A stretch of 64,000 bases of DNA. Source: Bacteroidota bacterium (GTDB lineage: Bacteria; Bacteroidota; Bacteroidia; Flavobacteriales_D; Crocinitomicaceae). The DNA is taken from NCBI GenBank assembly GCA_016192075.1, contig JACPUU010000016.1:1-64000 (forward strand), in the 5' to 3' direction. The first letter of the stretch is position 1. Each line of letters opens with the position of its first letter. The notes under the pieces are model-generated. The model had not been told where the DNA came from and searched no databases. It saw only the letters and a list, made by a program, of their open reading frames with translations. The position numbers and the translations under genes are program-made. Positions 1 through 64,000 of this stretch are shown here, piece after piece.

Positions 1-488
1 AAAAATTAAAATCGGAACACAGATAACACGGATGCGACGGATAAAATCGGATTGGATTTATCTAAAAGCAAGCACTTCTTCAATCCGTGAGAATCGGTCT
101 AATCCGCTTCATTCGTGTTCCAAAAAAAATTAAAATCGGAACACAGATAACACGGATGCAACGGATAAAAACGGATTTGATTTATCTAAAAGCAAGTACT
201 TCAATCCGTGAAAATCTGCCTAATTCGCTTCATCCGTGTTCTAAAAAAATTAAAATCGGAACACAGATAACACGGATGCGACGGATAAAATCGGATTGGA
301 TTTATCTAAAAGCAAGCACTTCTTCAATCCGTGAGAATCGGTCTAATCCGCTTCATTCGTGTTCCAAAAAAAATAAAATCAGAACACAGATAACACGGAC
401 GCAACGGATAAAAACGGATTTGATTTATCTAAAAACAAGCACTTCTTAAATCCGTGAAAATCTGTCTAATCCGCTTCATCCGTGTTCC
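1..488. repeat. Tandem repeat array, four units of about 120-124 bp
   Basis: Four consecutive units, each opening with a GGAACACAGATAACACGG-like head (at 14, 138, 258 and 381) and closing with a CATCCGTGTTCC-like tail (ending near 121, 241, 365 and 488). Head and tail are inverted relative to each other, so each unit is roughly palindromic at its ends. Units 1 and 3 are nearly identical to each other, and so are units 2 and 4, while the two types differ at several positions. The array therefore looks like a duplicated 244-bp dimer. The open frame running through it (87-449) only translates the repeat and is not counted as a gene. The left edge may be cut by the window. Confidence 0.9.
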
Positions 489-532
489 AAAAAAACTACC
501 GGAACGGGTTCTGATTAATTTGCGGAAAAGCA

Positions 533-564
533 GAAGAGGGAAGTCTTTAAAAACTTCCCTCTTC
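533..564 (-). terminator. Hairpin terminator after the nitrate transporter pair
   Basis: A perfect 12-bp stem, GAAGAGGGAAGT at 533-544 and its complement at 553-564, with an 8-nt loop. It lies about 45 bases past the stop of the left-hand transporter gene. On the minus strand the stem is followed by a short T-rich run, TGCTTTTCC. It probably ends the transporter transcript and separates it from the repeat array. Confidence 0.7.
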
Positions 565-608
565 AAAACCAGGTTAAAAAACTACTGTGTTGCTACGATT
601 GTGAAAAT

Positions 609-1952
609 CTAACTTGGTCTTTCGCATCCTTTCCGGTTATAGTAATACCAGTTAATGATGGTAGCCAGCGCAAAAAATGCGGCAATGGCGTAGAAAAATC
701 CGTTGGCATTTCCGGTTGAAGTCATAACGGCGCTTACTGAAACGGCAAATATAAATGGTCCAAATGCGGCTATTGCAGCTGTCCAGCCAATAACACCGGC
801 AGCCTGGCGCGGATTGTGACCAAAAATAATCGGATACTGTCTGAAGGTTGCGGCATTACCCATACCGGTAATAAAGAATAAGAAAAGCATCAGGTAAAGA
901 AATGCATCAAACTGATCAACCGAAGTTGGAGTAAGAAGACCCATTTGTACCATGGCAATACATCCGCCAATTAACCCGATTCCGGTTAATGTAGTCAAAA
1001 TTGCACCACCTACTTTATCAGCAACAAACCCAAATAACACACGGCTGCTTGCGCCAATCAGCGGCCCCAGGAATGCATATTTTAAAGGGTCCGGCGCACC
1101 GTCAAAACCACCGTAAATAGTTTTGATCAGCAGTGGGAAAATAGCTGCCAGTCCTGAAAATCCACCAAAGGTCATCACATAGGTGAGGGTGCAGAACCAG
1201 GTATGTTTGTCTTTAAAAATATCCATCTGTTCTCTGATCGATGTTTTCATTGGAATACTCTTAATCATGAACCAGGAAGCAATTGCCAGAATAATCAGAA
1301 GCGGTGCATACCAGAAGGCTGCGCTTTGTAAATAGATTTCAGATGTACCAATTATTTCTTGTGTTTTTGGATCTTTATTGGTAAATACTTCAGCCGCGCC
1401 GTAAGTTGCAATACCCAGCATGGCTGGTGTCATAAACTGGGCAACACTCACACCAAAATTTCCGATTCCGGCCTGTATTCCAAGTGCGGTTCCCTGCAAA
1501 CGTTTTGGAAAATACAAACTGGTGCTTGGCATAAATGACGAGAAGTCACCGCCACCGAACCCGGCCGTAAATGCCAGCACCATAAATACCCAAAAAGGAG
1601 TAGTGGTGTTCATAACCGCAAGCCCGAGACCGATTACCGGAATCAGTTTGATAAGCGTTGCTATTGTTATTACGTGGCGTGATCCGTAAATGGGTAAAAT
1701 AAACGTGTGAACGATACGGAGCAGCCCGGCTGCAAGCCCTGGCATTGCTGTCAGCCAGAAAAGCTGATCCTTGTCAAACTTAAATCCGATGCCTGGCAAC
1801 TTGACTGCAATGGCGCTGACCATAAACCAGGTGGCAAATGAAAGTATCAGAGCAAACGTTGTTACTGTTAAGGTTCGCCATGCTCTTTGGCTGCCACCAT
1901 TATTCCAGAAATTAGTGTCTTCCGGAGTCCATTTTTCTAACCAGGTTCCCAT
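609..1952 (-). CDS. narK: NarK-type nitrate/nitrite transporter (MFS)
   Basis: Major facilitator protein of the nitrate/nitrite porter family, predicted to move nitrate in and/or nitrite out across the inner membrane. About 447 residues with around 12 membrane segments. The family signature is clear: FGGGDFSSFMPSTSLYF followed by FPKRLQGTALG and GNFGVSVAQF. The N-terminal WTPEDTNFW stretch before the first helix is typical of the NarK2-like branch. The frame extends to a TTG at 1988, but the ATG at 1952 fits the usual family start better and leaves 25 bp after the upstream transporter, so I prefer it. It is the second gene of a two-transporter operon. Direction and substrate (nitrate uptake, nitrite export or antiport) cannot be read from the sequence. 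Confidence 0.88.
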   Translation of the reverse strand: MGTWLEKWTPEDTNFWNNGGSQRAWRTLTVTTFALILSFATWFMVSAIAVKLPGIGFKFDKDQLFWLTAMPGLAAGLLRIVHTFILPIYGSRHVITIATLIKLIPVIGLGLAVMNTTTPFWVFMVLAFTAGFGGGDFSSFMPSTSLYFPKRLQGTALGIQAGIGNFGVSVAQFMTPAMLGIATYGAAEVFTNKDPKTQEIIGTSEIYLQSAAFWYAPLLIILAIASWFMIKSIPMKTSIREQMDIFKDKHTWFCTLTYVMTFGGFSGLAAIFPLLIKTIYGGFDGAPDPLKYAFLGPLIGASSRVLFGFVADKVGGAILTTLTGIGLIGGCIAMVQMGLLTPTSVDQFDAFLYLMLFLFFITGMGNAATFRQYPIIFGHNPRQAAGVIGWTAAIAAFGPFIFAVSVSAVMTSTGNANGFFYAIAAFFALATIINWYYYNRKGCERPS

Positions 1953-1977
1953 TTTATCAGAGTTTAGTTTATAATTT

Positions 1978-3708
1978 TTATCGTACAATTCGCAAAATCG
2001 GACATGGCGATTCTTTGAATATATTATGTGTTCTGCTGCCCATCAGTAATTTTCCGATTGGTGATGATACGTGGCTGGCCAGGATAATTAATTCAGCTGC
2101 CCGCTCTTTAGCCAGTGTGACAATTTCAGAGGCAACATCGCCTTGTCCAAAAACCACTTCCAGGTTGGTTGCACCAAGCTCTTTTAGTTTTCTGGCTTCT
2201 GAAATAAGCATTTCTTTTCCTTCATTGATCCAGTTTTGACGAACCGTTTCCCACTCGGGAGAATCTGTTGCGAGTACACCGGTGGTGTGGAATTTTTCGT
2301 CCACATAAAGCAGTATCAGTTTTGAGCCGGTTGTTTTGGATAAATAAGCCGCCTGCTCCCGTGCTTTTTCAGCCAGCTGTGAATTTCCAACCGGGTAAAT
2401 GATGGTGCGGTAGGTATAGTGTGGTCCGTGTATCGCTTTTCCGATCGATGCAACTGCAAGTCCGGGAACGTGTGTTTGAATTTCAAATTCAATTTCTTCC
2501 TGTTTGATTTTGGCACGTCCGCCTTTTTCAACCCACACCCGTGTCCATTTGCGTTGTGCAATGCGCAGCACAGCGAAAGCAACCAGGGCAAGAATAGCGA
2601 AGGATAAAAATCCCCAGGTAAATGATCCGCTGTTTTCTTTGGAGATACCCATTGCATTTGGAATAAAACTTCCGCCCAGTGCACCAATTTCACCAATCAT
2701 GCTGCCTGCAACAGCGGTTGCAAGGGGCCACCGCAGCGGCACCAGCTGAAACAAGGCACCATTTCCGGCGCCCAGCGCTGCAAAACAAACCATAAATAAA
2801 ACGGTGGTTGCAACAATTCCGGTTTGAAAACTGGCCCCGACCATACAAATGATAATAATACCAAAGACCGTGGTGAGGGTATTTATGCCGCCCCACTTGT
2901 CTGATGCCCATCCGCCGACAACCCGCACGGCACTTCCCATCAATGCGGCAAGCATGGTTAATTGCCCGGCTTCAATTTTTGAAACACCATATTGATCGTG
3001 GTAATAAGTCGGAAGAAAGTTTGACAACCCGATAAAACCACCAAAGGTGATAATGTAGATCAGGTTAAAGGTCCAGCCGTCTTTTTGGAATAAACAGGCC
3101 AGGTGTTCTTTTAATGATTGTCTTTCACGGTCAGGTGGTTCTTTCGCAAAAATGATCATCACCAGAATTGGCAGCAGCATGAATAATGCACCCATTCCGT
3201 AAACTGCCTGCCAGCCAAATTTTTCAGCCAGCGGCGGGGCAAATAACATGGCCAGCACGGTTCCGCTGTTTCCGGCGCCGGCTATACCCATTGCAAGACC
3301 TTTGTATTTTGGAGGAAACCAACCCGAACCCAATGACAGGGCAACACCAAAACTGGCGCCGGCAATTCCCAGAAAAACACCCATGGCAAGCACATTATTA
3401 TAGCTTGGAACCATCATGAACCCAAAAATCATGGCAAAGAAAATGAGTCCCATTTCTGTAAGTGCTGCATTTTTGCGTCCTATATATTGCGCCAGAACTC
3501 CCAGCGGAAAACGCATAATAGCACCGGCCAGAATTGGTACAGAAATCATAAATCCTTTTTCTGACGGTGACAAATTAAATGTTTCGCTGATGAAAGGCGC
3601 CATGGCGCCATTCAGTACCCATATGGCAAAACAAAAATCAAAATAGATAAAAGAGGCAAAGAGTGTTGGTGGGTGACCCGCCTTCAGAAAAGTTTTAAAG
3701 CTTGCCAT
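1978..3708 (-). CDS. Nitrate/nitrite transporter fused to a UspA domain
   Basis: A 576-residue two-part protein. Residues about 1-405 form a 12-helix MFS nitrate/nitrite porter with the family signature (GASFGVALSLGSGWFPP, then GLAMGIAGAGNSGTV). Residues about 440-576 are a cytoplasmic universal stress protein domain, starting at YRTIIYPV and ending with a nucleotide-binding loop of the GKLLMGS type and SPCPILRIV. The ATG at 3708 is well placed. It is the first gene of the transporter operon; the second follows closely. A Crp/Fnr-like box lies 74 bp upstream. Family knowledge: Usp domains often bind ATP and occur as regulatory tails on transporters. A role in tuning transport to energy state is inference. 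Confidence 0.88.
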   Translation of the reverse strand: MASFKTFLKAGHPPTLFASFIYFDFCFAIWVLNGAMAPFISETFNLSPSEKGFMISVPILAGAIMRFPLGVLAQYIGRKNAALTEMGLIFFAMIFGFMMVPSYNNVLAMGVFLGIAGASFGVALSLGSGWFPPKYKGLAMGIAGAGNSGTVLAMLFAPPLAEKFGWQAVYGMGALFMLLPILVMIIFAKEPPDRERQSLKEHLACLFQKDGWTFNLIYIITFGGFIGLSNFLPTYYHDQYGVSKIEAGQLTMLAALMGSAVRVVGGWASDKWGGINTLTTVFGIIIICMVGASFQTGIVATTVLFMVCFAALGAGNGALFQLVPLRWPLATAVAGSMIGEIGALGGSFIPNAMGISKENSGSFTWGFLSFAILALVAFAVLRIAQRKWTRVWVEKGGRAKIKQEEIEFEIQTHVPGLAVASIGKAIHGPHYTYRTIIYPVGNSQLAEKAREQAAYLSKTTGSKLILLYVDEKFHTTGVLATDSPEWETVRQNWINEGKEMLISEARKLKELGATNLEVVFGQGDVASEIVTLAKERAAELIILASHVSSPIGKLLMGSRTHNIFKESPCPILRIVR

Positions 3709-3781
3709 AACGGAAAATTTTTAGTTCGACTTCAGTTAGTTTGTTTTCAGACAAATGTCGGCACTGAAACAATTCCATTAA

Positions 3782-3795
3782 ATGATATAAATCAT
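3782..3795 (-). promoter_or_regulatory. Crp/Fnr-like operator of the nitrate transporter operon
   Basis: ATGAT-ATAA-ATCAT is a perfect palindrome of the TGAT-N4-ATCA type bound by Crp/Fnr-family regulators. On the transporter strand its core reads TGATTTATATCA. A GACATTTG sequence at 3752-3759, one base off the Bacteroidota -7 form TAnnTTTG, would put the start of transcription near 3747. The box centre would then be near -41.5, the usual class II activator position. The spacing argument is inference. Confidence 0.6.
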
Positions 3796-4093
3796 CAAAT
3801 GAAATAGACTATCTCAGCATTCGCACTTTTTTTTGGCGGGATTATGATTGGGCTCATAGAATGCAGGTTGGTTTTTGGTTGTGCGCTGCTGAGGCAACAA
3901 ATCTGCCGGGTGTATTTTGGAAATGGGTTCAGAAATATACGGATGGAGGATTTTATTCTTTGAGAGAATAACCACCCGTGCATTGATTTCCGGAGGGGTA
4001 TTTTTTTAACTAAAAATGAGGGGCGTCATAGCCTTTCTTGTTCAGGATCGAATTTACCTGAAAACCCGCGGCTGAAGAGGTATTTTAATTTTG
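3796..4093. other. Spacer between the two operators
   Basis: No convincing gene in this stretch of about 300 bases. A 62-codon frame on the minus strand has no recognisable features and crosses the control region. The segment separates the divergent transporter operon and the small surface-protein gene. Confidence 0.5.
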
Positions 4094-4107
4094 CTGATTT
4101 ATATCAG
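4094..4107 (+). promoter_or_regulatory. Crp/Fnr-like operator of the small surface-protein gene
   Basis: CTGAT-TTAT-ATCAG, a perfect palindrome of TGAT-N4-ATCA form, 69-70 bp before the start at 4177. Its core, TGATTTATATCA, is identical to the core upstream of the nitrate transporters when each is read in the direction of its gene. The matching distances (about 74 and 70 bp) suggest both units answer to the same regulator. Confidence 0.6.
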
Positions 4108-4148
4108 TAAAACAACATCGTTTGCCAGCCTGCGATAGTTGAATTTTG

Positions 4149-4169
4149 CTTCAATACTGCTGATTGAAG
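4149..4169 (+). promoter_or_regulatory. Leader hairpin just before the start codon
   Basis: CTTCAAT at 4149-4155 and ATTGAAG at 4163-4169 form a perfect 7-bp stem with a 7-nt loop, ending 7 bases before the ATG at 4177. It could limit ribosome access or stabilise the message. It may also be an operator; the sequence alone does not decide. Confidence 0.4.
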
Positions 4170-4176
4170 TGATTTT

Positions 4177-4419
4177 ATGAAAAAAATACAGATTGCATTT
4201 GTGGCATTGTTTCTGACCGGTCAAACGGTTCTGTTTTCAATGCCGGGACCGGGAACAGGCCCTCCGGGCGGAGGTGGTCCTCCAGGCGGTGGCGGGCCTC
4301 CATGCTGGGCTCCGCCTTGTATACCGGTTGATGGGGGAATTGGCTTGTTATTGCTGGGAGGCCTTTCACTGGGTGTCTACAAAATTGTCAGACATGAAAA
4401 GGACGATCGGAAAAAGTAA
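4177..4419 (+). CDS. Small exported protein with PID-CTERM-like sorting tail
   Basis: An 80-residue protein in three parts. Residues 1-21 are a signal peptide with a hydrophobic core (FVALFLTGQTVLF). Residues about 22-47 are a Gly/Pro-rich linker containing two cysteines. The C-terminus has the motif PVDGG, a hydrophobic segment (IGLLLLGGLSLGVYKIV) and a basic tail (RHEKDDRKK). This is the layout of PID-CTERM-type sorting signals in Bacteroidota, which resemble PEP-CTERM/exosortase substrates. The basic tail means it could also simply stay as a membrane anchor. No exosortase gene is in the window. It has its own Crp/Fnr-like box and converges on the receiver gene at 4448. Function unknown. 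Confidence 0.75.
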   Translation: MKKIQIAFVALFLTGQTVLFSMPGPGTGPPGGGGPPGGGGPPCWAPPCIPVDGGIGLLLLGGLSLGVYKIVRHEKDDRKK

Positions 4420-4447
4420 GTACATGTTTCCCCGCTTTTGATCGTTC

Positions 4448-4948
4448 TTATCGTGTTTGTGCCGGCGGCCGCATTCCTGATACACCAGGCGGCGTCAGCG
4501 AATGTTGCTGTTGCTTTAATGCATGCAGCTCATCCCGGAGCAGGCGCTCCAATACTTCACCAACGCGTTCATGTGAATTTCTGTTTTTTGTAACAAATTC
4601 GTAGATACCACGCCGCATGAGTTCTATGGCTGTTTGTATGTTGCTCAGTGAACTAACCATGATTACTTTGCAGCCAGGGCAGGTTTTTTTTACCCGGTTT
4701 AACACATCAGCACCACTTAGTATTGTGCGCTTGTACATGTTAATGAGGTAATAATCGAGAAACATAATGCTGGTGTCTTTTTCCAGTTCCCGCAAGCAGT
4801 CATGCGCTGTCAGGTATGTCTTTATTTCAAAATCAAAACTGCTGTAAGCTGAAGAATTGCAAACAGATTGAACGTATTTTTCAAGAGACTTGTTAAAAAA
4901 GATATCATCTTCCACGATTACGATCTTTATTCTTTTTTTTGCGTTCAT
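4448..4948 (-). CDS. Stand-alone receiver protein with CxxC
   Basis: A 166-residue single receiver (REC) protein with no output domain. Acidic pocket D14-D15, likely phosphoacceptor D65 (FLDYYLIN), S99/S100 after strand 4 and conserved K121 (FVTKN). The usual proline after the phosphoacceptor is replaced by a YYL stretch. Residues 90-93 are CPGC, just before strand 4. The last 25 residues form a Gln- and Pro-rich tail with no known fold. It aligns well with the receiver at 7741 over its whole REC part. It follows the membrane-anchored receiver by 42 bp and probably shares its sigma-54-type promoter. It could shuttle phosphate from an Hpt protein or bind a partner; no target is visible. Confidence 0.85.
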   Translation of the reverse strand: MNAKKRIKIVIVEDDIFFNKSLEKYVQSVCNSSAYSSFDFEIKTYLTAHDCLRELEKDTSIMFLDYYLINMYKRTILSGADVLNRVKKTCPGCKVIMVSSLSNIQTAIELMRRGIYEFVTKNRNSHERVGEVLERLLRDELHALKQQQHSLTPPGVSGMRPPAQTR

Positions 4949-4990
4949 ATAATTTTAGTTTAGAAGTGTACCTGCTTAACATTGCCTGTT

Positions 4991-5581
4991 TCAGGTTTGC
5001 TTATCGCCAAAAATGTCGCTTTCTACCGGGTCTTTGAAAAAGAGTATCACTGCAAAAAGTGCAATCCAAATAATACTGAAGGGAATGAGAAGTTCAGGAC
5101 GTGATTTTCCAAGATACAGGAACCCGGCTGTTATAGCAACAATAGTTGCCAGTATGGTCAGTTTCAGAAATCGTTTGCTCATTTTTTGTTTCATCGTCCG
5201 GAGATGGATTTGAACCCGGCGTGTTATTTTTTCCAGGAACTGATCATCTCTCAGAACAAAATCTGCTGCACCTTTCCGCATCAGGCTTAATATAAGGTCA
5301 GCGCTCTGCAGTGAAGAATACATAATTACAGGAACGCAGCTATACTTTGATTTAAAGCGCTGCAGCACATAGTCACCATTCAGTTTGTTGCGGGTGTCAT
5401 TGGTAAGCAGGTAATCTGTCAGAATAATGTCCGGCTTTTCATTTCGTGTATCATGAATACATTCCAGCGCACTTCTGAAAAGACGGGTGGTACAGTTCAT
5501 CGTCTTTTTCAGTTTCCGGCTTATCAGCAGTAAATTGAACGGATCGTCGTCTACTATATAGATGATGTATTTTGTTTCCAT
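4991..5581 (-). CDS. Membrane-anchored receiver domain protein
   Basis: About 196 residues from the ATG at 5581. Residues 5-125 are a receiver domain with acidic D11-D13, phosphoacceptor D56 (ILTDYLL) and S89/S90. The conserved lysine is replaced by arginine (R111 in FVLRDD). After a basic stretch, two hydrophobic segments (about 140-157 and 164-182) form a membrane hairpin, followed by a short acidic tail. An alternative ATG at 5599 would lie only about 10 bases past the expected transcription start of the sigma-54-like promoter, so 5581 is preferred. A receiver tethered by a C-terminal membrane hairpin is unusual. The protein may sequester or present a phosphorylated receiver at the membrane. 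It is followed by another receiver gene. Confidence 0.82.
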   Translation of the reverse strand: METKYIIYIVDDDPFNLLLISRKLKKTMNCTTRLFRSALECIHDTRNEKPDIILTDYLLTNDTRNKLNGDYVLQRFKSKYSCVPVIMYSSLQSADLILSLMRKGAADFVLRDDQFLEKITRRVQIHLRTMKQKMSKRFLKLTILATIVAITAGFLYLGKSRPELLIPFSIIWIALFAVILFFKDPVESDIFGDKQT

Positions 5582-5618
5582 AATACCTGTTTTAGACATG
5601 CTTGGTTGGTGAATCAGA

Positions 5619-5634
5619 AGCCAAGTCTGTGCCA
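5619..5634 (-). promoter_or_regulatory. Sigma-54 (-24/-12) promoter of the membrane receiver gene
   Basis: On the minus strand the sequence reads TGGCACAGACTTGGCT, matching 15 of 16 positions of the sigma-54 consensus TGGCACRNNNNTTGCW, including the essential GG-N10-GC. Transcription would start near 5608, leaving a leader of about 27 bases to the ATG at 5581. An NtrC-type activator that would be needed for such a promoter is encoded immediately upstream (5856-7205). Confidence 0.7.
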
Positions 5635-5651
5635 GTTATGATGGGTTGGGA

Positions 5652-5690
5652 TATAAGTATGTAAAACACTTATAAACAATGTCTTATAAA
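5652..5690. promoter_or_regulatory. Repeated motifs upstream of the sigma-54 promoter
   Basis: A perfect inverted repeat, TATAAGT (5652-5658) and ACTTATA (5668-5674), plus a direct repeat CTTATAAA at 5669-5676 and 5683-5690. Their position, about 18-56 bp upstream of the -24 element, suits an activator or operator site. It is closer than most NtrC-type enhancers, so this is a candidate only. Confidence 0.4.
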
Positions 5691-5855
5691 TGCGTTTTGA
5701 GATGGGTGGAATTCACATTTTTGTGCTGAAAATTGCCATTTTGGGAAGAATAAACTCAATTTGACGGGAACCCGTTTACCCGGTTGAAAAACAGTTCAGA
5801 TTGAAACAATGGAATTATACCGGATGGAATGCACAGGGATTGTTTTTGCAATGAA

Positions 5856-7205
5856 TCACCGTAGTTTTTTCAGCATCCGGTAAATGGTTGATTGACCAAT
5901 GTCCAGTTTTTGGGCCACCAGTTTAATATTGTCGTCGTATTTTCGAAGATAGGCTTTCAGAATCTGGTATTCATAATCCTTCATGGTGAGTTCTTCGTTC
6001 ATAAGACTGTTCAATACATCCATTCCGTTGAGGTTTATTTCAGAAGCCTGAATCTCCTGACCGGTACTCATAACAACCGCTAATTCAACAACAGATTTAA
6101 GCTCCCGCACATTTCCGGGAAAGGAATGGGAGAGCAGCTTTTTCTGAGCTTCTTCTGAAAGTGATTTGTGCGGGATAGCATTCTCATGGCAAAAGGTTTC
6201 AATAAAATGTTTTGCCAGCAGCAGAACATCTTTTCCCCGTTCACGAAGTGGTGGAAGTTCAATGGAAATACCATACAACCGGTAAAATAAATCTTCACGA
6301 AATTTACCAGCGCTGACTTCATGCTGCAGGTTGCGGTGTGTGGCAGCAATGATGCGGCAATCTACCTTAACAGGGGTATTACTTCCTATTCGTACAATTT
6401 CTTTTTCCTGAAGTGCCCTTAGTAACTTTGCCTGAAACTGGATATCCATTTCACCAATTTCATCTAAAAAAAGTGTTCCGCCGTCAGCCTCTTCAAATTT
6501 TCCAATTCGCCGGGCACTTGCTCCTGTAAAGGCACCCTTTTCATGACCAAACAATTCGCTTTCAATCAAATCAGCCGGAATAGCGGAAAGATTGACTGCC
6601 ACAAACGGTTTGTTTTTTCGCGCAGAATTGTAGTGAATGGTTTTGGCAGCGACCTCTTTACCGGTGCCGGTTTCTCCGGTAATGGTAACAGTTATGCTTA
6701 CCTGAATGGCTTTTTGAATCAGCTCATTGGTACTTTCAATAGCCGGACTGGTTCCGATAATAGAAGACTGAAAATCATATTTTTTTTGCACTTCTTTTTC
6801 AAGAAGCGATATGCGTGTTTTGAGCGTTGAACTTTTTTTGATATTGTTAACCGTACTCAGCAAGCGGTCACGGATTTCTTTTTCCTTGACAATGTAATCG
6901 TAAGCTCCGCTTTTGAGAAGTTCTACCGCTGTATTGATGTCGTCCTGTTCTGAAATAATGATTACTTCAGCATCCGGATTTATTTCTTTGATTCGTTGAA
7001 GAACCTGATTTCCGTTCATGTTTGGAAGACGGTAGTCAAGCGTAATGATGTTGGCCGGTTCACCTTTGTAGTTGAAATACTCCATTGGGCTGTGAAAGCC
7101 TCGGATTACATAATCAGGATTCAACGAAAGGGTATGAATGAGCAGCCGGTTGTACCATTCATTGTCTTCAATTACGTGTATTATAAGTGAGTCTTCGCGT
7201 TTCAT
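5856..7205 (-). CDS. NtrC-family sigma-54-dependent response regulator
   Basis: A 449-residue activator with three domains. REC spans 8-125 with phosphoacceptor D57 (TLDYRLPNMNG) and K107. The AAA+ domain spans about 145-375 with Walker A GETGTGKE (177-184), the sigma-54-contacting GAFTGA loop (224-229) and Walker B GGTLFLDEI (242-250). A Fis-type helix-turn-helix ends the protein (about 415-449, LVAQKLDIGQSTIYRMLKK). All residues needed for ATP hydrolysis and sigma-54 contact appear present. It should bind enhancers and open sigma-54 promoters when phosphorylated. The Hpt gene lies 39 bp upstream, probably in the same operon, and a sigma-54-like promoter lies just downstream. No partner kinase is adjacent. 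Confidence 0.93.
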   Translation of the reverse strand: MKREDSLIIHVIEDNEWYNRLLIHTLSLNPDYVIRGFHSPMEYFNYKGEPANIITLDYRLPNMNGNQVLQRIKEINPDAEVIIISEQDDINTAVELLKSGAYDYIVKEKEIRDRLLSTVNNIKKSSTLKTRISLLEKEVQKKYDFQSSIIGTSPAIESTNELIQKAIQVSITVTITGETGTGKEVAAKTIHYNSARKNKPFVAVNLSAIPADLIESELFGHEKGAFTGASARRIGKFEEADGGTLFLDEIGEMDIQFQAKLLRALQEKEIVRIGSNTPVKVDCRIIAATHRNLQHEVSAGKFREDLFYRLYGISIELPPLRERGKDVLLLAKHFIETFCHENAIPHKSLSEEAQKKLLSHSFPGNVRELKSVVELAVVMSTGQEIQASEINLNGMDVLNSLMNEELTMKDYEYQILKAYLRKYDDNIKLVAQKLDIGQSTIYRMLKKLR

Positions 7206-7244
7206 TTTCCACCTGAGTTTGGTAAGTAACTGATATCACTGAAT

Positions 7245-7607
7245 CTATTGGTTGTCAGGCAACAATTTTTTTAAGTCAAGAATCAGTTTATCCGTCAATA
7301 TTCGGGCTTCTGATACCAGTTTTTCCAGGTGCGCACGGTGGGTGGTCTGATCAGCAGTTTGTTCAATTTTCTTAAGTACTGCATGAAGGTTCAGGGCCCC
7401 CATGTGCAGGCAGGGTGTTGCTATTTTATGGGCGTAGGCAGAAACTACCTTAAAATCTTCTTTTTTGAGTGATTGTTCAATTTCATCAAGTCCTGACTGG
7501 GTGGTGTTTATAAAAATACCAATCATTTCTGTCACAAATTTCTCGTCGCCTTCGCTCAGACGCTCTAATTCGTCCAGGTTAAACGCTTTGTCTGCATCAT
7601 TTTCCAT
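7245..7607 (-). CDS. Hpt (histidine phosphotransfer) domain protein
   Basis: A 120-residue, all-helical stand-alone Hpt protein. The phosphorylatable histidine is H60 in AYAHKIATPCLHMGA, followed by the usual leucine-rich helix (VLKKIEQTA). Hpt proteins relay phosphate between receiver domains, so this one is a likely intermediate between the hybrid kinase at 11492 and one or more local receivers. It lies 39 bp before the sigma-54 activator gene and 133 bp after the receiver gene at 7741, with a palindrome in that gap. Confidence 0.85.
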   Translation of the reverse strand: MENDADKAFNLDELERLSEGDEKFVTEMIGIFINTTQSGLDEIEQSLKKEDFKVVSAYAHKIATPCLHMGALNLHAVLKKIEQTADQTTHRAHLEKLVSEARILTDKLILDLKKLLPDNQ

Positions 7608-7664
7608 AACATCGTCGGGGGTTTATGAATAGATTCAGATAATCTCAGTATGCAGTGAACGATT

Positions 7665-7683
7665 TATCAGTATAGTACTGATA
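7665..7683. promoter_or_regulatory. Perfect palindrome upstream of the Hpt gene
   Basis: TATCAGTA-TAG-TACTGATA, arms of 8 bp with a 3-bp centre, 57 bp before the Hpt start. Its size and symmetry suit an operator bound by a dimeric regulator. It could also fold as a small hairpin. No known regulator family was matched. Confidence 0.45.
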
Positions 7684-7740
7684 TTTATTTACTTAGGACA
7701 TGTGGTATTCCTTTAAAGTTACGGCCAATTAATCAAAAAG

Positions 7741-8442
7741 TCAAGTTTGTCCGCAACTTTCTTTTACAATATTCTCTACCACACTGCAACTGTTAAAGAA
7801 TGCCTGGCGGTCTTTCAGAATAAAATGATAGGCGCCCTGATCCAATGTCTGATAACAGGTTTTTGCGTTTCTGATCTGTGAGATAACAATGACTTTGCAG
7901 TGTCTGCATTTTTCTTTAATAGCTTCGAGCATTTTCAGCGCATTCATACTATCACCCAGGTAATAGTCAAGAATGGCAATGTCTGTTTCTTCTTTCAGAT
8001 TCCGTAAACAGTCATACGCACTGGTATATGAATTAATTTCAAAACTACATCCCCTTTCAGATGCCAGATCTTCTGTAAATCTTTTGAGTTGGCGGGTGAG
8101 CATGTTGTTGTAAAATTCATTGTCATCCAGCACAACTATTTTAAAGTGCCGTTTCAAAGTTTCCATGGTGTCCTTTTTTGGTTTTTTGTGTTTGCGTCCT
8201 TTTTTTTCAGGAATCGCTTCCTGCTCAATAAATGCAGCAAATTCTCTTCCTGAACTTTTTGTCTTTTGCAGATGGTGGCCGGGGCCGGGTGGAATAATAA
8301 AATTATCCATACAATCCACGCCAATTGTCTTGAGGCAATAAGACAGCGGTTCAGTCACGGTTACCTGAAATTTTTTAAAAACAAGGTACGTGTTGTGTAA
8401 TGGATGCGTAGCCCCCCGGGGCATAATGTGCCTGGTCTTCAT
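7741..8442 (-). CDS. Stand-alone receiver protein with N-terminal extension
   Basis: The open frame gives 233 residues. The receiver starts at residue 93 (METLKRHFKIVVLDD) and aligns end to end with the receiver at 4448. Numbering from residue 93, it has D14-D15, phosphoacceptor D67 (AILDYYLGD), S96, K118 and a CRHC motif at 87-90. The first 92 residues have no known domain and include PPGPGHHL and a very basic KKGRKHKKPKK stretch just before the receiver. They have no stop codon and look like normal coding sequence, so the ATG at 8442 is listed. The ATG at 8166 would give a receiver-only protein matching its paralogue and cannot be excluded. Confidence 0.72.
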   Translation of the reverse strand: MKTRHIMPRGATHPLHNTYLVFKKFQVTVTEPLSYCLKTIGVDCMDNFIIPPGPGHHLQKTKSSGREFAAFIEQEAIPEKKGRKHKKPKKDTMETLKRHFKIVVLDDNEFYNNMLTRQLKRFTEDLASERGCSFEINSYTSAYDCLRNLKEETDIAILDYYLGDSMNALKMLEAIKEKCRHCKVIVISQIRNAKTCYQTLDQGAYHFILKDRQAFFNSCSVVENIVKESCGQT

Positions 8443-8475
8443 AAACTATTGCATTGAAAAAAACAATTTTACAGG

Positions 8476-8491
8476 CCCAAATACTGTGCCT
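8476..8491 (-). promoter_or_regulatory. Weak sigma-54-like element before the receiver gene
   Basis: The minus strand reads AGGCACAGTATTTGGG: a good -24 part (GGCACA) and a TTG at the right distance, but GG instead of the required GC at -12. It lies about 34 bp before the ATG at 8442. It may be inactive or chance. Confidence 0.25.
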
Positions 8492-8603
8492 TGCGGTGCC
8501 TGAAAAACGGGTGATTTGAAAACTCCTGATGCCAGCGGGTTGTGGCATTTATCACGTAAAAACAGTAAATCACAGGCTTTTTCATTTTGAAAAAGAAATG
8601 GTC

Positions 8604-8666
8604 AAAAAAAGAGAGCCCGGCCTGTTATTTCTGTGTTTTTAGTTGCAGAAGCAGAAAGCCGGACTC
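8604..8666 (-). terminator. Rho-independent terminator of the Usp operon
   Basis: On the minus strand a GC-rich stem (GAGTCCGGC at 8666-8658 pairing with GCCGGGCTC at 8621-8613, one mismatch) encloses an inner TTTCTG/CAGAAA pair. The outer stem is followed by seven T residues at 8610-8604. It begins about 60 bases after the stop of the UspA gene at 8725. Confidence 0.85.
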
Positions 8667-8724
8667 CCTTATTTACCTCGCGTCGATTTTCGTTTTTCCG
8701 TATTCCCCAAAGGGCCGGCTCCGG

Positions 8725-9549
8725 TTAATGAATTGCCAGAATCGGCAGTTTGGAATGGAAAGTCAGGCTTCGGGTAACGCTGTTATTGAACAGGTAATAG
8801 AATGGATTGTGTTTTTGCGGACTAAGCATAATCAAATCGGTTGGATTATTTTTGAAATAATCTTCCAGTTCACGCACGGCATCAATACCATCAATATAAA
8901 CGGTGCTGTGAATGAGGTTGTTGAATTGCAGTTCCTGCTGTACATGGTGCGCCATTTTGTAAGAAACATCTACAGCTGAAAGGTCGCCCACATTTACAAT
9001 TTCAAGGTTGGCATGAAATACCTGGCAAAAGAGTTTTGCTTTATATAAAAGTTCAGCCTGACCACTTTGTTCAAGATCACAGGCAAACGAAATGCGCCGT
9101 ATGGGTTTGTATGAAACTTCAGACGGAATAATAAATGTTGGAATGGTTTGGTTTCGGGCTATGGTAAGTGCAGTGCCGCCTATGAAACGTTCTTTCAGCG
9201 GGCCTGCTTCACCAAAAACGCCCATCACAATAATGTCAGCCTTGGCAGTTTGGGCGGTGTTGGTGATGATTTCAAATTCTGATCCTATTCCGGAAACGCA
9301 TTCAATGGCAAGCCCGGTACCGTGTTTTTTCAGAAGCCGCTCTTTCAGGTTCTGAAGAGACTCCTGTGACATGGCATACATTTGTGAAATGGTTTCCTGT
9401 GAAAACGGAACATCGTAAGATACTGACATTAATGAACAGGCGTTTACCAGAACCATGCGGGCGCCAAAAAAATGGGCCAGCCCCGCTGCATATTCTGCTG
9501 AATTTTCTGCAGCGGCTGAAAAATCGGTAGGAACAATAATTGTTTTCAT
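8725..9549 (-). CDS. Tandem universal stress protein (UspA-UspA)
   Basis: A 274-residue protein with two Usp domains. The first (1-142) starts with KTIIVPTDFS and ends with PTFIIPS. The second (about 148-274) starts at IRRISFACD and ends with LPILAIH. The first domain keeps a Gly-containing loop (ERFIGGTALTIARN) near the nucleotide-binding position; the second lacks the classic GxxG-N9-GS motif, so it may have lost nucleotide binding. Cytoplasmic. It follows the GNAT-nitrilase gene by 23 bp and ends in a strong terminator, so the two form one operon. Usp proteins of this double type are common in Bacteroidota under starvation or low oxygen; that role is inferred. Confidence 0.9.
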   Translation of the reverse strand: MKTIIVPTDFSAAAENSAEYAAGLAHFFGARMVLVNACSLMSVSYDVPFSQETISQMYAMSQESLQNLKERLLKKHGTGLAIECVSGIGSEFEIITNTAQTAKADIIVMGVFGEAGPLKERFIGGTALTIARNQTIPTFIIPSEVSYKPIRRISFACDLEQSGQAELLYKAKLFCQVFHANLEIVNVGDLSAVDVSYKMAHHVQQELQFNNLIHSTVYIDGIDAVRELEDYFKNNPTDLIMLSPQKHNPFYYLFNNSVTRSLTFHSKLPILAIH

Positions 9550-9572
9550 AACGCGGAAGTTTTAGTTACTAA

Positions 9573-11225
9573 TTAATCATTCAGGATACTTGGATTGAGA
9601 AAATTGAAAATGGTTACTGTTTGAGGGTCTCTTTTTTCTGGTTTTATGCGACCCTGAAGTTCTTTCTTTTTCAGTTCATACAAGTCTGTCCGCCGGTCCA
9701 TCAGGTTGCGCACGCTGCCCTGTAATCTTAATTTTTTTAACAGGTCAAGCTGCACATCAACAATCAGAACTGTTTCAGAATTTGGCGTAGCTTCAGCTTT
9801 TATTCCATTGGTCGGGAACGAAAAATCAGAGGGTGTATAAACAGCCGATTGCGCATATTGAATATCCATGTTATGCACTTTTGGCAAATTTCCAACACCA
9901 CCGGCAATGGCGACGAAACATTCATTTTCAATAGCTCTTGCCTGTGCACAGGTTTTAACGCGGGTGAATGCGTTTTGCGTGTCTGTCAGAAACGGAACAA
10001 AGAGAATTTCCATTCCTTCAAGCGCAAGTAAACGGGCCAACTCCGGAAACTCAACATCGTAACAAACCAGGATTCCGATTTTACCTGAATCGGTATCATA
10101 CACTTTGAGTTTATTACCGCCCACAATACCCCAGGAATTTACCTCATTGGGCGTTACATGGATTTTGGTGTACCGTTCAATAGACCCGTCTCTGCGGCAC
10201 AGGTACCCGACGTTATAAAGCTTTCCACCTTTGATAAAAGGCATGCTGCCGGTGATAATATTCACATTATAGGCAATGGCGTAATCAATAAATTTGTCGC
10301 GCAAAACTTCAGTAAAAGAAGCCAGGCTGCGTATTGCTTCAGCTTGTGTCTGGTGATTGAAATCAGCCATCAGCGGAGCCATAAACATTTCAGGAAACAG
10401 GATAAAATCAGAATGGTAACCTGCCACGGTATCCACAAAAAATTCAATTTGCTCACACAAGGCATCCAGGTTATTGAACGAGCGCATTTCCCACTGAACC
10501 AAACCAATGCGGGTGTTGTTTTTTCGCTGACCAACCATGTTTGACGGTTTGGTGTAGAGCACGTTGTGCCATTCCATCAGCGTAGCATGTTCTTTGGATT
10601 CGGCATCACCGGGCATATAATCAACCAGCAGTTTTTTGACATGAAATTCATTGGATAACTGAAACGAAAGTACCTGGTCATGTATCTCTTTCATTTTTAC
10701 TTTCTGAATGTATTCTTTAGGGCTCAGTTCAGATGAATAGTCAGCATAGTTTGGAATGCGGCCGCCAAAAACAATTGATTTCAGATTGAGCCGTTCACAA
10801 AGTTCCTTGCGGGCATCATACAACCTGCGCGCCAGCCTTAATCCGCGGTACTCAGGGTGAACAAAAACCTCAATACCGTAAAGAACATCACCACCGGAGG
10901 TATGCGTTGAAAAGGTAAAATCGCCCGTAATTTGTTTATAGGTGTGATCATCACCAAATGTTTCGTAGTTGACAATGATCGATAATGCTACCCCAACCAC
11001 CCTGTCGTTGAATAAAACAACAATCTGACCTTCGGGAAAAATGCTCAGCAGTAATTTAATGTGGCTTTCAGCCCAAACAGAACCGTGCCATTTTTTATAG
11101 GCCTCGGTCATTGAATCACGTAAACCCATATAATCATCCAGGCGCAGGTTTCTGACTTCAATTTTTTTTGCCTCAGTTACCTGGGGTTTTTTACCGTTCA
11201 ATGGTTTTTTCAGTGTGCGTTGCAT
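9573..11225 (-). CDS. GNAT acetyltransferase-nitrilase (carbon-nitrogen hydrolase) fusion
   Basis: A 550-residue bifunctional protein. Residues about 24-180 form a GNAT domain with the acetyl-CoA loop region VFVHPEYRGLRLARRLYDA. Residues about 237-520 are a nitrilase-superfamily amidohydrolase with the catalytic triad E279 (LFPEM), K354 (YTKIH) and C388 (LVCYDVEFPELA). The fusion is a known arrangement in several phyla, but its substrate is not established; amide hydrolysis linked to acyl transfer is inferred from the domains. The first 20 residues are basic and may be unstructured. It leads the operon with the Usp gene. A sigma-54-like element lies about 65-80 bp upstream. Confidence 0.92.
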   Translation of the reverse strand: MQRTLKKPLNGKKPQVTEAKKIEVRNLRLDDYMGLRDSMTEAYKKWHGSVWAESHIKLLLSIFPEGQIVVLFNDRVVGVALSIIVNYETFGDDHTYKQITGDFTFSTHTSGGDVLYGIEVFVHPEYRGLRLARRLYDARKELCERLNLKSIVFGGRIPNYADYSSELSPKEYIQKVKMKEIHDQVLSFQLSNEFHVKKLLVDYMPGDAESKEHATLMEWHNVLYTKPSNMVGQRKNNTRIGLVQWEMRSFNNLDALCEQIEFFVDTVAGYHSDFILFPEMFMAPLMADFNHQTQAEAIRSLASFTEVLRDKFIDYAIAYNVNIITGSMPFIKGGKLYNVGYLCRRDGSIERYTKIHVTPNEVNSWGIVGGNKLKVYDTDSGKIGILVCYDVEFPELARLLALEGMEILFVPFLTDTQNAFTRVKTCAQARAIENECFVAIAGGVGNLPKVHNMDIQYAQSAVYTPSDFSFPTNGIKAEATPNSETVLIVDVQLDLLKKLRLQGSVRNLMDRRTDLYELKKKELQGRIKPEKRDPQTVTIFNFLNPSILND

Positions 11226-11287
11226 AGGATTGTGTGTTAAGGGTTAAGTAAAAACGAATCATGCCTATGACCGGGTACAAAACATAC

Positions 11288-11303
11288 GGCAAGCACCATG
11301 CCT
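11288..11303 (-). promoter_or_regulatory. Sigma-54-like element before the GNAT-nitrilase/Usp operon
   Basis: The minus strand reads AGGCATGGTGCTTGCC. It has the required GG-N10-GC and a full TTGC at -12, with mismatches at the first, sixth and last consensus positions. Transcription would start about 50 bp before the ATG at 11225. Confidence 0.45.
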
Positions 11304-11491
11304 TGAGTTAGTATGCTTGTTGTCAATTAGTTGTGATTTTGTAAAATACCGTTTGATTCCCGAAATGAGAATCTTTTTTCTTTTTGGAAATCAAATTGAC
11401 AGGAAACCAATGAATGGTTTTTGATGCGCCCTGAAAACTGTTTTTGTGTAATCATCAACTTATTCCTAAACGGAATGAGCATGGATGTTTA

Positions 11492-13915
11492 TTAACGGCT
11501 GGCCTGCAGAATCTGCATCATTTTTGTAAAGAGTGTATTTTCAGTAAACGGTTTTGAAATGTAACCGTTCATGGTAGCTTCACGGCATTTTTCTGCCTCG
11601 CTGGCAAATGCATGTGCTGTTAAAGCAATAATAGGTGTGTTTCTTTTTTTTGGTGAAATGTGATTGCGTATGGTGTGTGTGGTTTCATAGCCATCCATTT
11701 CGGGCAGTTGAATATCCATCAGTATAAGATCGAATTTTTTCTGCCGGGCTTTTTTAACGGCTATTTTACCGTTTTCTGCAATGTCTACGACGCATTTCCA
11801 GCGCTCCAGCATTTTGGTGGCAAGCATCTGGTTAAAGGTATTGTCTTCAACCAGCAGAACTTTGGTACCCTTTAACGGAAATTCCAACGAATCTTTCTGT
11901 TGTTTTTTGATTTGATTTCGGGCGACGCGTGCTGATTTTTTAAAGGCCAGGTTAAACACAAAAGTAGTGCCTTTATTTAAAGTGCTTTTTACGGAAATTT
12001 TTCCACCCAGAAGATCAATCAACTGCCTGGTAATGGCCAATCCCAGCCCGGTACCGCCAAATTTACGTGAGGTGTCATCTGAGGCCTGGGTAAAACTTTC
12101 AAAAACCCGTTCAAGACTGTCTGGCGGTATTCCAATACCGGTGTCTGAAACCTCAAACTGCAGTTCTGTTTTGTTTTTGCTGTTTGTAATGGCTGATACC
12201 TTGATTTTTATTTTTCCCTCATTGGTGAACTTAATGGCATTGTCAAGCAGGTTAGTCAGTATCTGGTTCAGCCGGGTTGGATCTCCAACCAGGTTTTCAC
12301 TGACATCGGCATTCAGTCTTACCTGCAGCGCCAGGTTTTTTTCTGTGACTTTTGGCCGCATGAGTTCAACCAGTGTTGCCATGAGCTGTTTCAGGTTGAA
12401 CGGAATGGTTTCAAACGTGATTTTTCCGGAGGCCATTTTGGATATGTCCAGAATGTCATTGATAATTACCAGCAGGTTTTCGCCGGAAGTGTGAATAGCG
12501 TTCAGGTATTGTTTTTGCTCTTCCGGCAGATCTGATTTCAGCATTAAATTGGTAAAGCCTATAATGGCGTTCATGGGTGTACGTATTTCATGACTCATGT
12601 TTGCCAGAAAACGTTCTTTTACTTTAAGTGACTCTTCCAACAACTCCTTGGCTTTATGCAGTTCTTCCAACGCCATGTTCCCGTTTTCAATAGACATTTC
12701 TGCAATGTCATTGGCAAGTATCAATTCCTGTTCGGCCCGTTTTTGTTTGCTGATATCAGAGTCTATGGAAATTATTTTATTCACTTCTCCTTTTTCATCC
12801 AGGATAGGTGTGAGGGATGTAAGCACCCAGTATTGGGTACCGTCTTTTGCAAAATTTTTGTTCTCATACGACAAGGGTTTTTTATCCCGGCGAATGATTT
12901 TGTATAGGTCTGTTTCGGGCGAAAGTCCGGTGTTTTTGCCCCTTCGCAATATTTCGCCGTAGGTTCCTTTTACATCTTCAAGTTTATACCCGGTCAATTT
13001 GGTAAAACCGTCGTTGACCCATTCTATTTTTCCGTCTTTGTTTGCAATTATGACCGCATTGTATGATTTGATAGCCACCATGGCCAGTTGTTCAAGTTCT
13101 TCTTCTTTTTTTCGTACGGTAATATCCTGTTCGGTACCGGCAATGCGTATTGCAGCGTCCTGTTCTGACACGACAAGTTCACCCCGGGTGTGAATTTCAC
13201 GGGTTTTTCCGGTTTGTGTTACAATGCGGTGAAAAAAGTCAAAGGGCTGAAAATTTTTGATGGACTGATCAATTGTTCTGGTTACATTTTCCCGGTCATC
13301 GGGATGAATAAAGTCAATAAATGCATCATACGCTATTTTAAGTTTATCTGACTCTATTTCCAGAATATTGAGCAATTCTTCTGAGGCGGTAATGGTATTT
13401 TCACCCACTACCCATTCCCAGCTTCCAATGTGGGCCAGCTTTTGGGCCTGCGCCAGTTTTTGCTTTTCACGTAAAAGATCGGCAGTCCGTTCTTCCAGTT
13501 TTTTTGTATTCTCTGATAGTTCTTTTAGCAGTTTAAACCGCTGAATGCTATAGTCAATAGAGCGTTTGAGTGCATCAGCACCCAGTTTGCCTTTGATCAG
13601 AAAATCCTGCGCACCCAGTTTAACGGTATTCATTCCGATAAGCTCATCTTCCAACCCTGTAAGTACAATAATCGGTCTTTCCGGAGACGCTGCAAAAACA
13701 GATTTGAATGTGTCGATGCCACTGCTGTCAGGCAAAGACAGGTCAATGACAATAATATCAAAATTGTTGTTTTTAATGTGTTCCAGTCCGGCGCTTAACG
13801 AATCAGCCAGGGTAAGTGAGGCTTTGTGCAGGTACATTTCTTTCAGGTAAATGTAAATCAGCCTGGAATCTGCTGCGTTGTCTTCAATAAGAAGTATGTT
13901 AATTGACTCTTCCAT
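11492..13915 (-). CDS. Hybrid sensor histidine kinase (REC-PAS-PAS-HK-REC)
   Basis: An 807-residue soluble hybrid kinase with no membrane segment. Order: REC (6-125, phosphoacceptor D58), a coiled linker, PAS (about 160-268, ending in a PAC-like TEQDITVRKK), PAS (about 277-395), HisKA with H442 (NMSHEIRTPMNA), HATPase with N-box (N555, N559), G1 DTGIG and G2 GGTGLGL (620-626), and a C-terminal REC (685-800, D734 in LILMDIQLPEMDG). The two receivers mean it can take part in a multistep phosphorelay, with the nearby Hpt proteins as likely partners. It starts 6 bp after the PAS kinase gene, in an operon with the genes to 16720. The signals sensed by the PAS domains are unknown. Confidence 0.95.
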   Translation of the reverse strand: MEESINILLIEDNAADSRLIYIYLKEMYLHKASLTLADSLSAGLEHIKNNNFDIIVIDLSLPDSSGIDTFKSVFAASPERPIIVLTGLEDELIGMNTVKLGAQDFLIKGKLGADALKRSIDYSIQRFKLLKELSENTKKLEERTADLLREKQKLAQAQKLAHIGSWEWVVGENTITASEELLNILEIESDKLKIAYDAFIDFIHPDDRENVTRTIDQSIKNFQPFDFFHRIVTQTGKTREIHTRGELVVSEQDAAIRIAGTEQDITVRKKEEELEQLAMVAIKSYNAVIIANKDGKIEWVNDGFTKLTGYKLEDVKGTYGEILRRGKNTGLSPETDLYKIIRRDKKPLSYENKNFAKDGTQYWVLTSLTPILDEKGEVNKIISIDSDISKQKRAEQELILANDIAEMSIENGNMALEELHKAKELLEESLKVKERFLANMSHEIRTPMNAIIGFTNLMLKSDLPEEQKQYLNAIHTSGENLLVIINDILDISKMASGKITFETIPFNLKQLMATLVELMRPKVTEKNLALQVRLNADVSENLVGDPTRLNQILTNLLDNAIKFTNEGKIKIKVSAITNSKNKTELQFEVSDTGIGIPPDSLERVFESFTQASDDTSRKFGGTGLGLAITRQLIDLLGGKISVKSTLNKGTTFVFNLAFKKSARVARNQIKKQQKDSLEFPLKGTKVLLVEDNTFNQMLATKMLERWKCVVDIAENGKIAVKKARQKKFDLILMDIQLPEMDGYETTHTIRNHISPKKRNTPIIALTAHAFASEAEKCREATMNGYISKPFTENTLFTKMMQILQASR

Positions 13916-13921
13916 AATTCG

Positions 13922-15778
13922 CTAATTTATCTTGATTGTAAACTGGAAAACAGAACCCTTATTGAGATCTGATTCTACCCATATTGTTCCGCCGTGCCGC
14001 TCCACTATTTTTTTGCAAATAGCTAGTCCTATGCCGGTTCCCGGATATTTATCTTTTGAATGAAGGCGCTGAAAAATGATAAAGATCTTTTCACAATACT
14101 CTTTTTTAATTCCAATGCCGTTATCAGAAACTGAAAAATGATAAAAATTATTTTTCTTTTTGCAGGAGATATGAATTTCAGGCGGGGCTTGCCGGCGGAA
14201 TTTAATGGCGTTTGCAATCAGGTTCAAAAACAACTGGCCAATAAGAATTTTGTCGCCGTAAATGACGGGTAATTTGTCCCAGGTAATTTTTGCATGGGAA
14301 TCGTTTATGGAGAGTTCAAGGTCTTTGATTACTTCGTCCAGGGTATCATCCAGATCAATGTGTTCAAAGGGTTTGACACGATTGATGCGTGAGTATTCCA
14401 GCAGGCTGTAAATGAGTGTCTGCATTCTCCGGGCTCCGTCAACGGCAAAGTTGATAAAATCATGTGCGTCCTGGTCGAGTTTATCTTTGTAGTGTTTTTC
14501 CAGCAGCTGCACATAGCTGGTTATCATACGCAGTGGTTCCTGCAGGTCATGTGATGCGACATAGGCAAATTGTTCCAGTTCGGTGTTGGAACGTTCCAGC
14601 TCTTCTGATTTCTGAATAATTTCTTCTTCCACCCGGCGGCGTTCTGAAAGATCACGGGTGATTTTTACAAAACCCTTAAGCTCTTCATTGCTGTCAGTAA
14701 GTTTTGTAATGGTCACATCAGCCCAGAAACGGCTTTTGTCTTTGCGTATGCGCCATCCGGTGCCATTATATTTTCCGTTCTTCCGGGCTTCATCCAGTAT
14801 TTTTTCAGGAACGTGTTCGTTTTTTTCTTCGTCTGTATAAAACATTGAAAAATTTTTTCCAATAACTTCTTGTTCATTGTACCCTTTGATTTTTTTTGCT
14901 CCTTTGTTCCAGGATAAAATTGTACCTGAAGGATCAAGCATGATAATGGCATAGTCTACGATTTCATTGACTAAAAGATAGTAGCGCGTTTCACTTTCGC
15001 GAAGCTCTTCTTTGGTTTTTCGCAACTGTGTCAGGTCACGGTTAACGCCCAGGTAACCAATGGCATTTCCGTGCACATCTTTTAGAATGGAGGTTGAATT
15101 GTGAACGATCATTTTTTCCTTGCGCGAGGTAGATTGAATCAGTTCACCGCTCCAAATTCCGGCGCCATTTAGCTGACGTGTTGCCTGTTTGGAACTGTAT
15201 GGAAAAGGATGTTCAGAGGTAATAATTTCAGATGCGCGTTTGCCAATTACTTCGCTTCTTGTAAAACCATACATGAGTTCGGCTGCCGAGTTCCACTCAG
15301 TTATTCTGAAAGCTGAATCAACCGCAATAATGGCGTCGGGAGCATTGTCAAAAAGGGCCTGAATTTTTTCTTTATTTTCAGTAAGTAAGTGGTTGGAAAA
15401 CCGCAACTCTTCTGCGTATTTTTTTTGCGTTTCAAAGGAATATTCCAGTTCTTCACCCAGGGCATTCAGTCCGGCAGAAAGTGCGTCAATTTCATCACCA
15501 TTGCCAGACAGGGTTGCTTTTTTTGAAAAATCGGCGATGGCATAATCCAACAGCAGGTCCATCAGTTGGGCAAGGCGTTTTTTGTCTGAGTTTAGTTTTT
15601 CTTCGCGGCTTTCGAGTGTGCGGGTTAATTCAGTTAGCCTGAGTGATATCGCTTCCAGTCCGTCAGAGTCTTTCGAAACAGGTGTTTGCTGTTTGTGATT
15701 AGTGCCAATGAGTTTCTCAATTCGATTAAGAATGGCTTTGACAGATGCTGGTTTATATTTTTCAGGTTTCATTGCCAT
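13922..15778 (-). CDS. PAS-domain sensor histidine kinase (cytoplasmic)
   Basis: About 618 residues from the ATG at 15778; the frame extends two codons further to a TTG, and a further ATG lies at 15772. It has an N-terminal coiled region with a soluble HAMP-like segment (FSKKATLSGNGDEIDALSAG), PAS (about 138-253), PAS (about 263-381), HisKA with H410 (ASHDLQEPLRMI) and a HATPase with DNGIGIK and GTGIGLAICKKIVERHGG. There are no transmembrane segments. The HisKA and HATPase sequences are of the phytochrome-like kinase type often paired with small Rcp1-like receivers, and such a receiver is two genes upstream (16271). The input signal is unknown. Confidence 0.93.
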   Translation of the reverse strand: MAMKPEKYKPASVKAILNRIEKLIGTNHKQQTPVSKDSDGLEAISLRLTELTRTLESREEKLNSDKKRLAQLMDLLLDYAIADFSKKATLSGNGDEIDALSAGLNALGEELEYSFETQKKYAEELRFSNHLLTENKEKIQALFDNAPDAIIAVDSAFRITEWNSAAELMYGFTRSEVIGKRASEIITSEHPFPYSSKQATRQLNGAGIWSGELIQSTSRKEKMIVHNSTSILKDVHGNAIGYLGVNRDLTQLRKTKEELRESETRYYLLVNEIVDYAIIMLDPSGTILSWNKGAKKIKGYNEQEVIGKNFSMFYTDEEKNEHVPEKILDEARKNGKYNGTGWRIRKDKSRFWADVTITKLTDSNEELKGFVKITRDLSERRRVEEEIIQKSEELERSNTELEQFAYVASHDLQEPLRMITSYVQLLEKHYKDKLDQDAHDFINFAVDGARRMQTLIYSLLEYSRINRVKPFEHIDLDDTLDEVIKDLELSINDSHAKITWDKLPVIYGDKILIGQLFLNLIANAIKFRRQAPPEIHISCKKKNNFYHFSVSDNGIGIKKEYCEKIFIIFQRLHSKDKYPGTGIGLAICKKIVERHGGTIWVESDLNKGSVFQFTIKIN

Positions 15779-15861
15779 AAACAACCGGTTGCATTTCTGT
15801 TACATTAAACTCATCCTGTAGCTGGCATACAGGTTCTGTTATCCTGATCTGTTGTCCTTGT

Positions 15862-16254
15862 TCACAGGTATTGTTTTAACCATTCTTTTGCCTTCTCTTC
15901 ATCGGTAAACATGCGGGTAGGGTAAGGCTGCGTTTTTATTCTGAAGAAAATATTTGCAAGCATTTTTCCAAGCGGTGAATCTGAAATCATAGCCAGTGCC
16001 TTTACAAATTTTGGAAATTCATTGGCCGCGTAATCGCGCACTTCTTTTGATGTTTCGGGTGAATTGGTGACATCCATGAGTAAACAAATTTTTTTCCCTT
16101 TAACAAGTTTCATAAATGCTTCAACTGTTTTTTTGGACTGTTCCAGTGATTGTGGTTCGTGCTTTTTTGAGATGGAGCAAAGAATGCCATTTTCATCATA
16201 CCAGAAGCTGGAAGTTTCCCAATGTGTAACGTTTACATTTGTGGGTATTTTCAT
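15862..16254 (-). CDS. Small STAS/SpoIIAA-like protein (DUF7793 type)
   Basis: About 130 residues from the ATG at 16254. A longer frame to a TTG at 16296 would overlap the upstream receiver gene, so the ATG is preferred. The pattern WYDENGILCSI, then VKGKKICLLMDVTN, then PYPTRMFTDEEKAKEWLKQYL is that of small STAS/SpoIIAA-like proteins that sit beside signalling genes in Bacteroidota. These are soluble proteins with no known enzyme activity. The gene lies between an Rcp1-like receiver and a PAS kinase, so a role as partner or modulator of the relay is plausible but inferred. Confidence 0.75.
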   Translation of the reverse strand: MKIPTNVNVTHWETSSFWYDENGILCSISKKHEPQSLEQSKKTVEAFMKLVKGKKICLLMDVTNSPETSKEVRDYAANEFPKFVKALAMISDSPLGKMLANIFFRIKTQPYPTRMFTDEEKAKEWLKQYL

Positions 16255-16270
16255 AATGCGTGTCAGGTTT

Positions 16271-16720
16271 TCAGTTTTTTTCCGGCAGCCTGACAATGGT
16301 CAGCCAGAAGTTTTCAATGGTGCGTATTACGGTAATAAACTGGTTAAAGTCAACCGGCTTTACAATGTAACAATTGGCATGGTGTAAATACGTACTCAGA
16401 ACGTCGTTCTCAGCAGAGGAAGTTGTGAGAATAATGACCGGAATACATCTCAGTTCTTTATCTTCTTTTATTTCAGTCAGCACTTCGCGCCCGTCCATTT
16501 TAGGCAGGTTCAGATCCAGCAGAATAATGTCAGGTGTACTTACTGTGTTGTATTTGCCGTCTTTTTTAAGATAGAGCAGGGCCTCTTCACCGTCCATCAC
16601 CACGTTCAGTTCGTTTTTTATTTTCCCGTCTTTAAACGCTTCCTGCGTGAGACGTATATCGCCCGGGTTATCTTCTACCAGTAATATGTCAATAGGTTTT
16701 GATTTGTCTGAGTAACTCAT
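16271..16720 (-). CDS. Rcp1-like single-domain response regulator
   Basis: A 149-residue stand-alone receiver of the Rcp1/CheY-like group. Acidic pocket at E16-D17, phosphoacceptor D69 (ILLDLNLPKMDGREVL), T99/T100 and K121 (YIVKPVDFNQF). No output domain. It is the first gene of a four-gene operon with the STAS-like protein, the PAS kinase and the hybrid kinase. Family knowledge: Rcp1-type receivers accept phosphate from phytochrome-like PAS/GAF kinases, which agrees with the kinase two genes downstream. Unusually for this window it has a strong ribosome binding site (16727-16736). Confidence 0.92.
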   Translation of the reverse strand: MSYSDKSKPIDILLVEDNPGDIRLTQEAFKDGKIKNELNVVMDGEEALLYLKKDGKYNTVSTPDIILLDLNLPKMDGREVLTEIKEDKELRCIPVIILTTSSAENDVLSTYLHHANCYIVKPVDFNQFITVIRTIENFWLTIVRLPEKN

Positions 16721-16726
16721 AAAATG

Positions 16727-16736
16727 CTCCTCCTTT
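16727..16736 (-). promoter_or_regulatory. Strong Shine-Dalgarno site of the Rcp1-like gene
   Basis: The minus strand reads AAAGGAGGAG, 6 bases before the ATG at 16720. Most genes here lack such a site, as expected for Bacteroidota, so this supports the start and suggests efficient translation of the first gene of the kinase operon. Confidence 0.6.
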
Positions 16737-17242
16737 ATTGGTTTGTATAATTCTGCGGGCGAAAAAAAGAACGAAATTTACTTACTACAATTTACGGCTA
16801 TTAATCGACAATTCCAAAAAACGGTATCATATTAACCCGGTGTAATTGAATTCATTAGTGCCACCTCAAAAATTATTCCCGAAGAAAAAAGAAGAGTTTT
16901 CCGGTTGCTGTAAAACTGATTCGGACAAATGACTGATAAAAGGTATTCGGTGATGTTTTTCACCCTGGATGCGCTTTTGGTTGTTGTTTATGCCGGTATT
17001 TGCATCATCCCTTGCGGCATGTTATCAGCCCATTTAGAATTTAAGAGACCTGAGACGCTGAAATATCTGGTAAATACGGCTTCTTTTTTCCTGATTAGAG
17101 AATTTTTTCCCGATTTGAGAATTTTATTCAGCTGAAATTAAATCGTACTACCACCGGGAATTAACCACAGACAGGCCCGTTTTGTTGTTTTTGAGTTTTG
17201 GTATGAAATTTAGAATTAATTGGCCGTATCAAAAATTGAATT
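16737..17242. other. Divergent control region of the phosphorelay operons
   Basis: About 500 bases between the minus-strand kinase operon and the plus-strand Hpt-receiver pair. A 68-codon plus-strand frame (16929-17135) begins with a hydrophobic stretch but has no known motif, and I do not count it as a gene. The region holds TTCCCGATTTGAGAAT at 17107-17122, which resembles TTCCCGAAATGAGAAT at 11357-11372. A shorter TTCCCGA occurs at 16876. These may be shared control sites. Confidence 0.4.
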
Positions 17243-17671
17243 ATGAAAACGAGTGAAATGAAAAGTACATTGGAAGATCAGCACGTATTCAGCCTGGAAG
17301 GGGTAAAAAAGATTGGAAAAAATGACGATGCCTTTACCCGGCAGATGCTGATCAGGTTTGCTTACCAGGTATCCATGTGCACCGGAGGCATTAAGGATGC
17401 TATTCAAAACAACGACTGGTCCAAATTAAAAAGTATTATTCATAAAAACATTCCGGCTTATTCTATTATGAACGCCACCGAGGCCCTGGAACTTTTAAAG
17501 TCAATTGAAACCAATGCCGATAACCTGAATGAACAGGGCCGTGTCAGAAAATGGGCAGAAATGGTTTGCGAAAAAAATGACGGCATTTTGACCATTGTCA
17601 TCGATTATCTTCAACTGCTTAAAAGAACCAGAGATAAAAACCCTTATAAATTTAACGAACCTGGAATATGA
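17243..17671 (+). CDS. Hpt-like phosphotransfer protein
   Basis: A 142-residue helical protein with an Hpt-like core. The likely phosphorylatable histidine is H67 in LKSIIHKNIPAYSIMNA, followed by a leucine-rich helix (ALELLKSIETNA), as in Hpt domains. The residue pattern after the histidine is looser than in the Hpt at 7245, so the phosphotransfer role is likely but not certain. Its stop overlaps the start of a receiver gene (ATGA at 17668-17671), which suggests translation coupling and a working pair. The two genes run opposite to the rest of the island. Confidence 0.72.
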   Translation: MKTSEMKSTLEDQHVFSLEGVKKIGKNDDAFTRQMLIRFAYQVSMCTGGIKDAIQNNDWSKLKSIIHKNIPAYSIMNATEALELLKSIETNADNLNEQGRVRKWAEMVCEKNDGILTIVIDYLQLLKRTRDKNPYKFNEPGI

Positions 17672-18090
17672 AGAAGCGCCAAAAAACCGGATTACACATT
17701 CTCATCATTGATGACGATGAATTCCTATTAGGTATTATTGAAAAAAAACTGGTCCTTTCAGGCTACAAGGTTACGGCTTGCAACAATGTTCACGACGCCA
17801 TATTTAAACTGGGCCTTATCCGGCCGGATATGATATTGCTTGATATCATTATGCCCGATATGAACGGGCTTGAATTGATGTACCTGATGCAGCTTCAGTT
17901 TTCTGCCGCACTTGCTCCCATTGTGCTTATGTCACGACTCAATAAGCGAGAAATTTATGAAATGGGATATGACATTGGCAATGCCGGTTACCTTGAAAAA
18001 CCGTTTGATCTGAATCAGCTTCAATTTGTTATTGAACAGGCCGAACAGTCAGCCGGCACGCATGAAGAATGGCTCAACCGGTTTGGCTGA
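17668..18090 (+). CDS. Stand-alone response regulator receiver
   Basis: A 140-residue single receiver with a complete site: D15-D17, phosphoacceptor D59 (MILLDIIMPDMNGLEL), S89 and K111 (LEKPFDL). The usual D-x-x-M/P-D-G pattern is present, unlike the receivers at 4448 and 7741. It is translationally coupled to the Hpt gene and ends 26 bp from the convergent CAP-domain gene. Likely a phosphate acceptor or sink for the coupled Hpt protein. Confidence 0.9.
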   Translation: MKKRQKTGLHILIIDDDEFLLGIIEKKLVLSGYKVTACNNVHDAIFKLGLIRPDMILLDIIMPDMNGLELMYLMQLQFSAALAPIVLMSRLNKREIYEMGYDIGNAGYLEKPFDLNQLQFVIEQAEQSAGTHEEWLNRFG

Positions 18091-18116
18091 ATTCAATTCA
18101 CGGTTCGTAAAAAGAA

Positions 18117-20453
18117 TCAGGGATTGGAAGCACATTCTTTGCAGAACAGTTCAGCAATTTCTTTATACTCCAGCGCTCTTACACCCATCTGGTCCCATTT
18201 GAAAAGATCACAAAATTCGTCCGGGTGATTTTGTGCCAGGTTTTTCAGTACCATCAGCAGTTTTTTCCATTCTTTTTTGTTTTCAAACATGCCCAGGTAA
18301 TACCCCAGTTTAATGTATTGCTTGTAAAGTTTTGGCAGTTGCCCCGGCGTTTTGGCAAATTTAGACAGCAGGATATAAGGCTCTGTAGTATAGCCCCATT
18401 CAATTAAGTACTGGCAAATAAAATACGTTTGCTTGAGTGAAAATTTCATTTTAAGCACGTTGTTCAGCAAAATGGGTGCTACCATTTTATCTGAATACCG
18501 GTTGTTTTCTACACCGCTGATCAGGTCCAGGCATTCAATCCAGGCTACTTGCTTTTTGGATTTGATCTCGGGCAGAATTTCTCCAAAGTCACTGACATCA
18601 ATGTCTTCATTGCTGTTGAAAATATTGAACATTAGACGATACTCCAGGTAATCGGCAGTGGTGGGTATGGCACCAATGTCTTTGAGGTAATTGAGTTTTT
18701 CGGCGGTTACCACACCGGGTGTTAGATTCAGTTCCAAAATAAACTTATACCAGTGTAACTTTGCAAATTCAGGCGTTTCAGGGAATGACAGGTTAAGCAG
18801 CGAGTCACGGATTGAAAGATTGCCCCGTATAGCATTGTTTGCCATCACTTCATAAAGCGGAACCAGTTCACGCAGGTTGCGTTGCTCTGTCAGATCAATA
18901 ATGTGCTGAACTGAGAAACCGTAAGCCTCGTTATTGATTTTTACATAATCACGGTAAATAATCTGTACAGCTGAATAACGGGTTTCATCAAGCAGATTTT
19001 CAATAGCCGGGTCGTTGCGGTGCTGGTTTGCCCACAGGCGCAATGAGTCGTCGGAATAGTTTACAATGGCAGCGTGCCCAAGGGTAACCAGGCCGGCCCT
19101 GAACTCATCAAAGTTTTCATAAAAATCACTTTTCATGGGCAGGGTTGGATAGTATTTTTTCAGGTAATTTGAAATAATAGCCCCGCGTTTGTTAAAGAGT
19201 TTTTCATTGCTTTGTTCATCTCCTTCAATGGAAGCTACGCCGGTAAAATGAATCGACTGTATCTGGTGGTCTGCTTTTTCAAGGCTGTCGAGTGCGGTTA
19301 CCAGGGGTACAAAAATACTGGTGTCTTCATTGGTCTGGCCGCGTTGAAAATTGATGCGCACTTCTACTGAGTCTTCCAGAATAATGGTCCGGTTCATATC
19401 TACCGTCGGATTTGGAATGGTAAAGTATTCGGTTGGTTTCAGGTGATCGGGCGTTACATAAATGGTCATGCTGTGCATGCAGGGTTTGCTTCGTTTCACA
19501 TAATTAAAATCAACCTGGAAAAAAGTATCTTTGAATTCCGGTTTCTGACCCACATAAATTTTGATCACATTCGGGTCAGGGTAGAGGTCATTTTTCAATG
19601 ATTTTTTGTCAATGGATCCCAGGTAATAGCCGTCGTAATAAAGAGAGTTGTGATAACTGGCGTTTCCATTACAGTCATATTGTTCGCTGTGAATGGCATC
19701 AATTGCAAGTGTGCCCCGCCCGCCAAAAATTTTAGCCAGGTTACGTTTGGCCATTTTGCCGCCGCTGGCATACGAATCCATATTCCAGTAATAAACAGAG
19801 TCGTTTGAAACGGTGTACCATCCCAAAAAGGCCTGGTCTTTATTTATTTTTTTGCGGGTGCGTTTGCAGTTTAAACACTCCTCAGTGTTTTTGACAAACA
19901 CCGGCTTTCCTTTATCAAATTTGTAAACCTCCACAAAGGGTTCTGAGGCCAGCAGCTGGCAAGCATAAATAGACCCGTCTTTAATGTAAAAGCCGTACGA
20001 TGCAACCTGGTAGTCGGCATTCAGAATATTCTCATAATGTTCTTTAGAGGCTTTCCAAACCTCTACCATTTCTTTTGCCAGTTTCTGATAGGTGAGTTTA
20101 CCGTTTGCATCATCCATCATTTGTGCAATGGGCATTTGCAGTACATTTTCACCAATGGTGCCGTGGGTGCCGCCATAATAAATAACGCGGTCGTACGGAT
20201 TTCTTTTTTCACGTGATTTCTGGGTATGGGTCAAAACCTGGTTATCACCCATGTATTTGGCATGATCGGCAGAGGCATTGTCCAGTGAAGTATCATGCCT
20301 GAGAGAATCAAGGCGTTTGCGTGAGCGCAGGGTATTGACCTCATCCTGCACCAGCTGATTGAGCAGGTCGTAATTGAATTTGGCAGGATCAATTTTATCC
20401 TGCGCTGCCAGCGGCAGTGAAAAAAAACACCCTATCAGCAGTAAACAACGCAT
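18117..20453 (-). CDS. Exported CAP-domain protein with OmpA-like region
   Basis: A 778-residue exported protein. The start at 20453 gives a clear signal peptide (MRCLLLIGCFFSLPLAAQ) and overlaps the stop of the upstream gene in a TGATG junction; an earlier ATG at 20483 would add ten residues before the signal peptide. Residues about 20-185 are a CAP (SCP/PR-1-like) domain with HAKYMGDNQVLTHTQ and GENVLQM. A central part near 360-500 resembles an OmpA-type domain (FTGVASIEGDEQSNEKLFNKRG), which in other proteins binds peptidoglycan. The C-terminal 270 residues are helical and may be TPR-like. There is no lipobox. A CxxC is present (ECLNCKR). A role at the cell envelope is likely; the target is unknown. 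Confidence 0.8.
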   Translation of the reverse strand: MRCLLLIGCFFSLPLAAQDKIDPAKFNYDLLNQLVQDEVNTLRSRKRLDSLRHDTSLDNASADHAKYMGDNQVLTHTQKSREKRNPYDRVIYYGGTHGTIGENVLQMPIAQMMDDANGKLTYQKLAKEMVEVWKASKEHYENILNADYQVASYGFYIKDGSIYACQLLASEPFVEVYKFDKGKPVFVKNTEECLNCKRTRKKINKDQAFLGWYTVSNDSVYYWNMDSYASGGKMAKRNLAKIFGGRGTLAIDAIHSEQYDCNGNASYHNSLYYDGYYLGSIDKKSLKNDLYPDPNVIKIYVGQKPEFKDTFFQVDFNYVKRSKPCMHSMTIYVTPDHLKPTEYFTIPNPTVDMNRTIILEDSVEVRINFQRGQTNEDTSIFVPLVTALDSLEKADHQIQSIHFTGVASIEGDEQSNEKLFNKRGAIISNYLKKYYPTLPMKSDFYENFDEFRAGLVTLGHAAIVNYSDDSLRLWANQHRNDPAIENLLDETRYSAVQIIYRDYVKINNEAYGFSVQHIIDLTEQRNLRELVPLYEVMANNAIRGNLSIRDSLLNLSFPETPEFAKLHWYKFILELNLTPGVVTAEKLNYLKDIGAIPTTADYLEYRLMFNIFNSNEDIDVSDFGEILPEIKSKKQVAWIECLDLISGVENNRYSDKMVAPILLNNVLKMKFSLKQTYFICQYLIEWGYTTEPYILLSKFAKTPGQLPKLYKQYIKLGYYLGMFENKKEWKKLLMVLKNLAQNHPDEFCDLFKWDQMGVRALEYKEIAELFCKECASNP

Positions 20454-20938
20454 CAGAGAATTTCCAGCAGGTTTTTGTGCCATGAATTTTTAACGGAAGT
20501 TTTCCATTTGGTTTCAAGATCGGTTTTGGTTTCAATCAAGTTATTGAATACAGTGGTTGAACCGGTAACCTCATCTTTTTTCATCAGGGCTTTAAATTCA
20601 TGCATTGGCAGCACATTTAGTTTGCCGCCTTTGTCAATAAATGCCACACGCAAACGATCAAAAAATTCAATGTTTAAAGCCGTGCCCAGTCTTTTTATTT
20701 CACGGTTGAGGGTGTCAATGGAGCAGCCGCTTGCAAGGCTTTTCTGTTCATCTACACCCACAATCAGAAAAAGAGAATCAACGATCAGAAAATCACCGTA
20801 AAGTACATTGCCGTGTGATGCCCAGGAAGGGATAAATGTCTTCATAGCAGCCCGTATTTGTGCTTCTTCGTCGGGGGTAAAAAAGCGGGTTGACTGGTAA
20901 ACCCATACGCGGCTATGTGGAGCAAGATTGTCTAACAT
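20453..20938 (-). CDS. Conserved Bacteroidota protein (often mislabelled ABC transporter ATPase)
   Basis: A 161-residue soluble protein matching a Bacteroidota-specific family with the conserved pieces SRVWVYQSTRFFT, ASGCSIDTLNREIK and TTVFNNLIETKTDLE. Database entries often call it an ABC transporter ATPase, but there is no Walker A, signature or Walker B motif, so that label is wrong here. Its stop codon overlaps the start of the CAP-domain gene (TGATG), so the two are probably made together. Function unknown. Confidence 0.8.
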   Translation of the reverse strand: MLDNLAPHSRVWVYQSTRFFTPDEEAQIRAAMKTFIPSWASHGNVLYGDFLIVDSLFLIVGVDEQKSLASGCSIDTLNREIKRLGTALNIEFFDRLRVAFIDKGGKLNVLPMHEFKALMKKDEVTGSTTVFNNLIETKTDLETKWKTSVKNSWHKNLLEIL

Positions 20939-20962
20939 ACGAAAGTGTTTAAGTTCATGGTT

Positions 20963-20983
20963 TTGTAATCAGTTTAATTACAA
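20963..20983. promoter_or_regulatory. Perfect inverted repeat upstream of the conserved protein gene
   Basis: TTGTAAT at 20963-20969 and ATTACAA at 20977-20983 with a 7-base centre, about 25 bp before the start at 20938 and just after the phosphatase gene's stop. It could be an operator or a weak terminator hairpin. Confidence 0.35.
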
Positions 20984-20989
20984 TGCCGG

Positions 20990-21886
20990 TTATAGTTCGG
21001 TCATTACGCCTTCTTTAAGAGCAAACGGAGAAATAACCAGTTCATTCATTGCTAATTTATTAATAATCCACCTTGTTTTAACAGCAGCAAGGGGGGCCAT
21101 TTTTTTCCGGATAGGAATAATTAGCGGATTTGCATCGCGTTCTTTTTGGGTGGAATGGATTATTTTTTCAAGGCTGCGTTGTACATCTGCAATGGTCATT
21201 GTCACAAATTCATCATCCGGAAATTCTTTGTCATAGGCCAGTTTATAGAATGTTTCAAAAGATCCGCTGGCGCCTATTAACCGTTTGCAGCGGATATCGT
21301 CAAAAAAATTGCCGGTTGATTTTTCAAGGTAGTCTGTAATTTTCCGGCAGTCTGTCACAGTCATGGGGTCAGAAAAACAAAATAGCTGATAAATACGTGA
21401 AACGCCAATTTCAAAACTGCGTGATTTTAAAATGCCTTTCTGATCTGCCAGTATAAATTCTGTGCTGCCGCCTCCAATGTCCATGATCAACCCCGGGTTT
21501 TTAAAGTCATAGCCTGATGCCACACCTTTGTAAATTAATTCTGCCTCCCTGCTGCCGCTGATAATTTCAATGCTGAGGTCTAATTCAGATTGGGCCTGGT
21601 TAACCAGTTCAGCTGCGTTGGAGGCGTTGCGCAAGGCAGATGTACCAAAGGCATAAATGGTATTGGCTTTCATAGCGCGGCTGATGCTGCAGAAATTGCG
21701 CAGCGTTGCCATGGCGCGTTCAAGTGCATCTGCCGCTATTTTATTTTCATTGATTCCCCCAAGGCCAAGTGCTACACCATCTTTGGTACTGAATATACGG
21801 TTGACCTGTGACGCCGTTTTGTCAGCCACCAGCAAATTAAAGGTGTTTGTTCCAAGGTCAATAATGGCGATCCGCTTTGTTATCAA
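20990..21886 (-). CDS. Exopolyphosphatase / pppGpp phosphatase (Ppx/GppA family)
   Basis: A 298-residue actin-fold phosphatase that would remove phosphate from polyphosphate or pppGpp. Family motifs are IAIIDLGTNTFNLLVAD (phosphate loop 1), FGTSALRNA, SGSREAELIY and LIMDIGGGSTEFI (phosphate loop 2). It is the short, single-domain form usual in Bacteroidota. The start is a TTG at 21886; no in-frame ATG or GTG precedes it because a stop lies five codons upstream, and the first motif begins only a few residues later. The choice between polyphosphate and pppGpp is not clear from sequence. Confidence 0.92.
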   Translation of the reverse strand: MITKRIAIIDLGTNTFNLLVADKTASQVNRIFSTKDGVALGLGGINENKIAADALERAMATLRNFCSISRAMKANTIYAFGTSALRNASNAAELVNQAQSELDLSIEIISGSREAELIYKGVASGYDFKNPGLIMDIGGGSTEFILADQKGILKSRSFEIGVSRIYQLFCFSDPMTVTDCRKITDYLEKSTGNFFDDIRCKRLIGASGSFETFYKLAYDKEFPDDEFVTMTIADVQRSLEKIIHSTQKERDANPLIIPIRKKMAPLAAVKTRWIINKLAMNELVISPFALKEGVMTEL

Positions 21887-21927
21887 GTAAATGGTTTTTT
21901 ATCTTGTATTTAAATAACGGCTACTTT

Positions 21928-23265
21928 CTATGCCTGACGCATCCATTTAAAAAGTTCTTTCCAGGTTGATTTTTTGCCGTACATCAGAATTCCCACACGA
22001 TAAATTTTTGCGGCAAGATAGGTTGTAGTTATAAATGTAATTGTCAGAATAACGAGTGATAAAATCAGTTCCCACGGCGCAACACTGCCCGCGGCAATGC
22101 GCTGCAGCATAATGATGGGTGAGGAGAATGGAATGTGAGAAAGCCAGACAGCCGTTGCACCATCTGAGTTGCCCTGAATCATGACAGAAACCACATAGGT
22201 GAACATCAGCGGCAGCATAACCGGCAGCATCAATTGTTGTGTATCAGTTTCAGAATCTACGGCTGATCCAATCATGGCAAACAAACTGCCGTACAGCAAA
22301 TAACCACCAATAAAATAGATCAGAAACATAATGGTGAGCAGCGGCCAGTTCACATAGTGAAACAATACTTTGGCCCACATACTTTGCATATCAGCGGTTT
22401 CCATGCCGGTGCTGATTTGGTTTATTGCGACAGCCTGATCGTTAATACCCTGCCAGTTTTCAGGAGTCAGAATGTCTTTAAAAACAAAGGTTTGAAGGCC
22501 AATAACCAGTACAACAATCAGCGTCACCCAAATCAGAAACTGGGTCAAACCAACCAATCCAACGGCAATAATTTTACCCATCATTAATTCAAAGGGCTTG
22601 ACAGAAGAGACAATGATTTCAACAACCCGGCTTGTTTTTTCTTCAATAACACCGCGCATTACCTGGGCAGCATATACGGTAATAAAGATGAAAATGAAAA
22701 CGGAAAATACCAGGCCAATCATCTGCGCCTTATCACGGATTTCCTTCTCTTCACTGTTATCAAAACTCTCTAATTCAAAATCCATTCGTTGGCGTATACT
22801 CCGGTATTCTTCCAGCGAAATTCCTTTGTCCATGGCAAAATATTCCTCCAGCCGGAGTTCTAATTTATCCTGGATATAATCTTTGGCATCTGCACTTGGT
22901 TCTTCCCGATAATACCCGCCAATTTTTTTATTGGTAATGACATTTGGACCTAAGCCTATGAGGACATCATATTTATCCATGTCCTGACGTTGCAAAAATT
23001 CAGCTTTCTCTAAATCACCGGCATAGAAATAGAAAGTAGCCGGCGGATTTTTTTCATCTGCACCAACAAAAATTTGTTCACCGCATAAATTGCGCGGGTC
23101 CGCAACCAGCACATTTATATGTTTTTTTTCTTCAAGACTTAGCCAGATTGCTAAAAACATCAGGCCAACCACCAGCAGGGGCACCAGAATGGTTAGTACA
23201 ATAAAAGCCCTTTTTTTAACCCGGGTCGTGTATTCGCGTGCTATAATTAATCCGATTTTACTCAC
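21928..23265 (-). CDS. ABC-2 type permease (NatB-like)
   Basis: A 445-residue membrane protein with an N-terminal helix (about 20-43), a large extracytoplasmic loop (about 45-180) and a group of five or six C-terminal helices. The MRGVIEEKTSRVVEIIVSSVKP motif between the first two C-terminal helices is typical of NatB/YhaP-like ABC exporters. It starts at a GTG that overlaps the end of the ATPase gene by 8 bp and has a Shine-Dalgarno site. With the ATPase it should form an exporter; the substrate (ion, drug or lipid) is not readable. Confidence 0.9.
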   Translation of the reverse strand: MSKIGLIIAREYTTRVKKRAFIVLTILVPLLVVGLMFLAIWLSLEEKKHINVLVADPRNLCGEQIFVGADEKNPPATFYFYAGDLEKAEFLQRQDMDKYDVLIGLGPNVITNKKIGGYYREEPSADAKDYIQDKLELRLEEYFAMDKGISLEEYRSIRQRMDFELESFDNSEEKEIRDKAQMIGLVFSVFIFIFITVYAAQVMRGVIEEKTSRVVEIIVSSVKPFELMMGKIIAVGLVGLTQFLIWVTLIVVLVIGLQTFVFKDILTPENWQGINDQAVAINQISTGMETADMQSMWAKVLFHYVNWPLLTIMFLIYFIGGYLLYGSLFAMIGSAVDSETDTQQLMLPVMLPLMFTYVVSVMIQGNSDGATAVWLSHIPFSSPIIMLQRIAAGSVAPWELILSLVILTITFITTTYLAAKIYRVGILMYGKKSTWKELFKWMRQA

Positions 23266-24193
23266 CCTGACCTCCTTTCTCGCCCTGAACGGCGCGTATA
23301 AAAATGTCGTTCATGGTTGGCATTATTTCATTGATTGCTTCTATTTCAACCACAGGCATTACCTGGCTGAGTAAATTGTTGAGCGTATTGCCTTTCAGTA
23401 ATTTGACATGTGCCACAGCCCGTTCTGCATCCAGCTGGTACGAGTGGCTAAGTGCATAATCAGCCCACAGGGCGTTGGCAAATCCAAACATCATGCCTTT
23501 AAACTGAACAGCATAGGTGTGTGTGCGGTATTGTGCTTTTACATCTTTCAATGATCCGTTCAATACCAGTTTTGCTTTGTCAATCAGTGCAATGGAATCA
23601 CAGATTTCTTCAACACTGGTCATATTGTGAGTAGATAGCATGATTGAGGTTCCGGCTTCTTTCAGCTGCAGAATTTCTTTTCGCATAAGGTCAGCATTGA
23701 TAGGGTCAAAACCTGAAAAAGGTTCATCCAGAATCAGCAATTTGGGTTGGTGTAAAACCGTAATAATGAACTGAATTTTTTGCGCCATTCCTTTGGAAAG
23801 CTCTTCTACTTTTTTGTCATACCAGGAGGTAATATCAAACCGCTCAAACCAATATTCCAGCCGTTTTTTTGCTTCTGATTTTGAAAGTCCCTTTAAGCGT
23901 GCAAAGTAGAGTGCCTGTTCACGCACTTTCATTTTTTTATACAGTCCGCGCTCTTCCGGCAGATAGCCAATGTGTGCAATATCATCGCGCCTGATTTCGC
24001 GTCCCTCCAGAAATACTTTACCTGAATCAGGTCCGGTAATTTGATTGATAATGCGGATAAGGCTTGTTTTACCAGCTCCGTTAGGCCCCAGCAAACCAAA
24101 AATTTCACCTTTACGGGTAGTGATAGAAATGTCGTCCAGTGCCCGGTGTCCCGCGTATTGTTTTACAATATGTTCAACCCGTAACATTTCCAT
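23258..24193 (-). CDS. ABC transporter ATP-binding protein (NatA-like)
   Basis: A 311-residue ATPase with Walker A (GPNGAGKTS), signature LSKGMAQKI (K in place of the second G), Walker B (LLILDEPFSGFD) and the switch histidine (MLSTHNM). The C-terminal 90 residues form the accessory domain of the NatA type. It lies upstream of and overlaps the permease gene, forming a two-gene exporter. A TATCTTTA sequence at 24218-24225 on the minus strand is one base off the Bacteroidota -7 promoter element. Confidence 0.92.
   Translation of the reverse strand: MEMLRVEHIVKQYAGHRALDDISITTRKGEIFGLLGPNGAGKTSLIRIINQITGPDSGKVFLEGREIRRDDIAHIGYLPEERGLYKKMKVREQALYFARLKGLSKSEAKKRLEYWFERFDITSWYDKKVEELSKGMAQKIQFIITVLHQPKLLILDEPFSGFDPINADLMRKEILQLKEAGTSIMLSTHNMTSVEEICDSIALIDKAKLVLNGSLKDVKAQYRTHTYAVQFKGMMFGFANALWADYALSHSYQLDAERAVAHVKLLKGNTLNNLLSQVMPVVEIEAINEIMPTMNDIFIRAVQGEKGGQGE
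23271..23278 (-). promoter_or_regulatory. Shine-Dalgarno site for the GTG start of the permease
   Basis: AAAGGAGG on the minus strand, 5 bases before the GTG at 23265. It supports this otherwise unusual start codon and lies inside the end of the ATPase gene. Confidence 0.6.
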
Positions 24194-24464
24194 GGTCTGA
24201 GATTTGGGTGTAATGTGTAAAGATAGCGTGATCTGTGCAGTTGATTTAACCTGCGCCTGTTCAGTTGTTCACAAACTTTTTTTGATTTCATAATAAGGCT
24301 CATTCCATTTTTTCAGAACAGCTCAGCCTGAGCTTGATTTTCAGTAAATTAGAATGGGTGGCAACTGTCTGCTAAAAATCGATTAAATGCAGCGGTGGGA
24401 ACCAAATTTTACGCTTTGAGAAGAACTGTTAAAAAACTAGGTAAATAATTGCTATCTTTCCCTC

Positions 24465-24977
24465 GTGATCATTCGACAGGCATCCATAGCTGACAGAGAG
24501 GACATTGCAGAGTTATACAGAACTGTTGCAGGGAACGTTATTGGTATTTCAAGAAGACCGCATGAAATTACCGACACTTATGTTTATTCACTGCTGAATA
24601 AAAAACCGGCAGATATTGTTTGCCTGGTTGGTGTAGATGATAATGACCGCATTATTGGTGTGGTTCACGGCACCAAAAGCGGGCTTGAAGTATACAGCCA
24701 TATTTTGGGCGATTTAACTGTAATTATTCGGCCTGAGCAGCAATCACAAGGGTTGGGCAGAAAACTTTCGCTGGCCCTGCTGGAACATATTTTTAATCAC
24801 CGGCCTGATATTATGCGTGTTGAAATGGAGGTAATAACCATTCTGAAACTGGTTGAAGCTTTTGAATTTGCCGGCTTTGTAAAAGAAGCTGAGGCTACCA
24901 ACCGCATAAAAAATGACGACGGCACTTTTTCAAACAGTGTGCTGATGGCCTGGTTCAATCCAAATTTTAATGGATAG
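24465..24977 (+). CDS. GNAT family N-acetyltransferase
   Basis: A 170-residue GNAT protein starting at a GTG. The acetyl-CoA region is LTVIIRPEQQSQGLGRKLSLALLEH (positions about 85-110), with the usual QGLGRKL loop. It starts IIRQASIADREDIAEL, typical of the family. Its substrate is unknown. The next gene's ATG overlaps its end by 8 bp, so the two are co-translated. A TATCTTTC sequence a few bases before the GTG resembles a -7 promoter element, so the message may have almost no leader. Confidence 0.82.
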   Translation: MIIRQASIADREDIAELYRTVAGNVIGISRRPHEITDTYVYSLLNKKPADIVCLVGVDDNDRIIGVVHGTKSGLEVYSHILGDLTVIIRPEQQSQGLGRKLSLALLEHIFNHRPDIMRVEMEVITILKLVEAFEFAGFVKEAEATNRIKNDDGTFSNSVLMAWFNPNFNG

Positions 24978-25449
24978 TTACGCGTTCTTAAAAGGTATTA
25001 TGCTTTTGGGAACTCTCTTTGGGTTTATTTACGCACTGCGTGTTCGTGAAACTTATGCCCGTGTCATAAACTGGACCATGGTTGCTGCAGTTGGTGTTAC
25101 TTTTATTACCATTCCGCAGGTTATCATTGACGGGTATTACCTGTTTGCACTGACACAATTGGGGGTTGTTGTTTATGGCGCTTCACGAACAGATTTTTCA
25201 AGCTTTAAAAAAGGAGTACTTATCGGGTACGGGCTGCTGGCTGTTGTTCCAGCCGGAATTCTTTTGGCGCAAGCTCCCTATTATCTGGAGGTATCAATGA
25301 TAGCGGCTGTAATTCAACTCAGCACATTCATTTACATGCTTAAAACCGATATTCAATCGTTCCGTGAAGAAATGGGATTCCTGATTATTCTGTCAGCCGA
25401 CGCATTGGCACGCCTTGCCGGTGGATTTTTATTTTTTGCTGCTAATTGA
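24970..25449 (+). CDS. Small integral membrane protein, unknown function
   Basis: A 159-residue protein with about five membrane segments (near 7-22, 34-52, 56-70, 83-101 and 105-124), with a possible sixth near the C-terminus. There are no enzyme motifs. It overlaps the acetyltransferase gene and converges with the cysteine desulfurase gene 18 bp away. The pair may work together, but nothing in the sequence shows how. I do not recognise the family. Confidence 0.65.
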   Translation: MDSYAFLKGIMLLGTLFGFIYALRVRETYARVINWTMVAAVGVTFITIPQVIIDGYYLFALTQLGVVVYGASRTDFSSFKKGVLIGYGLLAVVPAGILLAQAPYYLEVSMIAAVIQLSTFIYMLKTDIQSFREEMGFLIILSADALARLAGGFLFFAAN

Positions 25450-25467
25450 ATTCGGCGCTGAGCGCGG

Positions 25468-26604
25468 TTACGATTTTACCAACTGGCCCAACACCACCTT
25501 TTCCACTTTTTCAAGCGCGTAATCAATTTCTGCTTTGGTGGTGTAACGGCTGAATGAGAAGCGAACGTTTGGCCGGTTATTGTCAGCATTGATACCCCGT
25601 AGTACATGCGAACCGGTGCTGGCACCTGATGTGCAGGCGCTGCCACCTGAACAGGCAACACCATCCAGATCCAGTAAAAAAAGCAGCATGGATTTGTTTT
25701 CAAAGTCCGGAAATTTCACATTCAAAACAGTGTACAAACTTTTTGCAGGATCAATTTCTCCGTGAAACTCAACACCCGGAATGCGTTTTTTTAATTCATC
25801 AATCATGTATGATTTTAAACCCTGTACATAATTCTGGTGGCCTGCAATATCCTGGTTGGCAATTTCGAGTGCTTTGGCAAGCCCTACTATACCAATAAGA
25901 TTTTCTGTTCCGCCGCGCAAACCACGTTCCTGCGAACCGCCATGAATAACCGGCGTAATTTTCAGATTTTTGTTGACGTATAAAAAACCAATTCCTTTGG
26001 GGCCGTGAAATTTATGTGCGGCACAGGTAATAAAATCAATGTCAATGTCTTTGACATTGATTGGGTAGTGCCCCATGGTTTGAACGGTGTCAGAATGAAA
26101 AAGAGCTCCGTATTTCCGGCAGAGTATGCTTACCGCTTTGAGGTCAAGCAGTGTGCCTATTTCATTGTTGGCGTGCATTAACGAAACCAGTGTTTTTTCA
26201 CCCTGCTGCAATAACGATTCCAGGTGATTCAAATCAACTTGTCCGGTTGCTGAAAGTTTAACGTGATTGTAGCTGATTTTTTTATGCGATTCAATGGAGT
26301 GACCAACGGCATGGTGTTCAATGGGTGATGAAATAATGCGTGTAACACCAAGGTCATTAACCGCACCGCTGATTGCCATGTTGTCTGCTTCCGTTCCGCC
26401 AGACGTAAAAATAATCTCTTTGGCTTCTGCATGAATTAACTGTGCTACTGTTCTGCGTGCATGTTCAATAATTGCCTTTGACTCACGGCCAAAAGAGTGT
26501 TGTGAGGATGGATTTCCAAAATTGTTTTTCATCACATCGGTCATCACATCAATAACCTCAGGGGCCATAGGTGTTGTAGCAGCATTGTCCAGGTAAGCGC
26601 GCAT
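25468..26604 (-). CDS. Cysteine desulfurase (IscS/NifS type)
   Basis: A 378-residue PLP enzyme that removes sulfur from cysteine for Fe-S cluster and tRNA modification. The PLP lysine is K198 (CAAHKFHGPKG), and the active-site cysteine is C324 in the loop CSGGSACTSGAS. The N-terminal YLDNAATTPM is typical. The ATG at 26604 is chosen over an in-frame TTG at 26625, which lies inside the -7 promoter element at 26623-26630. It is a single gene, with no iscU or iscA beside it. Confidence 0.93.
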   Translation of the reverse strand: MRAYLDNAATTPMAPEVIDVMTDVMKNNFGNPSSQHSFGRESKAIIEHARRTVAQLIHAEAKEIIFTSGGTEADNMAISGAVNDLGVTRIISSPIEHHAVGHSIESHKKISYNHVKLSATGQVDLNHLESLLQQGEKTLVSLMHANNEIGTLLDLKAVSILCRKYGALFHSDTVQTMGHYPINVKDIDIDFITCAAHKFHGPKGIGFLYVNKNLKITPVIHGGSQERGLRGGTENLIGIVGLAKALEIANQDIAGHQNYVQGLKSYMIDELKKRIPGVEFHGEIDPAKSLYTVLNVKFPDFENKSMLLFLLDLDGVACSGGSACTSGASTGSHVLRGINADNNRPNVRFSFSRYTTKAEIDYALEKVEKVVLGQLVKS

Positions 26605-26622
26605 AATTGTATAAATTCTGGG

Positions 26623-26630
26623 CAAATTTA
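26623..26630 (-). promoter_or_regulatory. -7 promoter element of cysteine desulfurase
   Basis: The minus strand reads TAAATTTG, a perfect match to the Bacteroidota -7 form TAnnTTTG, 18 bases before the ATG at 26604. No good TTTG is seen at -33. Confidence 0.45.
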
Positions 26631-26705
26631 ACGAAATCCGCTCAAAAACGGAAGTATGCAGTCAGATCTGCCGTTTTATGGGAATCCAAGAATGGGATGT
26701 ACGAA

Positions 26706-27746
26706 TCAACCCGGCTGCTGATCTTTCGAAAATTCAAAGAAATGAATATCACGCAGCAGTTTGCCAAATACATGGTATTGGCCTACCACCAGGGTTCCGT
26801 CTTTAAGTACAACCCACAGACGGTCCTGGTCAAACTCCAGCAATTCTCCGTCATAACCGTAACGCTGCAAAACAAAGCGTTTTTTGTACAAGGCTATTTT
26901 GTTGGATTCGCCTGCTTTGGTTGTTACTTCAATGGTATAATAAGGCTGCGTTGTTTTTAAAGAGTCAACTTGTTTAGGGCCAAGCAGCGAATTGTGTGAT
27001 TCAAAATGAATTTTTTTATAATACAGAATGTAAGAACGAACCTGGGCTGTATCAAAATCTGCAACACTGGTCTGGTTATTGAAAAGTGAAAAATTATTGT
27101 CAGCATTTGCAACAATTTTAAAATTCAGATGGGTCGAATCCGGAATTTGTACATCAATGGATTTTATGTCAAGCGGGTCGTAGGTAAAAATTCCTGAACA
27201 CTGAAATTCAAGCGGGTTGGTAATAAAACGACTCTGTAAACTACCATGCTCATTGGGCATGTGCATAATAAATGGCTCGGGTGATTTTCCAAGTTCAGGG
27301 TCTTTTAAGAGCATGTAGGTACCGTAATGATCAGGGCTGGGATTTCCAATGTACCAGGTTTTAGCAAGCTCTCCCTTTACATAGATTTCTATTTTGCGGT
27401 GGTGGGTGGTCAGGTTTTTGTTCACTGTTTCAATTGCATCTTTTGGAACCGGGCCTTTAACGGCTATGTGCCGGATGGTTTCAAGAATGGTGGCAACCAG
27501 GTGCTGTTGTATACAATCGCCTTTATCAGTGGTCCAGCCCTGTGGTGTGCGCACCAGGTTAACGCCCGGGTTTCCGTCGGTATCTGTCAGTATCAGCTTA
27601 TCAATAGAAGCAGTGTCTTCCACTGCAAAATCTGAGAGTGCTTCATTGGCCAGTTTGGAATTGTCTTCTCCTTTATTCAGAAACCAGGCAAAATAAGCCA
27701 GTCCGCCCAATGCCAGAATGATAATGAAGGTTTTCAGGTTTTTCAT
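26706..27746 (-). CDS. DUF4340 membrane-anchored protein
   Basis: A 346-residue protein with an N-terminal membrane anchor (residues about 5-24, FIIILALGGLAYFAWFL) and a large extracytoplasmic region of the DUF4340 family. This family is typically found beside Gld-like ABC-2 exporter genes, and GldG and GldF follow upstream here. The ATG at 27746 is preferred: the frame's TTG at 27782 falls inside the TATCTTTG promoter element at 27780-27787. It may act as a partner of the Gld ABC complex; that is inferred from family context. Confidence 0.82.
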   Translation of the reverse strand: MKNLKTFIIILALGGLAYFAWFLNKGEDNSKLANEALSDFAVEDTASIDKLILTDTDGNPGVNLVRTPQGWTTDKGDCIQQHLVATILETIRHIAVKGPVPKDAIETVNKNLTTHHRKIEIYVKGELAKTWYIGNPSPDHYGTYMLLKDPELGKSPEPFIMHMPNEHGSLQSRFITNPLEFQCSGIFTYDPLDIKSIDVQIPDSTHLNFKIVANADNNFSLFNNQTSVADFDTAQVRSYILYYKKIHFESHNSLLGPKQVDSLKTTQPYYTIEVTTKAGESNKIALYKKRFVLQRYGYDGELLEFDQDRLWVVLKDGTLVVGQYHVFGKLLRDIHFFEFSKDQQPG

Positions 27747-27779
27747 ACAAGTGTAACGTTTGCATTTACATGCGTGATT

Positions 27780-27787
27780 CAAAGATA
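27780..27787 (-). promoter_or_regulatory. -7 promoter element of the DUF4340 gene
   Basis: The minus strand reads TATCTTTG, a perfect TAnnTTTG, 33 bases before the ATG at 27746. It suggests the gene has its own promoter in addition to any read-through from gldG. Confidence 0.5.
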
Positions 27788-27879
27788 CAAAAGGGATTTC
27801 AGGTGAAAAGAAACAAGATTTGAATTATTTCTACCTCTCTGTTTTATGATGACAGGTAGTAAGTCAACCCGTTGCGTTT

Positions 27880-29634
27880 TTACCGGGCAAACCTTCGTTT
27901 GCGAATAATGTATTGCAGAATGCCCAGTATTGCAATCAAAAGCAGGGGCACCAGAATGTTGATCATTCTCCAGAAATCTTTTTCTTCCACAATCAGTTCA
28001 CTGTCCAGAATGCGCATGGTAATGGTTTTTGTACGGACATCTATCAGTGAATAATCATCCATCATATAGTCAATGGCGTTGAGCACAAATTCACGGTTTC
28101 CATAACTGTTTTTAGGTGTTCCGTTCGGATTTGGAACCTGGTAAATATCGGTATTCAAAGGCACCGGGTAATATTTCATTTCACCATCTTTGAGCACAGA
28201 GTCAACTTCATTGCGGATAATGTCACCATCAGATACCACCAGCATTTTGGTTGTATCACTTTTAAAGCGGGTCTGAAAATCAGCAGAGTTTACAAATGCA
28301 TCGGGCAACCGGTTTTCAAAGGCTGACGGAAACATGCCTTCCATCAGAACGGCAACCGGAAAATCACCTTGTGTTCCGTCATTGAATTTAGGCTCCACAT
28401 CAATGATGGAATAATTGATGCGCGGTTTGCTTTTGAAGATACGTGAGTTGTAGGATGATTTCAGCAACACGGTTTTTTTAATGTCTTTGTTGTTTGGGTT
28501 CACCAGTTCAAGAGAGCTGGTATACTCTCCTTTAATGGGGTCAATGTTTTTTGTAATCGGGTGAACTTCACGCTGCAGTTTTGGATAGAAATACCAGTCA
28601 ACCACTTCCAGCGGATGTCCGGGTACGTAAAGCGGGGCACAGTCTTTATCAATAATAAGGTCACCGTTGAGCCGTGCACCGTATTTGTAAATCATGTCTT
28701 TTTCAATGTTGAGGTTTGCGGCCACACCAAATGTTTCACCGGTATAATACAATGAGTCGCGGTTAACCTGCAGCGGGTCAACAAACCACAGTACTTTACC
28801 ACCATTCATGATATACTGGTCAATTACAAATTTGTCTTTTTCAGTAAAGCGGGTAGTAGGTGCAGCTACAATTAAAGCCCCCACGCCGTCCAGCGCATTC
28901 AGCTGCCCGTTGATGGTGACATCTTTAAGGGCGTAGTATTTCATCAGACCCATGCGCACATCCGCTGTCTGAACGGGCATCAGCTCTCCCTGGCCCTGGA
29001 GAAATGCAATTGTTTCGCGCTTTTCGGCGGTAACCCGGCGAATGGCACTGATAAACTGGTACTCGAGGTTGTTGATTGTCTGATCAGCCAGGTTGCGGAC
29101 ATCTTCATTGGCAAAAATGACACGCTTGTTGAAGAATTGAATATGGTCTACCGTAAGGCCTTTGTAGTCAATAATAGCCCCCGGCCAGATGGTTTTAATT
29201 TCAGTTGCGCCTGACTCTATAATTTCAATATCGCAGGGAATAATTCCGCGGCCTTTGTCATAAATTCCTTCCTGCACATCCAGGTTAAAATCTTCATTTT
29301 CTTCCCCGTTGGGATCAATAAATTCATACTGAATATTGTCACCTGCATAAATAATAAACTCATCCAGTTTTTCCTGAATGGCATTGCGGATTTTCATAAT
29401 ATCTGCAGGTAAATCTCCCTCCAGGTAAATTTTGAAAAAAATGCGGTCTTTAATCCGGGTTTCATCTTCCAGCAGGGCAATGGAGTTGTCTGAAAGGGAG
29501 TGCCTTTTATCTTCTGTCAGGTCAAAGCGTCCAAAGAAAAAAGAGCATACATAATTCAAAAGAAAAATGATGGCAATCAATCCAATATAATTGACAATAT
29601 CATTGCGTGAGCTATGTTGTTTTTTGTCTGCCAT
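27880..29634 (-). CDS. gldG: Gliding motility ABC transporter protein GldG
   Basis: A 584-residue protein with one N-terminal helix (about 13-34), a large extracytoplasmic domain and one C-terminal helix (about 553-575). It matches GldG, the auxiliary component of the GldAFG ABC transporter needed for gliding in flavobacteria. Markers are the early FFGRFDLTEDKRHSLS, then IAFLQGQGELMP and MNGGKVLWFVDPLQ. It begins 1 bp after gldF, so the two are one operon. The ATPase GldA is not adjacent. In non-gliding Bacteroidota the same complex may serve other secretion. Confidence 0.92.
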   Translation of the reverse strand: MADKKQHSSRNDIVNYIGLIAIIFLLNYVCSFFFGRFDLTEDKRHSLSDNSIALLEDETRIKDRIFFKIYLEGDLPADIMKIRNAIQEKLDEFIIYAGDNIQYEFIDPNGEENEDFNLDVQEGIYDKGRGIIPCDIEIIESGATEIKTIWPGAIIDYKGLTVDHIQFFNKRVIFANEDVRNLADQTINNLEYQFISAIRRVTAEKRETIAFLQGQGELMPVQTADVRMGLMKYYALKDVTINGQLNALDGVGALIVAAPTTRFTEKDKFVIDQYIMNGGKVLWFVDPLQVNRDSLYYTGETFGVAANLNIEKDMIYKYGARLNGDLIIDKDCAPLYVPGHPLEVVDWYFYPKLQREVHPITKNIDPIKGEYTSSLELVNPNNKDIKKTVLLKSSYNSRIFKSKPRINYSIIDVEPKFNDGTQGDFPVAVLMEGMFPSAFENRLPDAFVNSADFQTRFKSDTTKMLVVSDGDIIRNEVDSVLKDGEMKYYPVPLNTDIYQVPNPNGTPKNSYGNREFVLNAIDYMMDDYSLIDVRTKTITMRILDSELIVEEKDFWRMINILVPLLLIAILGILQYIIRKRRFAR

Positions 29635-29635
29635 T

Positions 29636-30367
29636 TTACCACTTGCGTGCTTGCAATACCAATTTGGTTGAAAGAATAAAAATGAAACTGAAACTTAAAA
29701 AATAAAGCAGGTCACGGGTGTCCAAGACACCTTTCTGGCACGCCGTATAATGTTCCATCATGCCCAGGTTGCGCAGTACCAGGTCTAACCCGCCAAACTG
29801 GCTGTATACCGCCAGCAGGTCAAGCCCAAGAAACAAAAACCAGGAAAGGAACATGGCGGTAATAAATGCAACAATCTGGCTGTTTGTAATGCTTGATGCA
29901 AAAATGCCGACAGCTACCAGGCAGGCGCCCATCAGCATCAGTCCAAAATAAGAGGTAATGGTAGCACCGTCATCTACAATGCCAACCGGGTCACCCAGCC
30001 GGTATACGGTAAAATAGTAGATAAAAGTGGGTAAAATAGAAATAAATACCAGCGTTACGCCGGCCAGAAATTTGGTGAGTATAATGGTAAGATCTGAAAT
30101 GGGTTTGGTAAAAAGTAATTCAATGGTGCCGGTTCTTTTTTCTTCAGAAAATGAACGCATGGTAATAGCCGGAATCAGGATGATGAAGATGATGGGGCTG
30201 ATTCCGAAAAAAGGCTTCAGGTCTGCCGTGCCGCCCTCCAGAATATTGGTTTCATACGAAAACACCCATAAAAAGAGACTGTTCAGAATCAGAAAGATGG
30301 CAATAAAAATGTAGCCGATAATCGACCCCAGAAAACTGCGTAATTCTTTTAAATAGAGTGCCTTCAT
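29636..30367 (-). CDS. gldF: Gliding motility ABC transporter permease GldF
   Basis: A 243-residue ABC-2 type permease with six membrane segments. The motif ITMRSFSEEKRTGTIELLFTKP (about 66-88) is the conserved cytoplasmic loop of the family. It lies directly before gldG with a 1-bp gap, which identifies it as GldF. The partner ATPase GldA must be encoded elsewhere. A -7 promoter element lies at 30405-30412. Confidence 0.93.
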   Translation of the reverse strand: MKALYLKELRSFLGSIIGYIFIAIFLILNSLFLWVFSYETNILEGGTADLKPFFGISPIIFIILIPAITMRSFSEEKRTGTIELLFTKPISDLTIILTKFLAGVTLVFISILPTFIYYFTVYRLGDPVGIVDDGATITSYFGLMLMGACLVAVGIFASSITNSQIVAFITAMFLSWFLFLGLDLLAVYSQFGGLDLVLRNLGMMEHYTACQKGVLDTRDLLYFLSFSFIFILSTKLVLQARKW

Positions 30368-30404
30368 TTAGTTGTTCAGGTGAGCATCATGCTTACAAAG
30401 GGGT

Positions 30405-30412
30405 CAAAATTA
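30405..30412 (-). promoter_or_regulatory. -7 promoter element of gldFG
   Basis: TAATTTTG on the minus strand, a perfect TAnnTTTG, about 37 bases before the ATG of gldF. No clear TTTG at -33. Confidence 0.45.
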
Positions 30413-30485
30413 ATGCAATTCAGCGCTTATCACCCGTAAGCCGGTTAAAATTTATTAATAATTAAATGTGTCTAAGCTGAAGCAA

Positions 30486-30551
30486 GAGGCAAAAAGCGAA
30501 TAGGAAACAGGCCTTGTCTGAAAACAGAAACTGCCTTTTCCCTAATGCCTC
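30486..30551. repeat. Long imperfect inverted repeat
   Basis: GAGGCA (30486-30491) pairs with TGCCTC (30546-30551), and the inner arms pair at about 11 of 14 positions (AATAGGAAACAGGC with GCCTTTTCCCTAAT). An apical TCTG-AAAA-CAGA hairpin closes it. The whole can fold into one extended hairpin of 66 bases in the gap between gldF and the DUF4293 gene. It may be a dispersed palindromic element or a structured RNA. Confidence 0.45.
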
Positions 30552-30600
30552 ATGGCCCTTCCATCAACCACGTAACGCAAAAACTTAAATTGGATACACC

Positions 30601-30700
30601 TGGGAAAAGGAAAAGTCGATCCTGCTCACAAATAACCCACTCCCCCCCTCAGCATTTTAAAAGAAAAGTAAAAAGTTGATCCTGCCCGCAAATAAACCTC
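30601..30700. repeat. Imperfect 60-bp direct repeat
   Basis: Two copies exactly 60 bp apart: AAAAGTCGATCCTGCTCACA near 30611 and AAAAGTTGATCCTGCCCGCA near 30671. Similarity covers about the first 40 bases of each copy. No gene overlaps them; they sit just upstream of the DUF4293 promoter. Confidence 0.5.
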
Positions 30701-30733
30701 TTTCCGCATTCAACTTCCCTCTTTCCTTATTAC

Positions 30734-30741
30734 TATATTTG
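30734..30741 (+). promoter_or_regulatory. -7 promoter element of DUF4293/ABC-F operon
   Basis: TATATTTG, a perfect TAnnTTTG, 28 bases before the ATG at 30770. No clear -33 element. Confidence 0.45.
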
Positions 30742-30769
30742 CAACCAGTACTTCACACAGGTATTTTCT

Positions 30770-31333
30770 ATGATTCAACGCGTTCAGTCCATTTACCTTG
30801 CCCTGGCATTTGTTTGCACCACACTGTTGCTTTTATTTCCCCTGTTTTCAACAACGGCAGTGTCTAACGCTGAAGGAGACGATCTGGCTGTAACGGCAGA
30901 GTTTGGACCTTACGGGCTTATTTTTACCAGCGAAGTGTCTTCCATTGACCAGTCAAACACCCAGTATCAGGCTTTTGGTAACCTGGCCGATAATCCGCAA
31001 AGCGGAAAATTTCCGGTTTACCTGACGTTTATTGGCCTCTCTTTATTCTCACTGGCAACTTTGTTTTTGTACAAAAAAAGAAAAAGACAACTTCTTTTCT
31101 GCCGGCTGAACCTGTTGCTGCATGTGTTGATTTTGGCAGGTGTTTACGCATTTTATTATTTAGGAACAGCGGCTATTAAAAAGGCATTGCCTATAACCGC
31201 TGATCTCACCATCAGCTTTACACTCGAAATTGGTTTTTACCTGCTGCTGGCAACTATTCCCTTTTTATTTCTGGCCATTCGCGGCATTAAGAATGATGAA
31301 AATCTGGTGAAGTCACTGGACAGACTCCGTTAA
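30770..31333 (+). CDS. DUF4293 integral membrane protein
   Basis: A 187-residue protein with four predicted membrane segments. It starts MIQRVQSIYLALAF, the hallmark of the Bacteroidota-specific DUF4293 family. Function unknown. The ABC-F gene follows after 6 bp, so the two are likely co-transcribed. Confidence 0.88.
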   Translation: MIQRVQSIYLALAFVCTTLLLLFPLFSTTAVSNAEGDDLAVTAEFGPYGLIFTSEVSSIDQSNTQYQAFGNLADNPQSGKFPVYLTFIGLSLFSLATLFLYKKRKRQLLFCRLNLLLHVLILAGVYAFYYLGTAAIKKALPITADLTISFTLEIGFYLLLATIPFLFLAIRGIKNDENLVKSLDRLR

Positions 31334-31339
31334 AAAAAT

Positions 31340-33220
31340 ATGAATTATCTCTCGGTTGAAAATCTCACCAAGTCGTTTGGTGAACGCGTTATTTTTAAAG
31401 ATCTGACCTTTGGTGTTGACCGGGGAGACAAGGTTGCCATTGTTGCCAAAAATGGTACCGGAAAATCAACCATGCTCAAAATTATCTGTGGTTTGGATTC
31501 TGCTGATAGCGGCCGGGTGGTTTTCAGAAATGACATTCGTGTTGATTACCTGCAGCAGGCTGAAAATTTTGACCCGGATAAAACCATTCTGGAAGAGGTG
31601 CTTTCTGCCGAAACACAGGAGACCAGGGCTATTCGTGATTACCAGAAAGCACTTGAAAACCCGGACGATCACGGCGCTTTTGAACGGGCCACTGACTTGA
31701 TGAACAACACCGGTGCCTGGGATTATGACGTTAAAATAAGCACCATTCTGGCGCAGTTAAAAATTGAAGACCGGTCTCAAAAAACCGGCACACTTTCAGG
31801 CGGACAGAAAAAACGTGTTGCACTGGCAAAAATTCTGATCAATGAACCGGATATCATGATTCTGGATGAGCCTACCAATCACCTGGATCTGGATATGATT
31901 GAATGGCTTGAGGCCGAACTTTCCAAATCAAAATCAACCATTATTATGGTAACGCACGACCGCTACTTTCTGGAAGTGGTTTGCAATACCATTTTTGAAA
32001 TGGAAGACAAAACGCTGTACCGTTACAACGGCAATTTCTCCTACTACCTGGAGAAAAAAGCTGAGCGTGAAGAGATGCTTCAGTCAACGATCAGCAAGGC
32101 CAAAAACCTGATGCGCACAGAGCTGGAGTGGATTCGCCGCCAGCCCAAAGCCCGCGGTACCAAACAAAAAGCCCGCACCGATGCGTTTGTTGGGTTAAAA
32201 GAAACGGCAACGCAAAAAGTGCAGAAAGATGAGTTGGATATTGAAGTACAAATGAACCGCCTTGGTTCTAAAATTGTAGAACTTCACCACGTTGGCAAAC
32301 AGTTTGACGACAAAGTGCTGATCAATGATTTTGACTACATTTTTAAACGGGGTGAAAAGGTGGGCATCGTTGGTAACAACGGAACCGGTAAATCAACCCT
32401 GCTGAATATGATTGTAGGTAAAGAACAACCTACGAGGGGCCGGATAGAAGTGGGAGAAACAGTGGTTTTTGGTTATTACCACCAGGATGGAATGAAATTC
32501 AAAGAAGGCCAAAGGGTGGTAGATGCCATTAAAGAAATTGCAGAATTTATTCCGCTGTCCAAAGGCCGTACCATGTCTGCGACGCAGTTTCTTGAAAAAT
32601 TTCTTTTTCAGAAAGATTTGCATTATAACATGATTGAGAAATTGAGCGGCGGTGAAAAGAAAAGGCTTTACCTGATGACCATTCTGATGAAGAATCCTAA
32701 CTTTTTGATTCTGGATGAGCCCACCAACGACCTGGACATTTTTGTGCTGAGCGTGCTTGAAGATTACCTGATTGAATTTGGCGGCTGCCTGATTGTTGTT
32801 TCGCACGACCGTTATTTTATGGATAAACTGGTAGAGCATACATTCTATTTTAAAGGCAATGGTGAAATCAAAGATATTTTTGGAAACTACACAGCCTACC
32901 GGACTTATTTGAAAGAGCAGGAAAAGGCTGAGAAGGAAGGTGAGAAGCAGCGAGAGAAAGAGCGGACAATTCAAAAACAGGCTGAAGCAGCGAAACCAAA
33001 AACAAAATTGTCCTACAAGGAAAAAATTGAATTTGAATCGCTCGAGAAAGAGATTCATCAATTGCAGGATGAAAAAAAGCAGCTTGGAGAAAAAATGATT
33101 GCCGGTTCGGCCAGTGGTGATGAAATAACCCGTTTGTCTGTCAGGCTGGCTGAGGTAGAAAACCTGATTGATGCCAAGGAATTGCGCTGGCTTGAACTCA
33201 GTGAAATGGAAAATTTGTAA
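31340..33220 (+). CDS. ABC-F family ATPase (ribosome-associated)
   Basis: A 626-residue protein with two ABC ATPase domains in tandem and no membrane segment, as in ABC-F translation factors. Domain 1 has GTGKST, LSGGQKKRVALAK and MILDEPTNHLDLD. Domain 2 has GNNGTGKST, LSGGEKKRLYLMT and LILDEPTNDLDI. The linker between them carries basic residues (RRQPKARGTKQKARTDAF). A charged coiled-coil tail (about 535-626) follows domain 2. It resembles Uup-type proteins; some ABC-F members protect ribosomes from antibiotics, but nothing here points to resistance. Soluble, acting on the ribosome. Confidence 0.92.
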   Translation: MNYLSVENLTKSFGERVIFKDLTFGVDRGDKVAIVAKNGTGKSTMLKIICGLDSADSGRVVFRNDIRVDYLQQAENFDPDKTILEEVLSAETQETRAIRDYQKALENPDDHGAFERATDLMNNTGAWDYDVKISTILAQLKIEDRSQKTGTLSGGQKKRVALAKILINEPDIMILDEPTNHLDLDMIEWLEAELSKSKSTIIMVTHDRYFLEVVCNTIFEMEDKTLYRYNGNFSYYLEKKAEREEMLQSTISKAKNLMRTELEWIRRQPKARGTKQKARTDAFVGLKETATQKVQKDELDIEVQMNRLGSKIVELHHVGKQFDDKVLINDFDYIFKRGEKVGIVGNNGTGKSTLLNMIVGKEQPTRGRIEVGETVVFGYYHQDGMKFKEGQRVVDAIKEIAEFIPLSKGRTMSATQFLEKFLFQKDLHYNMIEKLSGGEKKRLYLMTILMKNPNFLILDEPTNDLDIFVLSVLEDYLIEFGGCLIVVSHDRYFMDKLVEHTFYFKGNGEIKDIFGNYTAYRTYLKEQEKAEKEGEKQREKERTIQKQAEAAKPKTKLSYKEKIEFESLEKEIHQLQDEKKQLGEKMIAGSASGDEITRLSVRLAEVENLIDAKELRWLELSEMENL

Positions 33221-33316
33221 CAGGTAGACACTGAATTTTGGGCATTTTGTAGCCTGATAACCGGGGGTATTTGTGTAAAAAATGCGGTGTAGTTTCTTCA
33301 AAAAGCTGCGCCTGAT

Positions 33317-33324
33317 TATCTTTG
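33317..33324 (+). promoter_or_regulatory. -7 promoter element of the MscS gene
   Basis: TATCTTTG, a perfect TAnnTTTG, 16 bases before the ATG at 33341. A TTTC lies 20 bases further upstream at 33293-33296, near the expected -33 position. Confidence 0.5.
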
Positions 33325-33340
33325 AAAAAAATAACGAAAC

Positions 33341-34444
33341 ATGAATTTCTGGAACAAAGTCTATTACGGCAATACGGTTCTCGATTATGCCATTTGCCTG
33401 GGTATCATTCTGGGCGCAATAATTGTTGCCAAGGTTTTGTATTTTATTTCAAAGCATGTTATAAAAGCATTTACCAAACGCACCAAAACCAAGCTGGATG
33501 ATATTATTGTTGACACGGTTGAAGAACCGGTTATTTTTGGAATGATTCTTTCAGCGGCCGTTTACGCTTTCAGCACACTCAACTATTCCGTGTCCAAACT
33601 TACGGCTGAAGATATTGAAGCGGGAATTACCATTCCGTATTCGCATACCAAACATTTTATTGATGCGCTTTTCGGATTCCTGATTGTGATCAACGTTGCC
33701 TGGCTGATTGCGCGCCTGGTAGATGCACTCATTGTGGAGTATGTAACCCCGCTTACCAAAAGAACCTCTACCGACCTGGACAACCAGGTACTGCCGCTGG
33801 TGCGCAAAGGGGTTAAATTGCTCATCTGGATTCTGGGAATTATTGTTGGTCTTGATAATGCCGGTTTTGATGTGGGTGCCGTGCTTGCCGGACTCGGAAT
33901 TGGAGGACTTGCTTTTGCTCTTGCCGCGCAGGATACGGTTAAAAATTTCTTTGGCGGCATCATGATTCTGATCGATAAACCATTTAAAGTGGGTGAGCGT
34001 ATCCGGGTTGGAGCAATTGACGGAACAGTAAAAGAAATTGGAATACGGAGCACCCGTGTGCAAAACATGGAGGGGCGTCTGGTAACCATTCCAAACTCCA
34101 AATTTTCAGACGACGCTGTTGAGAACATTGCACTGGAGCCTACGCGTAAAGTAATTCAGAATCTGAGCCTGGCTTATTCAACATCACCTGTTAAAATGCG
34201 TGAGGCCATGGGTATTCTCCAAAAAATTGTTTTGGAAAACAATGACAGGGTAGAAGAAAGCCACGAGATTTCATTTAACAATTTTGGAGCCTATGCGCTC
34301 AATCTTCAGTTTGTTTATTTTATCCGGAAAGAGGCCAACATTCCAGCTACCCAGTCAGAAATTCACCTGCAGATACTGGAACAGTTTTCAAAAAATGGCA
34401 TTGAACTGGCCCTGCCAACGCAGACTGTAATTCAGGGGCGGTAA
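33341..34444 (+). CDS. MscS-family mechanosensitive channel
   Basis: A 367-residue membrane protein with an extended N-terminal membrane part (four segments before the pore helix) and the MscS core: pore-lining helix GAVLAGLGIGGLAFALAAQDT, then NFFGGIMILIDKPFKVGERIRVG and IDGTVKEIGIRSTRV. It would open under membrane tension to release solutes and protect from osmotic downshock. Single gene with its own promoter, ending just before the second repeat array. Confidence 0.93.
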   Translation: MNFWNKVYYGNTVLDYAICLGIILGAIIVAKVLYFISKHVIKAFTKRTKTKLDDIIVDTVEEPVIFGMILSAAVYAFSTLNYSVSKLTAEDIEAGITIPYSHTKHFIDALFGFLIVINVAWLIARLVDALIVEYVTPLTKRTSTDLDNQVLPLVRKGVKLLIWILGIIVGLDNAGFDVGAVLAGLGIGGLAFALAAQDTVKNFFGGIMILIDKPFKVGERIRVGAIDGTVKEIGIRSTRVQNMEGRLVTIPNSKFSDDAVENIALEPTRKVIQNLSLAYSTSPVKMREAMGILQKIVLENNDRVEESHEISFNNFGAYALNLQFVYFIRKEANIPATQSEIHLQILEQFSKNGIELALPTQTVIQGR

Positions 34445-34504
34445 TGATACCATGATTGTGTGAAGCTTATCACCTGCTGCTGAAATCAGAGCCTTCTCAG
34501 AGCG

Positions 34505-35160
34505 GTTAAGAAATTAGTTACGATCAATGCCGCAGTTTTACACCGCGGAGATCCGCGGAGTTTGTATGTGTCAAATTTTCTCTGTGTCGCCTCGGCGCCT
34601 TCTTGGCGGTTAAGAAATTAGTTACGATCAATGCCGCAGTTTTATACCGCGGAGAATCCGCAGAGGATTTCGCAGAGACCCGCTGAGTTTGTATGTGTCA
34701 AATTTTCTCTGGTTACCTCAGCGCCTTCTTTGCGGCTCTCAGCGGTTAAGAAATTAGTTACGATCAATGCCGCAGTTTTACACCGCGGAGACCCGCTGAG
34801 TTTGTATGTGTCAAATTTTCTCTGGTTACCTCAGCGCCTTCTTGGCGGTTCTCAGCGGTTAAGAAATTAGTTACGATCAATGCCGCAGTTTTACACCGCG
34901 GAGAATCCGCAGAGGATTTCGCAGAGACCCGCTGTTGTATGTGTCAAATTTTCTCTGGTTACCTCAGCGCCTTCTTGGCGGCTCTCAGCGGTTAAGAAAT
35001 TAGTTGCGATCAATGCCGCAGTTTTACACCGCGGAGACCCGCGGAGTTTGTATGTGTCAAAATTTTCTGGTTACCTCAGCGCCTTCTTGGCGGTTCTCAG
35101 CGGTTAAGAAATCAGTTACCATCCATGCCACTGTGTTTTTTTACCGCCTGCTGCGCTGTC
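34505..35160. repeat. Tandem repeat array of alternating short and long units
   Basis: Copies start at GTTAAGAAATTAGTT near 34505, 34609, 34745, 34858 and 34991, with a degenerate sixth near 35103. Spacings are 104, 136, 113, 133 and 112 bp, so short and long units alternate; the long units carry an extra segment that includes CGCAGAGGATTTCGCAGAG. Each unit contains ATGCCGCAGTTTTACACCGCGG and CCTCAGCGCCTTCTTGGCGG, the latter near-palindromic. Small open frames through the array are translations of the repeat. This follows the MscS gene; the remaining gap to 35318 holds nothing else recognisable. Confidence 0.85.
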
Positions 35161-35318
35161 TGTGTCAAAATGCTATCTGCAAATCAGCGGGGAATTCTCG
35201 TAACTGTTAAACGTGTTCTCATTTTAAACAATCTCTTAGTAATAGTCCTGATCCAAAATACCCTTTTCACGCTATTGCACACGTTTCATTTCTAAATGAT
35301 CTTTGGCAAAAAAGGCCA

Positions 35319-35984
35319 ATGGAATTTTTACTTCACCTTGATTCAAATTTTTGCAGAGACGAAATAACAAACAGATTCAATCCGCATAAACGGGTTTCTG
35401 AAAAGTTTATTCAGCTGCTCACAAACCTTCATCAGCAGCCGGGTTTGTACCAGGCGTCGTTGTTTGATTCGTTTGAATTGAGTGAAGTGTTTACCTATTT
35501 GTCAGCCAGCCATACCTACTATTTACAAACCTGGCTGCCCAAAATCAACCAAACGGTTTTCCACCTGAAAAATGCCGGCGGAAATAATTTTATTGCAGTA
35601 CAGCTGATGACACTTTTCCTGGAAAAATACCAGCTTGACCTGGAGCGTCACATTGCGTATGAAGAGCAGGTTTTGTTTCAGTTTGTAGGCGAAATGCTGG
35701 ATGGCGTTTATTCAGCAGAAAAGAAAGATTTTGTAATCAACCATTTCTTGTTTACACACAATGACAACATTATCGTTCACCTGAAAGAGTTAAAAAATGA
35801 CCTGGTAAAACTGGAAACAGGTTTAACTCATAACATGGCCTTTCAGGTACTTTTCAATCAGCTTGAAATTTTTCAGAATGATTTGCTGATTCATGGCCTT
35901 ATTGAAGATGATGTGTTTATTCCAAAGGTGCTTGATCACATTGACCGGCACTTTGAAAAAATCAGTCGGATAGGTGAATCGTGA
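35319..35984 (+). CDS. Hemerythrin-like (HHE) iron-binding protein
   Basis: A 221-residue helical protein. Candidate di-iron ligands are H65, H111, E115, H147, H192 and E196, the latter in the helix DLLIHGLIEDDVFIP. The spacing fits a hemerythrin/RIC (YtfE-like) core, in which such proteins repair iron-sulfur centres after nitrosative damage or bind oxygen or NO. The N-terminal ScdA-type domain of true RIC proteins is absent. A GATCTTTG at 35298-35305 resembles a -7 element. Function is inferred from the ligand pattern. Confidence 0.72.
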   Translation: MEFLLHLDSNFCRDEITNRFNPHKRVSEKFIQLLTNLHQQPGLYQASLFDSFELSEVFTYLSASHTYYLQTWLPKINQTVFHLKNAGGNNFIAVQLMTLFLEKYQLDLERHIAYEEQVLFQFVGEMLDGVYSAEKKDFVINHFLFTHNDNIIVHLKELKNDLVKLETGLTHNMAFQVLFNQLEIFQNDLLIHGLIEDDVFIPKVLDHIDRHFEKISRIGES

Positions 35985-36100
35985 TGTCAAAAACTGTAAC
36001 GGACGGTTGCCAGGTCATTTTACTGCGTTACATTCAAAATGACTTGTCCGATTCGGCCTGTTCTTTATAGAGATTGCCTTTTAAACCCTGCTTTCGCCAC

Positions 36101-37399
36101 TTAATTCTTTGAAGGCAAAGACCTGAATTTTGAATAGAGCGGCTTAAATACGGCAATGCTTAAAACACCAATAACCCAGCCGCTCCAGTACAGAAAATTC
36201 ATCACGTAATCCAGGTTGTCAGTGTAATCGTAATAGGTTGTATCAAAGAAAAACATCCATGCAAAAAGCGGGAGCAGCGGTAAAAAAAACTGCAGGTACA
36301 TGGTTATAACATACCCGGCATTGTTTAGTGTCGAAGCAAGGTAGGTACGAATGGTGATAGTGGCAAACAGCATGTAAAGCAGCAGCGCTATGGTAGATAC
36401 GGCTACCTCTTCATTGTTGCGGATTTGCAGCAACTCAAAAAGAATAACACCAATTATGGCTATCAGTAACGGTGTGAGACAAATGGTAATAAAACCATAT
36501 ACAAACTGGCGCAGGTTCATTTGTTTAAAAATCCAGACCAGCATAGCCAGAAAAGCCATAATACCGCAAACAATTTTCCAGAACCAGGGCTCAGCATATT
36601 CAGCAAACCAGCCATAGTTCATGCGTGTACTGATTTGTGAAAGTTTATACTGTACGTCCCAGCTGTTATCATAATAGTATGGATCGTTGTACAAAAAATC
36701 AGATGCGTTTCCGTTTTCCTGGTCCGTCAATATTTCAGAAGAAGATCGTGTAATCGGATAATTGGAATAGGTATTATAGACTTTTATAAAATCACTGATA
36801 ATTTGTTCGGCCTGGTTACGTGATACCGTTATTGGTCCGGGAGCGCCATACTCAGGATAATACTCATAGTCGTAATCGTAGAAATAGGTTTGGTACGTAA
36901 ATTCGCTCCGGTAATAGGAGATGGTTCCGTTGTCATTGAATGTGATTTCTGAAGCACCGAAAACCAGGGTGTTTCCGTTGTTCAGCATTTCCATTTCACC
37001 GGCAAATTTTTCGGTGTCAATGGCATTTTTGACGCGCTGATAATTGGCCAGCGGAATAGCAGAAATAATCAGGAAAGCCATAAAAAATACCAGCAGATAA
37101 CTGAAAAAATTCAGGTACTCAAAACTCAGCGGCATGCGGCCACCTGATTTGGCCACGTTGTAGCGCGACTGAAAAATAAACCAGTAAACCAGGTAAATCA
37201 AAACCGGAATAATCATCAGCACAACAGGGATCACATTATCCGGCAGTTCATTTTTGGGGTTCCACCCAACACTGAGTGTGATCAGGAAAAGGACCAGCGC
37301 TATTCCTAGTCCTATAGGTAGAAAGGAATGGATACGGGTTATCCAGATGGTTGGGTAATAATGCAACAGGTAATTGTCCAGTTTTTTAAATAGTTTCAT
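36101..37399 (-). CDS. Membrane protein of an ABC exporter
   Basis: A 432-residue protein with about eight membrane segments. Two near the N-terminus are followed by a tyrosine- and aspartate-rich extracytoplasmic loop (about 130-255, with YDYDYEYYPEYG), then six near the C-terminus. It follows the ATPase gene by 11 bp and is the obvious permease partner. I do not recognise a specific family. The tyrosine-rich loop is unusual and could contact substrate or surface. Confidence 0.75.
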   Translation of the reverse strand: MKLFKKLDNYLLHYYPTIWITRIHSFLPIGLGIALVLFLITLSVGWNPKNELPDNVIPVVLMIIPVLIYLVYWFIFQSRYNVAKSGGRMPLSFEYLNFFSYLLVFFMAFLIISAIPLANYQRVKNAIDTEKFAGEMEMLNNGNTLVFGASEITFNDNGTISYYRSEFTYQTYFYDYDYEYYPEYGAPGPITVSRNQAEQIISDFIKVYNTYSNYPITRSSSEILTDQENGNASDFLYNDPYYYDNSWDVQYKLSQISTRMNYGWFAEYAEPWFWKIVCGIMAFLAMLVWIFKQMNLRQFVYGFITICLTPLLIAIIGVILFELLQIRNNEEVAVSTIALLLYMLFATITIRTYLASTLNNAGYVITMYLQFFLPLLPLFAWMFFFDTTYYDYTDNLDYVMNFLYWSGWVIGVLSIAVFKPLYSKFRSLPSKN

Positions 37400-37410
37400 G
37401 CGCTGTTGAA

Positions 37411-38319
37411 TTAATCGTTAAATAATCTGCGGGTTGATGAGCTGATGTCTCTGAAATAATGAATGGTGCCGCCCTTTTTTATTACCTCGGTTACAAAATG
37501 CTCTGCCGTTATCTGCAGCGGTACTTTAACATGCAGCGTTTTGCCGTGTGCGTTTAATAGAATGTTTGCGAACAGCGATCGTATCTCAGTTTCAGACAGC
37601 GAGGTTTGAATTTCAAATTCATTGTCGGTACGGGTTTCGCCTATTTTACCAACCTCGCCGGAATAGATCATTTCACCTTTTCGCAAAAAGACAATGGCAT
37701 CAGCCACATTTTCAATTTCATGAAGTTGCTGCGAACTTAATATTACGCTCACCTTTCTTTTTTTCTCAGAAACAATAGCGCGCAGATCACTCAAAAATTT
37801 TCCCTGTGCGTTAATGTCCAGATTGGCTATAGGCTCATCCAAAACCAGTAACTCGGGATTTATCAGTAGCATTTTGGCCAGCTGAAACCGCAACCGGTAA
37901 CCGGTTGAAATTTCACTCCATTTAAGCGGCGCATATTCTGTAAGCGCCAGTTTTTCCAATAATTCGTCAACGTGAAAATCAGCATCTTTTCCCTTAATAC
38001 CCCGGATGCTGGCCTGAAAAACCAGGTTGTTCCGGAGTGTTCCATACCATTGCGGAATGCGCTGTGGAATATAGGCTACGCGTGACCGGATATTTTCCCA
38101 GCTCAGTACATTGACCTCATTGTTGCCAAAGTAATTCAGCATACCGTTGTCATGGGCCAGGTCACCTGCAATAATACGCAGCAGGGTTGTTTTTCCGTTT
38201 CCGTTTTCACCAACAACGCCGGTAATTTCACCGGTGCGCAATTCAAGTGAAATATTCTGCAATGAAAAATTTCCCTTGCGGTATTTTTTGTTCAGGTTTG
38301 AACAGGAGAATAAATTCAT
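37411..38319 (-). CDS. ABC transporter ATP-binding protein with altered signature
   Basis: A 302-residue ATPase with Walker A GENGNGKTT, a Q-loop near IPQRIPQWYG and Walker B LLVLDEPIANLD. The signature motif is ISTGYRLRFQLAKM, so LSGGQ has become STGYR. The switch region has SSQQLHE. The C-terminal 90 residues resemble the regulatory tail of NatA-type ATPases. It leads a two-gene operon with the membrane protein at 36101. The altered signature may weaken ATP hydrolysis or change partner fit. The substrate is unknown. It is not assigned as GldA because it sits far from gldFG and has its own permease. Confidence 0.85.
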   Translation of the reverse strand: MNLFSCSNLNKKYRKGNFSLQNISLELRTGEITGVVGENGNGKTTLLRIIAGDLAHDNGMLNYFGNNEVNVLSWENIRSRVAYIPQRIPQWYGTLRNNLVFQASIRGIKGKDADFHVDELLEKLALTEYAPLKWSEISTGYRLRFQLAKMLLINPELLVLDEPIANLDINAQGKFLSDLRAIVSEKKRKVSVILSSQQLHEIENVADAIVFLRKGEMIYSGEVGKIGETRTDNEFEIQTSLSETEIRSLFANILLNAHGKTLHVKVPLQITAEHFVTEVIKKGGTIHYFRDISSSTRRLFND

Positions 38320-38402
38320 AAGCCTTCAATTATTCAGGGAATGTATGAATTTTTTAAGCGTCTGGTAGCAAGGATTTGTTTTTTAAGATTTTCTAACAAT
38401 TC

Positions 38403-38993
38403 CTAATGCTTCATTTTTTTTGCGTATTTCTTTGCGGTTGTTGCTGCCACCGGGGTGTAGATAAAAATATTCCGCAGTGCATCTTCATCCAGGTTGAATG
38501 AAATTCCGAGTTCCAGGTACATGTACAGTGTGGTGGTCTCATCCCGTTTGCGCTTAACAAAACCAGTACCCATTATTTTTTGGATAGCAGCCCAGGTATC
38601 ATAAAAGTGAATCTGCCCGTTAACGTCAATTTTTTCAGTACCTGATTCAAATTCTGCATACGTGGTAAGGGTCATGTAATTGATCTGGTCGTTACGGATA
38701 TACGTTTTCCAGACAAGAAATTCGTTTAACCCAAAGGTGAGTACTTCATCAAAACCCAATAAGTACGGAAGCTCACTTTTTGTATTGTAGCCGGCATCTT
38801 CCCATGCGGCTCTTTCTTCTGCCTGCGGAATAATTGATTCGGGCGTGCCAAGTACGTTAATCAATTCGTCGGTGTGCATTCCAATATGAATTGTGCTGAA
38901 ACCTACCCCCGGCGTAATGGAGTATTGCGTAAATCCTGTGTTTGAAACAAGCACTGAAAAAATCAGGACTGTGGTACGAAGTACATTTTTCAT
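38403..38993 (-). CDS. Exported protein, BamE-like pattern, unknown function
   Basis: A 196-residue protein with a signal peptide (about 1-22) and a mature part that opens GVGFSTIHIGMHTDELINVLGTPESI. The G-M-x-x-D-E-x-x-x-x-L-G-x-P pattern is like that of small BamE/SmpA-fold proteins. There is no lipobox cysteine. Single gene between the ABC pair and the M23 peptidase. Likely periplasmic; the function is not known. Confidence 0.6.
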   Translation of the reverse strand: MKNVLRTTVLIFSVLVSNTGFTQYSITPGVGFSTIHIGMHTDELINVLGTPESIIPQAEERAAWEDAGYNTKSELPYLLGFDEVLTFGLNEFLVWKTYIRNDQINYMTLTTYAEFESGTEKIDVNGQIHFYDTWAAIQKIMGTGFVKRKRDETTTLYMYLELGISFNLDEDALRNIFIYTPVAATTAKKYAKKMKH

Positions 38994-39038
38994 ATTTTTT
39001 TGCTTAAAATTAATCAGGATAATTAAAGTATCCGTTTT

Positions 39039-40805
39039 TTAATAAACCACGGTCCATCCCATTTCACTTTCATTCCCCTTGGCATCCCGCGCAACAACCC
39101 TAAGTTTATTATTACCTGTTCTTAAAAGCGGGGTGCTGTGCTTATCCAAAGGAATAATATACCGCATTTGCCGGCGATCATATTCCATCAATACCCATTT
39201 ACCATTCAAATAGGCTTTGTAGGAGGAAACGCCGGAAAGATTGTCGGCAATTTCCAACTGCAGGTTTTTGAATTTGGTAATGATTTTTCCTTCCATAAAA
39301 TCAAGTGGTGTAATAAGTGGTGCAAGCGTATCCACTACCAGTACAAATTTTCCAAAATTGCGCGGAGCTCCCTCAACCCAGCCGTCTACATAATCACCGC
39401 CAATGTAAGTGAGTTTTTCTTTGTCATTGATGAGACCAATAGCCAGTTTGTACACCGGAAAATCAGCACGCAGCGCGGGAACTTTAATGCGGACATCAAA
39501 TTTTTGCTGTACCGGAATGGCGTATTCACCAAACTGGTAAAGTGCCGTTATATAGGTTGAAACGGTGTCGCGTTTAAATAATTTCTGAAGCGGTTCATAA
39601 AAGGTAGCGGGTTCCATCAGCACCTGAAAATCATCTTTCAGCAATACGTTTACCGAATCAGGGAAAAAGTAACCGGCCGTTTTGTCAAACGGATTTTTGG
39701 CATAGCTGCCTGAAGGTTTGCCAAGGGCAAAAGCAAGAATTGTTTTGTTGCCGTGTACATCTGTGGCTGTGAGGTTGTAATTACCGGCGCAGTTTTCCCA
39801 GCGAATAATACCATTGTTCTGTACATAAATAGCCAGCGGGTTAATGATGGTTTTAAAATGCTTGTGGATGTGTTTGTTGTTTTGGTCAAATTCAAAATAA
39901 TCCTGGTGCGTATTCAAAAAACGGTTGTGATCAAAATTCAGGTAATCAATTTTCATTTCATGCAGCTGCGTATCATCTTTTGTAAAATTGGTGTGATAAA
40001 TACCGCAAACATTGCCTGCACCATTTAATTTGTCGGTTGTTTGAAAACCAAATGCCAGGTATGAATTTTCAGTGAGCAGGGCGCTGACATCAATGGGGTT
40101 GCCCTCATTCACTACCAGTTTTTCACCTACCAGTTTGCAGGGATAATAACTTGATTTGCCGGGTATCATGTATCCTTTTTCGGTAACAGCATAGAGCTTA
40201 ATGCCCGTAATGGTTGGCCTGGTGGTATCTGCAATTTTGGAGCGGAAACATGTAAACAGCAGCGGGTTCAGGGCATGTTCTGTTGCTGTTTCACGAATTT
40301 CAAAATGAAGATGTGCTGCCGATGAACTCCCTGAATTACCTGAAAGACCTATAAACTGGCCTTTTTTTACAAAAATGGAATCCTCCAGTACAAACTCATC
40401 CAGGATGTAGCTTTCGTTTTTTTTCTGTTTCTCATACGCCAGTGAATCTATTTCAGCTGAAAACGACTGCATGTGGCCATACAAACTTGAAAGCCCGTTT
40501 GGGTGGTCAATATAAAGTGCCAGCCCATATCCCCAGGGCGAAATACGAATGCGTGAAATGTAACCGTCTTCAATGGCGTAAAGGCGCTGTCCTTCAACAC
40601 CACCGGTTTTCAAATCCAGTCCGGTGTGAAAATGATTGTCACGCATTTCTCCAAAATTGCCCGCCAGTATCAGGTCAATTTTCATGGGCGGATGAAAATC
40701 ATACGAATCATAATCAATCGATTTGGGCTGATAAGCCTGTCCCCAGGCAGCCAAAGTACTTGTAAAGCAAAAGAATAAGAGTAAACGGGTCATTTTCACA
40801 ATCAT
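39039..40805 (-). CDS. M23-family metallopeptidase (peptidoglycan hydrolase)
   Basis: A 588-residue exported protein. A signal peptide (about 1-22) is followed by a LytM/M23 zinc peptidase domain (about 45-185): H60 and D64 in FHTGLDLK, LYGHM, and SSSAAHLHFEIRE supplying the last histidine ligand. The 400-residue C-terminal part has Ig-like and other extracellular modules of no known activity. Such enzymes cut cell-wall peptides. The ATG at 40805 is listed, but another at 40793 is possible; the -7 element at 40813-40820 is so close that 40793 may be the true start. Confidence 0.9.
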   Translation of the reverse strand: MIVKMTRLLLFFCFTSTLAAWGQAYQPKSIDYDSYDFHPPMKIDLILAGNFGEMRDNHFHTGLDLKTGGVEGQRLYAIEDGYISRIRISPWGYGLALYIDHPNGLSSLYGHMQSFSAEIDSLAYEKQKKNESYILDEFVLEDSIFVKKGQFIGLSGNSGSSSAAHLHFEIRETATEHALNPLLFTCFRSKIADTTRPTITGIKLYAVTEKGYMIPGKSSYYPCKLVGEKLVVNEGNPIDVSALLTENSYLAFGFQTTDKLNGAGNVCGIYHTNFTKDDTQLHEMKIDYLNFDHNRFLNTHQDYFEFDQNNKHIHKHFKTIINPLAIYVQNNGIIRWENCAGNYNLTATDVHGNKTILAFALGKPSGSYAKNPFDKTAGYFFPDSVNVLLKDDFQVLMEPATFYEPLQKLFKRDTVSTYITALYQFGEYAIPVQQKFDVRIKVPALRADFPVYKLAIGLINDKEKLTYIGGDYVDGWVEGAPRNFGKFVLVVDTLAPLITPLDFMEGKIITKFKNLQLEIADNLSGVSSYKAYLNGKWVLMEYDRRQMRYIIPLDKHSTPLLRTGNNKLRVVARDAKGNESEMGWTVVY

Positions 40806-40812
40806 GAATTAT

Positions 40813-40820
40813 CAAAGATA
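40813..40820 (-). promoter_or_regulatory. -7 promoter element of the M23 peptidase gene
   Basis: TATCTTTG on the minus strand, a perfect TAnnTTTG, 7 bases before the first ATG and 19 before the second. This favours a very short leader or the later start. Confidence 0.45.
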
Positions 40821-40898
40821 ATGCCGTCTATTGGCTTGATTTACTTGAGTCTGTGATTGTTATTAAAAGCCGGTTTTTAATATTTAAATCGTCTTTCC

Positions 40899-40929
40899 TT
40901 TGAAAATGGCCGAATGAATTGTAATTTTG
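40899..40929 (+). promoter_or_regulatory. Bacteroidota-type promoter of the zapA-rny operon
   Basis: TTTG at 40899-40902, 19 bases, then TAATTTTG at 40922-40929: a full match to TTTG-N19-TAnnTTTG. The ATG follows 26 bases after the -7 element. This is the clearest promoter of this type in the window. Confidence 0.7.
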
Positions 40930-40955
40930 TTCGTATTAATTGATAACCGGGACTT

Positions 40956-41249
40956 ATGTCTGAAACAAAAGATTTGATTGAGCAGCTGAATTTAAGAGTA
41001 GACAAACTCATAAGCCGGATTGCTGAATCAAATCAACTTGCTGAAAAAAAGCAAAGTGAGATTTTGTTGCTGACAGAACAGTTGCGTCAGAAAGACCAGG
41101 TGATTTCAGGTTTACAGGCTGAACTGGCAGAAGCCATGCAGCCCAAAGAAACACCGGTTGCGCTGGAAAATGAACAGCTGAAGGGCCGTATCAATGAAAT
41201 GGTAAGGGAAATAGACGAATGTATCTCATTACTAAAGGTTGGAAACTAA
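40956..41249 (+). CDS. Small coiled-coil protein, ZapB-like
   Basis: A 97-residue protein that is almost entirely coiled coil (heptads from about 5 to 60 and 70 to 95). It has no other motif. It lies immediately before zapA (the stop TAA is followed directly by the ATG of zapA) and behind a consensus promoter. In Bacteroidota a short coiled-coil gene usually precedes zapA, so a cell-division role with ZapA is likely. It resembles ZapB in length and composition only. Confidence 0.7.
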   Translation: MSETKDLIEQLNLRVDKLISRIAESNQLAEKKQSEILLLTEQLRQKDQVISGLQAELAEAMQPKETPVALENEQLKGRINEMVREIDECISLLKVGN

Positions 41250-41534
41250 ATGGATAAAGTATCACTCAAAATTGTTATTGCAGGGCGTACTTATCCACTT
41301 ACAATAAAGGGGGAGGAAGAAATGGCTATTCGTGAGGCGGCTGACCGCATCAACACGAATATTCAAAAACTCCAGGGCACCTATGCCGTAAAAGACATGC
41401 AGGATTTATTAGCCATGACAGCTCTTCAGATGGCTGTTCAGCTTAAAAACACTGCAGAAGCTACCCCTTCTGTCCAGCCTCAGTTTGATGAGGACATTCA
41501 AAAGATAATTTATAAAATAGACGCACAGCTGTAG
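41250..41534 (+). CDS. zapA: Cell division protein ZapA
   Basis: A 94-residue FtsZ-binding protein. It has the ZapA pattern: an N-terminal part SLKIVIAGRTYPLTI, then EEEMAIREAADRINTNIQKLQ and a long C-terminal helix with MTALQMAVQL. It should bundle FtsZ filaments at midcell. The start directly follows the stop of the coiled-coil gene. Together with RNase Y it is in one probable operon. Confidence 0.9.
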   Translation: MDKVSLKIVIAGRTYPLTIKGEEEMAIREAADRINTNIQKLQGTYAVKDMQDLLAMTALQMAVQLKNTAEATPSVQPQFDEDIQKIIYKIDAQL

Positions 41535-41562
41535 TAACTACAGGTTGTCGTCTTTGCAGTTT

Positions 41563-41605
41563 CCCGCTGATAGTATTTGTTTTTTGAAAGCAAATAACCG
41601 GCGGG
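41563..41605 (+). terminator. Stem-loop between zapA and rny
   Basis: CCCGC (41563-41567) pairs with GCGGG (41601-41605), and inside it TATTTG (41574-41579) pairs with CAAATA (41591-41596). It is followed by ATTTTATTT. It could be a weak terminator or attenuator that lowers rny expression, or a processing site. The gap has no 6S RNA-like length (only 96 bases). Confidence 0.45.
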
Positions 41606-41630
41606 ATTTTATTTACTTAACAATTAAATT

Positions 41631-43172
41631 ATGGATTTAATCAGCATACTGATCGGCGCCGGGGTAGGAGTGGTTGCCGGTGTTGTAATTATGATGATCC
41701 TTCAAAAATCTGCTCTGAAGAGCAAAACTGAAGCGATCAGAAAAAAGGCAGAAGATGAAGGCGAAGCGGTAAAAAAGGACAAAATTCTGCAGGCCAAAGA
41801 AAAATTTCTGCAACTGAAAGAAGAGCATGAAAATGCGGTCAGACAAAGAGAACGAACCATTCAGAGTGCTGAAGACAAAATCAAGGCAAAAGAAAAAACA
41901 CTGAATCAGAAAATTGAAGAGGTTAACCGCAAAAGCAGTGAAGTAGATGTTCTCAAAAAAGAAATAACCGCACAGCTTGAAACCGTTGAAAGTAAAAAAG
42001 CTGAGGTTGCAAAAATTCACCAGAAACAGGTTTCAGAACTTTCCAAAATATCAGGTCTCACCGCTGAAGAGGCTAAAAAACAAATGATGGAGGCCCTCAA
42101 AGATGAGGCACGCACAGCAGCGCTGGCACACATTAAAGAAATATCAGACGAGGCTAAAATCAACGCATCGCGTGAGGCTAAAAAAATTGTGGTACAGTCT
42201 ATTCAGCGCGTAGCAACGGAACAGGCCATTGAAAATTCAGTATCCGTCTTCAATATTGAAAACGATGAAATGAAAGGCCGTATCATTGGCCGTGAAGGGC
42301 GCAACATTCGTGCTCTGGAAGCTGCAACCGGCGTAGAAATTATTGTGGATGATACCCCTGAGGCAATTATTCTCTCTTGTTTTGATTCTATTCGCCGTGA
42401 AATAGCCCGTCTTTCATTGCATCAACTGGTATCTGACGGACGCATTCACCCGGCCCGTATTGAAGAGGTGGTTGCAAAAACCAAACGCCAGCTGGAAGAA
42501 GAAATTATTGAAACCGGCCGCCGCACCTGTGTTGACCTTGGAATTCATGGCTTGCATCCTGAACTGATGCGTATGGTGGGCCGCATGAAATATCGCTCAT
42601 CGTATGGGCAGAATTTGCTGCAGCACAGCCGTGAAGTAGCCAACCTGTGTGCCATTATGGCTTCTGAACTGGGGCTTAATGCTAAGGTTGCCAAACGTGC
42701 CGGGTTACTGCATGATATTGGAAAAGTGCCCGATGATGAACCGGAATTGCCACACGCTATTCTGGGTATGAAACTGGCTGAAAAGTATGGTGAAAAACCA
42801 GATGTTTGCAACGCCATTGGTGCCCACCACGATGAGATTGAAATGACCACCATGATTTCACCTATTGTGCAGGTATGTGATGCCATTTCCGGTGCACGCC
42901 CGGGTGCACGCCGTGAAATTGCTGAATCGTATATTAAACGTATCAAAGAACTTGAAACCATTGCCCTTGGTTTTGACGGTGTGGTTCAATCCTACGCAAT
43001 ACAGGCAGGTCGTGAACTGCGTGTTATGGTAGAAAGTGAAAAGGTAAATGATCAGCGTGCTGAAGAATTGTCATTTATTATTTCTCAGAAAATTCAAAAT
43101 GAAATGACGTATCCGGGCCAGGTTAAAGTAACCGTGATTCGCGAGAAACGTGCGGTGAATTATGCCAAATAG
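41631..43172 (+). CDS. rny: Ribonuclease Y
   Basis: A 513-residue endoribonuclease that starts mRNA decay. It has an N-terminal membrane anchor (about 3-24), a long coiled coil (about 27-195), a KH RNA-binding domain (about 205-270, [15 protein letters not shown]) and an HD domain (about 330-425, HSREVA, LLHDIGK, HHDE). The order and length match the family. The methyltransferase gene overlaps its end by 11 bp. Confidence 0.96.
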
Positions 43173-43848
43173 TCTTTCTAAAAAGGAGATTAAAGACATC
43201 ATTCAATGGGATGTAAAAAACTGGAAAAATGCGCTTTCCTTCTGGGAAGCGCATTTTTCAATTAAACCCGGCATGCGCGTATTGGCGTTGGGTGAAAGGC
43301 AGGGTGGCCTGAGTTTATATTTTGCCAAAATGGGCTGCGAGGTTGTTTGCACAGAGTACAAGGAACCACTCGATGAAGCCCGTGAAATGCATAAAAAATA
43401 CGGAGTGAGTGAGCGTATTACCTATCAGCAGATGGACATGCGCAAAATTGATTTTGCCGATCAGAGTTTTGATATAGTTGTTTTTAAATCGGTAATCGGT
43501 GCGCTGAGCTCTGTAAATGATCAGTCACAAGCTATTTCTGAAATCAGGCGTGTCTTAAAAAAGGACGGTGCTTTTCTCTTTGCAGAAAACGCTGTTGCAA
43601 GCAGACTGCATCGCTACATGCGTAAAAAATTTGTGAACTGGAAAGATGCCTGGCGGTATGTTTCTGATGAAGAATTTGAGTCGTGGAAAAAATTATTCTC
43701 AAAAACCTATTCTAAAAAAACAGGCCTGGTGGCTTTATTTGGCCGTTCTGAAAAGCAACGCAGTTTCCTGGGGGCGGTAGATTCCCTGTTTTCGCCCATC
43801 AGTCCTAAGGCCTGGCGTTATATTTACCTGGGGGTTTTTATCCGGTAG
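43162..43848 (+). CDS. SAM-dependent methyltransferase
   Basis: A 228-residue class I methyltransferase. Motif I is [16 protein letters not shown], motif II-like acid E follows at VVCTEY, and motif IV is at [11 protein letters not shown]. It overlaps rny by 11 bp at its start and converges on the flavoprotein gene, overlapping its end by 11 bp. Substrate unknown. Its position at the left border of the polysaccharide locus suggests a sugar or lipid target, but it is tied to rny by the overlap, so this is uncertain. Confidence 0.82.
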
Positions 43849-44929
43849 ATTTTTCATTCCTGAGCAGAAAATAAAATCCATGCATCAGGTCGGTGGTTTG
43901 TAAAAGGGCTACAGCGGGTCCTGATTTTTTTAAACAATCCAGTGTCGTTTCATCCAGGTAATAGGTAGGAAAAATGTGCGTTTTTAATTTTTCCATTGAA
44001 AATGTCTGATCAGTCAACCCGTATTTTTCAAATAAATTCCGGCAATGCGTTATCAGCGTCTCTTCGTCATTGGCATAATAGGCCTTGTCTTTAATGCCTG
44101 CTAAAACCAGGTTTTCATGGAAACCGGTTTGATATGAAATATCGGTAATGCGGTGTATCACCGGATCATTAATCAGCCTCCAGTAGGACATTTTTTTGAG
44201 CAGGGGCTTGTCTGTCCGCAGTAAAAAGTGAATATAATCTACCCGCCTGTGTTTTGCAGGTATAACCTGGTCGTTAATAATCAGTTTACCAATGTGGCTT
44301 ACATACGTCAGATACAGCGTGTCAAATACAGCTGTACCGGCTTCTGTTTCAAGAATGGCGGTATTGTCCTGGATCCGGATGGCAGAAATGACCGTATTGA
44401 GTTTGATGGTAATATTGGTGCGTTTACTGATGCGTGATAGCAGCGCATGAATCAATTCCGGCGAACCTGATTTTGGATACCGGTTGCGTTTTCCAATAAT
44501 CCTGAAATTCATGTTGGGATCATGCCTGAAATTGCCAAATCTTTTCCAGCGCAGGCTAAGCAGTGTTTTGCAAAAAGCGCGGTAGGTATCGGTTGAATTT
44601 TTAGCGGAGTAGGGTACCCGTATTTTTTTACCTACAAATACAGGGGCTGGTTTTACGGCGTAAAGTGGTACTCCCAGTTCTTTTTCAATGAACCGGTAGG
44701 CTTTGGGTACGTACGACCAGATATGGCAGCCACATTCTATTTCATAACCTGCGGGTGATTGGTCAGAATACCAGGCGCCACCTGCAACAGAAGCCGTATC
44801 CAGCAGGGTGATTTCTGAATCAGGCGCTGATGCTGACAAAAAGAGTGCTTTCAGAAGTGAAGCCGGGCCGGTCCCTATGATTGCAATACGTGTGTTGCGG
44901 TTATTCTTTTTAGTTTCCGGGTCCTCCAT
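43838..44929 (-). CDS. FAD/NAD(P)-binding oxidoreductase, amine oxidase-like
   Basis: A 363-residue protein with an N-terminal dinucleotide-binding motif (IAIIGTGPASLLKALFL) and the AGGAWYSDQSPAGYEIECGCHIW stretch of FAD-dependent amine oxidase/UDP-galactopyranose mutase-like enzymes. The exact reaction is not clear. It is divergent from the epimerase gene with only 40 bp between starts, so it may belong to the polysaccharide locus. Other members of this fold oxidise or isomerise sugars or carotenoids. Confidence 0.72.
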   Translation of the reverse strand: MEDPETKKNNRNTRIAIIGTGPASLLKALFLSASAPDSEITLLDTASVAGGAWYSDQSPAGYEIECGCHIWSYVPKAYRFIEKELGVPLYAVKPAPVFVGKKIRVPYSAKNSTDTYRAFCKTLLSLRWKRFGNFRHDPNMNFRIIGKRNRYPKSGSPELIHALLSRISKRTNITIKLNTVISAIRIQDNTAILETEAGTAVFDTLYLTYVSHIGKLIINDQVIPAKHRRVDYIHFLLRTDKPLLKKMSYWRLINDPVIHRITDISYQTGFHENLVLAGIKDKAYYANDEETLITHCRNLFEKYGLTDQTFSMEKLKTHIFPTYYLDETTLDCLKKSGPAVALLQTTDLMHGFYFLLRNEKSTG

Positions 44930-44936
44930 TTTTGAC

Positions 44937-44944
44937 TATCTTTA
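44937..44944 (+). promoter_or_regulatory. Possible -7 element for the polysaccharide locus
   Basis: TATCTTTA, one base off TAnnTTTG, with TTTC 19 bases upstream at 44914-44917. It lies about 26 bases before the GTG at 44970 and partly inside the divergent gene. If real, it starts the long + strand locus. Confidence 0.35.
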
Positions 44945-44969
44945 CAAAAAAGACGACCAAAGATAACAC

Positions 44970-45932
44970 GTGAAGAATTTAGAAACAATTTTGATTACAG
45001 GTGGGGCTGGTTTTATTGGGTCTAATCTCTGTGAGTTTTATGTTAATAAAGGAGTCAGGGTTATTTGTCTGGATAATCTGCTCACCGGGAAAGAGTCAAA
45101 CATACAACCCCTGCTGGGCAAGTCAAATTTTACGTTTGTACGTGGAGACATCCGTGATTTTGACACCTGCAGTGAACTGGTAAAAAAGGTAGATGCCATT
45201 TCACACCAGGCAGCACTTGGATCTGTTCCGCGTTCGATTGAAAATCCACTGCCAACCAATGAAATTAATTGCCACGGTTTTTTGAACATGCTTACCGCGG
45301 CCAGACAAAATAATATCAAACGGTTTGTTTACGCATCCAGTTCATCGGTCTACGGTGATTCAGCAGCCAGCCCTAAAAAAGAAAACCAGTTGGGTAAACC
45401 GCTTTCACCGTATGCAGTGTCTAAACTAACCAACGAACTTTACGGAAAAGTGTTCTTTGACCTCTATGGTATGGAAACAATCGGGCTGCGTTATTTTAAT
45501 GTTTTTGGAAAAAACCAGGACCCCAACGGTGCATACGCTGCGGCAATTCCTAAGTTTATTGCCTGCATGAAAAACAATGAGTCACCAACCATTTACGGTG
45601 ACGGAAAACAAACCAGGGACTTTACCTACATCAAAAATGTGGTTCTGGCAAATCAGCTTGCGCTTGAAACTACCAATACCGGCTGTTTTGGAGAAGCTTA
45701 CAACGTTGCCTGCGGTAAATCCTATTCGCTTAACGAAGTGGTAGGGGCTATCCGCAATGAACTGGTAAAAAAAGGATTTCCGGTTGCTGACCTTGAACCG
45801 GCTTATGTTGATCAGCGCAAGGGAGATATATTGAATTCACTTGCTGATATTTCAAAAATTTCAGCAGCACTTGGCTATTCTGCCAGGTTTGATTTTGATC
45901 ACGGGATTTCAGAGTACATTACACACATGTAA
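44970..45932 (+). CDS. UDP-N-acetylglucosamine C4-epimerase-like (WbpP/TviC type)
   Basis: A 320-residue short-chain dehydrogenase/epimerase. NAD motif GGAGFIGS, HQAALGSVPRSIENP as in WbpP/TviC, catalytic SSSVYG and YAVSK (Y and K), and RYFNVFGKNQDP. It would interconvert UDP-HexNAc (or uronic acid) C4 epimers to supply sugar donors. It starts at a GTG and leads the polysaccharide locus. The exact sugar is inferred from family resemblance. Confidence 0.88.
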   Translation: MKNLETILITGGAGFIGSNLCEFYVNKGVRVICLDNLLTGKESNIQPLLGKSNFTFVRGDIRDFDTCSELVKKVDAISHQAALGSVPRSIENPLPTNEINCHGFLNMLTAARQNNIKRFVYASSSSVYGDSAASPKKENQLGKPLSPYAVSKLTNELYGKVFFDLYGMETIGLRYFNVFGKNQDPNGAYAAAIPKFIACMKNNESPTIYGDGKQTRDFTYIKNVVLANQLALETTNTGCFGEAYNVACGKSYSLNEVVGAIRNELVKKGFPVADLEPAYVDQRKGDILNSLADISKISAALGYSARFDFDHGISEYITHM

Positions 45933-45939
45933 GTTTTGT

Positions 45940-47355
45940 ATGACTAAGTTAAGGGCCCTGGTAACTGATAAAAAGCTGAACGAAGTAATGTTTACGCTTC
46001 TTATTCTGACATTTCCCTTCGGGTCCAATTACTTCTCGTTCTCCATCGGCTTTATGACGGTTTATCCAAATCTTTTGGTGCTGGCCGTGCTGTTTATCAG
46101 TGGTGTTTTAAGAAAAGATTTGCCCGCATCATGGCTTGAAAAATATTTCCTGGGATTTTTAATTCTCTTTAGCGTGGTTAACCTTGCATACTTACCTTTT
46201 GTGGCAGACAAAAGCTATGCAATCGTTGATGTGCGCAGCACTATTCTGATGGCCATGACAGGCTATGTATTTCTTTCTCAAAACGTCTTTTTGGGCTTTG
46301 ATAAATGGCGGAGTACACTTGCGTTTGCATTCAGGGTTGTTTATGCCATTGTTCTTATTTTTGGTATTTTTGAATACACTACCGGCTGGCATTTCAGCGG
46401 TATGATAACCGAACATCTCATTGAGCGCGGCCTGGTTGATCTGGCTGTTTATTCGCCCCTTTTTTTATGGGACAATCCCAACAATTTTATGCTCTATTTT
46501 GTGCTGATGGGTTTTTTGCTGATACTGCTGGAACCGTCACGGAAAATGCGGAATTACCTGGCATTTTTTGTCATGGCGCTCAATTTATTTTTTGCCACGG
46601 TTACATTATCCAGAATAGGCGTTCCGCTTAGCGTTTTTAGCTTTGCAGTTATTTCTATCCTTGCCGGGTATGAAACATTACGGGCGGTAACCAAAGAACT
46701 GCGCTCAAAAATTTACCTGGTGCTTTTTGCAGTAATAAGCCTGATCATTGTCTATTTTTCCAATGAAAAATTTTATGGTATACCTGAGGCCCGGCAAATG
46801 CGTGAAACAACCAGTCAGCCGGTATACCCTGAGCAGCATGAGGCGTATCTGAAATCGCTTCCCGTGGCTGATTCAACAACTGTTCAGTCAATTGCCGTAA
46901 CCAATGATTCAGCTGCTGTTTCCAACATGCGCAATTCCAGGGACGAGCGCAAATCGCTGGCAAAAAACGGCCTGGTTTTCTTTTTTGAATCTGAGCTGGT
47001 TGGTATCGGACCCGGGCAATTCAGGTATCGTCATGATCATGGACTCATCAGGTATTATGCGTATGGCAATAACGGCCCTCACTTTTGGTTTATTGAAATT
47101 ATGTCGCAGTTTGGGCTGATCGTTTTTATTCCGTACATTTTTTTACTGGGGTATCTGGTTGCAAAAGTTGCGGGTATCGTTCGCAAAGATCTGAATTATG
47201 CAACCTTTTTTCTGCTTGCGCTGATAGGTTTTGGTGTAGGGTCACTTATGCCAAGTGCTTTTCTGATTCTGGATATTAACTGGATGTTTACAGCAGCGCT
47301 GGTTGTGCTGGCGGCCAATTTTTCATCGATGACCAAATCTGCAGAGCATGTTTAA
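45940..47355 (+). CDS. O-antigen ligase/polymerase-like membrane protein (Wzy-like)
   Basis: A 471-residue protein with about 10-12 membrane segments, from the ATG at 45940; the frame extends upstream over the end of the epimerase gene, but that part has no signal. A large extracytoplasmic loop sits near residues 285-370. The layout and the GIGPGQFRYRHDHGLI loop motif are those of the O-antigen polymerase/ligase superfamily. It overlaps the flippase gene by 8 bp. It should polymerise or ligate a surface glycan. Confidence 0.85.
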   Translation: MTKLRALVTDKKLNEVMFTLLILTFPFGSNYFSFSIGFMTVYPNLLVLAVLFISGVLRKDLPASWLEKYFLGFLILFSVVNLAYLPFVADKSYAIVDVRSTILMAMTGYVFLSQNVFLGFDKWRSTLAFAFRVVYAIVLIFGIFEYTTGWHFSGMITEHLIERGLVDLAVYSPLFLWDNPNNFMLYFVLMGFLLILLEPSRKMRNYLAFFVMALNLFFATVTLSRIGVPLSVFSFAVISILAGYETLRAVTKELRSKIYLVLFAVISLIIVYFSNEKFYGIPEARQMRETTSQPVYPEQHEAYLKSLPVADSTTVQSIAVTNDSAAVSNMRNSRDERKSLAKNGLVFFFESELVGIGPGQFRYRHDHGLIRYYAYGNNGPHFWFIEIMSQFGLIVFIPYIFLLGYLVAKVAGIVRKDLNYATFFLLALIGFGVGSLMPSAFLILDINWMFTAALVVLAANFSSMTKSAEHV

Positions 47356-48610
47356 AAAGGGAACTTTTTCATCCAATTTCCTGGTCCTGTTTTCAGGCAA
47401 TACCATTGCGCAGATTGTACCGTTTATTTTTGCAGCTCTTATCACGCGTCTTTTCAGTACCGATGAAATTGGAATTCACCGGAATTTTCTGGCCCTTGCA
47501 TCTATGATTGCCATTGCCGCTGCCGGGCGTTATGAAATGGCGGTTGTATTACCCGCTGACAAAACAAGGGCAATGAATTTGCTCAGCCTTTCATTGCGCC
47601 TGATTTTGTATGTGACACTGGGCAGTTTACTTTTTTATTTTTTCAGAGATTGGTTAGATGCAACAATTTATGAAGATGGTAACATTGGAAGTTACATGAT
47701 TTTTTTACCGCTTGCAGTGATCCTTTTTGCACTTACCAATTTACTTTCCCAGTGGCTGATTCGTGAAAAAAAATTCAGGTCACTTACCAGTTCAGGTATT
47801 GCCCGGTCAGCCTTCATTAATATTTTTGCGGTCATGTTTGGCTATGTGTCAATGGGGGTTCTGGGTCTTATACTTGGCACCATCGTTGGTTTCCTGGTCG
47901 CATTGGTGATGATGTATCTTTCATCGTACCGTTCATTTGAAGGTTCGCTGATCAGTTCCGCCGGCAGGCGTCAGGTAGCTTCTGAATACAAAGATTTTCC
48001 ATTGATCAATGCACCGCACGCGTTTGTAGATTTGCTTTTTGCAGCCATCTTTTTTGCGGTTATAACACGTGATTATGGATTGACAGAACTTGGTTATTTT
48101 TCAATGATGTCAGCCCTTTTACTGGCAAGTATGCGCGCTATTGGCGGCGCAGTGGGCCAGCTTTATTACAAAGAGGCCAGTGATCTGAAAGAATCGGGTG
48201 GAGATGTTTCTGCTGTCATGTTCCGTTCCATCAAATTGGTTTCGTTGTTTGCTGTTCCGGCCTGCATTGGGGTGTTTTTGTTTGGACCTGAACTTTTTGG
48301 CTGGTACCTGGGGGTAGATGCGGAGCATGATTATACCGTTTCAGGACAGTATGCGCAAATTATGATTTTTCCGTTTTTTCTGAATTTTATTATTTCACCA
48401 ATTTCAGGTACGCCCATTATTTTCAGAAAACAAACACAGGCTTTTGTGTTCAGTCTCATTGGTTACATCGCCAGCATATCAGCCTTTATGATTGGAAAAC
48501 AGCTGGGGTATTCGTTTAAAGAAGCCCTGGTGCTCTATGCGGTTGCGCAAACACTTTATTACCTGGGGTTATTTATCTGGTATATTAACCTGGCCAAAAC
48601 GCGTCCATGA
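47348..48610 (+). CDS. Polysaccharide flippase (Wzx-like)
   Basis: A 420-residue membrane protein with about 12 segments, of the MATE-like/MOP polysaccharide flippase family (start SSNFLVLFSGNTIAQIVPF, then ALITRLFSTDEIGI). It would move lipid-linked repeat units across the inner membrane. It overlaps the previous gene by 8 bp and the next by 4 bp (ATGA). Confidence 0.88.
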   Translation: MFKKGTFSSNFLVLFSGNTIAQIVPFIFAALITRLFSTDEIGIHRNFLALASMIAIAAAGRYEMAVVLPADKTRAMNLLSLSLRLILYVTLGSLLFYFFRDWLDATIYEDGNIGSYMIFLPLAVILFALTNLLSQWLIREKKFRSLTSSGIARSAFINIFAVMFGYVSMGVLGLILGTIVGFLVALVMMYLSSYRSFEGSLISSAGRRQVASEYKDFPLINAPHAFVDLLFAAIFFAVITRDYGLTELGYFSMMSALLLASMRAIGGAVGQLYYKEASDLKESGGDVSAVMFRSIKLVSLFAVPACIGVFLFGPELFGWYLGVDAEHDYTVSGQYAQIMIFPFFLNFIISPISGTPIIFRKQTQAFVFSLIGYIASISAFMIGKQLGYSFKEALVLYAVAQTLYYLGLFIWYINLAKTRP

Positions 48611-49512
48611 AAATTTTATTCAGCGGTCTTCCATATTTTGGTAAAAAACTGGTTCAGGAACTGCGTGAAACAGATTCTGAAAACACCTACCTGTTTTGTG
48701 ACACCTATTATTCAAAAAAAGATCAGCTTAAATTTTTGTTTCACCTGATTACTGCAAAAAAGGTGGTGTCGTTTAATGGTGCTTCTTCCAACAGCGGTTC
48801 ACTCAACTGGGCATTGCGTTTCAAAAAGCCGTTGATCATGCAGTGGCACGGGTCAGATGTGTTAACCCTGCGCACCAATAAACTGGGCAGAAACAACAGT
48901 GCTTCAAAATATACCCAACAGGCAAAGTCGTTTACAGATGCCGTATGGCTTCAGCAAGAGCTGCAAGAGCTGGGTGTTGAAGCTTCCATACTGCATTTCA
49001 AACATGCCCGCCCGACAACCAGCACCGCTCCGTTTCAAACAGCAAACGTGGTTTCATACCTTGCCCAGAACAATGAATTGTTTTATGGAATTGAAGCTAT
49101 TCAAAACCTGGCATTCCATTTTCCGCAAATAACATTTCACCTGATTGGCACGGATGGTAATTCCATGAAACATTTTCCCAACATTCAGTATCACGGTTGG
49201 GTATCGAAAGATAAAGTAACGGAACTGATGAATGCAAATGCCATCTACCTGCGTTTAACAGCGCATGACGGGTATTCACTTTCTGTTTTGGAAGCCCTGG
49301 CAAATGGTAACTATGTGATCTGGAATAATCCGCACCCGTGTGTTAACTTTGTCAAGGACAACAGCAGTTTGAAACTGGTTTTTGAAAAAGTACTTGACCA
49401 GGTTAAAACAGCCGGCTATGCCCGCGTAAAAGCAAATATAGATTGGGTGGCTGAACATCACAGTAAAGAAAAAATTCTTCGTAATTACATCCGGATGCTG
49501 ATACATGACTGA
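48607..49512 (+). CDS. Glycosyltransferase (GT-B fold)
   Basis: A 301-residue protein with a GT4-like C-terminal half: FHLIGTDGNSMKHF, then HGWVSKDKVTELMN, and the donor site region AHDGYSLSVLEALANGNYVI. The N-terminal half is short and has a WHGSDVLTL acceptor-side stretch. Soluble or peripheral. It is coupled to its neighbours by ATGA overlaps. The sugar it adds is unknown. Confidence 0.82.
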   Translation: MKILFSGLPYFGKKLVQELRETDSENTYLFCDTYYSKKDQLKFLFHLITAKKVVSFNGASSNSGSLNWALRFKKPLIMQWHGSDVLTLRTNKLGRNNSASKYTQQAKSFTDAVWLQQELQELGVEASILHFKHARPTTSTAPFQTANVVSYLAQNNELFYGIEAIQNLAFHFPQITFHLIGTDGNSMKHFPNIQYHGWVSKDKVTELMNANAIYLRLTAHDGYSLSVLEALANGNYVIWNNPHPCVNFVKDNSSLKLVFEKVLDQVKTAGYARVKANIDWVAEHHSKEKILRNYIRMLIHD

Positions 49513-50737
49513 TCAAAAAAAACACATTGTTTTGCTCACCACCTGGTTTCCTCCGCTGCAAAGTGTTGCGGTGAACCGAATGGTATCCATTGCACGTTAC
49601 CTGGATTATACCAAATTTAACCTGACCGTTATAACGGCCGGTACAAAAAACAACCAGGGCTGGTCAACTGAAAACGGGTATCGCATTTACCGGGTTAAAC
49701 CGCAGGGAGGTTTTGCAAAACCAGAATTTAAATCAAGTGATTCCAGGTTCAGGCACAAGCTAAAAGTGGCATGGCGCATTATCCGGCTCCGGTTGATGGG
49801 TGATGAGGATCGTTTTTGGTCAAAAAAAGCAGCACAGGTACTGGAGAATCTTCAGCAGCAAACCCCGGTTGACCTGGTGCTTTCTTCATTTTCCCCGGTT
49901 GCGCCGCACCTGGTAGCACTGGCGTTTAAAAAGAAATACCCAGGGGTAAAATGGATCGTTGACATGCGTGACGAAATGAGTCTGAATCCACAATCTAACC
50001 AGGCGCTTCGAAAATATTATGCCTCAGTTGAAAAAGACATTGCCGGTTATGCCAATGCGCTCATCTCGGTAAGCCAGCCCATTGTAGACTATTTCAAAAC
50101 CGTAATTCCTGGTTTGACAACTTATGTAGAAATCAGGAACGGGTATGATCATGAAATGCCTGAAACAAATCCTGCATTCAATACCTGCCTTACGTTTCTG
50201 CATGCCGGTAGTTTCTATGGAACGCGCAAGCCGGATACCTTTTTTGCCGCTTTATTAAACCTGCACCGCAAAAAACAGCTGCCGCAAAACTGGAAATTTA
50301 TCTGTGCCGGTGCCGCACGCAATTTTTCAATACCTGCTGAATTTGAACAGCAAGTTGAATGGATTGAGCGTGTTTCACAGGCTGATAGTATTAATTTAAT
50401 GTTAAATGCAGATATTAATGTACTTATTCAGCCCCCAACGGGCCGAATGGGCGTTTATACCGGAAAACTATTTGATTACCTTTCTGTCTGCAAGCCGGTG
50501 CTGGCTATAGTAGATACAAGGGATGTTGCAGCTGCGCTCATAAAGTCCGTCAATGCCGGGTATGTTGCCTCTTTTGACAATGTTCAGTCCATTGAAACGG
50601 CCTTGATAAAGGCTATCGAAAACTGGGAGAAAAAGCAGGTACCTGAAATAGATATTCCTCAAATTCGTTCATTACATCGTAAAATTCAGATTCAAAAGCT
50701 AAATTTGTTGATAGATCATTTATTGAATGAGTCGTAA
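49505..50737 (+). CDS. Glycosyltransferase family 4-like protein
   Basis: A 410-residue GT-B protein. The N-terminus HIVLLTTWFPPLQSVAVNRM is typical of the GT4-like N-terminal domain. The donor end has GRMGVYTGKLFDYLSVCKPVLAI. It overlaps its left neighbour by 8 bp and the next gene by 11 bp. The sugar is not predictable. Confidence 0.85.
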   Translation: MTDQKKHIVLLTTWFPPLQSVAVNRMVSIARYLDYTKFNLTVITAGTKNNQGWSTENGYRIYRVKPQGGFAKPEFKSSDSRFRHKLKVAWRIIRLRLMGDEDRFWSKKAAQVLENLQQQTPVDLVLSSFSPVAPHLVALAFKKKYPGVKWIVDMRDEMSLNPQSNQALRKYYASVEKDIAGYANALISVSQPIVDYFKTVIPGLTTYVEIRNGYDHEMPETNPAFNTCLTFLHAGSFYGTRKPDTFFAALLNLHRKKQLPQNWKFICAGAARNFSIPAEFEQQVEWIERVSQADSINLMLNADINVLIQPPTGRMGVYTGKLFDYLSVCKPVLAIVDTRDVAAALIKSVNAGYVASFDNVQSIETALIKAIENWEKKQVPEIDIPQIRSLHRKIQIQKLNLLIDHLLNES

Positions 50738-51770
50738 ACTATTAGTCATAGGGTCAAATTCCCCGCACGTATCAAGATACATCAATCTTGTAAAAGACCT
50801 TTTTGACGAAGTGGTTTATGTAGGTGAATCAACCCTGGAAATTGATTTGCCCATCAGGCAGCATTTGATAAATTTCAGATCGGTCAATCCGTTTTTATTA
50901 TTGCGCAGCTCTAAAAAACTCGGTGAAATTATTCAGAAAGAAAATCCTGATCTGACACACATACAACAGGTGAACCGTGTTGCTTTTGCAGCAGCAAGGC
51001 ACTTAGTGCGCCAGGGAAGAAAGTATGTGGTTACCGCCTGGGGAAGCGACGTTTTAATTGCGCCGCATAGAAACCGGTTCTATAAAAAGATCACCAATTT
51101 TGTGTTGAATCATGCTGCATTTGTAACGGCTGATTCTGAACACATGATTCAGGCAATTGAGCAGCTGAGTCCCGGCATACGGTGTGAATTGGTTTATTTT
51201 GGTATTGAACCTATTTTGCCTGGTGCAAAAGAAAAAATTGTGTATTCAAACCGGTCGTTGAAAGAGCTATACAACATTGGCCAGGTGATTGATGAATTTG
51301 CTGAATTTCATAAACAGAATCCTGACTGGAAACTGGTTATTGCCGGCCAGGGCAACCAGGAAGATATGCTGCGCAAAAAAGTAGTACAGGGACAATTGAG
51401 TGACCATGTCATTTTTATCGGCTGGCTTTCATCAGAGAACAACTGTTCCTGGTATAAAAAAGCAACACTTTACATTTCTATTCCATCTTCTGACGGCACC
51501 TCGGTTAGTTTGCTCGAAGCCATGTCAGCAGGCTGTATTCCGGTAGTATCTGATTTGCCGGTTGCGTATGAGTGGATTACAGATGGTGAAAACGGAGTCA
51601 TTAAAAAAGCCGGTGAAAATGCCCTGCTCAGGGCGCTGAAACTTGATCCTGAAAAATTAACCATCCGTAATGCAGACATTATTAACTCCAGGGCTACCGG
51701 CAGCATTACCAAACAAAAATTCAAATCTATTTTCGAACAGGTAGCACATGCTTCAGCTGGTAAAAAATAA
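50727..51770 (+). CDS. Glycosyltransferase family 4
   Basis: A 347-residue GT4 enzyme. The acceptor-side part has TAWGSDVLIAP, and the donor half has KLVIAGQGNQEDML and the EX7E region SDGTSVSLLEAMSAGCIPVV. It overlaps the previous gene by 11 bp and the polymerase gene by 23 bp. It adds one sugar to the repeat unit; which one is unknown. Confidence 0.88.
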   Translation: MSRKLLVIGSNSPHVSRYINLVKDLFDEVVYVGESTLEIDLPIRQHLINFRSVNPFLLLRSSKKLGEIIQKENPDLTHIQQVNRVAFAAARHLVRQGRKYVVTAWGSDVLIAPHRNRFYKKITNFVLNHAAFVTADSEHMIQAIEQLSPGIRCELVYFGIEPILPGAKEKIVYSNRSLKELYNIGQVIDEFAEFHKQNPDWKLVIAGQGNQEDMLRKKVVQGQLSDHVIFIGWLSSENNCSWYKKATLYISIPSSDGTSVSLLEAMSAGCIPVVSDLPVAYEWITDGENGVIKKAGENALLRALKLDPEKLTIRNADIINSRATGSITKQKFKSIFEQVAHASAGKK

Positions 51771-53004
51771 AGATACCTACGGGCTTGGACTGTTGCTGCT
51801 GCTCACAATTCTAATAGGTTACCAGGAACTGATTGCGCCCGCTATCGGTATTTTTGTCCTTTTGACACTGGGTGAAATTTTTATAGCAAAATCACTCCGC
51901 TTTGAATGGAATAAAAACAACCTGTTCTTTGTTGCGCTTTACCTGTTTTACCTGGCAGGTCTTCTTTGGTCTGACCACCGTGATATAGGGTGGAAACTGA
52001 TAGAATATAAAATGTCTTTTTTCATTTTTCCGGCACTTTTTTTATTTAAGAAAAAGTCAACCAATTACTGGCTTGTTCTGCAGGGGCTCATCCTGGGATC
52101 ACTTTTGCTGGCAGGTCGTATTTTATACCTGCATTACATAACCATGCCGCAGTTCAACGAGTATGAAATTGCCAATGAAGTGCTTAAAATTCATCCTACG
52201 TATGCCTGCATCTATTTCACCACAACCCTCTTTTTTATCGGTTACGCAAAAGTTTCAGGCAGCTTCAGGGTACATACACTGATCGTTGTTGTTCTGTCAC
52301 TTTTGTTTATTTACCTGGTTTATAAACTGGGATCATTTGCCGGTATGCTTTTTCTGGGGCTTGTCAGCATTGTTGTACTGGCCTGGTGGGTGTATCGCAA
52401 GCTGCGCCTGGCGGGCGTTATTGCCTTGCTGATACTTGCCCCCGCCTTATTTATTTATGGTATTTTAAAAATGGACCGGTTTGCCTACGACGTTGAAATG
52501 ACAAAAGCCGTTTACACTGAAATTTCAAAAGGAAAAACCTATTATTTTGAAAAAAACCGGGAAGATAATTCCGGCACAAAAATGCGGGTGCTGCTCTGGA
52601 TTTTATCTACTGAAATTATTCTGGAGAACCCAATGGGAGTGGGTACCGGTGATATCGATTTCAGCCTTATTGAAAAATGTGATCAATATAACCTGGAATT
52701 GCTGAAAGAGAAAAACCTGAACCCGCACAACCAGTTTCTGCAAACCGGTATTGATATCGGAATTCCCGGTATTTTAATTTTGCTTGGAATTATTGGATTT
52801 GGTTTCAGAAAAGGCATTCGTACAAAAAATTACCTGTTGGTTTACCTGGTTATGAGTTTGTCATTTAACGCGTTGTTTGAATCTGTTTTACAGAAACAGT
52901 CCGGTATTGTGTTTTACAGCTTTTTGATTTGCCTGGTGACGTCTTTAAACAGCCCGGGAGTGAAATCAGAGCAGGATGAGCTTGGCACTGGCCGGGTTTC
53001 TTGA
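51748..53004 (+). CDS. Second O-antigen ligase/polymerase-like protein
   Basis: A 418-residue membrane protein with about 10-11 segments and a periplasmic loop near 250-315 with the GVGTGDIDFSLIEKC motif and NPHNQFLQTGIDIGIPG, typical of the O-antigen ligase (Wzy/WaaL) domain. It overlaps the upstream transferase by 23 bp. With the polymerase-like gene at 45940 it makes two such proteins within 6 kb. Confidence 0.87.
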   Translation: MLQLVKNKDTYGLGLLLLLTILIGYQELIAPAIGIFVLLTLGEIFIAKSLRFEWNKNNLFFVALYLFYLAGLLWSDHRDIGWKLIEYKMSFFIFPALFLFKKKSTNYWLVLQGLILGSLLLAGRILYLHYITMPQFNEYEIANEVLKIHPTYACIYFTTTLFFIGYAKVSGSFRVHTLIVVVLSLLFIYLVYKLGSFAGMLFLGLVSIVVLAWWVYRKLRLAGVIALLILAPALFIYGILKMDRFAYDVEMTKAVYTEISKGKTYYFEKNREDNSGTKMRVLLWILSTEIILENPMGVGTGDIDFSLIEKCDQYNLELLKEKNLNPHNQFLQTGIDIGIPGILILLGIIGFGFRKGIRTKNYLLVYLVMSLSFNALFESVLQKQSGIVFYSFLICLVTSLNSPGVKSEQDELGTGRVS

Positions 53005-53074
53005 GCAGAAGTAGAACAAAAACGCGGTTTTTACGTAGATTTAACAATTAATTTGTCATTTAGTAAAGAGACAC

Positions 53075-53701
53075 ATGAAAAGAGTTTTGGTTTTGGCACC
53101 TCACACAGATGACGGAGAGTTTGGATGTGGTGGAACAATAAATAAAATGATTAATGAAGGAGACGATGTTTACTATTGTGCTTTTTCGGCCTGTGAGCAG
53201 TCTGTTTTGCCGCAATTTCCGTCTGACATTCTGATTACTGAAGTTAAAGCAGCCACCAGGGTGCTGGGCATTAAACCTGAAAACCTGATTCTGAAAGATT
53301 ATGAGGTGAGAACCTTTAATTACCGCCGGCAGGAGATATTGGATGACATTATCAAATTGCGTTCTTCCATTAATCCTGATATTGTTTTTATACCCGCGCT
53401 TACAGATATTCACCAGGATCATAAAACCATTGCTGAAGAGGCTTTGAGAGCATTTAAGTTTACCTCAATTCTGTCCTATGAATTGCCCTGGAACAATATC
53501 ACGTTTCAAACGTCTTGTTTTTTTAAGTTGAGTGATGAAAATATTCAGGTAAAAATACAGGCGCTTAAACAATATCAGTCACAGGCACACCGGCCTTATT
53601 CAAATGAAGATTTTATTAAATCACTTGCCCGTGTCAGGGGTGTTCAGATCAGTGCACCGTATGCTGAAACATTTGAAGTTGTAAGGTGGATTAACAGCTA
53701 A
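53075..53701 (+). CDS. PIG-L family deacetylase
   Basis: A 208-residue zinc deacetylase of the PIG-L/LmbE type. Zinc and catalytic residues are in PHTDDGEFGCGG (the AHxDD motif) and DIHQDHKT (HxxDH). It is cytoplasmic and would remove an N-acetyl group from a sugar nucleotide or lipid-linked sugar. The next gene, 8 bp away, is an LpxD-like N-acyltransferase, so the two may act in sequence. Confidence 0.9.
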   Translation: MKRVLVLAPHTDDGEFGCGGTINKMINEGDDVYYCAFSACEQSVLPQFPSDILITEVKAATRVLGIKPENLILKDYEVRTFNYRRQEILDDIIKLRSSINPDIVFIPALTDIHQDHKTIAEEALRAFKFTSILSYELPWNNITFQTSCFFKLSDENIQVKIQALKQYQSQAHRPYSNEDFIKSLARVRGVQISAPYAETFEVVRWINS

Positions 53702-53709
53702 AACAAGGT

Positions 53710-54633
53710 ATGCAAATTGAGCTGAAAGATATCATTTCCAGAATTAACATCAGTCACGTCATTGGCGCTACTGACATAACTGTTAATGCGGTGGTTTCTA
53801 TCGGTGATCCGTCTGTTACGCGCACCTCCCTTTTTTGGTGTTCTGATAAAAACCAGGCACAGTTGCTGCAGGTAAAAGAAGGTGTTGTAATTGTTTCCCG
53901 GGCTGCGTATGATTATGTTGCAGCACATTCCCCGGCTGCCAAATCTGATTCGGTTTCATGGCTGGTGGTTGAAAAACCACGTTATGTTTTTATGCAGGTG
54001 CTCAAGCTCATTCAGGATGGTGCCGTTCAATGGGGTTGCATTGCTGAATCAGCTCACATTCATGAATCGGTAGTACTTAACCGGCCAACGGTCAGTATTG
54101 GTGAAAATGTGATTATTGAAGCGGGTTCAAAAATTGGAGTAAATGTGCAGATTGATCACAACACGGTAATTAAGTCAGATACCGTGATTGATGATAATGT
54201 TAAAATAGGGGCCAACTGTACCATAGGTGGTGTGGGTTTTGGGTATGAATTAACAGATGAAGGAGGCTATGAGTTGATACCGCATATTGGAAATGTGGTG
54301 CTCAGATCAAATTCAGAAATTGGGAATAACACCTGCATTGACCGGGCAGTTTTGGGCAGTACCGTTATTGGTGAAAATGTCAAAATTGATAACCTGGTTC
54401 ACATTGCACACGGTGTGGAAATTGGCAAAAACAGCCTTATTATAGCCAACGCTATGATTGCCGGAAGTGTAAAGATTGGTGAAAACTGCTGGGTTGCTCC
54501 GTCTGTATCAATTATTCAGAAAACACACATTGGTGATGATGCCGTGGTTGGGTTGGGCAGTGTGGTTATTCGCCATGTTGATGCACGAACTGTGGTAGCA
54601 GGTGTACCGGCCAAAAAACTGAAAGATAAATGA
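53710..54633 (+). CDS. LpxD-like UDP-sugar N-acyltransferase
   Basis: A 307-residue left-handed beta-helix enzyme. The N-terminal domain (about 1-100) resembles that of LpxD, with the LpxD-like YVFMQVLKLIQ. The hexapeptide repeats run from about 115 to 300 with the catalytic histidine in NLVHIAHGVEIG and GGVGFGYE upstream. It is a little shorter than usual LpxD. It sits in a polysaccharide locus beside a deacetylase, so it is more likely to acylate a surface-glycan amino sugar than lipid A; that is inference. The next gene overlaps by 4 bp. Confidence 0.85.
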   Translation: MQIELKDIISRINISHVIGATDITVNAVVSIGDPSVTRTSLFWCSDKNQAQLLQVKEGVVIVSRAAYDYVAAHSPAAKSDSVSWLVVEKPRYVFMQVLKLIQDGAVQWGCIAESAHIHESVVLNRPTVSIGENVIIEAGSKIGVNVQIDHNTVIKSDTVIDDNVKIGANCTIGGVGFGYELTDEGGYELIPHIGNVVLRSNSEIGNNTCIDRAVLGSTVIGENVKIDNLVHIAHGVEIGKNSLIIANAMIAGSVKIGENCWVAPSVSIIQKTHIGDDAVVGLGSVVIRHVDARTVVAGVPAKKLKDK

Positions 54634-55640
54634 TGATTTCTGTCGTCATACCTTGCCGGAATGAGGAAAAAAATATTGCGGAATGTATAGAGGCCATTTT
54701 TGGTGCTGACATAGGAGGTGATACACTTGAGGTATTGGTGGTTGACGGCATGAGTGATGACAAAACCCTTGAAATTCTTGGCAGTCTCTCTAAAAAATAC
54801 CCCACGCTGCGGGTTGTACCCAATCAGCTTAAAATTACACCCGTTGCTTTTAACCTGGGTATAAAAGAATCCACGGGAGATTTTATTCAGATTATTGGTG
54901 CCCGCCAGATTATTTCTGAAAATTACCTGCGTGATGCAAAAAAATCGTTGACAGAAAATCCTGACATCTGGTGTGTGGGGGGCACAGTAACAAACGTCTA
55001 TCAAACACCGCAGAGTGAAATTATAGGTCTGGCCATGGGGTCATCGTTTGGTGTTGGCGGCGGAAACTTCAGAGTACTGAAAAAATCAGAGTTTACAGAT
55101 ACGGTTGGCACACCCATGTACCCGAGAAAAGTGTTTGATGAAATAGGTTATTTCAATGAATCGCTTTTACGCAACCAGGACGATGAATTCAATTACCGGG
55201 TAACCAAAAAGGGAAAAAAAATTCTGCTCAATGCTGAAATAACAATTAAATATTATGTGAGGGCAAAAGTCAGCAACCTGTTCAGACAATACTACCAATA
55301 CGGATACTGGAAAGTTTTTGTAAATAAAATGCACGGTGCCATTACAAACCTCAGGCAACTGGTACCGCTTTTTTTTGTAATGGGACTTATAGCAGGCCTG
55401 GCCCTTTCATTTGTTCATCCGGTATTGATGTGGATCTATGTTGGTGCCCTGGTTCTTTATTGTTTACTGGCCCTGTCAGCAGGTATTTCTGTAGCAAAAA
55501 AAGTAGGTAAGGGAATACGTGTTGCTGCCATTTTTCCTGTACTGCATTTTAGTTACGGTTGGGGGTACCTGGTAGGATTAATTCATTTTGTCTGCCTTGG
55601 AAAAAAGCCGGCAGAAAGTGCAGCTTCCCTCAGCCGGTAA
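54630..55640 (+). CDS. Glycosyltransferase family 2 with membrane tail
   Basis: A 336-residue GT2 enzyme. The nucleotide site starts SVVIPCRNEEKNIAECI, the DxD-like acid motif is VVDGMSDD, and QDDEFNYRVTKKG is the acceptor-side acid. Two or three C-terminal membrane segments (about 248-305) anchor it. It resembles ExoA-type transferases. It overlaps the acyltransferase gene by 4 bp (ATGA). Confidence 0.88.
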   Translation: MMISVVIPCRNEEKNIAECIEAIFGADIGGDTLEVLVVDGMSDDKTLEILGSLSKKYPTLRVVPNQLKITPVAFNLGIKESTGDFIQIIGARQIISENYLRDAKKSLTENPDIWCVGGTVTNVYQTPQSEIIGLAMGSSFGVGGGNFRVLKKSEFTDTVGTPMYPRKVFDEIGYFNESLLRNQDDEFNYRVTKKGKKILLNAEITIKYYVRAKVSNLFRQYYQYGYWKVFVNKMHGAITNLRQLVPLFFVMGLIAGLALSFVHPVLMWIYVGALVLYCLLALSAGISVAKKVGKGIRVAAIFPVLHFSYGWGYLVGLIHFVCLGKKPAESAASLSR

Positions 55641-55699
55641 ATCAATAATAGTGGGTATTATTTCCACACCGCCTGGTAATGTGTGATACGTAAATTGGA

Positions 55700-56983
55700 G
55701 TGATAAAACGAATAAAAAAAATACTGCCAAAATCTGAATATGCCAAAAACACAACGGTTTCAATCGTGGGTGTGGGGCTGGCTGCTGTTATTCCAATTTT
55801 GCTCAGGCCTTTTCTGGGACGCATTTTTACCCCTGAAGAATTTAACCTGATGAGTTTGTATATTAGCGTTACTTCTATTCTGGCAATACCGGCAAATTTC
55901 AGATACGGTTATGCTGTGGCAATTACCCGAACCGATGATGAAGCCCGGTCCGTTTTACTGGGATCTCTGATGTTGAGCTTTATTTTTTCATGTGTTACCC
56001 TGGTTGTATTGATTTTTTTTGGTGAACTGGTTGTCTCACTTTTTCACCTGGACAAAGCGCTGGTGAAATGGTTTTACCTGGTACCGCTGAGTTGTTTTTT
56101 TATTTCGGCCTGTATTGGATTTAACGGTTGGCTTACGCGTAAAAAGGCATTTAAAGCCATGGCGTCCAATAAAATTATTCGCCGCGGTGGTGAGGGAGGT
56201 TTTCAATTGCTGCTGGGTAACCTGAAAATTGCAGGGGGACTTATTTACGGAACACTCATTGGCGACCTGTTAAATTTTCTGGTGCATTTTTTTCAGTTCA
56301 GAAAGTCAGATGGAAATTTCAAAGGCATTACCCGGCATAAGGTAAAAAGCGGCCTGAAAACGTACATTGATTTTCCTAAATTTAACCTGGTGCCGGCATT
56401 GCTTGATACGGTGAGTCTTGCGCTCCCGTTTTTTATGGTAAATGCGCGTTATGCAGATGAAACCGGTGGACAGTTTGCGCAAAGCCGTGATTTGCTGTCT
56501 ATGCCATTGGTATTGATTTCAGCGGCCCTTTCACAGGTTTTACTGCAAAAACTGGCAGAAAAAAGAAGCAGAGGTGAAGCTATCGTCAGCCTTATCAACC
56601 GTCACGTTTGGTACCTTACCCTCCTTTCTCTTTTGGGAATTGCCATTATTTACCCGTTTGGAGAAGCCCTGTTCGTCTTTTTTGTTGGTGATCAGTGGGG
56701 CCTGGCCGGCAACATGGCATCGTGGATGGTGGTGGCTTATGCGCTTAAGTTTGTAATCACACCCATGTCCGTTGTCTTTTTTGCGCTGGAGAAAGTTAAA
56801 ATTGCGGGTTTCTGGCAGGTGAGTTATTTTGCCGGAATGTGTACCTTATTTTTATTGCCCGATATAGGCATTTATGAATTTATTCTCTGGTATGTGGCGG
56901 TAGAAGCCGTTTTTTACCTTATTTACCTGGTTTTGATTTATCGTACTTCAAAGGCCTATGACAGGTCACTTCGTTATGAGTAA
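55700..56983 (+). CDS. Second polysaccharide flippase (Wzx-like)
   Basis: A 427-residue MOP-family flippase with about 12 membrane segments (start NTTVSIVGVGLAAVIPILL, then RPFLGRIFTPEEFNLMSLY). It starts at a GTG. It is clearly related to the flippase at 47348 but not a close copy. Two flippases in one locus suggest two export routes or two fused loci. Confidence 0.87.
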   Translation: MIKRIKKILPKSEYAKNTTVSIVGVGLAAVIPILLRPFLGRIFTPEEFNLMSLYISVTSILAIPANFRYGYAVAITRTDDEARSVLLGSLMLSFIFSCVTLVVLIFFGELVVSLFHLDKALVKWFYLVPLSCFFISACIGFNGWLTRKKAFKAMASNKIIRRGGEGGFQLLLGNLKIAGGLIYGTLIGDLLNFLVHFFQFRKSDGNFKGITRHKVKSGLKTYIDFPKFNLVPALLDTVSLALPFFMVNARYADETGGQFAQSRDLLSMPLVLISAALSQVLLQKLAEKRSRGEAIVSLINRHVWYLTLLSLLGIAIIYPFGEALFVFFVGDQWGLAGNMASWMVVAYALKFVITPMSVVFFALEKVKIAGFWQVSYFAGMCTLFLLPDIGIYEFILWYVAVEAVFYLIYLVLIYRTSKAYDRSLRYE

Positions 56984-57059
56984 GTCCACGGCTCAAATAG
57001 GCGGCTATGTAGCCAGAATGTTTAACTTTACAAAAGATGTCTAATTTCTATCTGAACAT

Positions 57060-58271
57060 ATGATGCAGTTAATGTCCAGGCATACTCTATTCAGCGTCTA
57101 TCTTGTGGTTTTTGCTGGTTTGTGTTATGGGGTGTACCTTACTTCCGGTACGGTTTATTTTGGATCACTGATGCTGTATTTTGGAACGTTTGCTGTTTTA
57201 TACCTGCTGCTCACCTGGCAATGGGTCACAAAAAACATCTTCTCCAGGTTTGGTTCCGGCAGGCTTTCAACGGGTGGTATCAGTATTTACTGGTTGATAG
57301 TTCCCACGCTGATTGTTGTTATCGGCCACCTGGTAACCCTGGGCGGTATCCCCGCCTTTCAGGCCATGGAGCTGAATTATATTGAAGAGGTAGCCACTTT
57401 CAGAAACCGTATTTTTGATGACAAACCCGCCTGGATTGGGTATCCGACATCTATTGTACTGAAAAGCGCACTTCCGTTTTTACTGCTTTATGCCCTGGCC
57501 AAAAAGAAATGGACACTCTATTGGATTATACTGCTTACAGGCACGCTTTACACATTTGGGCTGATGCAAAAAAGTTTTATTGTTGGTTTTATTTTGCCGG
57601 CTATGGTGCTGGCTTTGCTGAAGAAACAATTTTTGATAGCCGTAAAACTGGTGGCCATTATTGTGGTGGTGGTATTTTCGCTGGTACATATTGCTAATCC
57701 GCCAGGCGGCTCGCGCCCTGATCCGGCATTGGTTGGTACTGGTCCCGCTACTGAAATTTCTCCGTTACTTGATCCCAACCAGCAATATTCCAGGTTAGAG
57801 CTTTTTGCCATTGGTTTGGCTGACAGACTTTTGGTGGTGCCCGGCAGGGTGGTTTCTGACTGGTTTGAGGTGATTCCCGCAAAAATGCCTTATTTGCAAG
57901 GTGATGGATACCGGCTGCTGGCCCTGATCAGGGGACGCAGCTACCATAACTATTCAAAAGAGCTGTATCCGCTTATTCAGCCAGAGTATGCCGCCATGGG
58001 ATTAACCGGTACTGTAAATGCTGCCAGTTTTATGTATGATTATTCAAATTTTGGAAATACCGGCATGGTACTTGCAGGCATTATGCTGGCATTTTTGCTG
58101 GCCTGGCTTGAACATTTTTTCAGGCAGGATTTTAAACTGAAGTTGTGTTTGTGTATGTTCCCGGTTCTGATGTTAAGTTCAGGTGCCTTAACGACTATTC
58201 TGTTTTCGGGTGGTTTCGGATTTACAATTCTATTTTACTTTTTCTATCTCCGAAATAATCAGCAGGCATAA
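57060..58271 (+). CDS. Oligosaccharide polymerase-like membrane protein
   Basis: A 403-residue protein with about ten membrane segments. A large loop near 215-325 carries PDPALVGTG and YLQGDGYRLLALIRG. The layout is that of Wzy-type repeat-unit polymerases, but the O-antigen ligase motif of the proteins at 45940 and 51748 is absent, so it belongs to a different polymerase group. The start ATG is followed by a second ATG. A TAACTTTA sequence upstream weakly resembles a -7 promoter element. Confidence 0.7.
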   Translation: MMQLMSRHTLFSVYLVVFAGLCYGVYLTSGTVYFGSLMLYFGTFAVLYLLLTWQWVTKNIFSRFGSGRLSTGGISIYWLIVPTLIVVIGHLVTLGGIPAFQAMELNYIEEVATFRNRIFDDKPAWIGYPTSIVLKSALPFLLLYALAKKKWTLYWIILLTGTLYTFGLMQKSFIVGFILPAMVLALLKKQFLIAVKLVAIIVVVVFSLVHIANPPGGSRPDPALVGTGPATEISPLLDPNQQYSRLELFAIGLADRLLVVPGRVVSDWFEVIPAKMPYLQGDGYRLLALIRGRSYHNYSKELYPLIQPEYAAMGLTGTVNAASFMYDYSNFGNTGMVLAGIMLAFLLAWLEHFFRQDFKLKLCLCMFPVLMLSSGALTTILFSGGFGFTILFYFFYLRNNQQA

Positions 58272-58273
58272 CT

Positions 58274-60094
58274 ATGTGTGGAATAAGTGGAATCATAAAA
58301 AAGAATAACACGCCTGTTCAGGTTGCTGAAATAACAGCCATGAACAACCTGGTTGCCCATCGCGGACCAGATGGTGAAGGATTCTATTATGGACCTGGTT
58401 TTGCGTTCGGGCATCGCCGCCTTTCCATTATCGATCTTTCTGAAAATGGCCACCAGCCCATGGAGTATAATGACAAGCTGGTCATTACATTTAACGGTGA
58501 AATATACAATTACCTTGAAATCAGAAACGAACTGAAAGAAAAAGGGTATGATTTCAGATCAGAGTCTGATACAGAAGTTATACTTGCCGCTTATCAGTGT
58601 TGGGGTGAAGATTGTGTAAAGCATTTCAATGGCATGTGGGCAATGGCGGTTTATGATAAAATTACAGAAACTATTTTCTGCAGCCGTGACCGTTTTGGTG
58701 TCAAACCATTTTATTACACCGTGTCTGAAAATGCTTTTGTGTTTGGGTCTGAAATTAAACAGGTATTACCCTTTGCCGGAAAAATAACGTACGATCAGAA
58801 AGTAGTACTCGATTATCTGATCATTGGGTTTGAAGATCACAGTTCACAAACATTTTTCAGAAATGTGTTCAAACTAATGCCCTCTCACAACCTGGTTTAC
58901 AACCTCAGAAATCATGAGTTTGTAATTAAACCCTATTATGAAATTGAGTTTAATCAGGCTACTGGTTCCCTGAATGAGGCTGAAGCGATAGAAACATACC
59001 GGCACATGCTGGAAAGTGCTGTTCAGCTGAGGCTGCGTTCAGATGTAAAAGTAGGCACCTGCCTGAGCGGAGGAATGGATTCCTCTTCTGTAGCGGCCAT
59101 TGCCGCAAAGCAATATACTCAAAATGCCGGGCAGCAATTCACTGCCATTCATGCTCAGGCCACTGAATTAAACATTGATGAAAGTGATAAGGCAAAAATT
59201 GTTTCAGACCATTGCCACCTGAACCTTGAAATTATTAAACCTTCAGAAACTGATTTTCTGAACGTGCTGGATGAGGTAATTTACACCCAGGAAGAGCCCT
59301 TTGGAAGCCCATCTGTTTTTATGCAATACTTTGTGCTGAAAAAAGCACGCGAACTGAATTGCCTGGTAATGCTTGACGGGCAAGGCGGTGATGAAACGCT
59401 GCTGGGGTATGAAAAATATTACCCGGCTTACCTAGCCAGCCTGAAAGGCATCAGAAATAAATGGTCAGGGTTTATGAAATCAGCTGAGAATTCATCACTC
59501 AGCAGAATGCAGGTACTGAAGTATTTTGTCTATTTTACAAAATACCGTGTGCGCATCAGGCATGTAAAAAAGCGGTGCCATTTTTTGAAACGTGAAATTC
59601 TGAATAGCTACGAATCAGCTGAATTAAAGCAGTTGTCTGAGGCATACCTGGATATTCAAAAAATGCAGTTGCTTGAAATAAAAAACCTGCAGCTGCCGCA
59701 CTTGTTGCGTTATGAAGACAAAAACTCCATGCGCAATTCGGTTGAAACCCGTTTACCTTTTTTGGATTACCGCGTATTACAAACAGCCCTTTCTGTTAAC
59801 AACGGATATAAAATCAAAAACGGCTGGACAAAATATATTTTACGAAAATCAATGGAAAAATTGCTGCCTGAATCAATTGTCTGGCGCCGGAATAAGTTAG
59901 GTTTTAATGCACCTGAAAAAACCTGGCTGGATAGTATTTCAGTGCAAATGAAAGCTGAAATTGAAACGTCTCCGATTATAGACACGCTGGTTGATCGATC
60001 GGTTTTTCAATTGGATCAGTTAGATTTGAGAACAAAATGGCGCATGTTTAACCTGGCACGCTGGCAAAAATTATACAATGTCCAAGCCAATTAA
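58274..60094 (+). CDS. asnB: Asparagine synthase-like glutamine amidotransferase
   Basis: A 606-residue enzyme. Residues 1-215 are a glutamine amidotransferase class II domain with nucleophile C2 (MCGISG). Residues about 235-600 are the synthetase domain with the ATP pyrophosphatase loop SGGMDSSS. It uses glutamine to form an amide. In glycan loci such proteins often amidate uronic acid sugars; that role is likely here because of the setting, though asparagine synthesis is possible. The next gene overlaps by 17 bp. Confidence 0.9.
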   Translation: MCGISGIIKKNNTPVQVAEITAMNNLVAHRGPDGEGFYYGPGFAFGHRRLSIIDLSENGHQPMEYNDKLVITFNGEIYNYLEIRNELKEKGYDFRSESDTEVILAAYQCWGEDCVKHFNGMWAMAVYDKITETIFCSRDRFGVKPFYYTVSENAFVFGSEIKQVLPFAGKITYDQKVVLDYLIIGFEDHSSQTFFRNVFKLMPSHNLVYNLRNHEFVIKPYYEIEFNQATGSLNEAEAIETYRHMLESAVQLRLRSDVKVGTCLSGGMDSSSVAAIAAKQYTQNAGQQFTAIHAQATELNIDESDKAKIVSDHCHLNLEIIKPSETDFLNVLDEVIYTQEEPFGSPSVFMQYFVLKKARELNCLVMLDGQGGDETLLGYEKYYPAYLASLKGIRNKWSGFMKSAENSSLSRMQVLKYFVYFTKYRVRIRHVKKRCHFLKREILNSYESAELKQLSEAYLDIQKMQLLEIKNLQLPHLLRYEDKNSMRNSVETRLPFLDYRVLQTALSVNNGYKIKNGWTKYILRKSMEKLLPESIVWRRNKLGFNAPEKTWLDSISVQMKAEIETSPIIDTLVDRSVFQLDQLDLRTKWRMFNLARWQKLYNVQAN

Positions 60095-61187
60095 AGTTGT
60101 TCATATATCCAGTGCTCACAAAGATGGTGATGTGCGTATCTTTCATAAAGAATGCGTAAGTCTTGCCAACTCCGGGTTTGACGTGTCCATGGTTATTCCA
60201 AATACGGTTTCCCGGTTACAGAATGGGGTAAAGGTTGTGTCGGTAAATTCCCGCACCGCTTTCCGCATTGTACGCGCCATAAAAACCGTTAACCGGGTTT
60301 ACAGGGCAGCATTGGCATTGGATGCTGACATTTACCACCTGCACGATCCGGAACTGCTGCGCATAGCATTGAAGTTGAAACGGAAAGGTAAAAAAGTGAT
60401 CTACGACGCGCACGAAGATTTACCGCGCCAGGTACTGGCAAAAAGTTATATTCCGCAGTTTTTTAGAAATACCCTCAGCCGGTTTCTGGAACGGTATGAG
60501 AATAAACGCGTAGCGAAACTGGATGGTGTTGTTGCCGCAACCCCGTTTATCAGAGATCGTTTTTTGAAAATCAATCCATTCACCATTGATGTCAATAATT
60601 TCCCCATCAGGGATGAGCTTTTTCAGATTCAGCCTGACTTTCAAAAAGATGGTCAGTATATCTGTTATGTAGGGAGTATTAGTGAAATAAGGGGCGTATA
60701 CGAATTGGTTAAAGCACTCCCGGCCATTCATTCAAGACTCATTCTGGCAGGTGAATTTGATAACGATGATTTTCGTAAAAAACTTGAAAGTACTGAAGGC
60801 TGGCACCTGGTTGATTATGTGGGCTATGTTGACCGCTGCCAGGTAGCTGATATTTACCGCAAATCATTTGCCGGAATCGTTACCCTGCATCCCACTATTA
60901 ATTACCTGGATTCATTACCGGTAAAAATGTTTGAATACATGGCTGCCGGAGTTCCCGTTATTGCATCTGATTTCCCGTTCTGGAAACAAATTATTTCAGC
61001 CTCAGAGTGTGGTATTTGTGTTGATCCGATGGATTACCGCAAAATAGCAGAAGCAGTGCTCAGCCTGAAAAATGACCAGGCGCTTTCGCGGCAAATGTCT
61101 GTAAACGGAAAAAAAGCAGTGGACGAAAAATACAATTGGAGTATTGAAGAGAATAAACTGATTGCATTTTATAAAAAGTTCACCTGA
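60078..61187 (+). CDS. Glycosyltransferase family 4 (copy 1 of a tandem pair)
   Basis: A 369-residue GT4 enzyme. It has AHKDGDVRIFHKECVSLA, LALDADIYHLHDPELLRIALKL, YDAHEDLPRQ and KMFEYMAAGVPVIASDFPFW. About half identical by eye to the next gene, with the same key motifs at the same places, so the two arose by tandem duplication. It overlaps asnB by 17 bp. The sugar is unknown. Confidence 0.9.
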   Translation: MSKPIKVVHISSAHKDGDVRIFHKECVSLANSGFDVSMVIPNTVSRLQNGVKVVSVNSRTAFRIVRAIKTVNRVYRAALALDADIYHLHDPELLRIALKLKRKGKKVIYDAHEDLPRQVLAKSYIPQFFRNTLSRFLERYENKRVAKLDGVVAATPFIRDRFLKINPFTIDVNNFPIRDELFQIQPDFQKDGQYICYVGSISEIRGVYELVKALPAIHSRLILAGEFDNDDFRKKLESTEGWHLVDYVGYVDRCQVADIYRKSFAGIVTLHPTINYLDSLPVKMFEYMAAGVPVIASDFPFWKQIISASECGICVDPMDYRKIAEAVLSLKNDQALSRQMSVNGKKAVDEKYNWSIEENKLIAFYKKFT

Positions 61188-61193
61188 AAAACA

Positions 61194-62312
61194 ATGGGCC
61201 CTGTTAAAATAGCTCATGTAACCAGCGCACACAAAGACGGTGATGTCCGCATATTCCAAAAGGAATGCGTAAGCCTGGCTGAAGCCGGTTTTGACGTATA
61301 TCACCTGGTTCCCAATTCTGTTTCACGTACCGAGAAAGGGGTTCAGGTAATTTCCTTTGATTTTCAGGTATCATCCCGTTTTAAACGCATGTTTTTTCTG
61401 GTGCGTGAAATTTATAAACGGGCATTAGCCCTTGATGCAGATATCTATCATTTGCATGATCCTGAATTACTCCGGATTGCTTTAAAACTTCAGTCAAAAG
61501 GCAAAATAGTAATCTACGATGCGCATGAAGATGTGCCCCGTGATATAATGACCAAAGAGTATATTCCTCGCATTCTCAGAAAATTGGTCAGCAGACGGTT
61601 TGAACGTTTTGAAAATAAAATTGCCGCAAGGCTTGATGGTATTGTAACGGCTACACCGTTTATCCGTGATCGTTTTGTCAAACTAAATCCGAATGTAACC
61701 GACATCAATAATTTTCCACTGGTAAGTGAAATTCAAATCAGTAATTCAGATTGGAACCAACGTGAAAAAAAAGTCTGTTACATTGGTGTACTGAATAAAA
61801 TCAGGGGCGTGCGTGAAATGGTAGTGGGTGCTAACCAGGCCGCCGCACCGTTGGTTCTGGCAGGCGAATTTCGTGATGCAAGCCGTGCAGAACTGGCTCA
61901 GCTCGCTGCCTGGAAAAATGTGACTGAACTGGGAAATATTGACCGCCGTAGAGCAGTTGAACTTAAAAATTCATCCATGGCCGGCCTGGTTATTTTTCAT
62001 CCGGTGGCAAATCACGTTGATGCCCAGCCCAATAAAATTTTTGAATACATGGCCTCCGGCTTGCCGGTAATTGGGTCTGATTTTCCGTTGTGGCAAAAAA
62101 TTATCGCAGCCGGTAATTGTGGAATTTGTGTTGATCCGCTGAACCCGTCGCAATTGGCTGAAGCTATTCGTTTTATACTCGATAACCCTGAAAAGGCCAG
62201 GGAAATGGGAGAGAACGGTAAAATACTGGTCCGCGAAATTTATAACTGGGACATTGAAAAACAAAAACTAATTGGTTTTTACCGGCGGCTGATCCCCCAA
62301 AAGGAGGAATAG
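61194..62312 (+). CDS. Glycosyltransferase family 4 (copy 2 of a tandem pair)
   Basis: A 372-residue GT4 enzyme with the same motif set as its left neighbour (AHKDGDVRIFQKECVSLA, LALDADIYHLHDPELLRIA, YDAHEDVPRD, KIFEYMASGLPVIGSDFPLW). It starts 6 bp after copy 1. Divergence is greatest in residues 48-72 and 175-210, which flank the acceptor and donor domains, so the two may add different sugars or use different acceptors. Confidence 0.9.
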   Translation: MGPVKIAHVTSAHKDGDVRIFQKECVSLAEAGFDVYHLVPNSVSRTEKGVQVISFDFQVSSRFKRMFFLVREIYKRALALDADIYHLHDPELLRIALKLQSKGKIVIYDAHEDVPRDIMTKEYIPRILRKLVSRRFERFENKIAARLDGIVTATPFIRDRFVKLNPNVTDINNFPLVSEIQISNSDWNQREKKVCYIGVLNKIRGVREMVVGANQAAAPLVLAGEFRDASRAELAQLAAWKNVTELGNIDRRRAVELKNSSMAGLVIFHPVANHVDAQPNKIFEYMASGLPVIGSDFPLWQKIIAAGNCGICVDPLNPSQLAEAIRFILDNPEKAREMGENGKILVREIYNWDIEKQKLIGFYRRLIPQKEE

Positions 62313-62346
62313 CCCAGTGCTTTTTAGCACATTCCGACATTCCTGC

Positions 62347-62354
62347 TAAATTTG
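62347..62354 (+). promoter_or_regulatory. -7 promoter element of the DegT gene
   Basis: TAAATTTG, a perfect TAnnTTTG, 15 bases before the ATG at 62370. A TTTT lies about 21 bases upstream. A small GTGCT/AGCAC hairpin (62317-62330) precedes it. This could allow separate expression of the last genes of the locus. Confidence 0.4.
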
Positions 62355-62369
62355 CAGAAAATACACCTT

Positions 62370-63578
62370 ATGTTACCTTTTTCTCCTCCGCGTGTTGATC
62401 AGAAAACCGTTGATGAAGTAACCAGCGTTTTGCTTTCAGGCTGGATTACTACGGGTCCGCGTACCAAAGAATTTGAACGGAAGATTACAGCGTACATCGG
62501 CTGCAGAAAAACACTTTGCCTGAATTCGGCAACAGCGGGTATGGAATTAATGCTTCGCTGGTTTGGGGTAAAAGAAGGGGATGAAGTTATTGTACCCGCC
62601 TATACCTATTGTGCCACCGCAAATATTGTGGTGCATTGTGGTGCAAAGCCGGTGATGGTAGATATTGATGCCAAAGATTTTAATATTTCTGTTCAGGAAA
62701 TCAGAAAACACATTACCTCAAAAACCAAAGTGATTATTCCGGTAGATATTTCAGGTTGGCCGGCAGATTATGCTGAGATCAACAACCTGGTAAATGAACC
62801 GGAGATTAAAAAAATGTTTCAGCCTGGGTCTGCTGAGCAGCAGCAGCTGGGCCGTATTCTGGTTATGTCAGATGCAGCACATAGCATTGGTGCACAATAC
62901 CAGGGCAAGCGGCATGGCAGTACAACCGATGTCAGTGTATTTTCTTTTCATGCCGTAAAAAACCTGACCACAGCTGAAGGTGGTGCTGTATGTCTCAACC
63001 TGCCTGCCGGTTTTGATTGCGATGCGATATACGCAAACCTCAATATGAAATCACTGCACGGTCAAAGCAAAGATGCGCTGGCTAAAACACAGGTTGGTGC
63101 CTGGCGTTATGATGTTCTGGAACCCGGTTATAAATGTAACATGATGGATATTCAGGCAGCCATTGGTTTAGTGGAATTAGAACGGTATGAAGAAAACCTG
63201 GAACGCCGCCGTGCCATTTTTGAGTTTTATACAAATGCATTTAAAAACAAATCCTGGGCTCTTTTACCGGCATACAAAAATGACCAGAAAGAAAGTTCGT
63301 ACCACTTGTATCTGCTGCGCATCAAAGGTGCCAATGAACAGCAGCGTGATCAGATCATTCAGGGAATTTTTGACCGCCAGGTTTCTGTCAATGTGCATTT
63401 TCAACCGCTTCCGCTTTTGACGGTGTATAAATCGCGCGGTTACAAAATGGAAGATTACCCGCAGGCCTGGTCTAAATATGAAAATGAAATTTCACTGCCG
63501 GTTTATTTCGACCTGACAGATGAAAATCTTAAAACCGTAACAGATGCAGTTATTGCCGCTGTGGAATCGGTAATCTGA
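62370..63578 (+). CDS. DegT/DnrJ/EryC1/StrS-family sugar aminotransferase
   Basis: A 402-residue PLP enzyme. The PLP lysine is K197 (VFSFHAVKNLTTAEGG) and the cofactor-binding acid D168 (SDAAHSIGA); PAYTYCATAN and LEPGYKCNMMDIQAA are family motifs. It would put an amino group on a keto-sugar nucleotide, usually at C4 or C3. The ATG at 62370 is preferred over an in-frame TTG at 62352 that lies inside the promoter element. The previous gene ends 57 bp upstream. Confidence 0.92.
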   Translation: MLPFSPPRVDQKTVDEVTSVLLSGWITTGPRTKEFERKITAYIGCRKTLCLNSATAGMELMLRWFGVKEGDEVIVPAYTYCATANIVVHCGAKPVMVDIDAKDFNISVQEIRKHITSKTKVIIPVDISGWPADYAEINNLVNEPEIKKMFQPGSAEQQQLGRILVMSDAAHSIGAQYQGKRHGSTTDVSVFSFHAVKNLTTAEGGAVCLNLPAGFDCDAIYANLNMKSLHGQSKDALAKTQVGAWRYDVLEPGYKCNMMDIQAAIGLVELERYEENLERRRAIFEFYTNAFKNKSWALLPAYKNDQKESSYHLYLLRIKGANEQQRDQIIQGIFDRQVSVNVHFQPLPLLTVYKSRGYKMEDYPQAWSKYENEISLPVYFDLTDENLKTVTDAVIAAVESVI

Positions 63579-63632
63579 AAACAACACCGGGCCTACTATT
63601 GAACCCTTTGTCATTCTAACAAATCATCAAAA

Positions 63633-64000
63633 ATGTATCACATTCTGAAGCGCATATTTGATATTCTGGCATCACTGGTTGTGCTGGTGCTGTTGGCTCC
63701 GGTATTTTTGTTCATTGCCATTTGGATTCTCCTTGATAGCCGGGGCGGTGTATTCTACAAACAAACGCGGGTGGGCAAAAACGGCAAAGAATTTAAATTG
63801 TTAAAGTTCCGGTCTATGCGTGCAGGGGCTGATAAATCAGGGCAGCTTACTATTGGAAACGATGACCGCGTAACTGCTGTCGGGCGTTTTATCCGCAAAA
63901 CCAAGCTGGATGAATTTCCACAATTGCTCAACATTCTGGCTGGCCACATGAGTATTGTGGGGCCAAGACCTGAGGTTCCAAAATATGTTCAATTGTATTC
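63633..64000 (+). CDS. Sugar transferase (initiating glycosyl-1-phosphate transferase), partial
   Basis: Open to the right edge, with 122 residues visible. It starts [14 protein letters not shown] and has one membrane segment (about 10-33) followed by [31 protein letters not shown] and [16 protein letters not shown], then [11 protein letters not shown]. These are the marks of the PglC/WcaJ-type sugar transferases that attach the first sugar-phosphate to undecaprenyl phosphate. It likely starts the glycan made by this locus. The C-terminus lies outside the window. Confidence 0.93.

Follow-up and report, generated by a model that had tools for sequence, protein, structure and literature searches.

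Paired FNR-type boxes between divergent nitrate transporter and PID-CTERM genes, and a predicted low-oxygen regulon, in a Bacteroidota genome

Genes for nitrate reductase (narGH), the cbb3 oxidase, cofactors, and Fe-S repair are the usual content of FNR regulons, and the recognition helix of FNR reads E..SR, as is also seen in the Escherichia coli protein. At both the narK and the narGHJI promoters of E. coli, FNR binds at −41.5 (PMC3688515). DNR, NnrR, and HcpR belong to the same superfamily, with a similar DNR box and nitrogen-oxide targets, and are described without the FNR cysteine motif (PMC1274295). In Flavobacterium psychrophilum, the −7 element occupies positions −12 to −5 (PMC9723704), and a metatranscriptome study placed the Crp/FNR proteins of a Flavobacteriales metagenome-assembled genome (MAG) near MalR, not FNR (PMC8510549). 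A separate point of comparison is the pairing of PID-CTERM proteins with the exosortase XrtX (NF046080, NF046081), for which the term 'PID-CTERM' was not found in the literature searched. In F. johnsoniae, xrtF, which encodes a different type of exosortase, is reported to have a role in biofilm and surface colonization (PMC10936215).

Here, we report an analysis of a 64-kb stretch of DNA (the window) from a genome of 4.65 Mb in 22 contigs. The window holds only two exact copies of the core TGATTTATATCA, at 3783-3794 on the minus strand and at 4095-4106 on the plus strand, each heading one of two divergent genes, a minus-strand transporter gene and a plus-strand gene of 80 codons, which are separated by a gap of 468 bp. 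Box 1 (3782..3795, minus strand), of the FNR type, spells ATGAT-ATAA-ATCAT on the plus strand and heads a pair of transporter genes, with TGATTTATATCA read on the minus strand in the direction of the narK-type gene (start at 3708); box 2 (4094..4107, plus strand; CTGAT-TTAT-ATCAG) is read on the plus strand towards the ATG of the PID-CTERM gene at 4177. A preliminary description of this DNA gave the coordinates, gene calls, and distances correctly; its 74 and 70 bp from the two starts are edge distances, and the box centers lie 80.5 bp (narK side) and 76.5 bp (PID-CTERM side) from the start codons. The boxes had also been called perfect palindromes, which is true of their 5-bp arms, perfect inverted repeats in both cases, but not of the 4-bp center, TTAT. 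The further claim that a chance match of the 12-bp core is very improbable stands as well, with about 1e-4 copies expected in a 470-bp gap under a dinucleotide model; the sharing of one oriented core by two divergent genes on opposite strands is confirmed as a real observation, far from chance. An origin of the two boxes by inverted duplication was rejected, as 36 of 72 aligned bases agree, with little agreement outside the core. No Rfam match at gathering threshold was found anywhere in the window. Comparison of the gap with the promoter of the PID-CTERM paralogue on contig C2 and with the other fetched DNA yielded two likenesses only, namely, a 28-bp stretch at C12 that includes a box and the narK-side promoter of a related locus (L047), in which the promoter sequence is kept at 81% over 88 bp.

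The first transporter gene (1978..3708, minus strand; 576 aa) encodes a NarK-type MFS nitrate/nitrite transporter with a C-terminal universal stress protein (Usp) domain; its best profile match, TIGR00886, falls below the curated cut-off, and PF07690 and PF00582 are above theirs. The second (609..1988, minus strand; 459 aa) encodes a NarK/NarU-type transporter that stays below the cut-offs of both TIGR00886 and the NarU model and exceeds that of PF07690. Because the two genes overlap, they probably form an operon, and a relative of the second transporter is encoded downstream of narK-Usp at nine of the ten Bacteroidota loci compared. Full-length or nearly full-length matches to narK-Usp also occur in deltaproteobacterial and elusimicrobial MAGs, with 63-74% identity in the best segment, a distribution across phyla that may point to inter-phylum transfer. 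In the MAG of one locus (L048), narK-Usp is directly preceded by another NarK-type copy (2483-3757), which seems to be shorter. At the start of the contig, the window contains a repeated coding-like stretch (87-449) in which the motifs KKIKIGTQITR and YLKASTS recur.

Genome-wide, nine exact cores were found versus about 1.1 expected from the dinucleotide composition of the window and contig C22. Eight of the nine lie between genes, or seven if counted strictly, since the core at L008 lies in the TTG-started extension of an ORF and is intergenic only if translation begins at the downstream ATG. The extended pattern ATGAT-N4-ATCAT occurs at 21 sites versus about 9 expected from the dinucleotide model, of which 15 are between genes (14 if a 94-aa ORF at L106 is real) and six inside ORFs, in a genome that is about 90% coding as estimated from the window and C22. 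When intergenic composition is used, with the intergenic share set at 10%, the expectation is 0.63 for the extended pattern and 0.12 for the exact core. The motif is thus not equally common inside genes. For the loose pattern TGAT-N4-ATCA, about 120 of the 215 sites are expected, and most of them are therefore background. All these expectations come from Markov models; reversed patterns gave 0 sites versus 9 for the exact core, 2 versus 21 for the extended pattern, and 16 versus 215 for the loose one, and were dropped as background because the rarity of a reversed word can have other causes. Among the intergenic exact cores with one clear target, six of seven point at the gene (that at L009 points away, and L004, being ambiguous, was left out), too few to say whether the fixed orientation is meaningful. 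Raw counts of ATGAT-N4-ATCAT in ten relatives range from 12 to 25 in the five with narK-Usp and from 5 to 23 in the five without it; as these ranges are not separated, the box count alone proves nothing in relatives.

The preliminary description proposed a genome scan for the core, and the box-bearing gaps it returned adjoin an FNR-type gene set. Contig C22 encodes, over curated cut-offs, narG, narH, moaA, an RIC-type Fe-S repair gene, and a tryptophanase-type gene, along with a moeA-type gene below the MoeA cut-off and two Crp-type genes, and boxes stand in the gaps before many of these. Elsewhere, boxes were found near ccoN of the cbb3 oxidase and a gene for a beta-propeller protein (both over a cut-off), and near ferredoxin-like, heme-binding-type, and receiver-Crp hybrid genes (named from sequence reading only). 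ATGAT-N4-ATCAT hence appears to mark an FNR-like low-oxygen gene set that includes narGH, the cbb3 oxidase, ric, moeA, and the gene of the candidate regulator itself; a narrow search of open-licence papers found no description of such a regulon. An exact core also lies 82 bp upstream of the receiver-Crp hybrid regulator gene (L005, 1501-1512; G000:C13:8478-8489), and this hybrid may constitute a second layer of the same regulon.

The geometry of the narK promoter is that of an activated promoter of the E. coli type, as far as it can be predicted. A −7 element, GACATTTG (3752..3759, minus strand), which agrees with TAnnTTTG at five of six positions, lies 29 bp from the center of box 1, and a transcription start near 3747 is predicted from it. 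TAnnTTTG, with five of six positions or better, was found exactly 29 bp from the box center in 14 of 27 promoters, namely 7 of 20 from the same genome and all seven from narK relatives, the latter being homologues related by descent and not independent; every other offset was seen in at most three promoters, and in 1000 shuffles of the 27-promoter set, no offset exceeded four. The other 13 promoters, including that of the regulator's own gene, are without the element at 29 bp. The 20 promoters were hand-chosen from the exact and extended intergenic sites, two divergent sites being counted both ways and C10:1015, C22:82050, the rightward side of L004, and the coding-region sites being left out; the seven relatives are those of the ten Bacteroidota loci that have an exact proximal box, and three of the ten (L049, L052, and L054) come from genomes that are also among the five narK-Usp relatives. 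With the −7 element at −12 to −5, as in F. psychrophilum, the 29-bp spacing puts the box center at −41.5, a class II position, and the narK promoter thus has what a class II FNR promoter should have, an inverted TGAT-N4-ATCA near −41.5, here relative to a predicted start. The placement is shared: an exact TGAT-N4-ATCA lies 57-80 bp upstream of narK-Usp at seven of the ten Bacteroidota loci and an imperfect one at 62-118 bp at the other three. In other phyla, none of 11 loci has an exact box within the stretch searched, the start codon being uncertain in two of them. A matrix built from 22 of the sites of the 27-promoter set, window sites excluded, gives box 1 a score of 22.0 bits, the best in the window, compared with a minimum of 14.3 and a median of 19.9 for the training sites, which were not scored leave-one-out.

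Which protein reads these sites? A search for Crp/Fnr-family regulators, likewise proposed at the outset, gave seven matches to HTH_Crp_2 in the genome, of which six are over the cut-off and the seventh reads as an Lrp/AsnC-type protein. We favor the 236-aa FNR-type regulator encoded at 16632-17342 of C22, a different contig from that of the window, about 3 kb from narG. Its cysteines C11, C14, C23, and C112 are candidate cluster ligands: in an alignment with E. coli FNR (27% identity over 194 residues), CxxC faces CxxC and C112 faces C122. The third cysteine is spaced as C-x8-C, with x7 in the other nine homologues, and not as C-x5-C. The four cysteines to be expected of a [4Fe-4S] protein, C11, C14, C22/23, and C112 (±1), are present in the sequences of all ten close homologues. 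The curated Fnr model NF008365 gives 83.3 bits, with a cut-off of 228, so that the protein is not an NCBIfam Fnr member; judged from its sequence, it perhaps works like FNR. In its recognition helix, ETTIR, the E and R of the E. coli ETISR are kept and S is replaced by I, a departure from E..SR that might fit a box starting with ATGAT rather than TTGAT if the helix-DNA contacts of FNR are a guide.

Close, nearly full-length homologues of the C22 regulator (48-56% identity, E-values of 4e-69 or better; delimited on E-value and coverage rather than from a tree, as identity alone does not separate them) are present in 9 of 99 relatives, including all five with narK-Usp; the 99 all come from outside the genus of our genome. 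The next homologue, in G075 (50% identity over 210 residues), has neither the four cysteines nor an upstream box; the homologue in G026 (L180) has a stop in frame and lost its N-terminus in parsing and was left out of the cysteine and box counts. In seven of the nine relatives, the regulator is encoded within 10 kb of a NarK-query match on the same contig, this match being narK-Usp in G050, G036, G009, and G057 and a weak NarK-like sequence (21-32% identity) in G041, G024, and G059; in G014, the regulator and narK-Usp are encoded on separate contigs, and the NarK query had no match in G038. An exact TGAT-N4-ATCA lies 54-94 bp before the regulator's own start in all ten cases, our genome included. 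This box is nearer −63.5 than −41.5: among the regulator homologues, the −7 element is best placed at 51 bp (−63.5), in five of ten, and ccoN also has it at 51 bp. Class I autoregulation is a possible reading of the −63.5 box.

The genome encodes other Crp-type proteins that could be the main readers of the sites, a receiver-Crp hybrid (L010, L012) or a protein encoded near nrdDG (L014), in which case regulation may respond to NO or to a histidine kinase rather than to oxygen. An E..IR helix is common to all three, so that each could recognize this site. At the L012 gene, an exact core is found at a distance of 82 bp upstream, and narK-Usp is immediately preceded by a same-strand Crp-type gene in L050, L051, and L058 and faced by a divergent one in L053. 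We consider this assignment unlikely, as the L010, L012, and L014 proteins are without the four cysteines, whereas the C22 regulator gene has a conserved box of its own and its homologues accompany narK, a co-occurrence that was tested for the C22 protein alone.

Taken together, the box, its fixed 29-bp spacing to the −7 element, the conservation of the box upstream of both narK-Usp and the regulator gene, and the joint occurrence of regulator and narK-Usp are computational observations. Crp/Fnr-type control of the nitrate transporter genes, in itself an ordinary arrangement, is well supported by the conserved box, the −41.5 spacing, the co-occurring and mostly linked regulator, and the shared gene set. 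We consider it likely that one FNR-type regulator, probably the protein encoded on C22, recognizes both sites, with class II activation of narK from −41.5. Under this model, for which we infer cluster binding, oxygen sensing, and the direction of control, the regulator would, without oxygen, carry an Fe-S cluster held by C11, C14, C23, and C112, dimerize, and bind ATGAT-N4-ATCAT. Bound at −41.5 of the narK promoter, it would substitute for a −33 element and recruit RNA polymerase, so that nitrate uptake would be switched on with the nitrate reductase, the cbb3 oxidase, the cofactor genes, and the Fe-S repair gene. Box 2 would probably give the same regulator access to the PID-CTERM promoter.

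A second box that faces a divergent gene is not peculiar to the window; exact ones are present at four of the ten Bacteroidota narK-Usp loci (L052, L053, L054, and L056). The box at L052 (1640-1651) has the same 12-mer core, pointing at a partner gene 64.5 bp away, and that at L054 (5523-5534) stands 94.5 bp before a partner that, on reading, resembles that of L052. At L053 (5835-5846), the partner of the second box is a Crp-type gene, its start taken as a TTG 54.5 bp away, and at L056 (3286-3297), where the proximal box of narK is imperfect only, it lies 197.5 bp from the first ATG of a cytochrome-c-like gene and has TACTTTTG at 29 bp. The mirror-image layout thus recurs with different partners. 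An alternative is that narK is served by both boxes, with the distal one in an auxiliary upstream role, and that the PID-CTERM promoter is unrelated; in L047, L051, L052, L053, and L054, narK-Usp is preceded by more than one exact box, the additional ones lying 44 to 412 bp away from the proximal box. However, the distal boxes of L052, L053, and L054 are located 54-95 bp before the divergent gene and can be read as its own, and the distal box of the window is 312 bp from the narK box and adjoins another gene, which makes an auxiliary role quite improbable.

The gene headed by box 2 (4177..4419, plus strand; 80 aa) encodes a candidate small surface protein that belongs to PID-CTERM by NF046080 (29.6 bits, cut-off 26). 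The genome has two PID-CTERM genes, and the window copy, 52% identical to its C2 paralogue, stands alone, without an adjoining exosortase. The C2 paralogue abuts an exosortase gene over the XrtX cut-off (185 bits, cut-off 170), so that an exosortase partner is present in the genome; an XrtF label for this exosortase was rejected, as the XrtX cut-off was passed. PID-CTERM matches were found in 19 of 240 genomes of the family, and an exosortase-like ORF with an ECNG motif at 12 of 24 PID-CTERM loci within the short stretch examined. Adjoining the window gene, at 4448-16720, is a dense run of genes for response regulators, an Hpt protein, a sigma-54 activator, and hybrid-kinase-like proteins (kinases named from reading).

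Compared with the narK side, the PID-CTERM side is weaker, and the claim in the preliminary description that one Crp/Fnr-type regulator ties the two together has to be divided: it is well supported for the nitrate transporters by the box, the −41.5 position, and the linked regulator, and only partly for the surface protein, with a box of 14.6 bits and no −41.5 geometry. The best −7-like element of the PID-CTERM gene, GAATTTTG (4141..4148, plus strand), is 40 bp from box 2, implying −52.5 and a predicted transcription start near 4153, and at 29 bp one position of six agrees, which is not the class II arrangement. As the −52.5 geometry differs from that of class II promoters, the effect of box 2 could be weak, opposite, or nil. 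The same offset is seen at the leftward gene of L004 and at the genome's own fnr-type gene (five of six positions each). The three offsets of 29, 40, and 51 bp differ by steps of 11 bp, about one helical turn, a pattern that is suggestive only, from few promoters.

Is box 2, then, a chance or non-working match, with the narK box alone functional and the PID-CTERM gene outside the regulon? Box 2 is without the A...T flanks and, at 14.6 bits, is near the training minimum, two other sites in the 64 kb scoring as high or higher, one within an ORF and the other being the narK box; it also has no −7 element at 29 bp. The window copy is the only one of 24 PID-CTERM genes with TGAT-N4-ATCA within 300 bp upstream and, in an overlapping set parsed from 31 loci, the only one of 25 with an exact box within 250 bp. 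The zero of 23 and zero of 24 among the others include five copies in regulator-bearing genomes (G024, G038, G041, and G059 have both the regulator and PID-CTERM genes, and none of their five copies has an exact box), so that the link is at most a lineage-specific event; the five narK-Usp relatives gave no PID-CTERM match. Against these points, the core of box 2 is identical to the narK core over 12 bp, with about 1e-4 copies expected in the gap, and it lies 76.5 bp from a start, with a −7-like element. Divergent-facing second boxes recur at four loci, including the same 12-mer at L052, and those of L052 and L054 are likewise without the 29-bp element. A non-functional box 2 is accordingly a substantial possibility, though somewhat less likely than not. 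As a separate observation, a site at 40699, inside ORF 39039-40805, has a matrix score of 17.4, higher than box 2.

That the PID-CTERM gene is under the same switch as narK is a fair prediction for this single genome, drawn from the 12-bp identity, the 76.5-bp position, and the second boxes at four of ten narK loci, with the chances for and against it about equal. More tentatively, and with somewhat less than even confidence, we suggest that an orphan exosortase substrate has been captured by a low-oxygen regulon, which would allow oxygen-gated surface display of a second PID-CTERM protein through XrtX during nitrate respiration. On this view, the region opposite narK would repeatedly serve as an entry point into the regulon, with one regulator gaining a distinct partner gene in each of several lineages, and the box may be able to function at atypical distances such as −52.5. 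Given the role of xrtF in biofilm and colonization in F. johnsoniae, surface display under respiratory control is a reasonable idea, no more.

These results outline a concrete low-oxygen regulon for nitrate-respiring Flavobacteriales, with a predicted box, regulator, and fixed box-to-TAnnTTTG spacing, and this spacing carries the −41.5 rule of E. coli to a phylum with a different core promoter; if the PID-CTERM half is true, an exosortase substrate would be under respiratory control. The closest described system is class II activation of narK by E. coli FNR, with which the window shares the inverted TGAT-N4-ATCA site, its center at −41.5 (here predicted), the target classes of nitrate transporter and nitrate reductase, and a regulator with alignable cysteines. 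Unlike in E. coli, the flanking base is mostly A (ATGAT instead of TTGAT), the −7 element is the TAnnTTTG of Bacteroidota, the regulator is 27% identical to FNR and has an ETTIR helix, and the transporter is fused to Usp. DNR, NnrR, and HcpR are less similar, as the C22 candidate, with four alignable cysteines, does not share their absence of a cysteine motif. On the other side of the gap, the window protein resembles the PID-CTERM/XrtX system in exceeding the NF046080 cut-off, and its C2 paralogue is encoded directly before an exosortase over the XrtX cut-off; the window copy differs in having no adjoining exosortase and in carrying an exact FNR-type box, which no other copy examined has.
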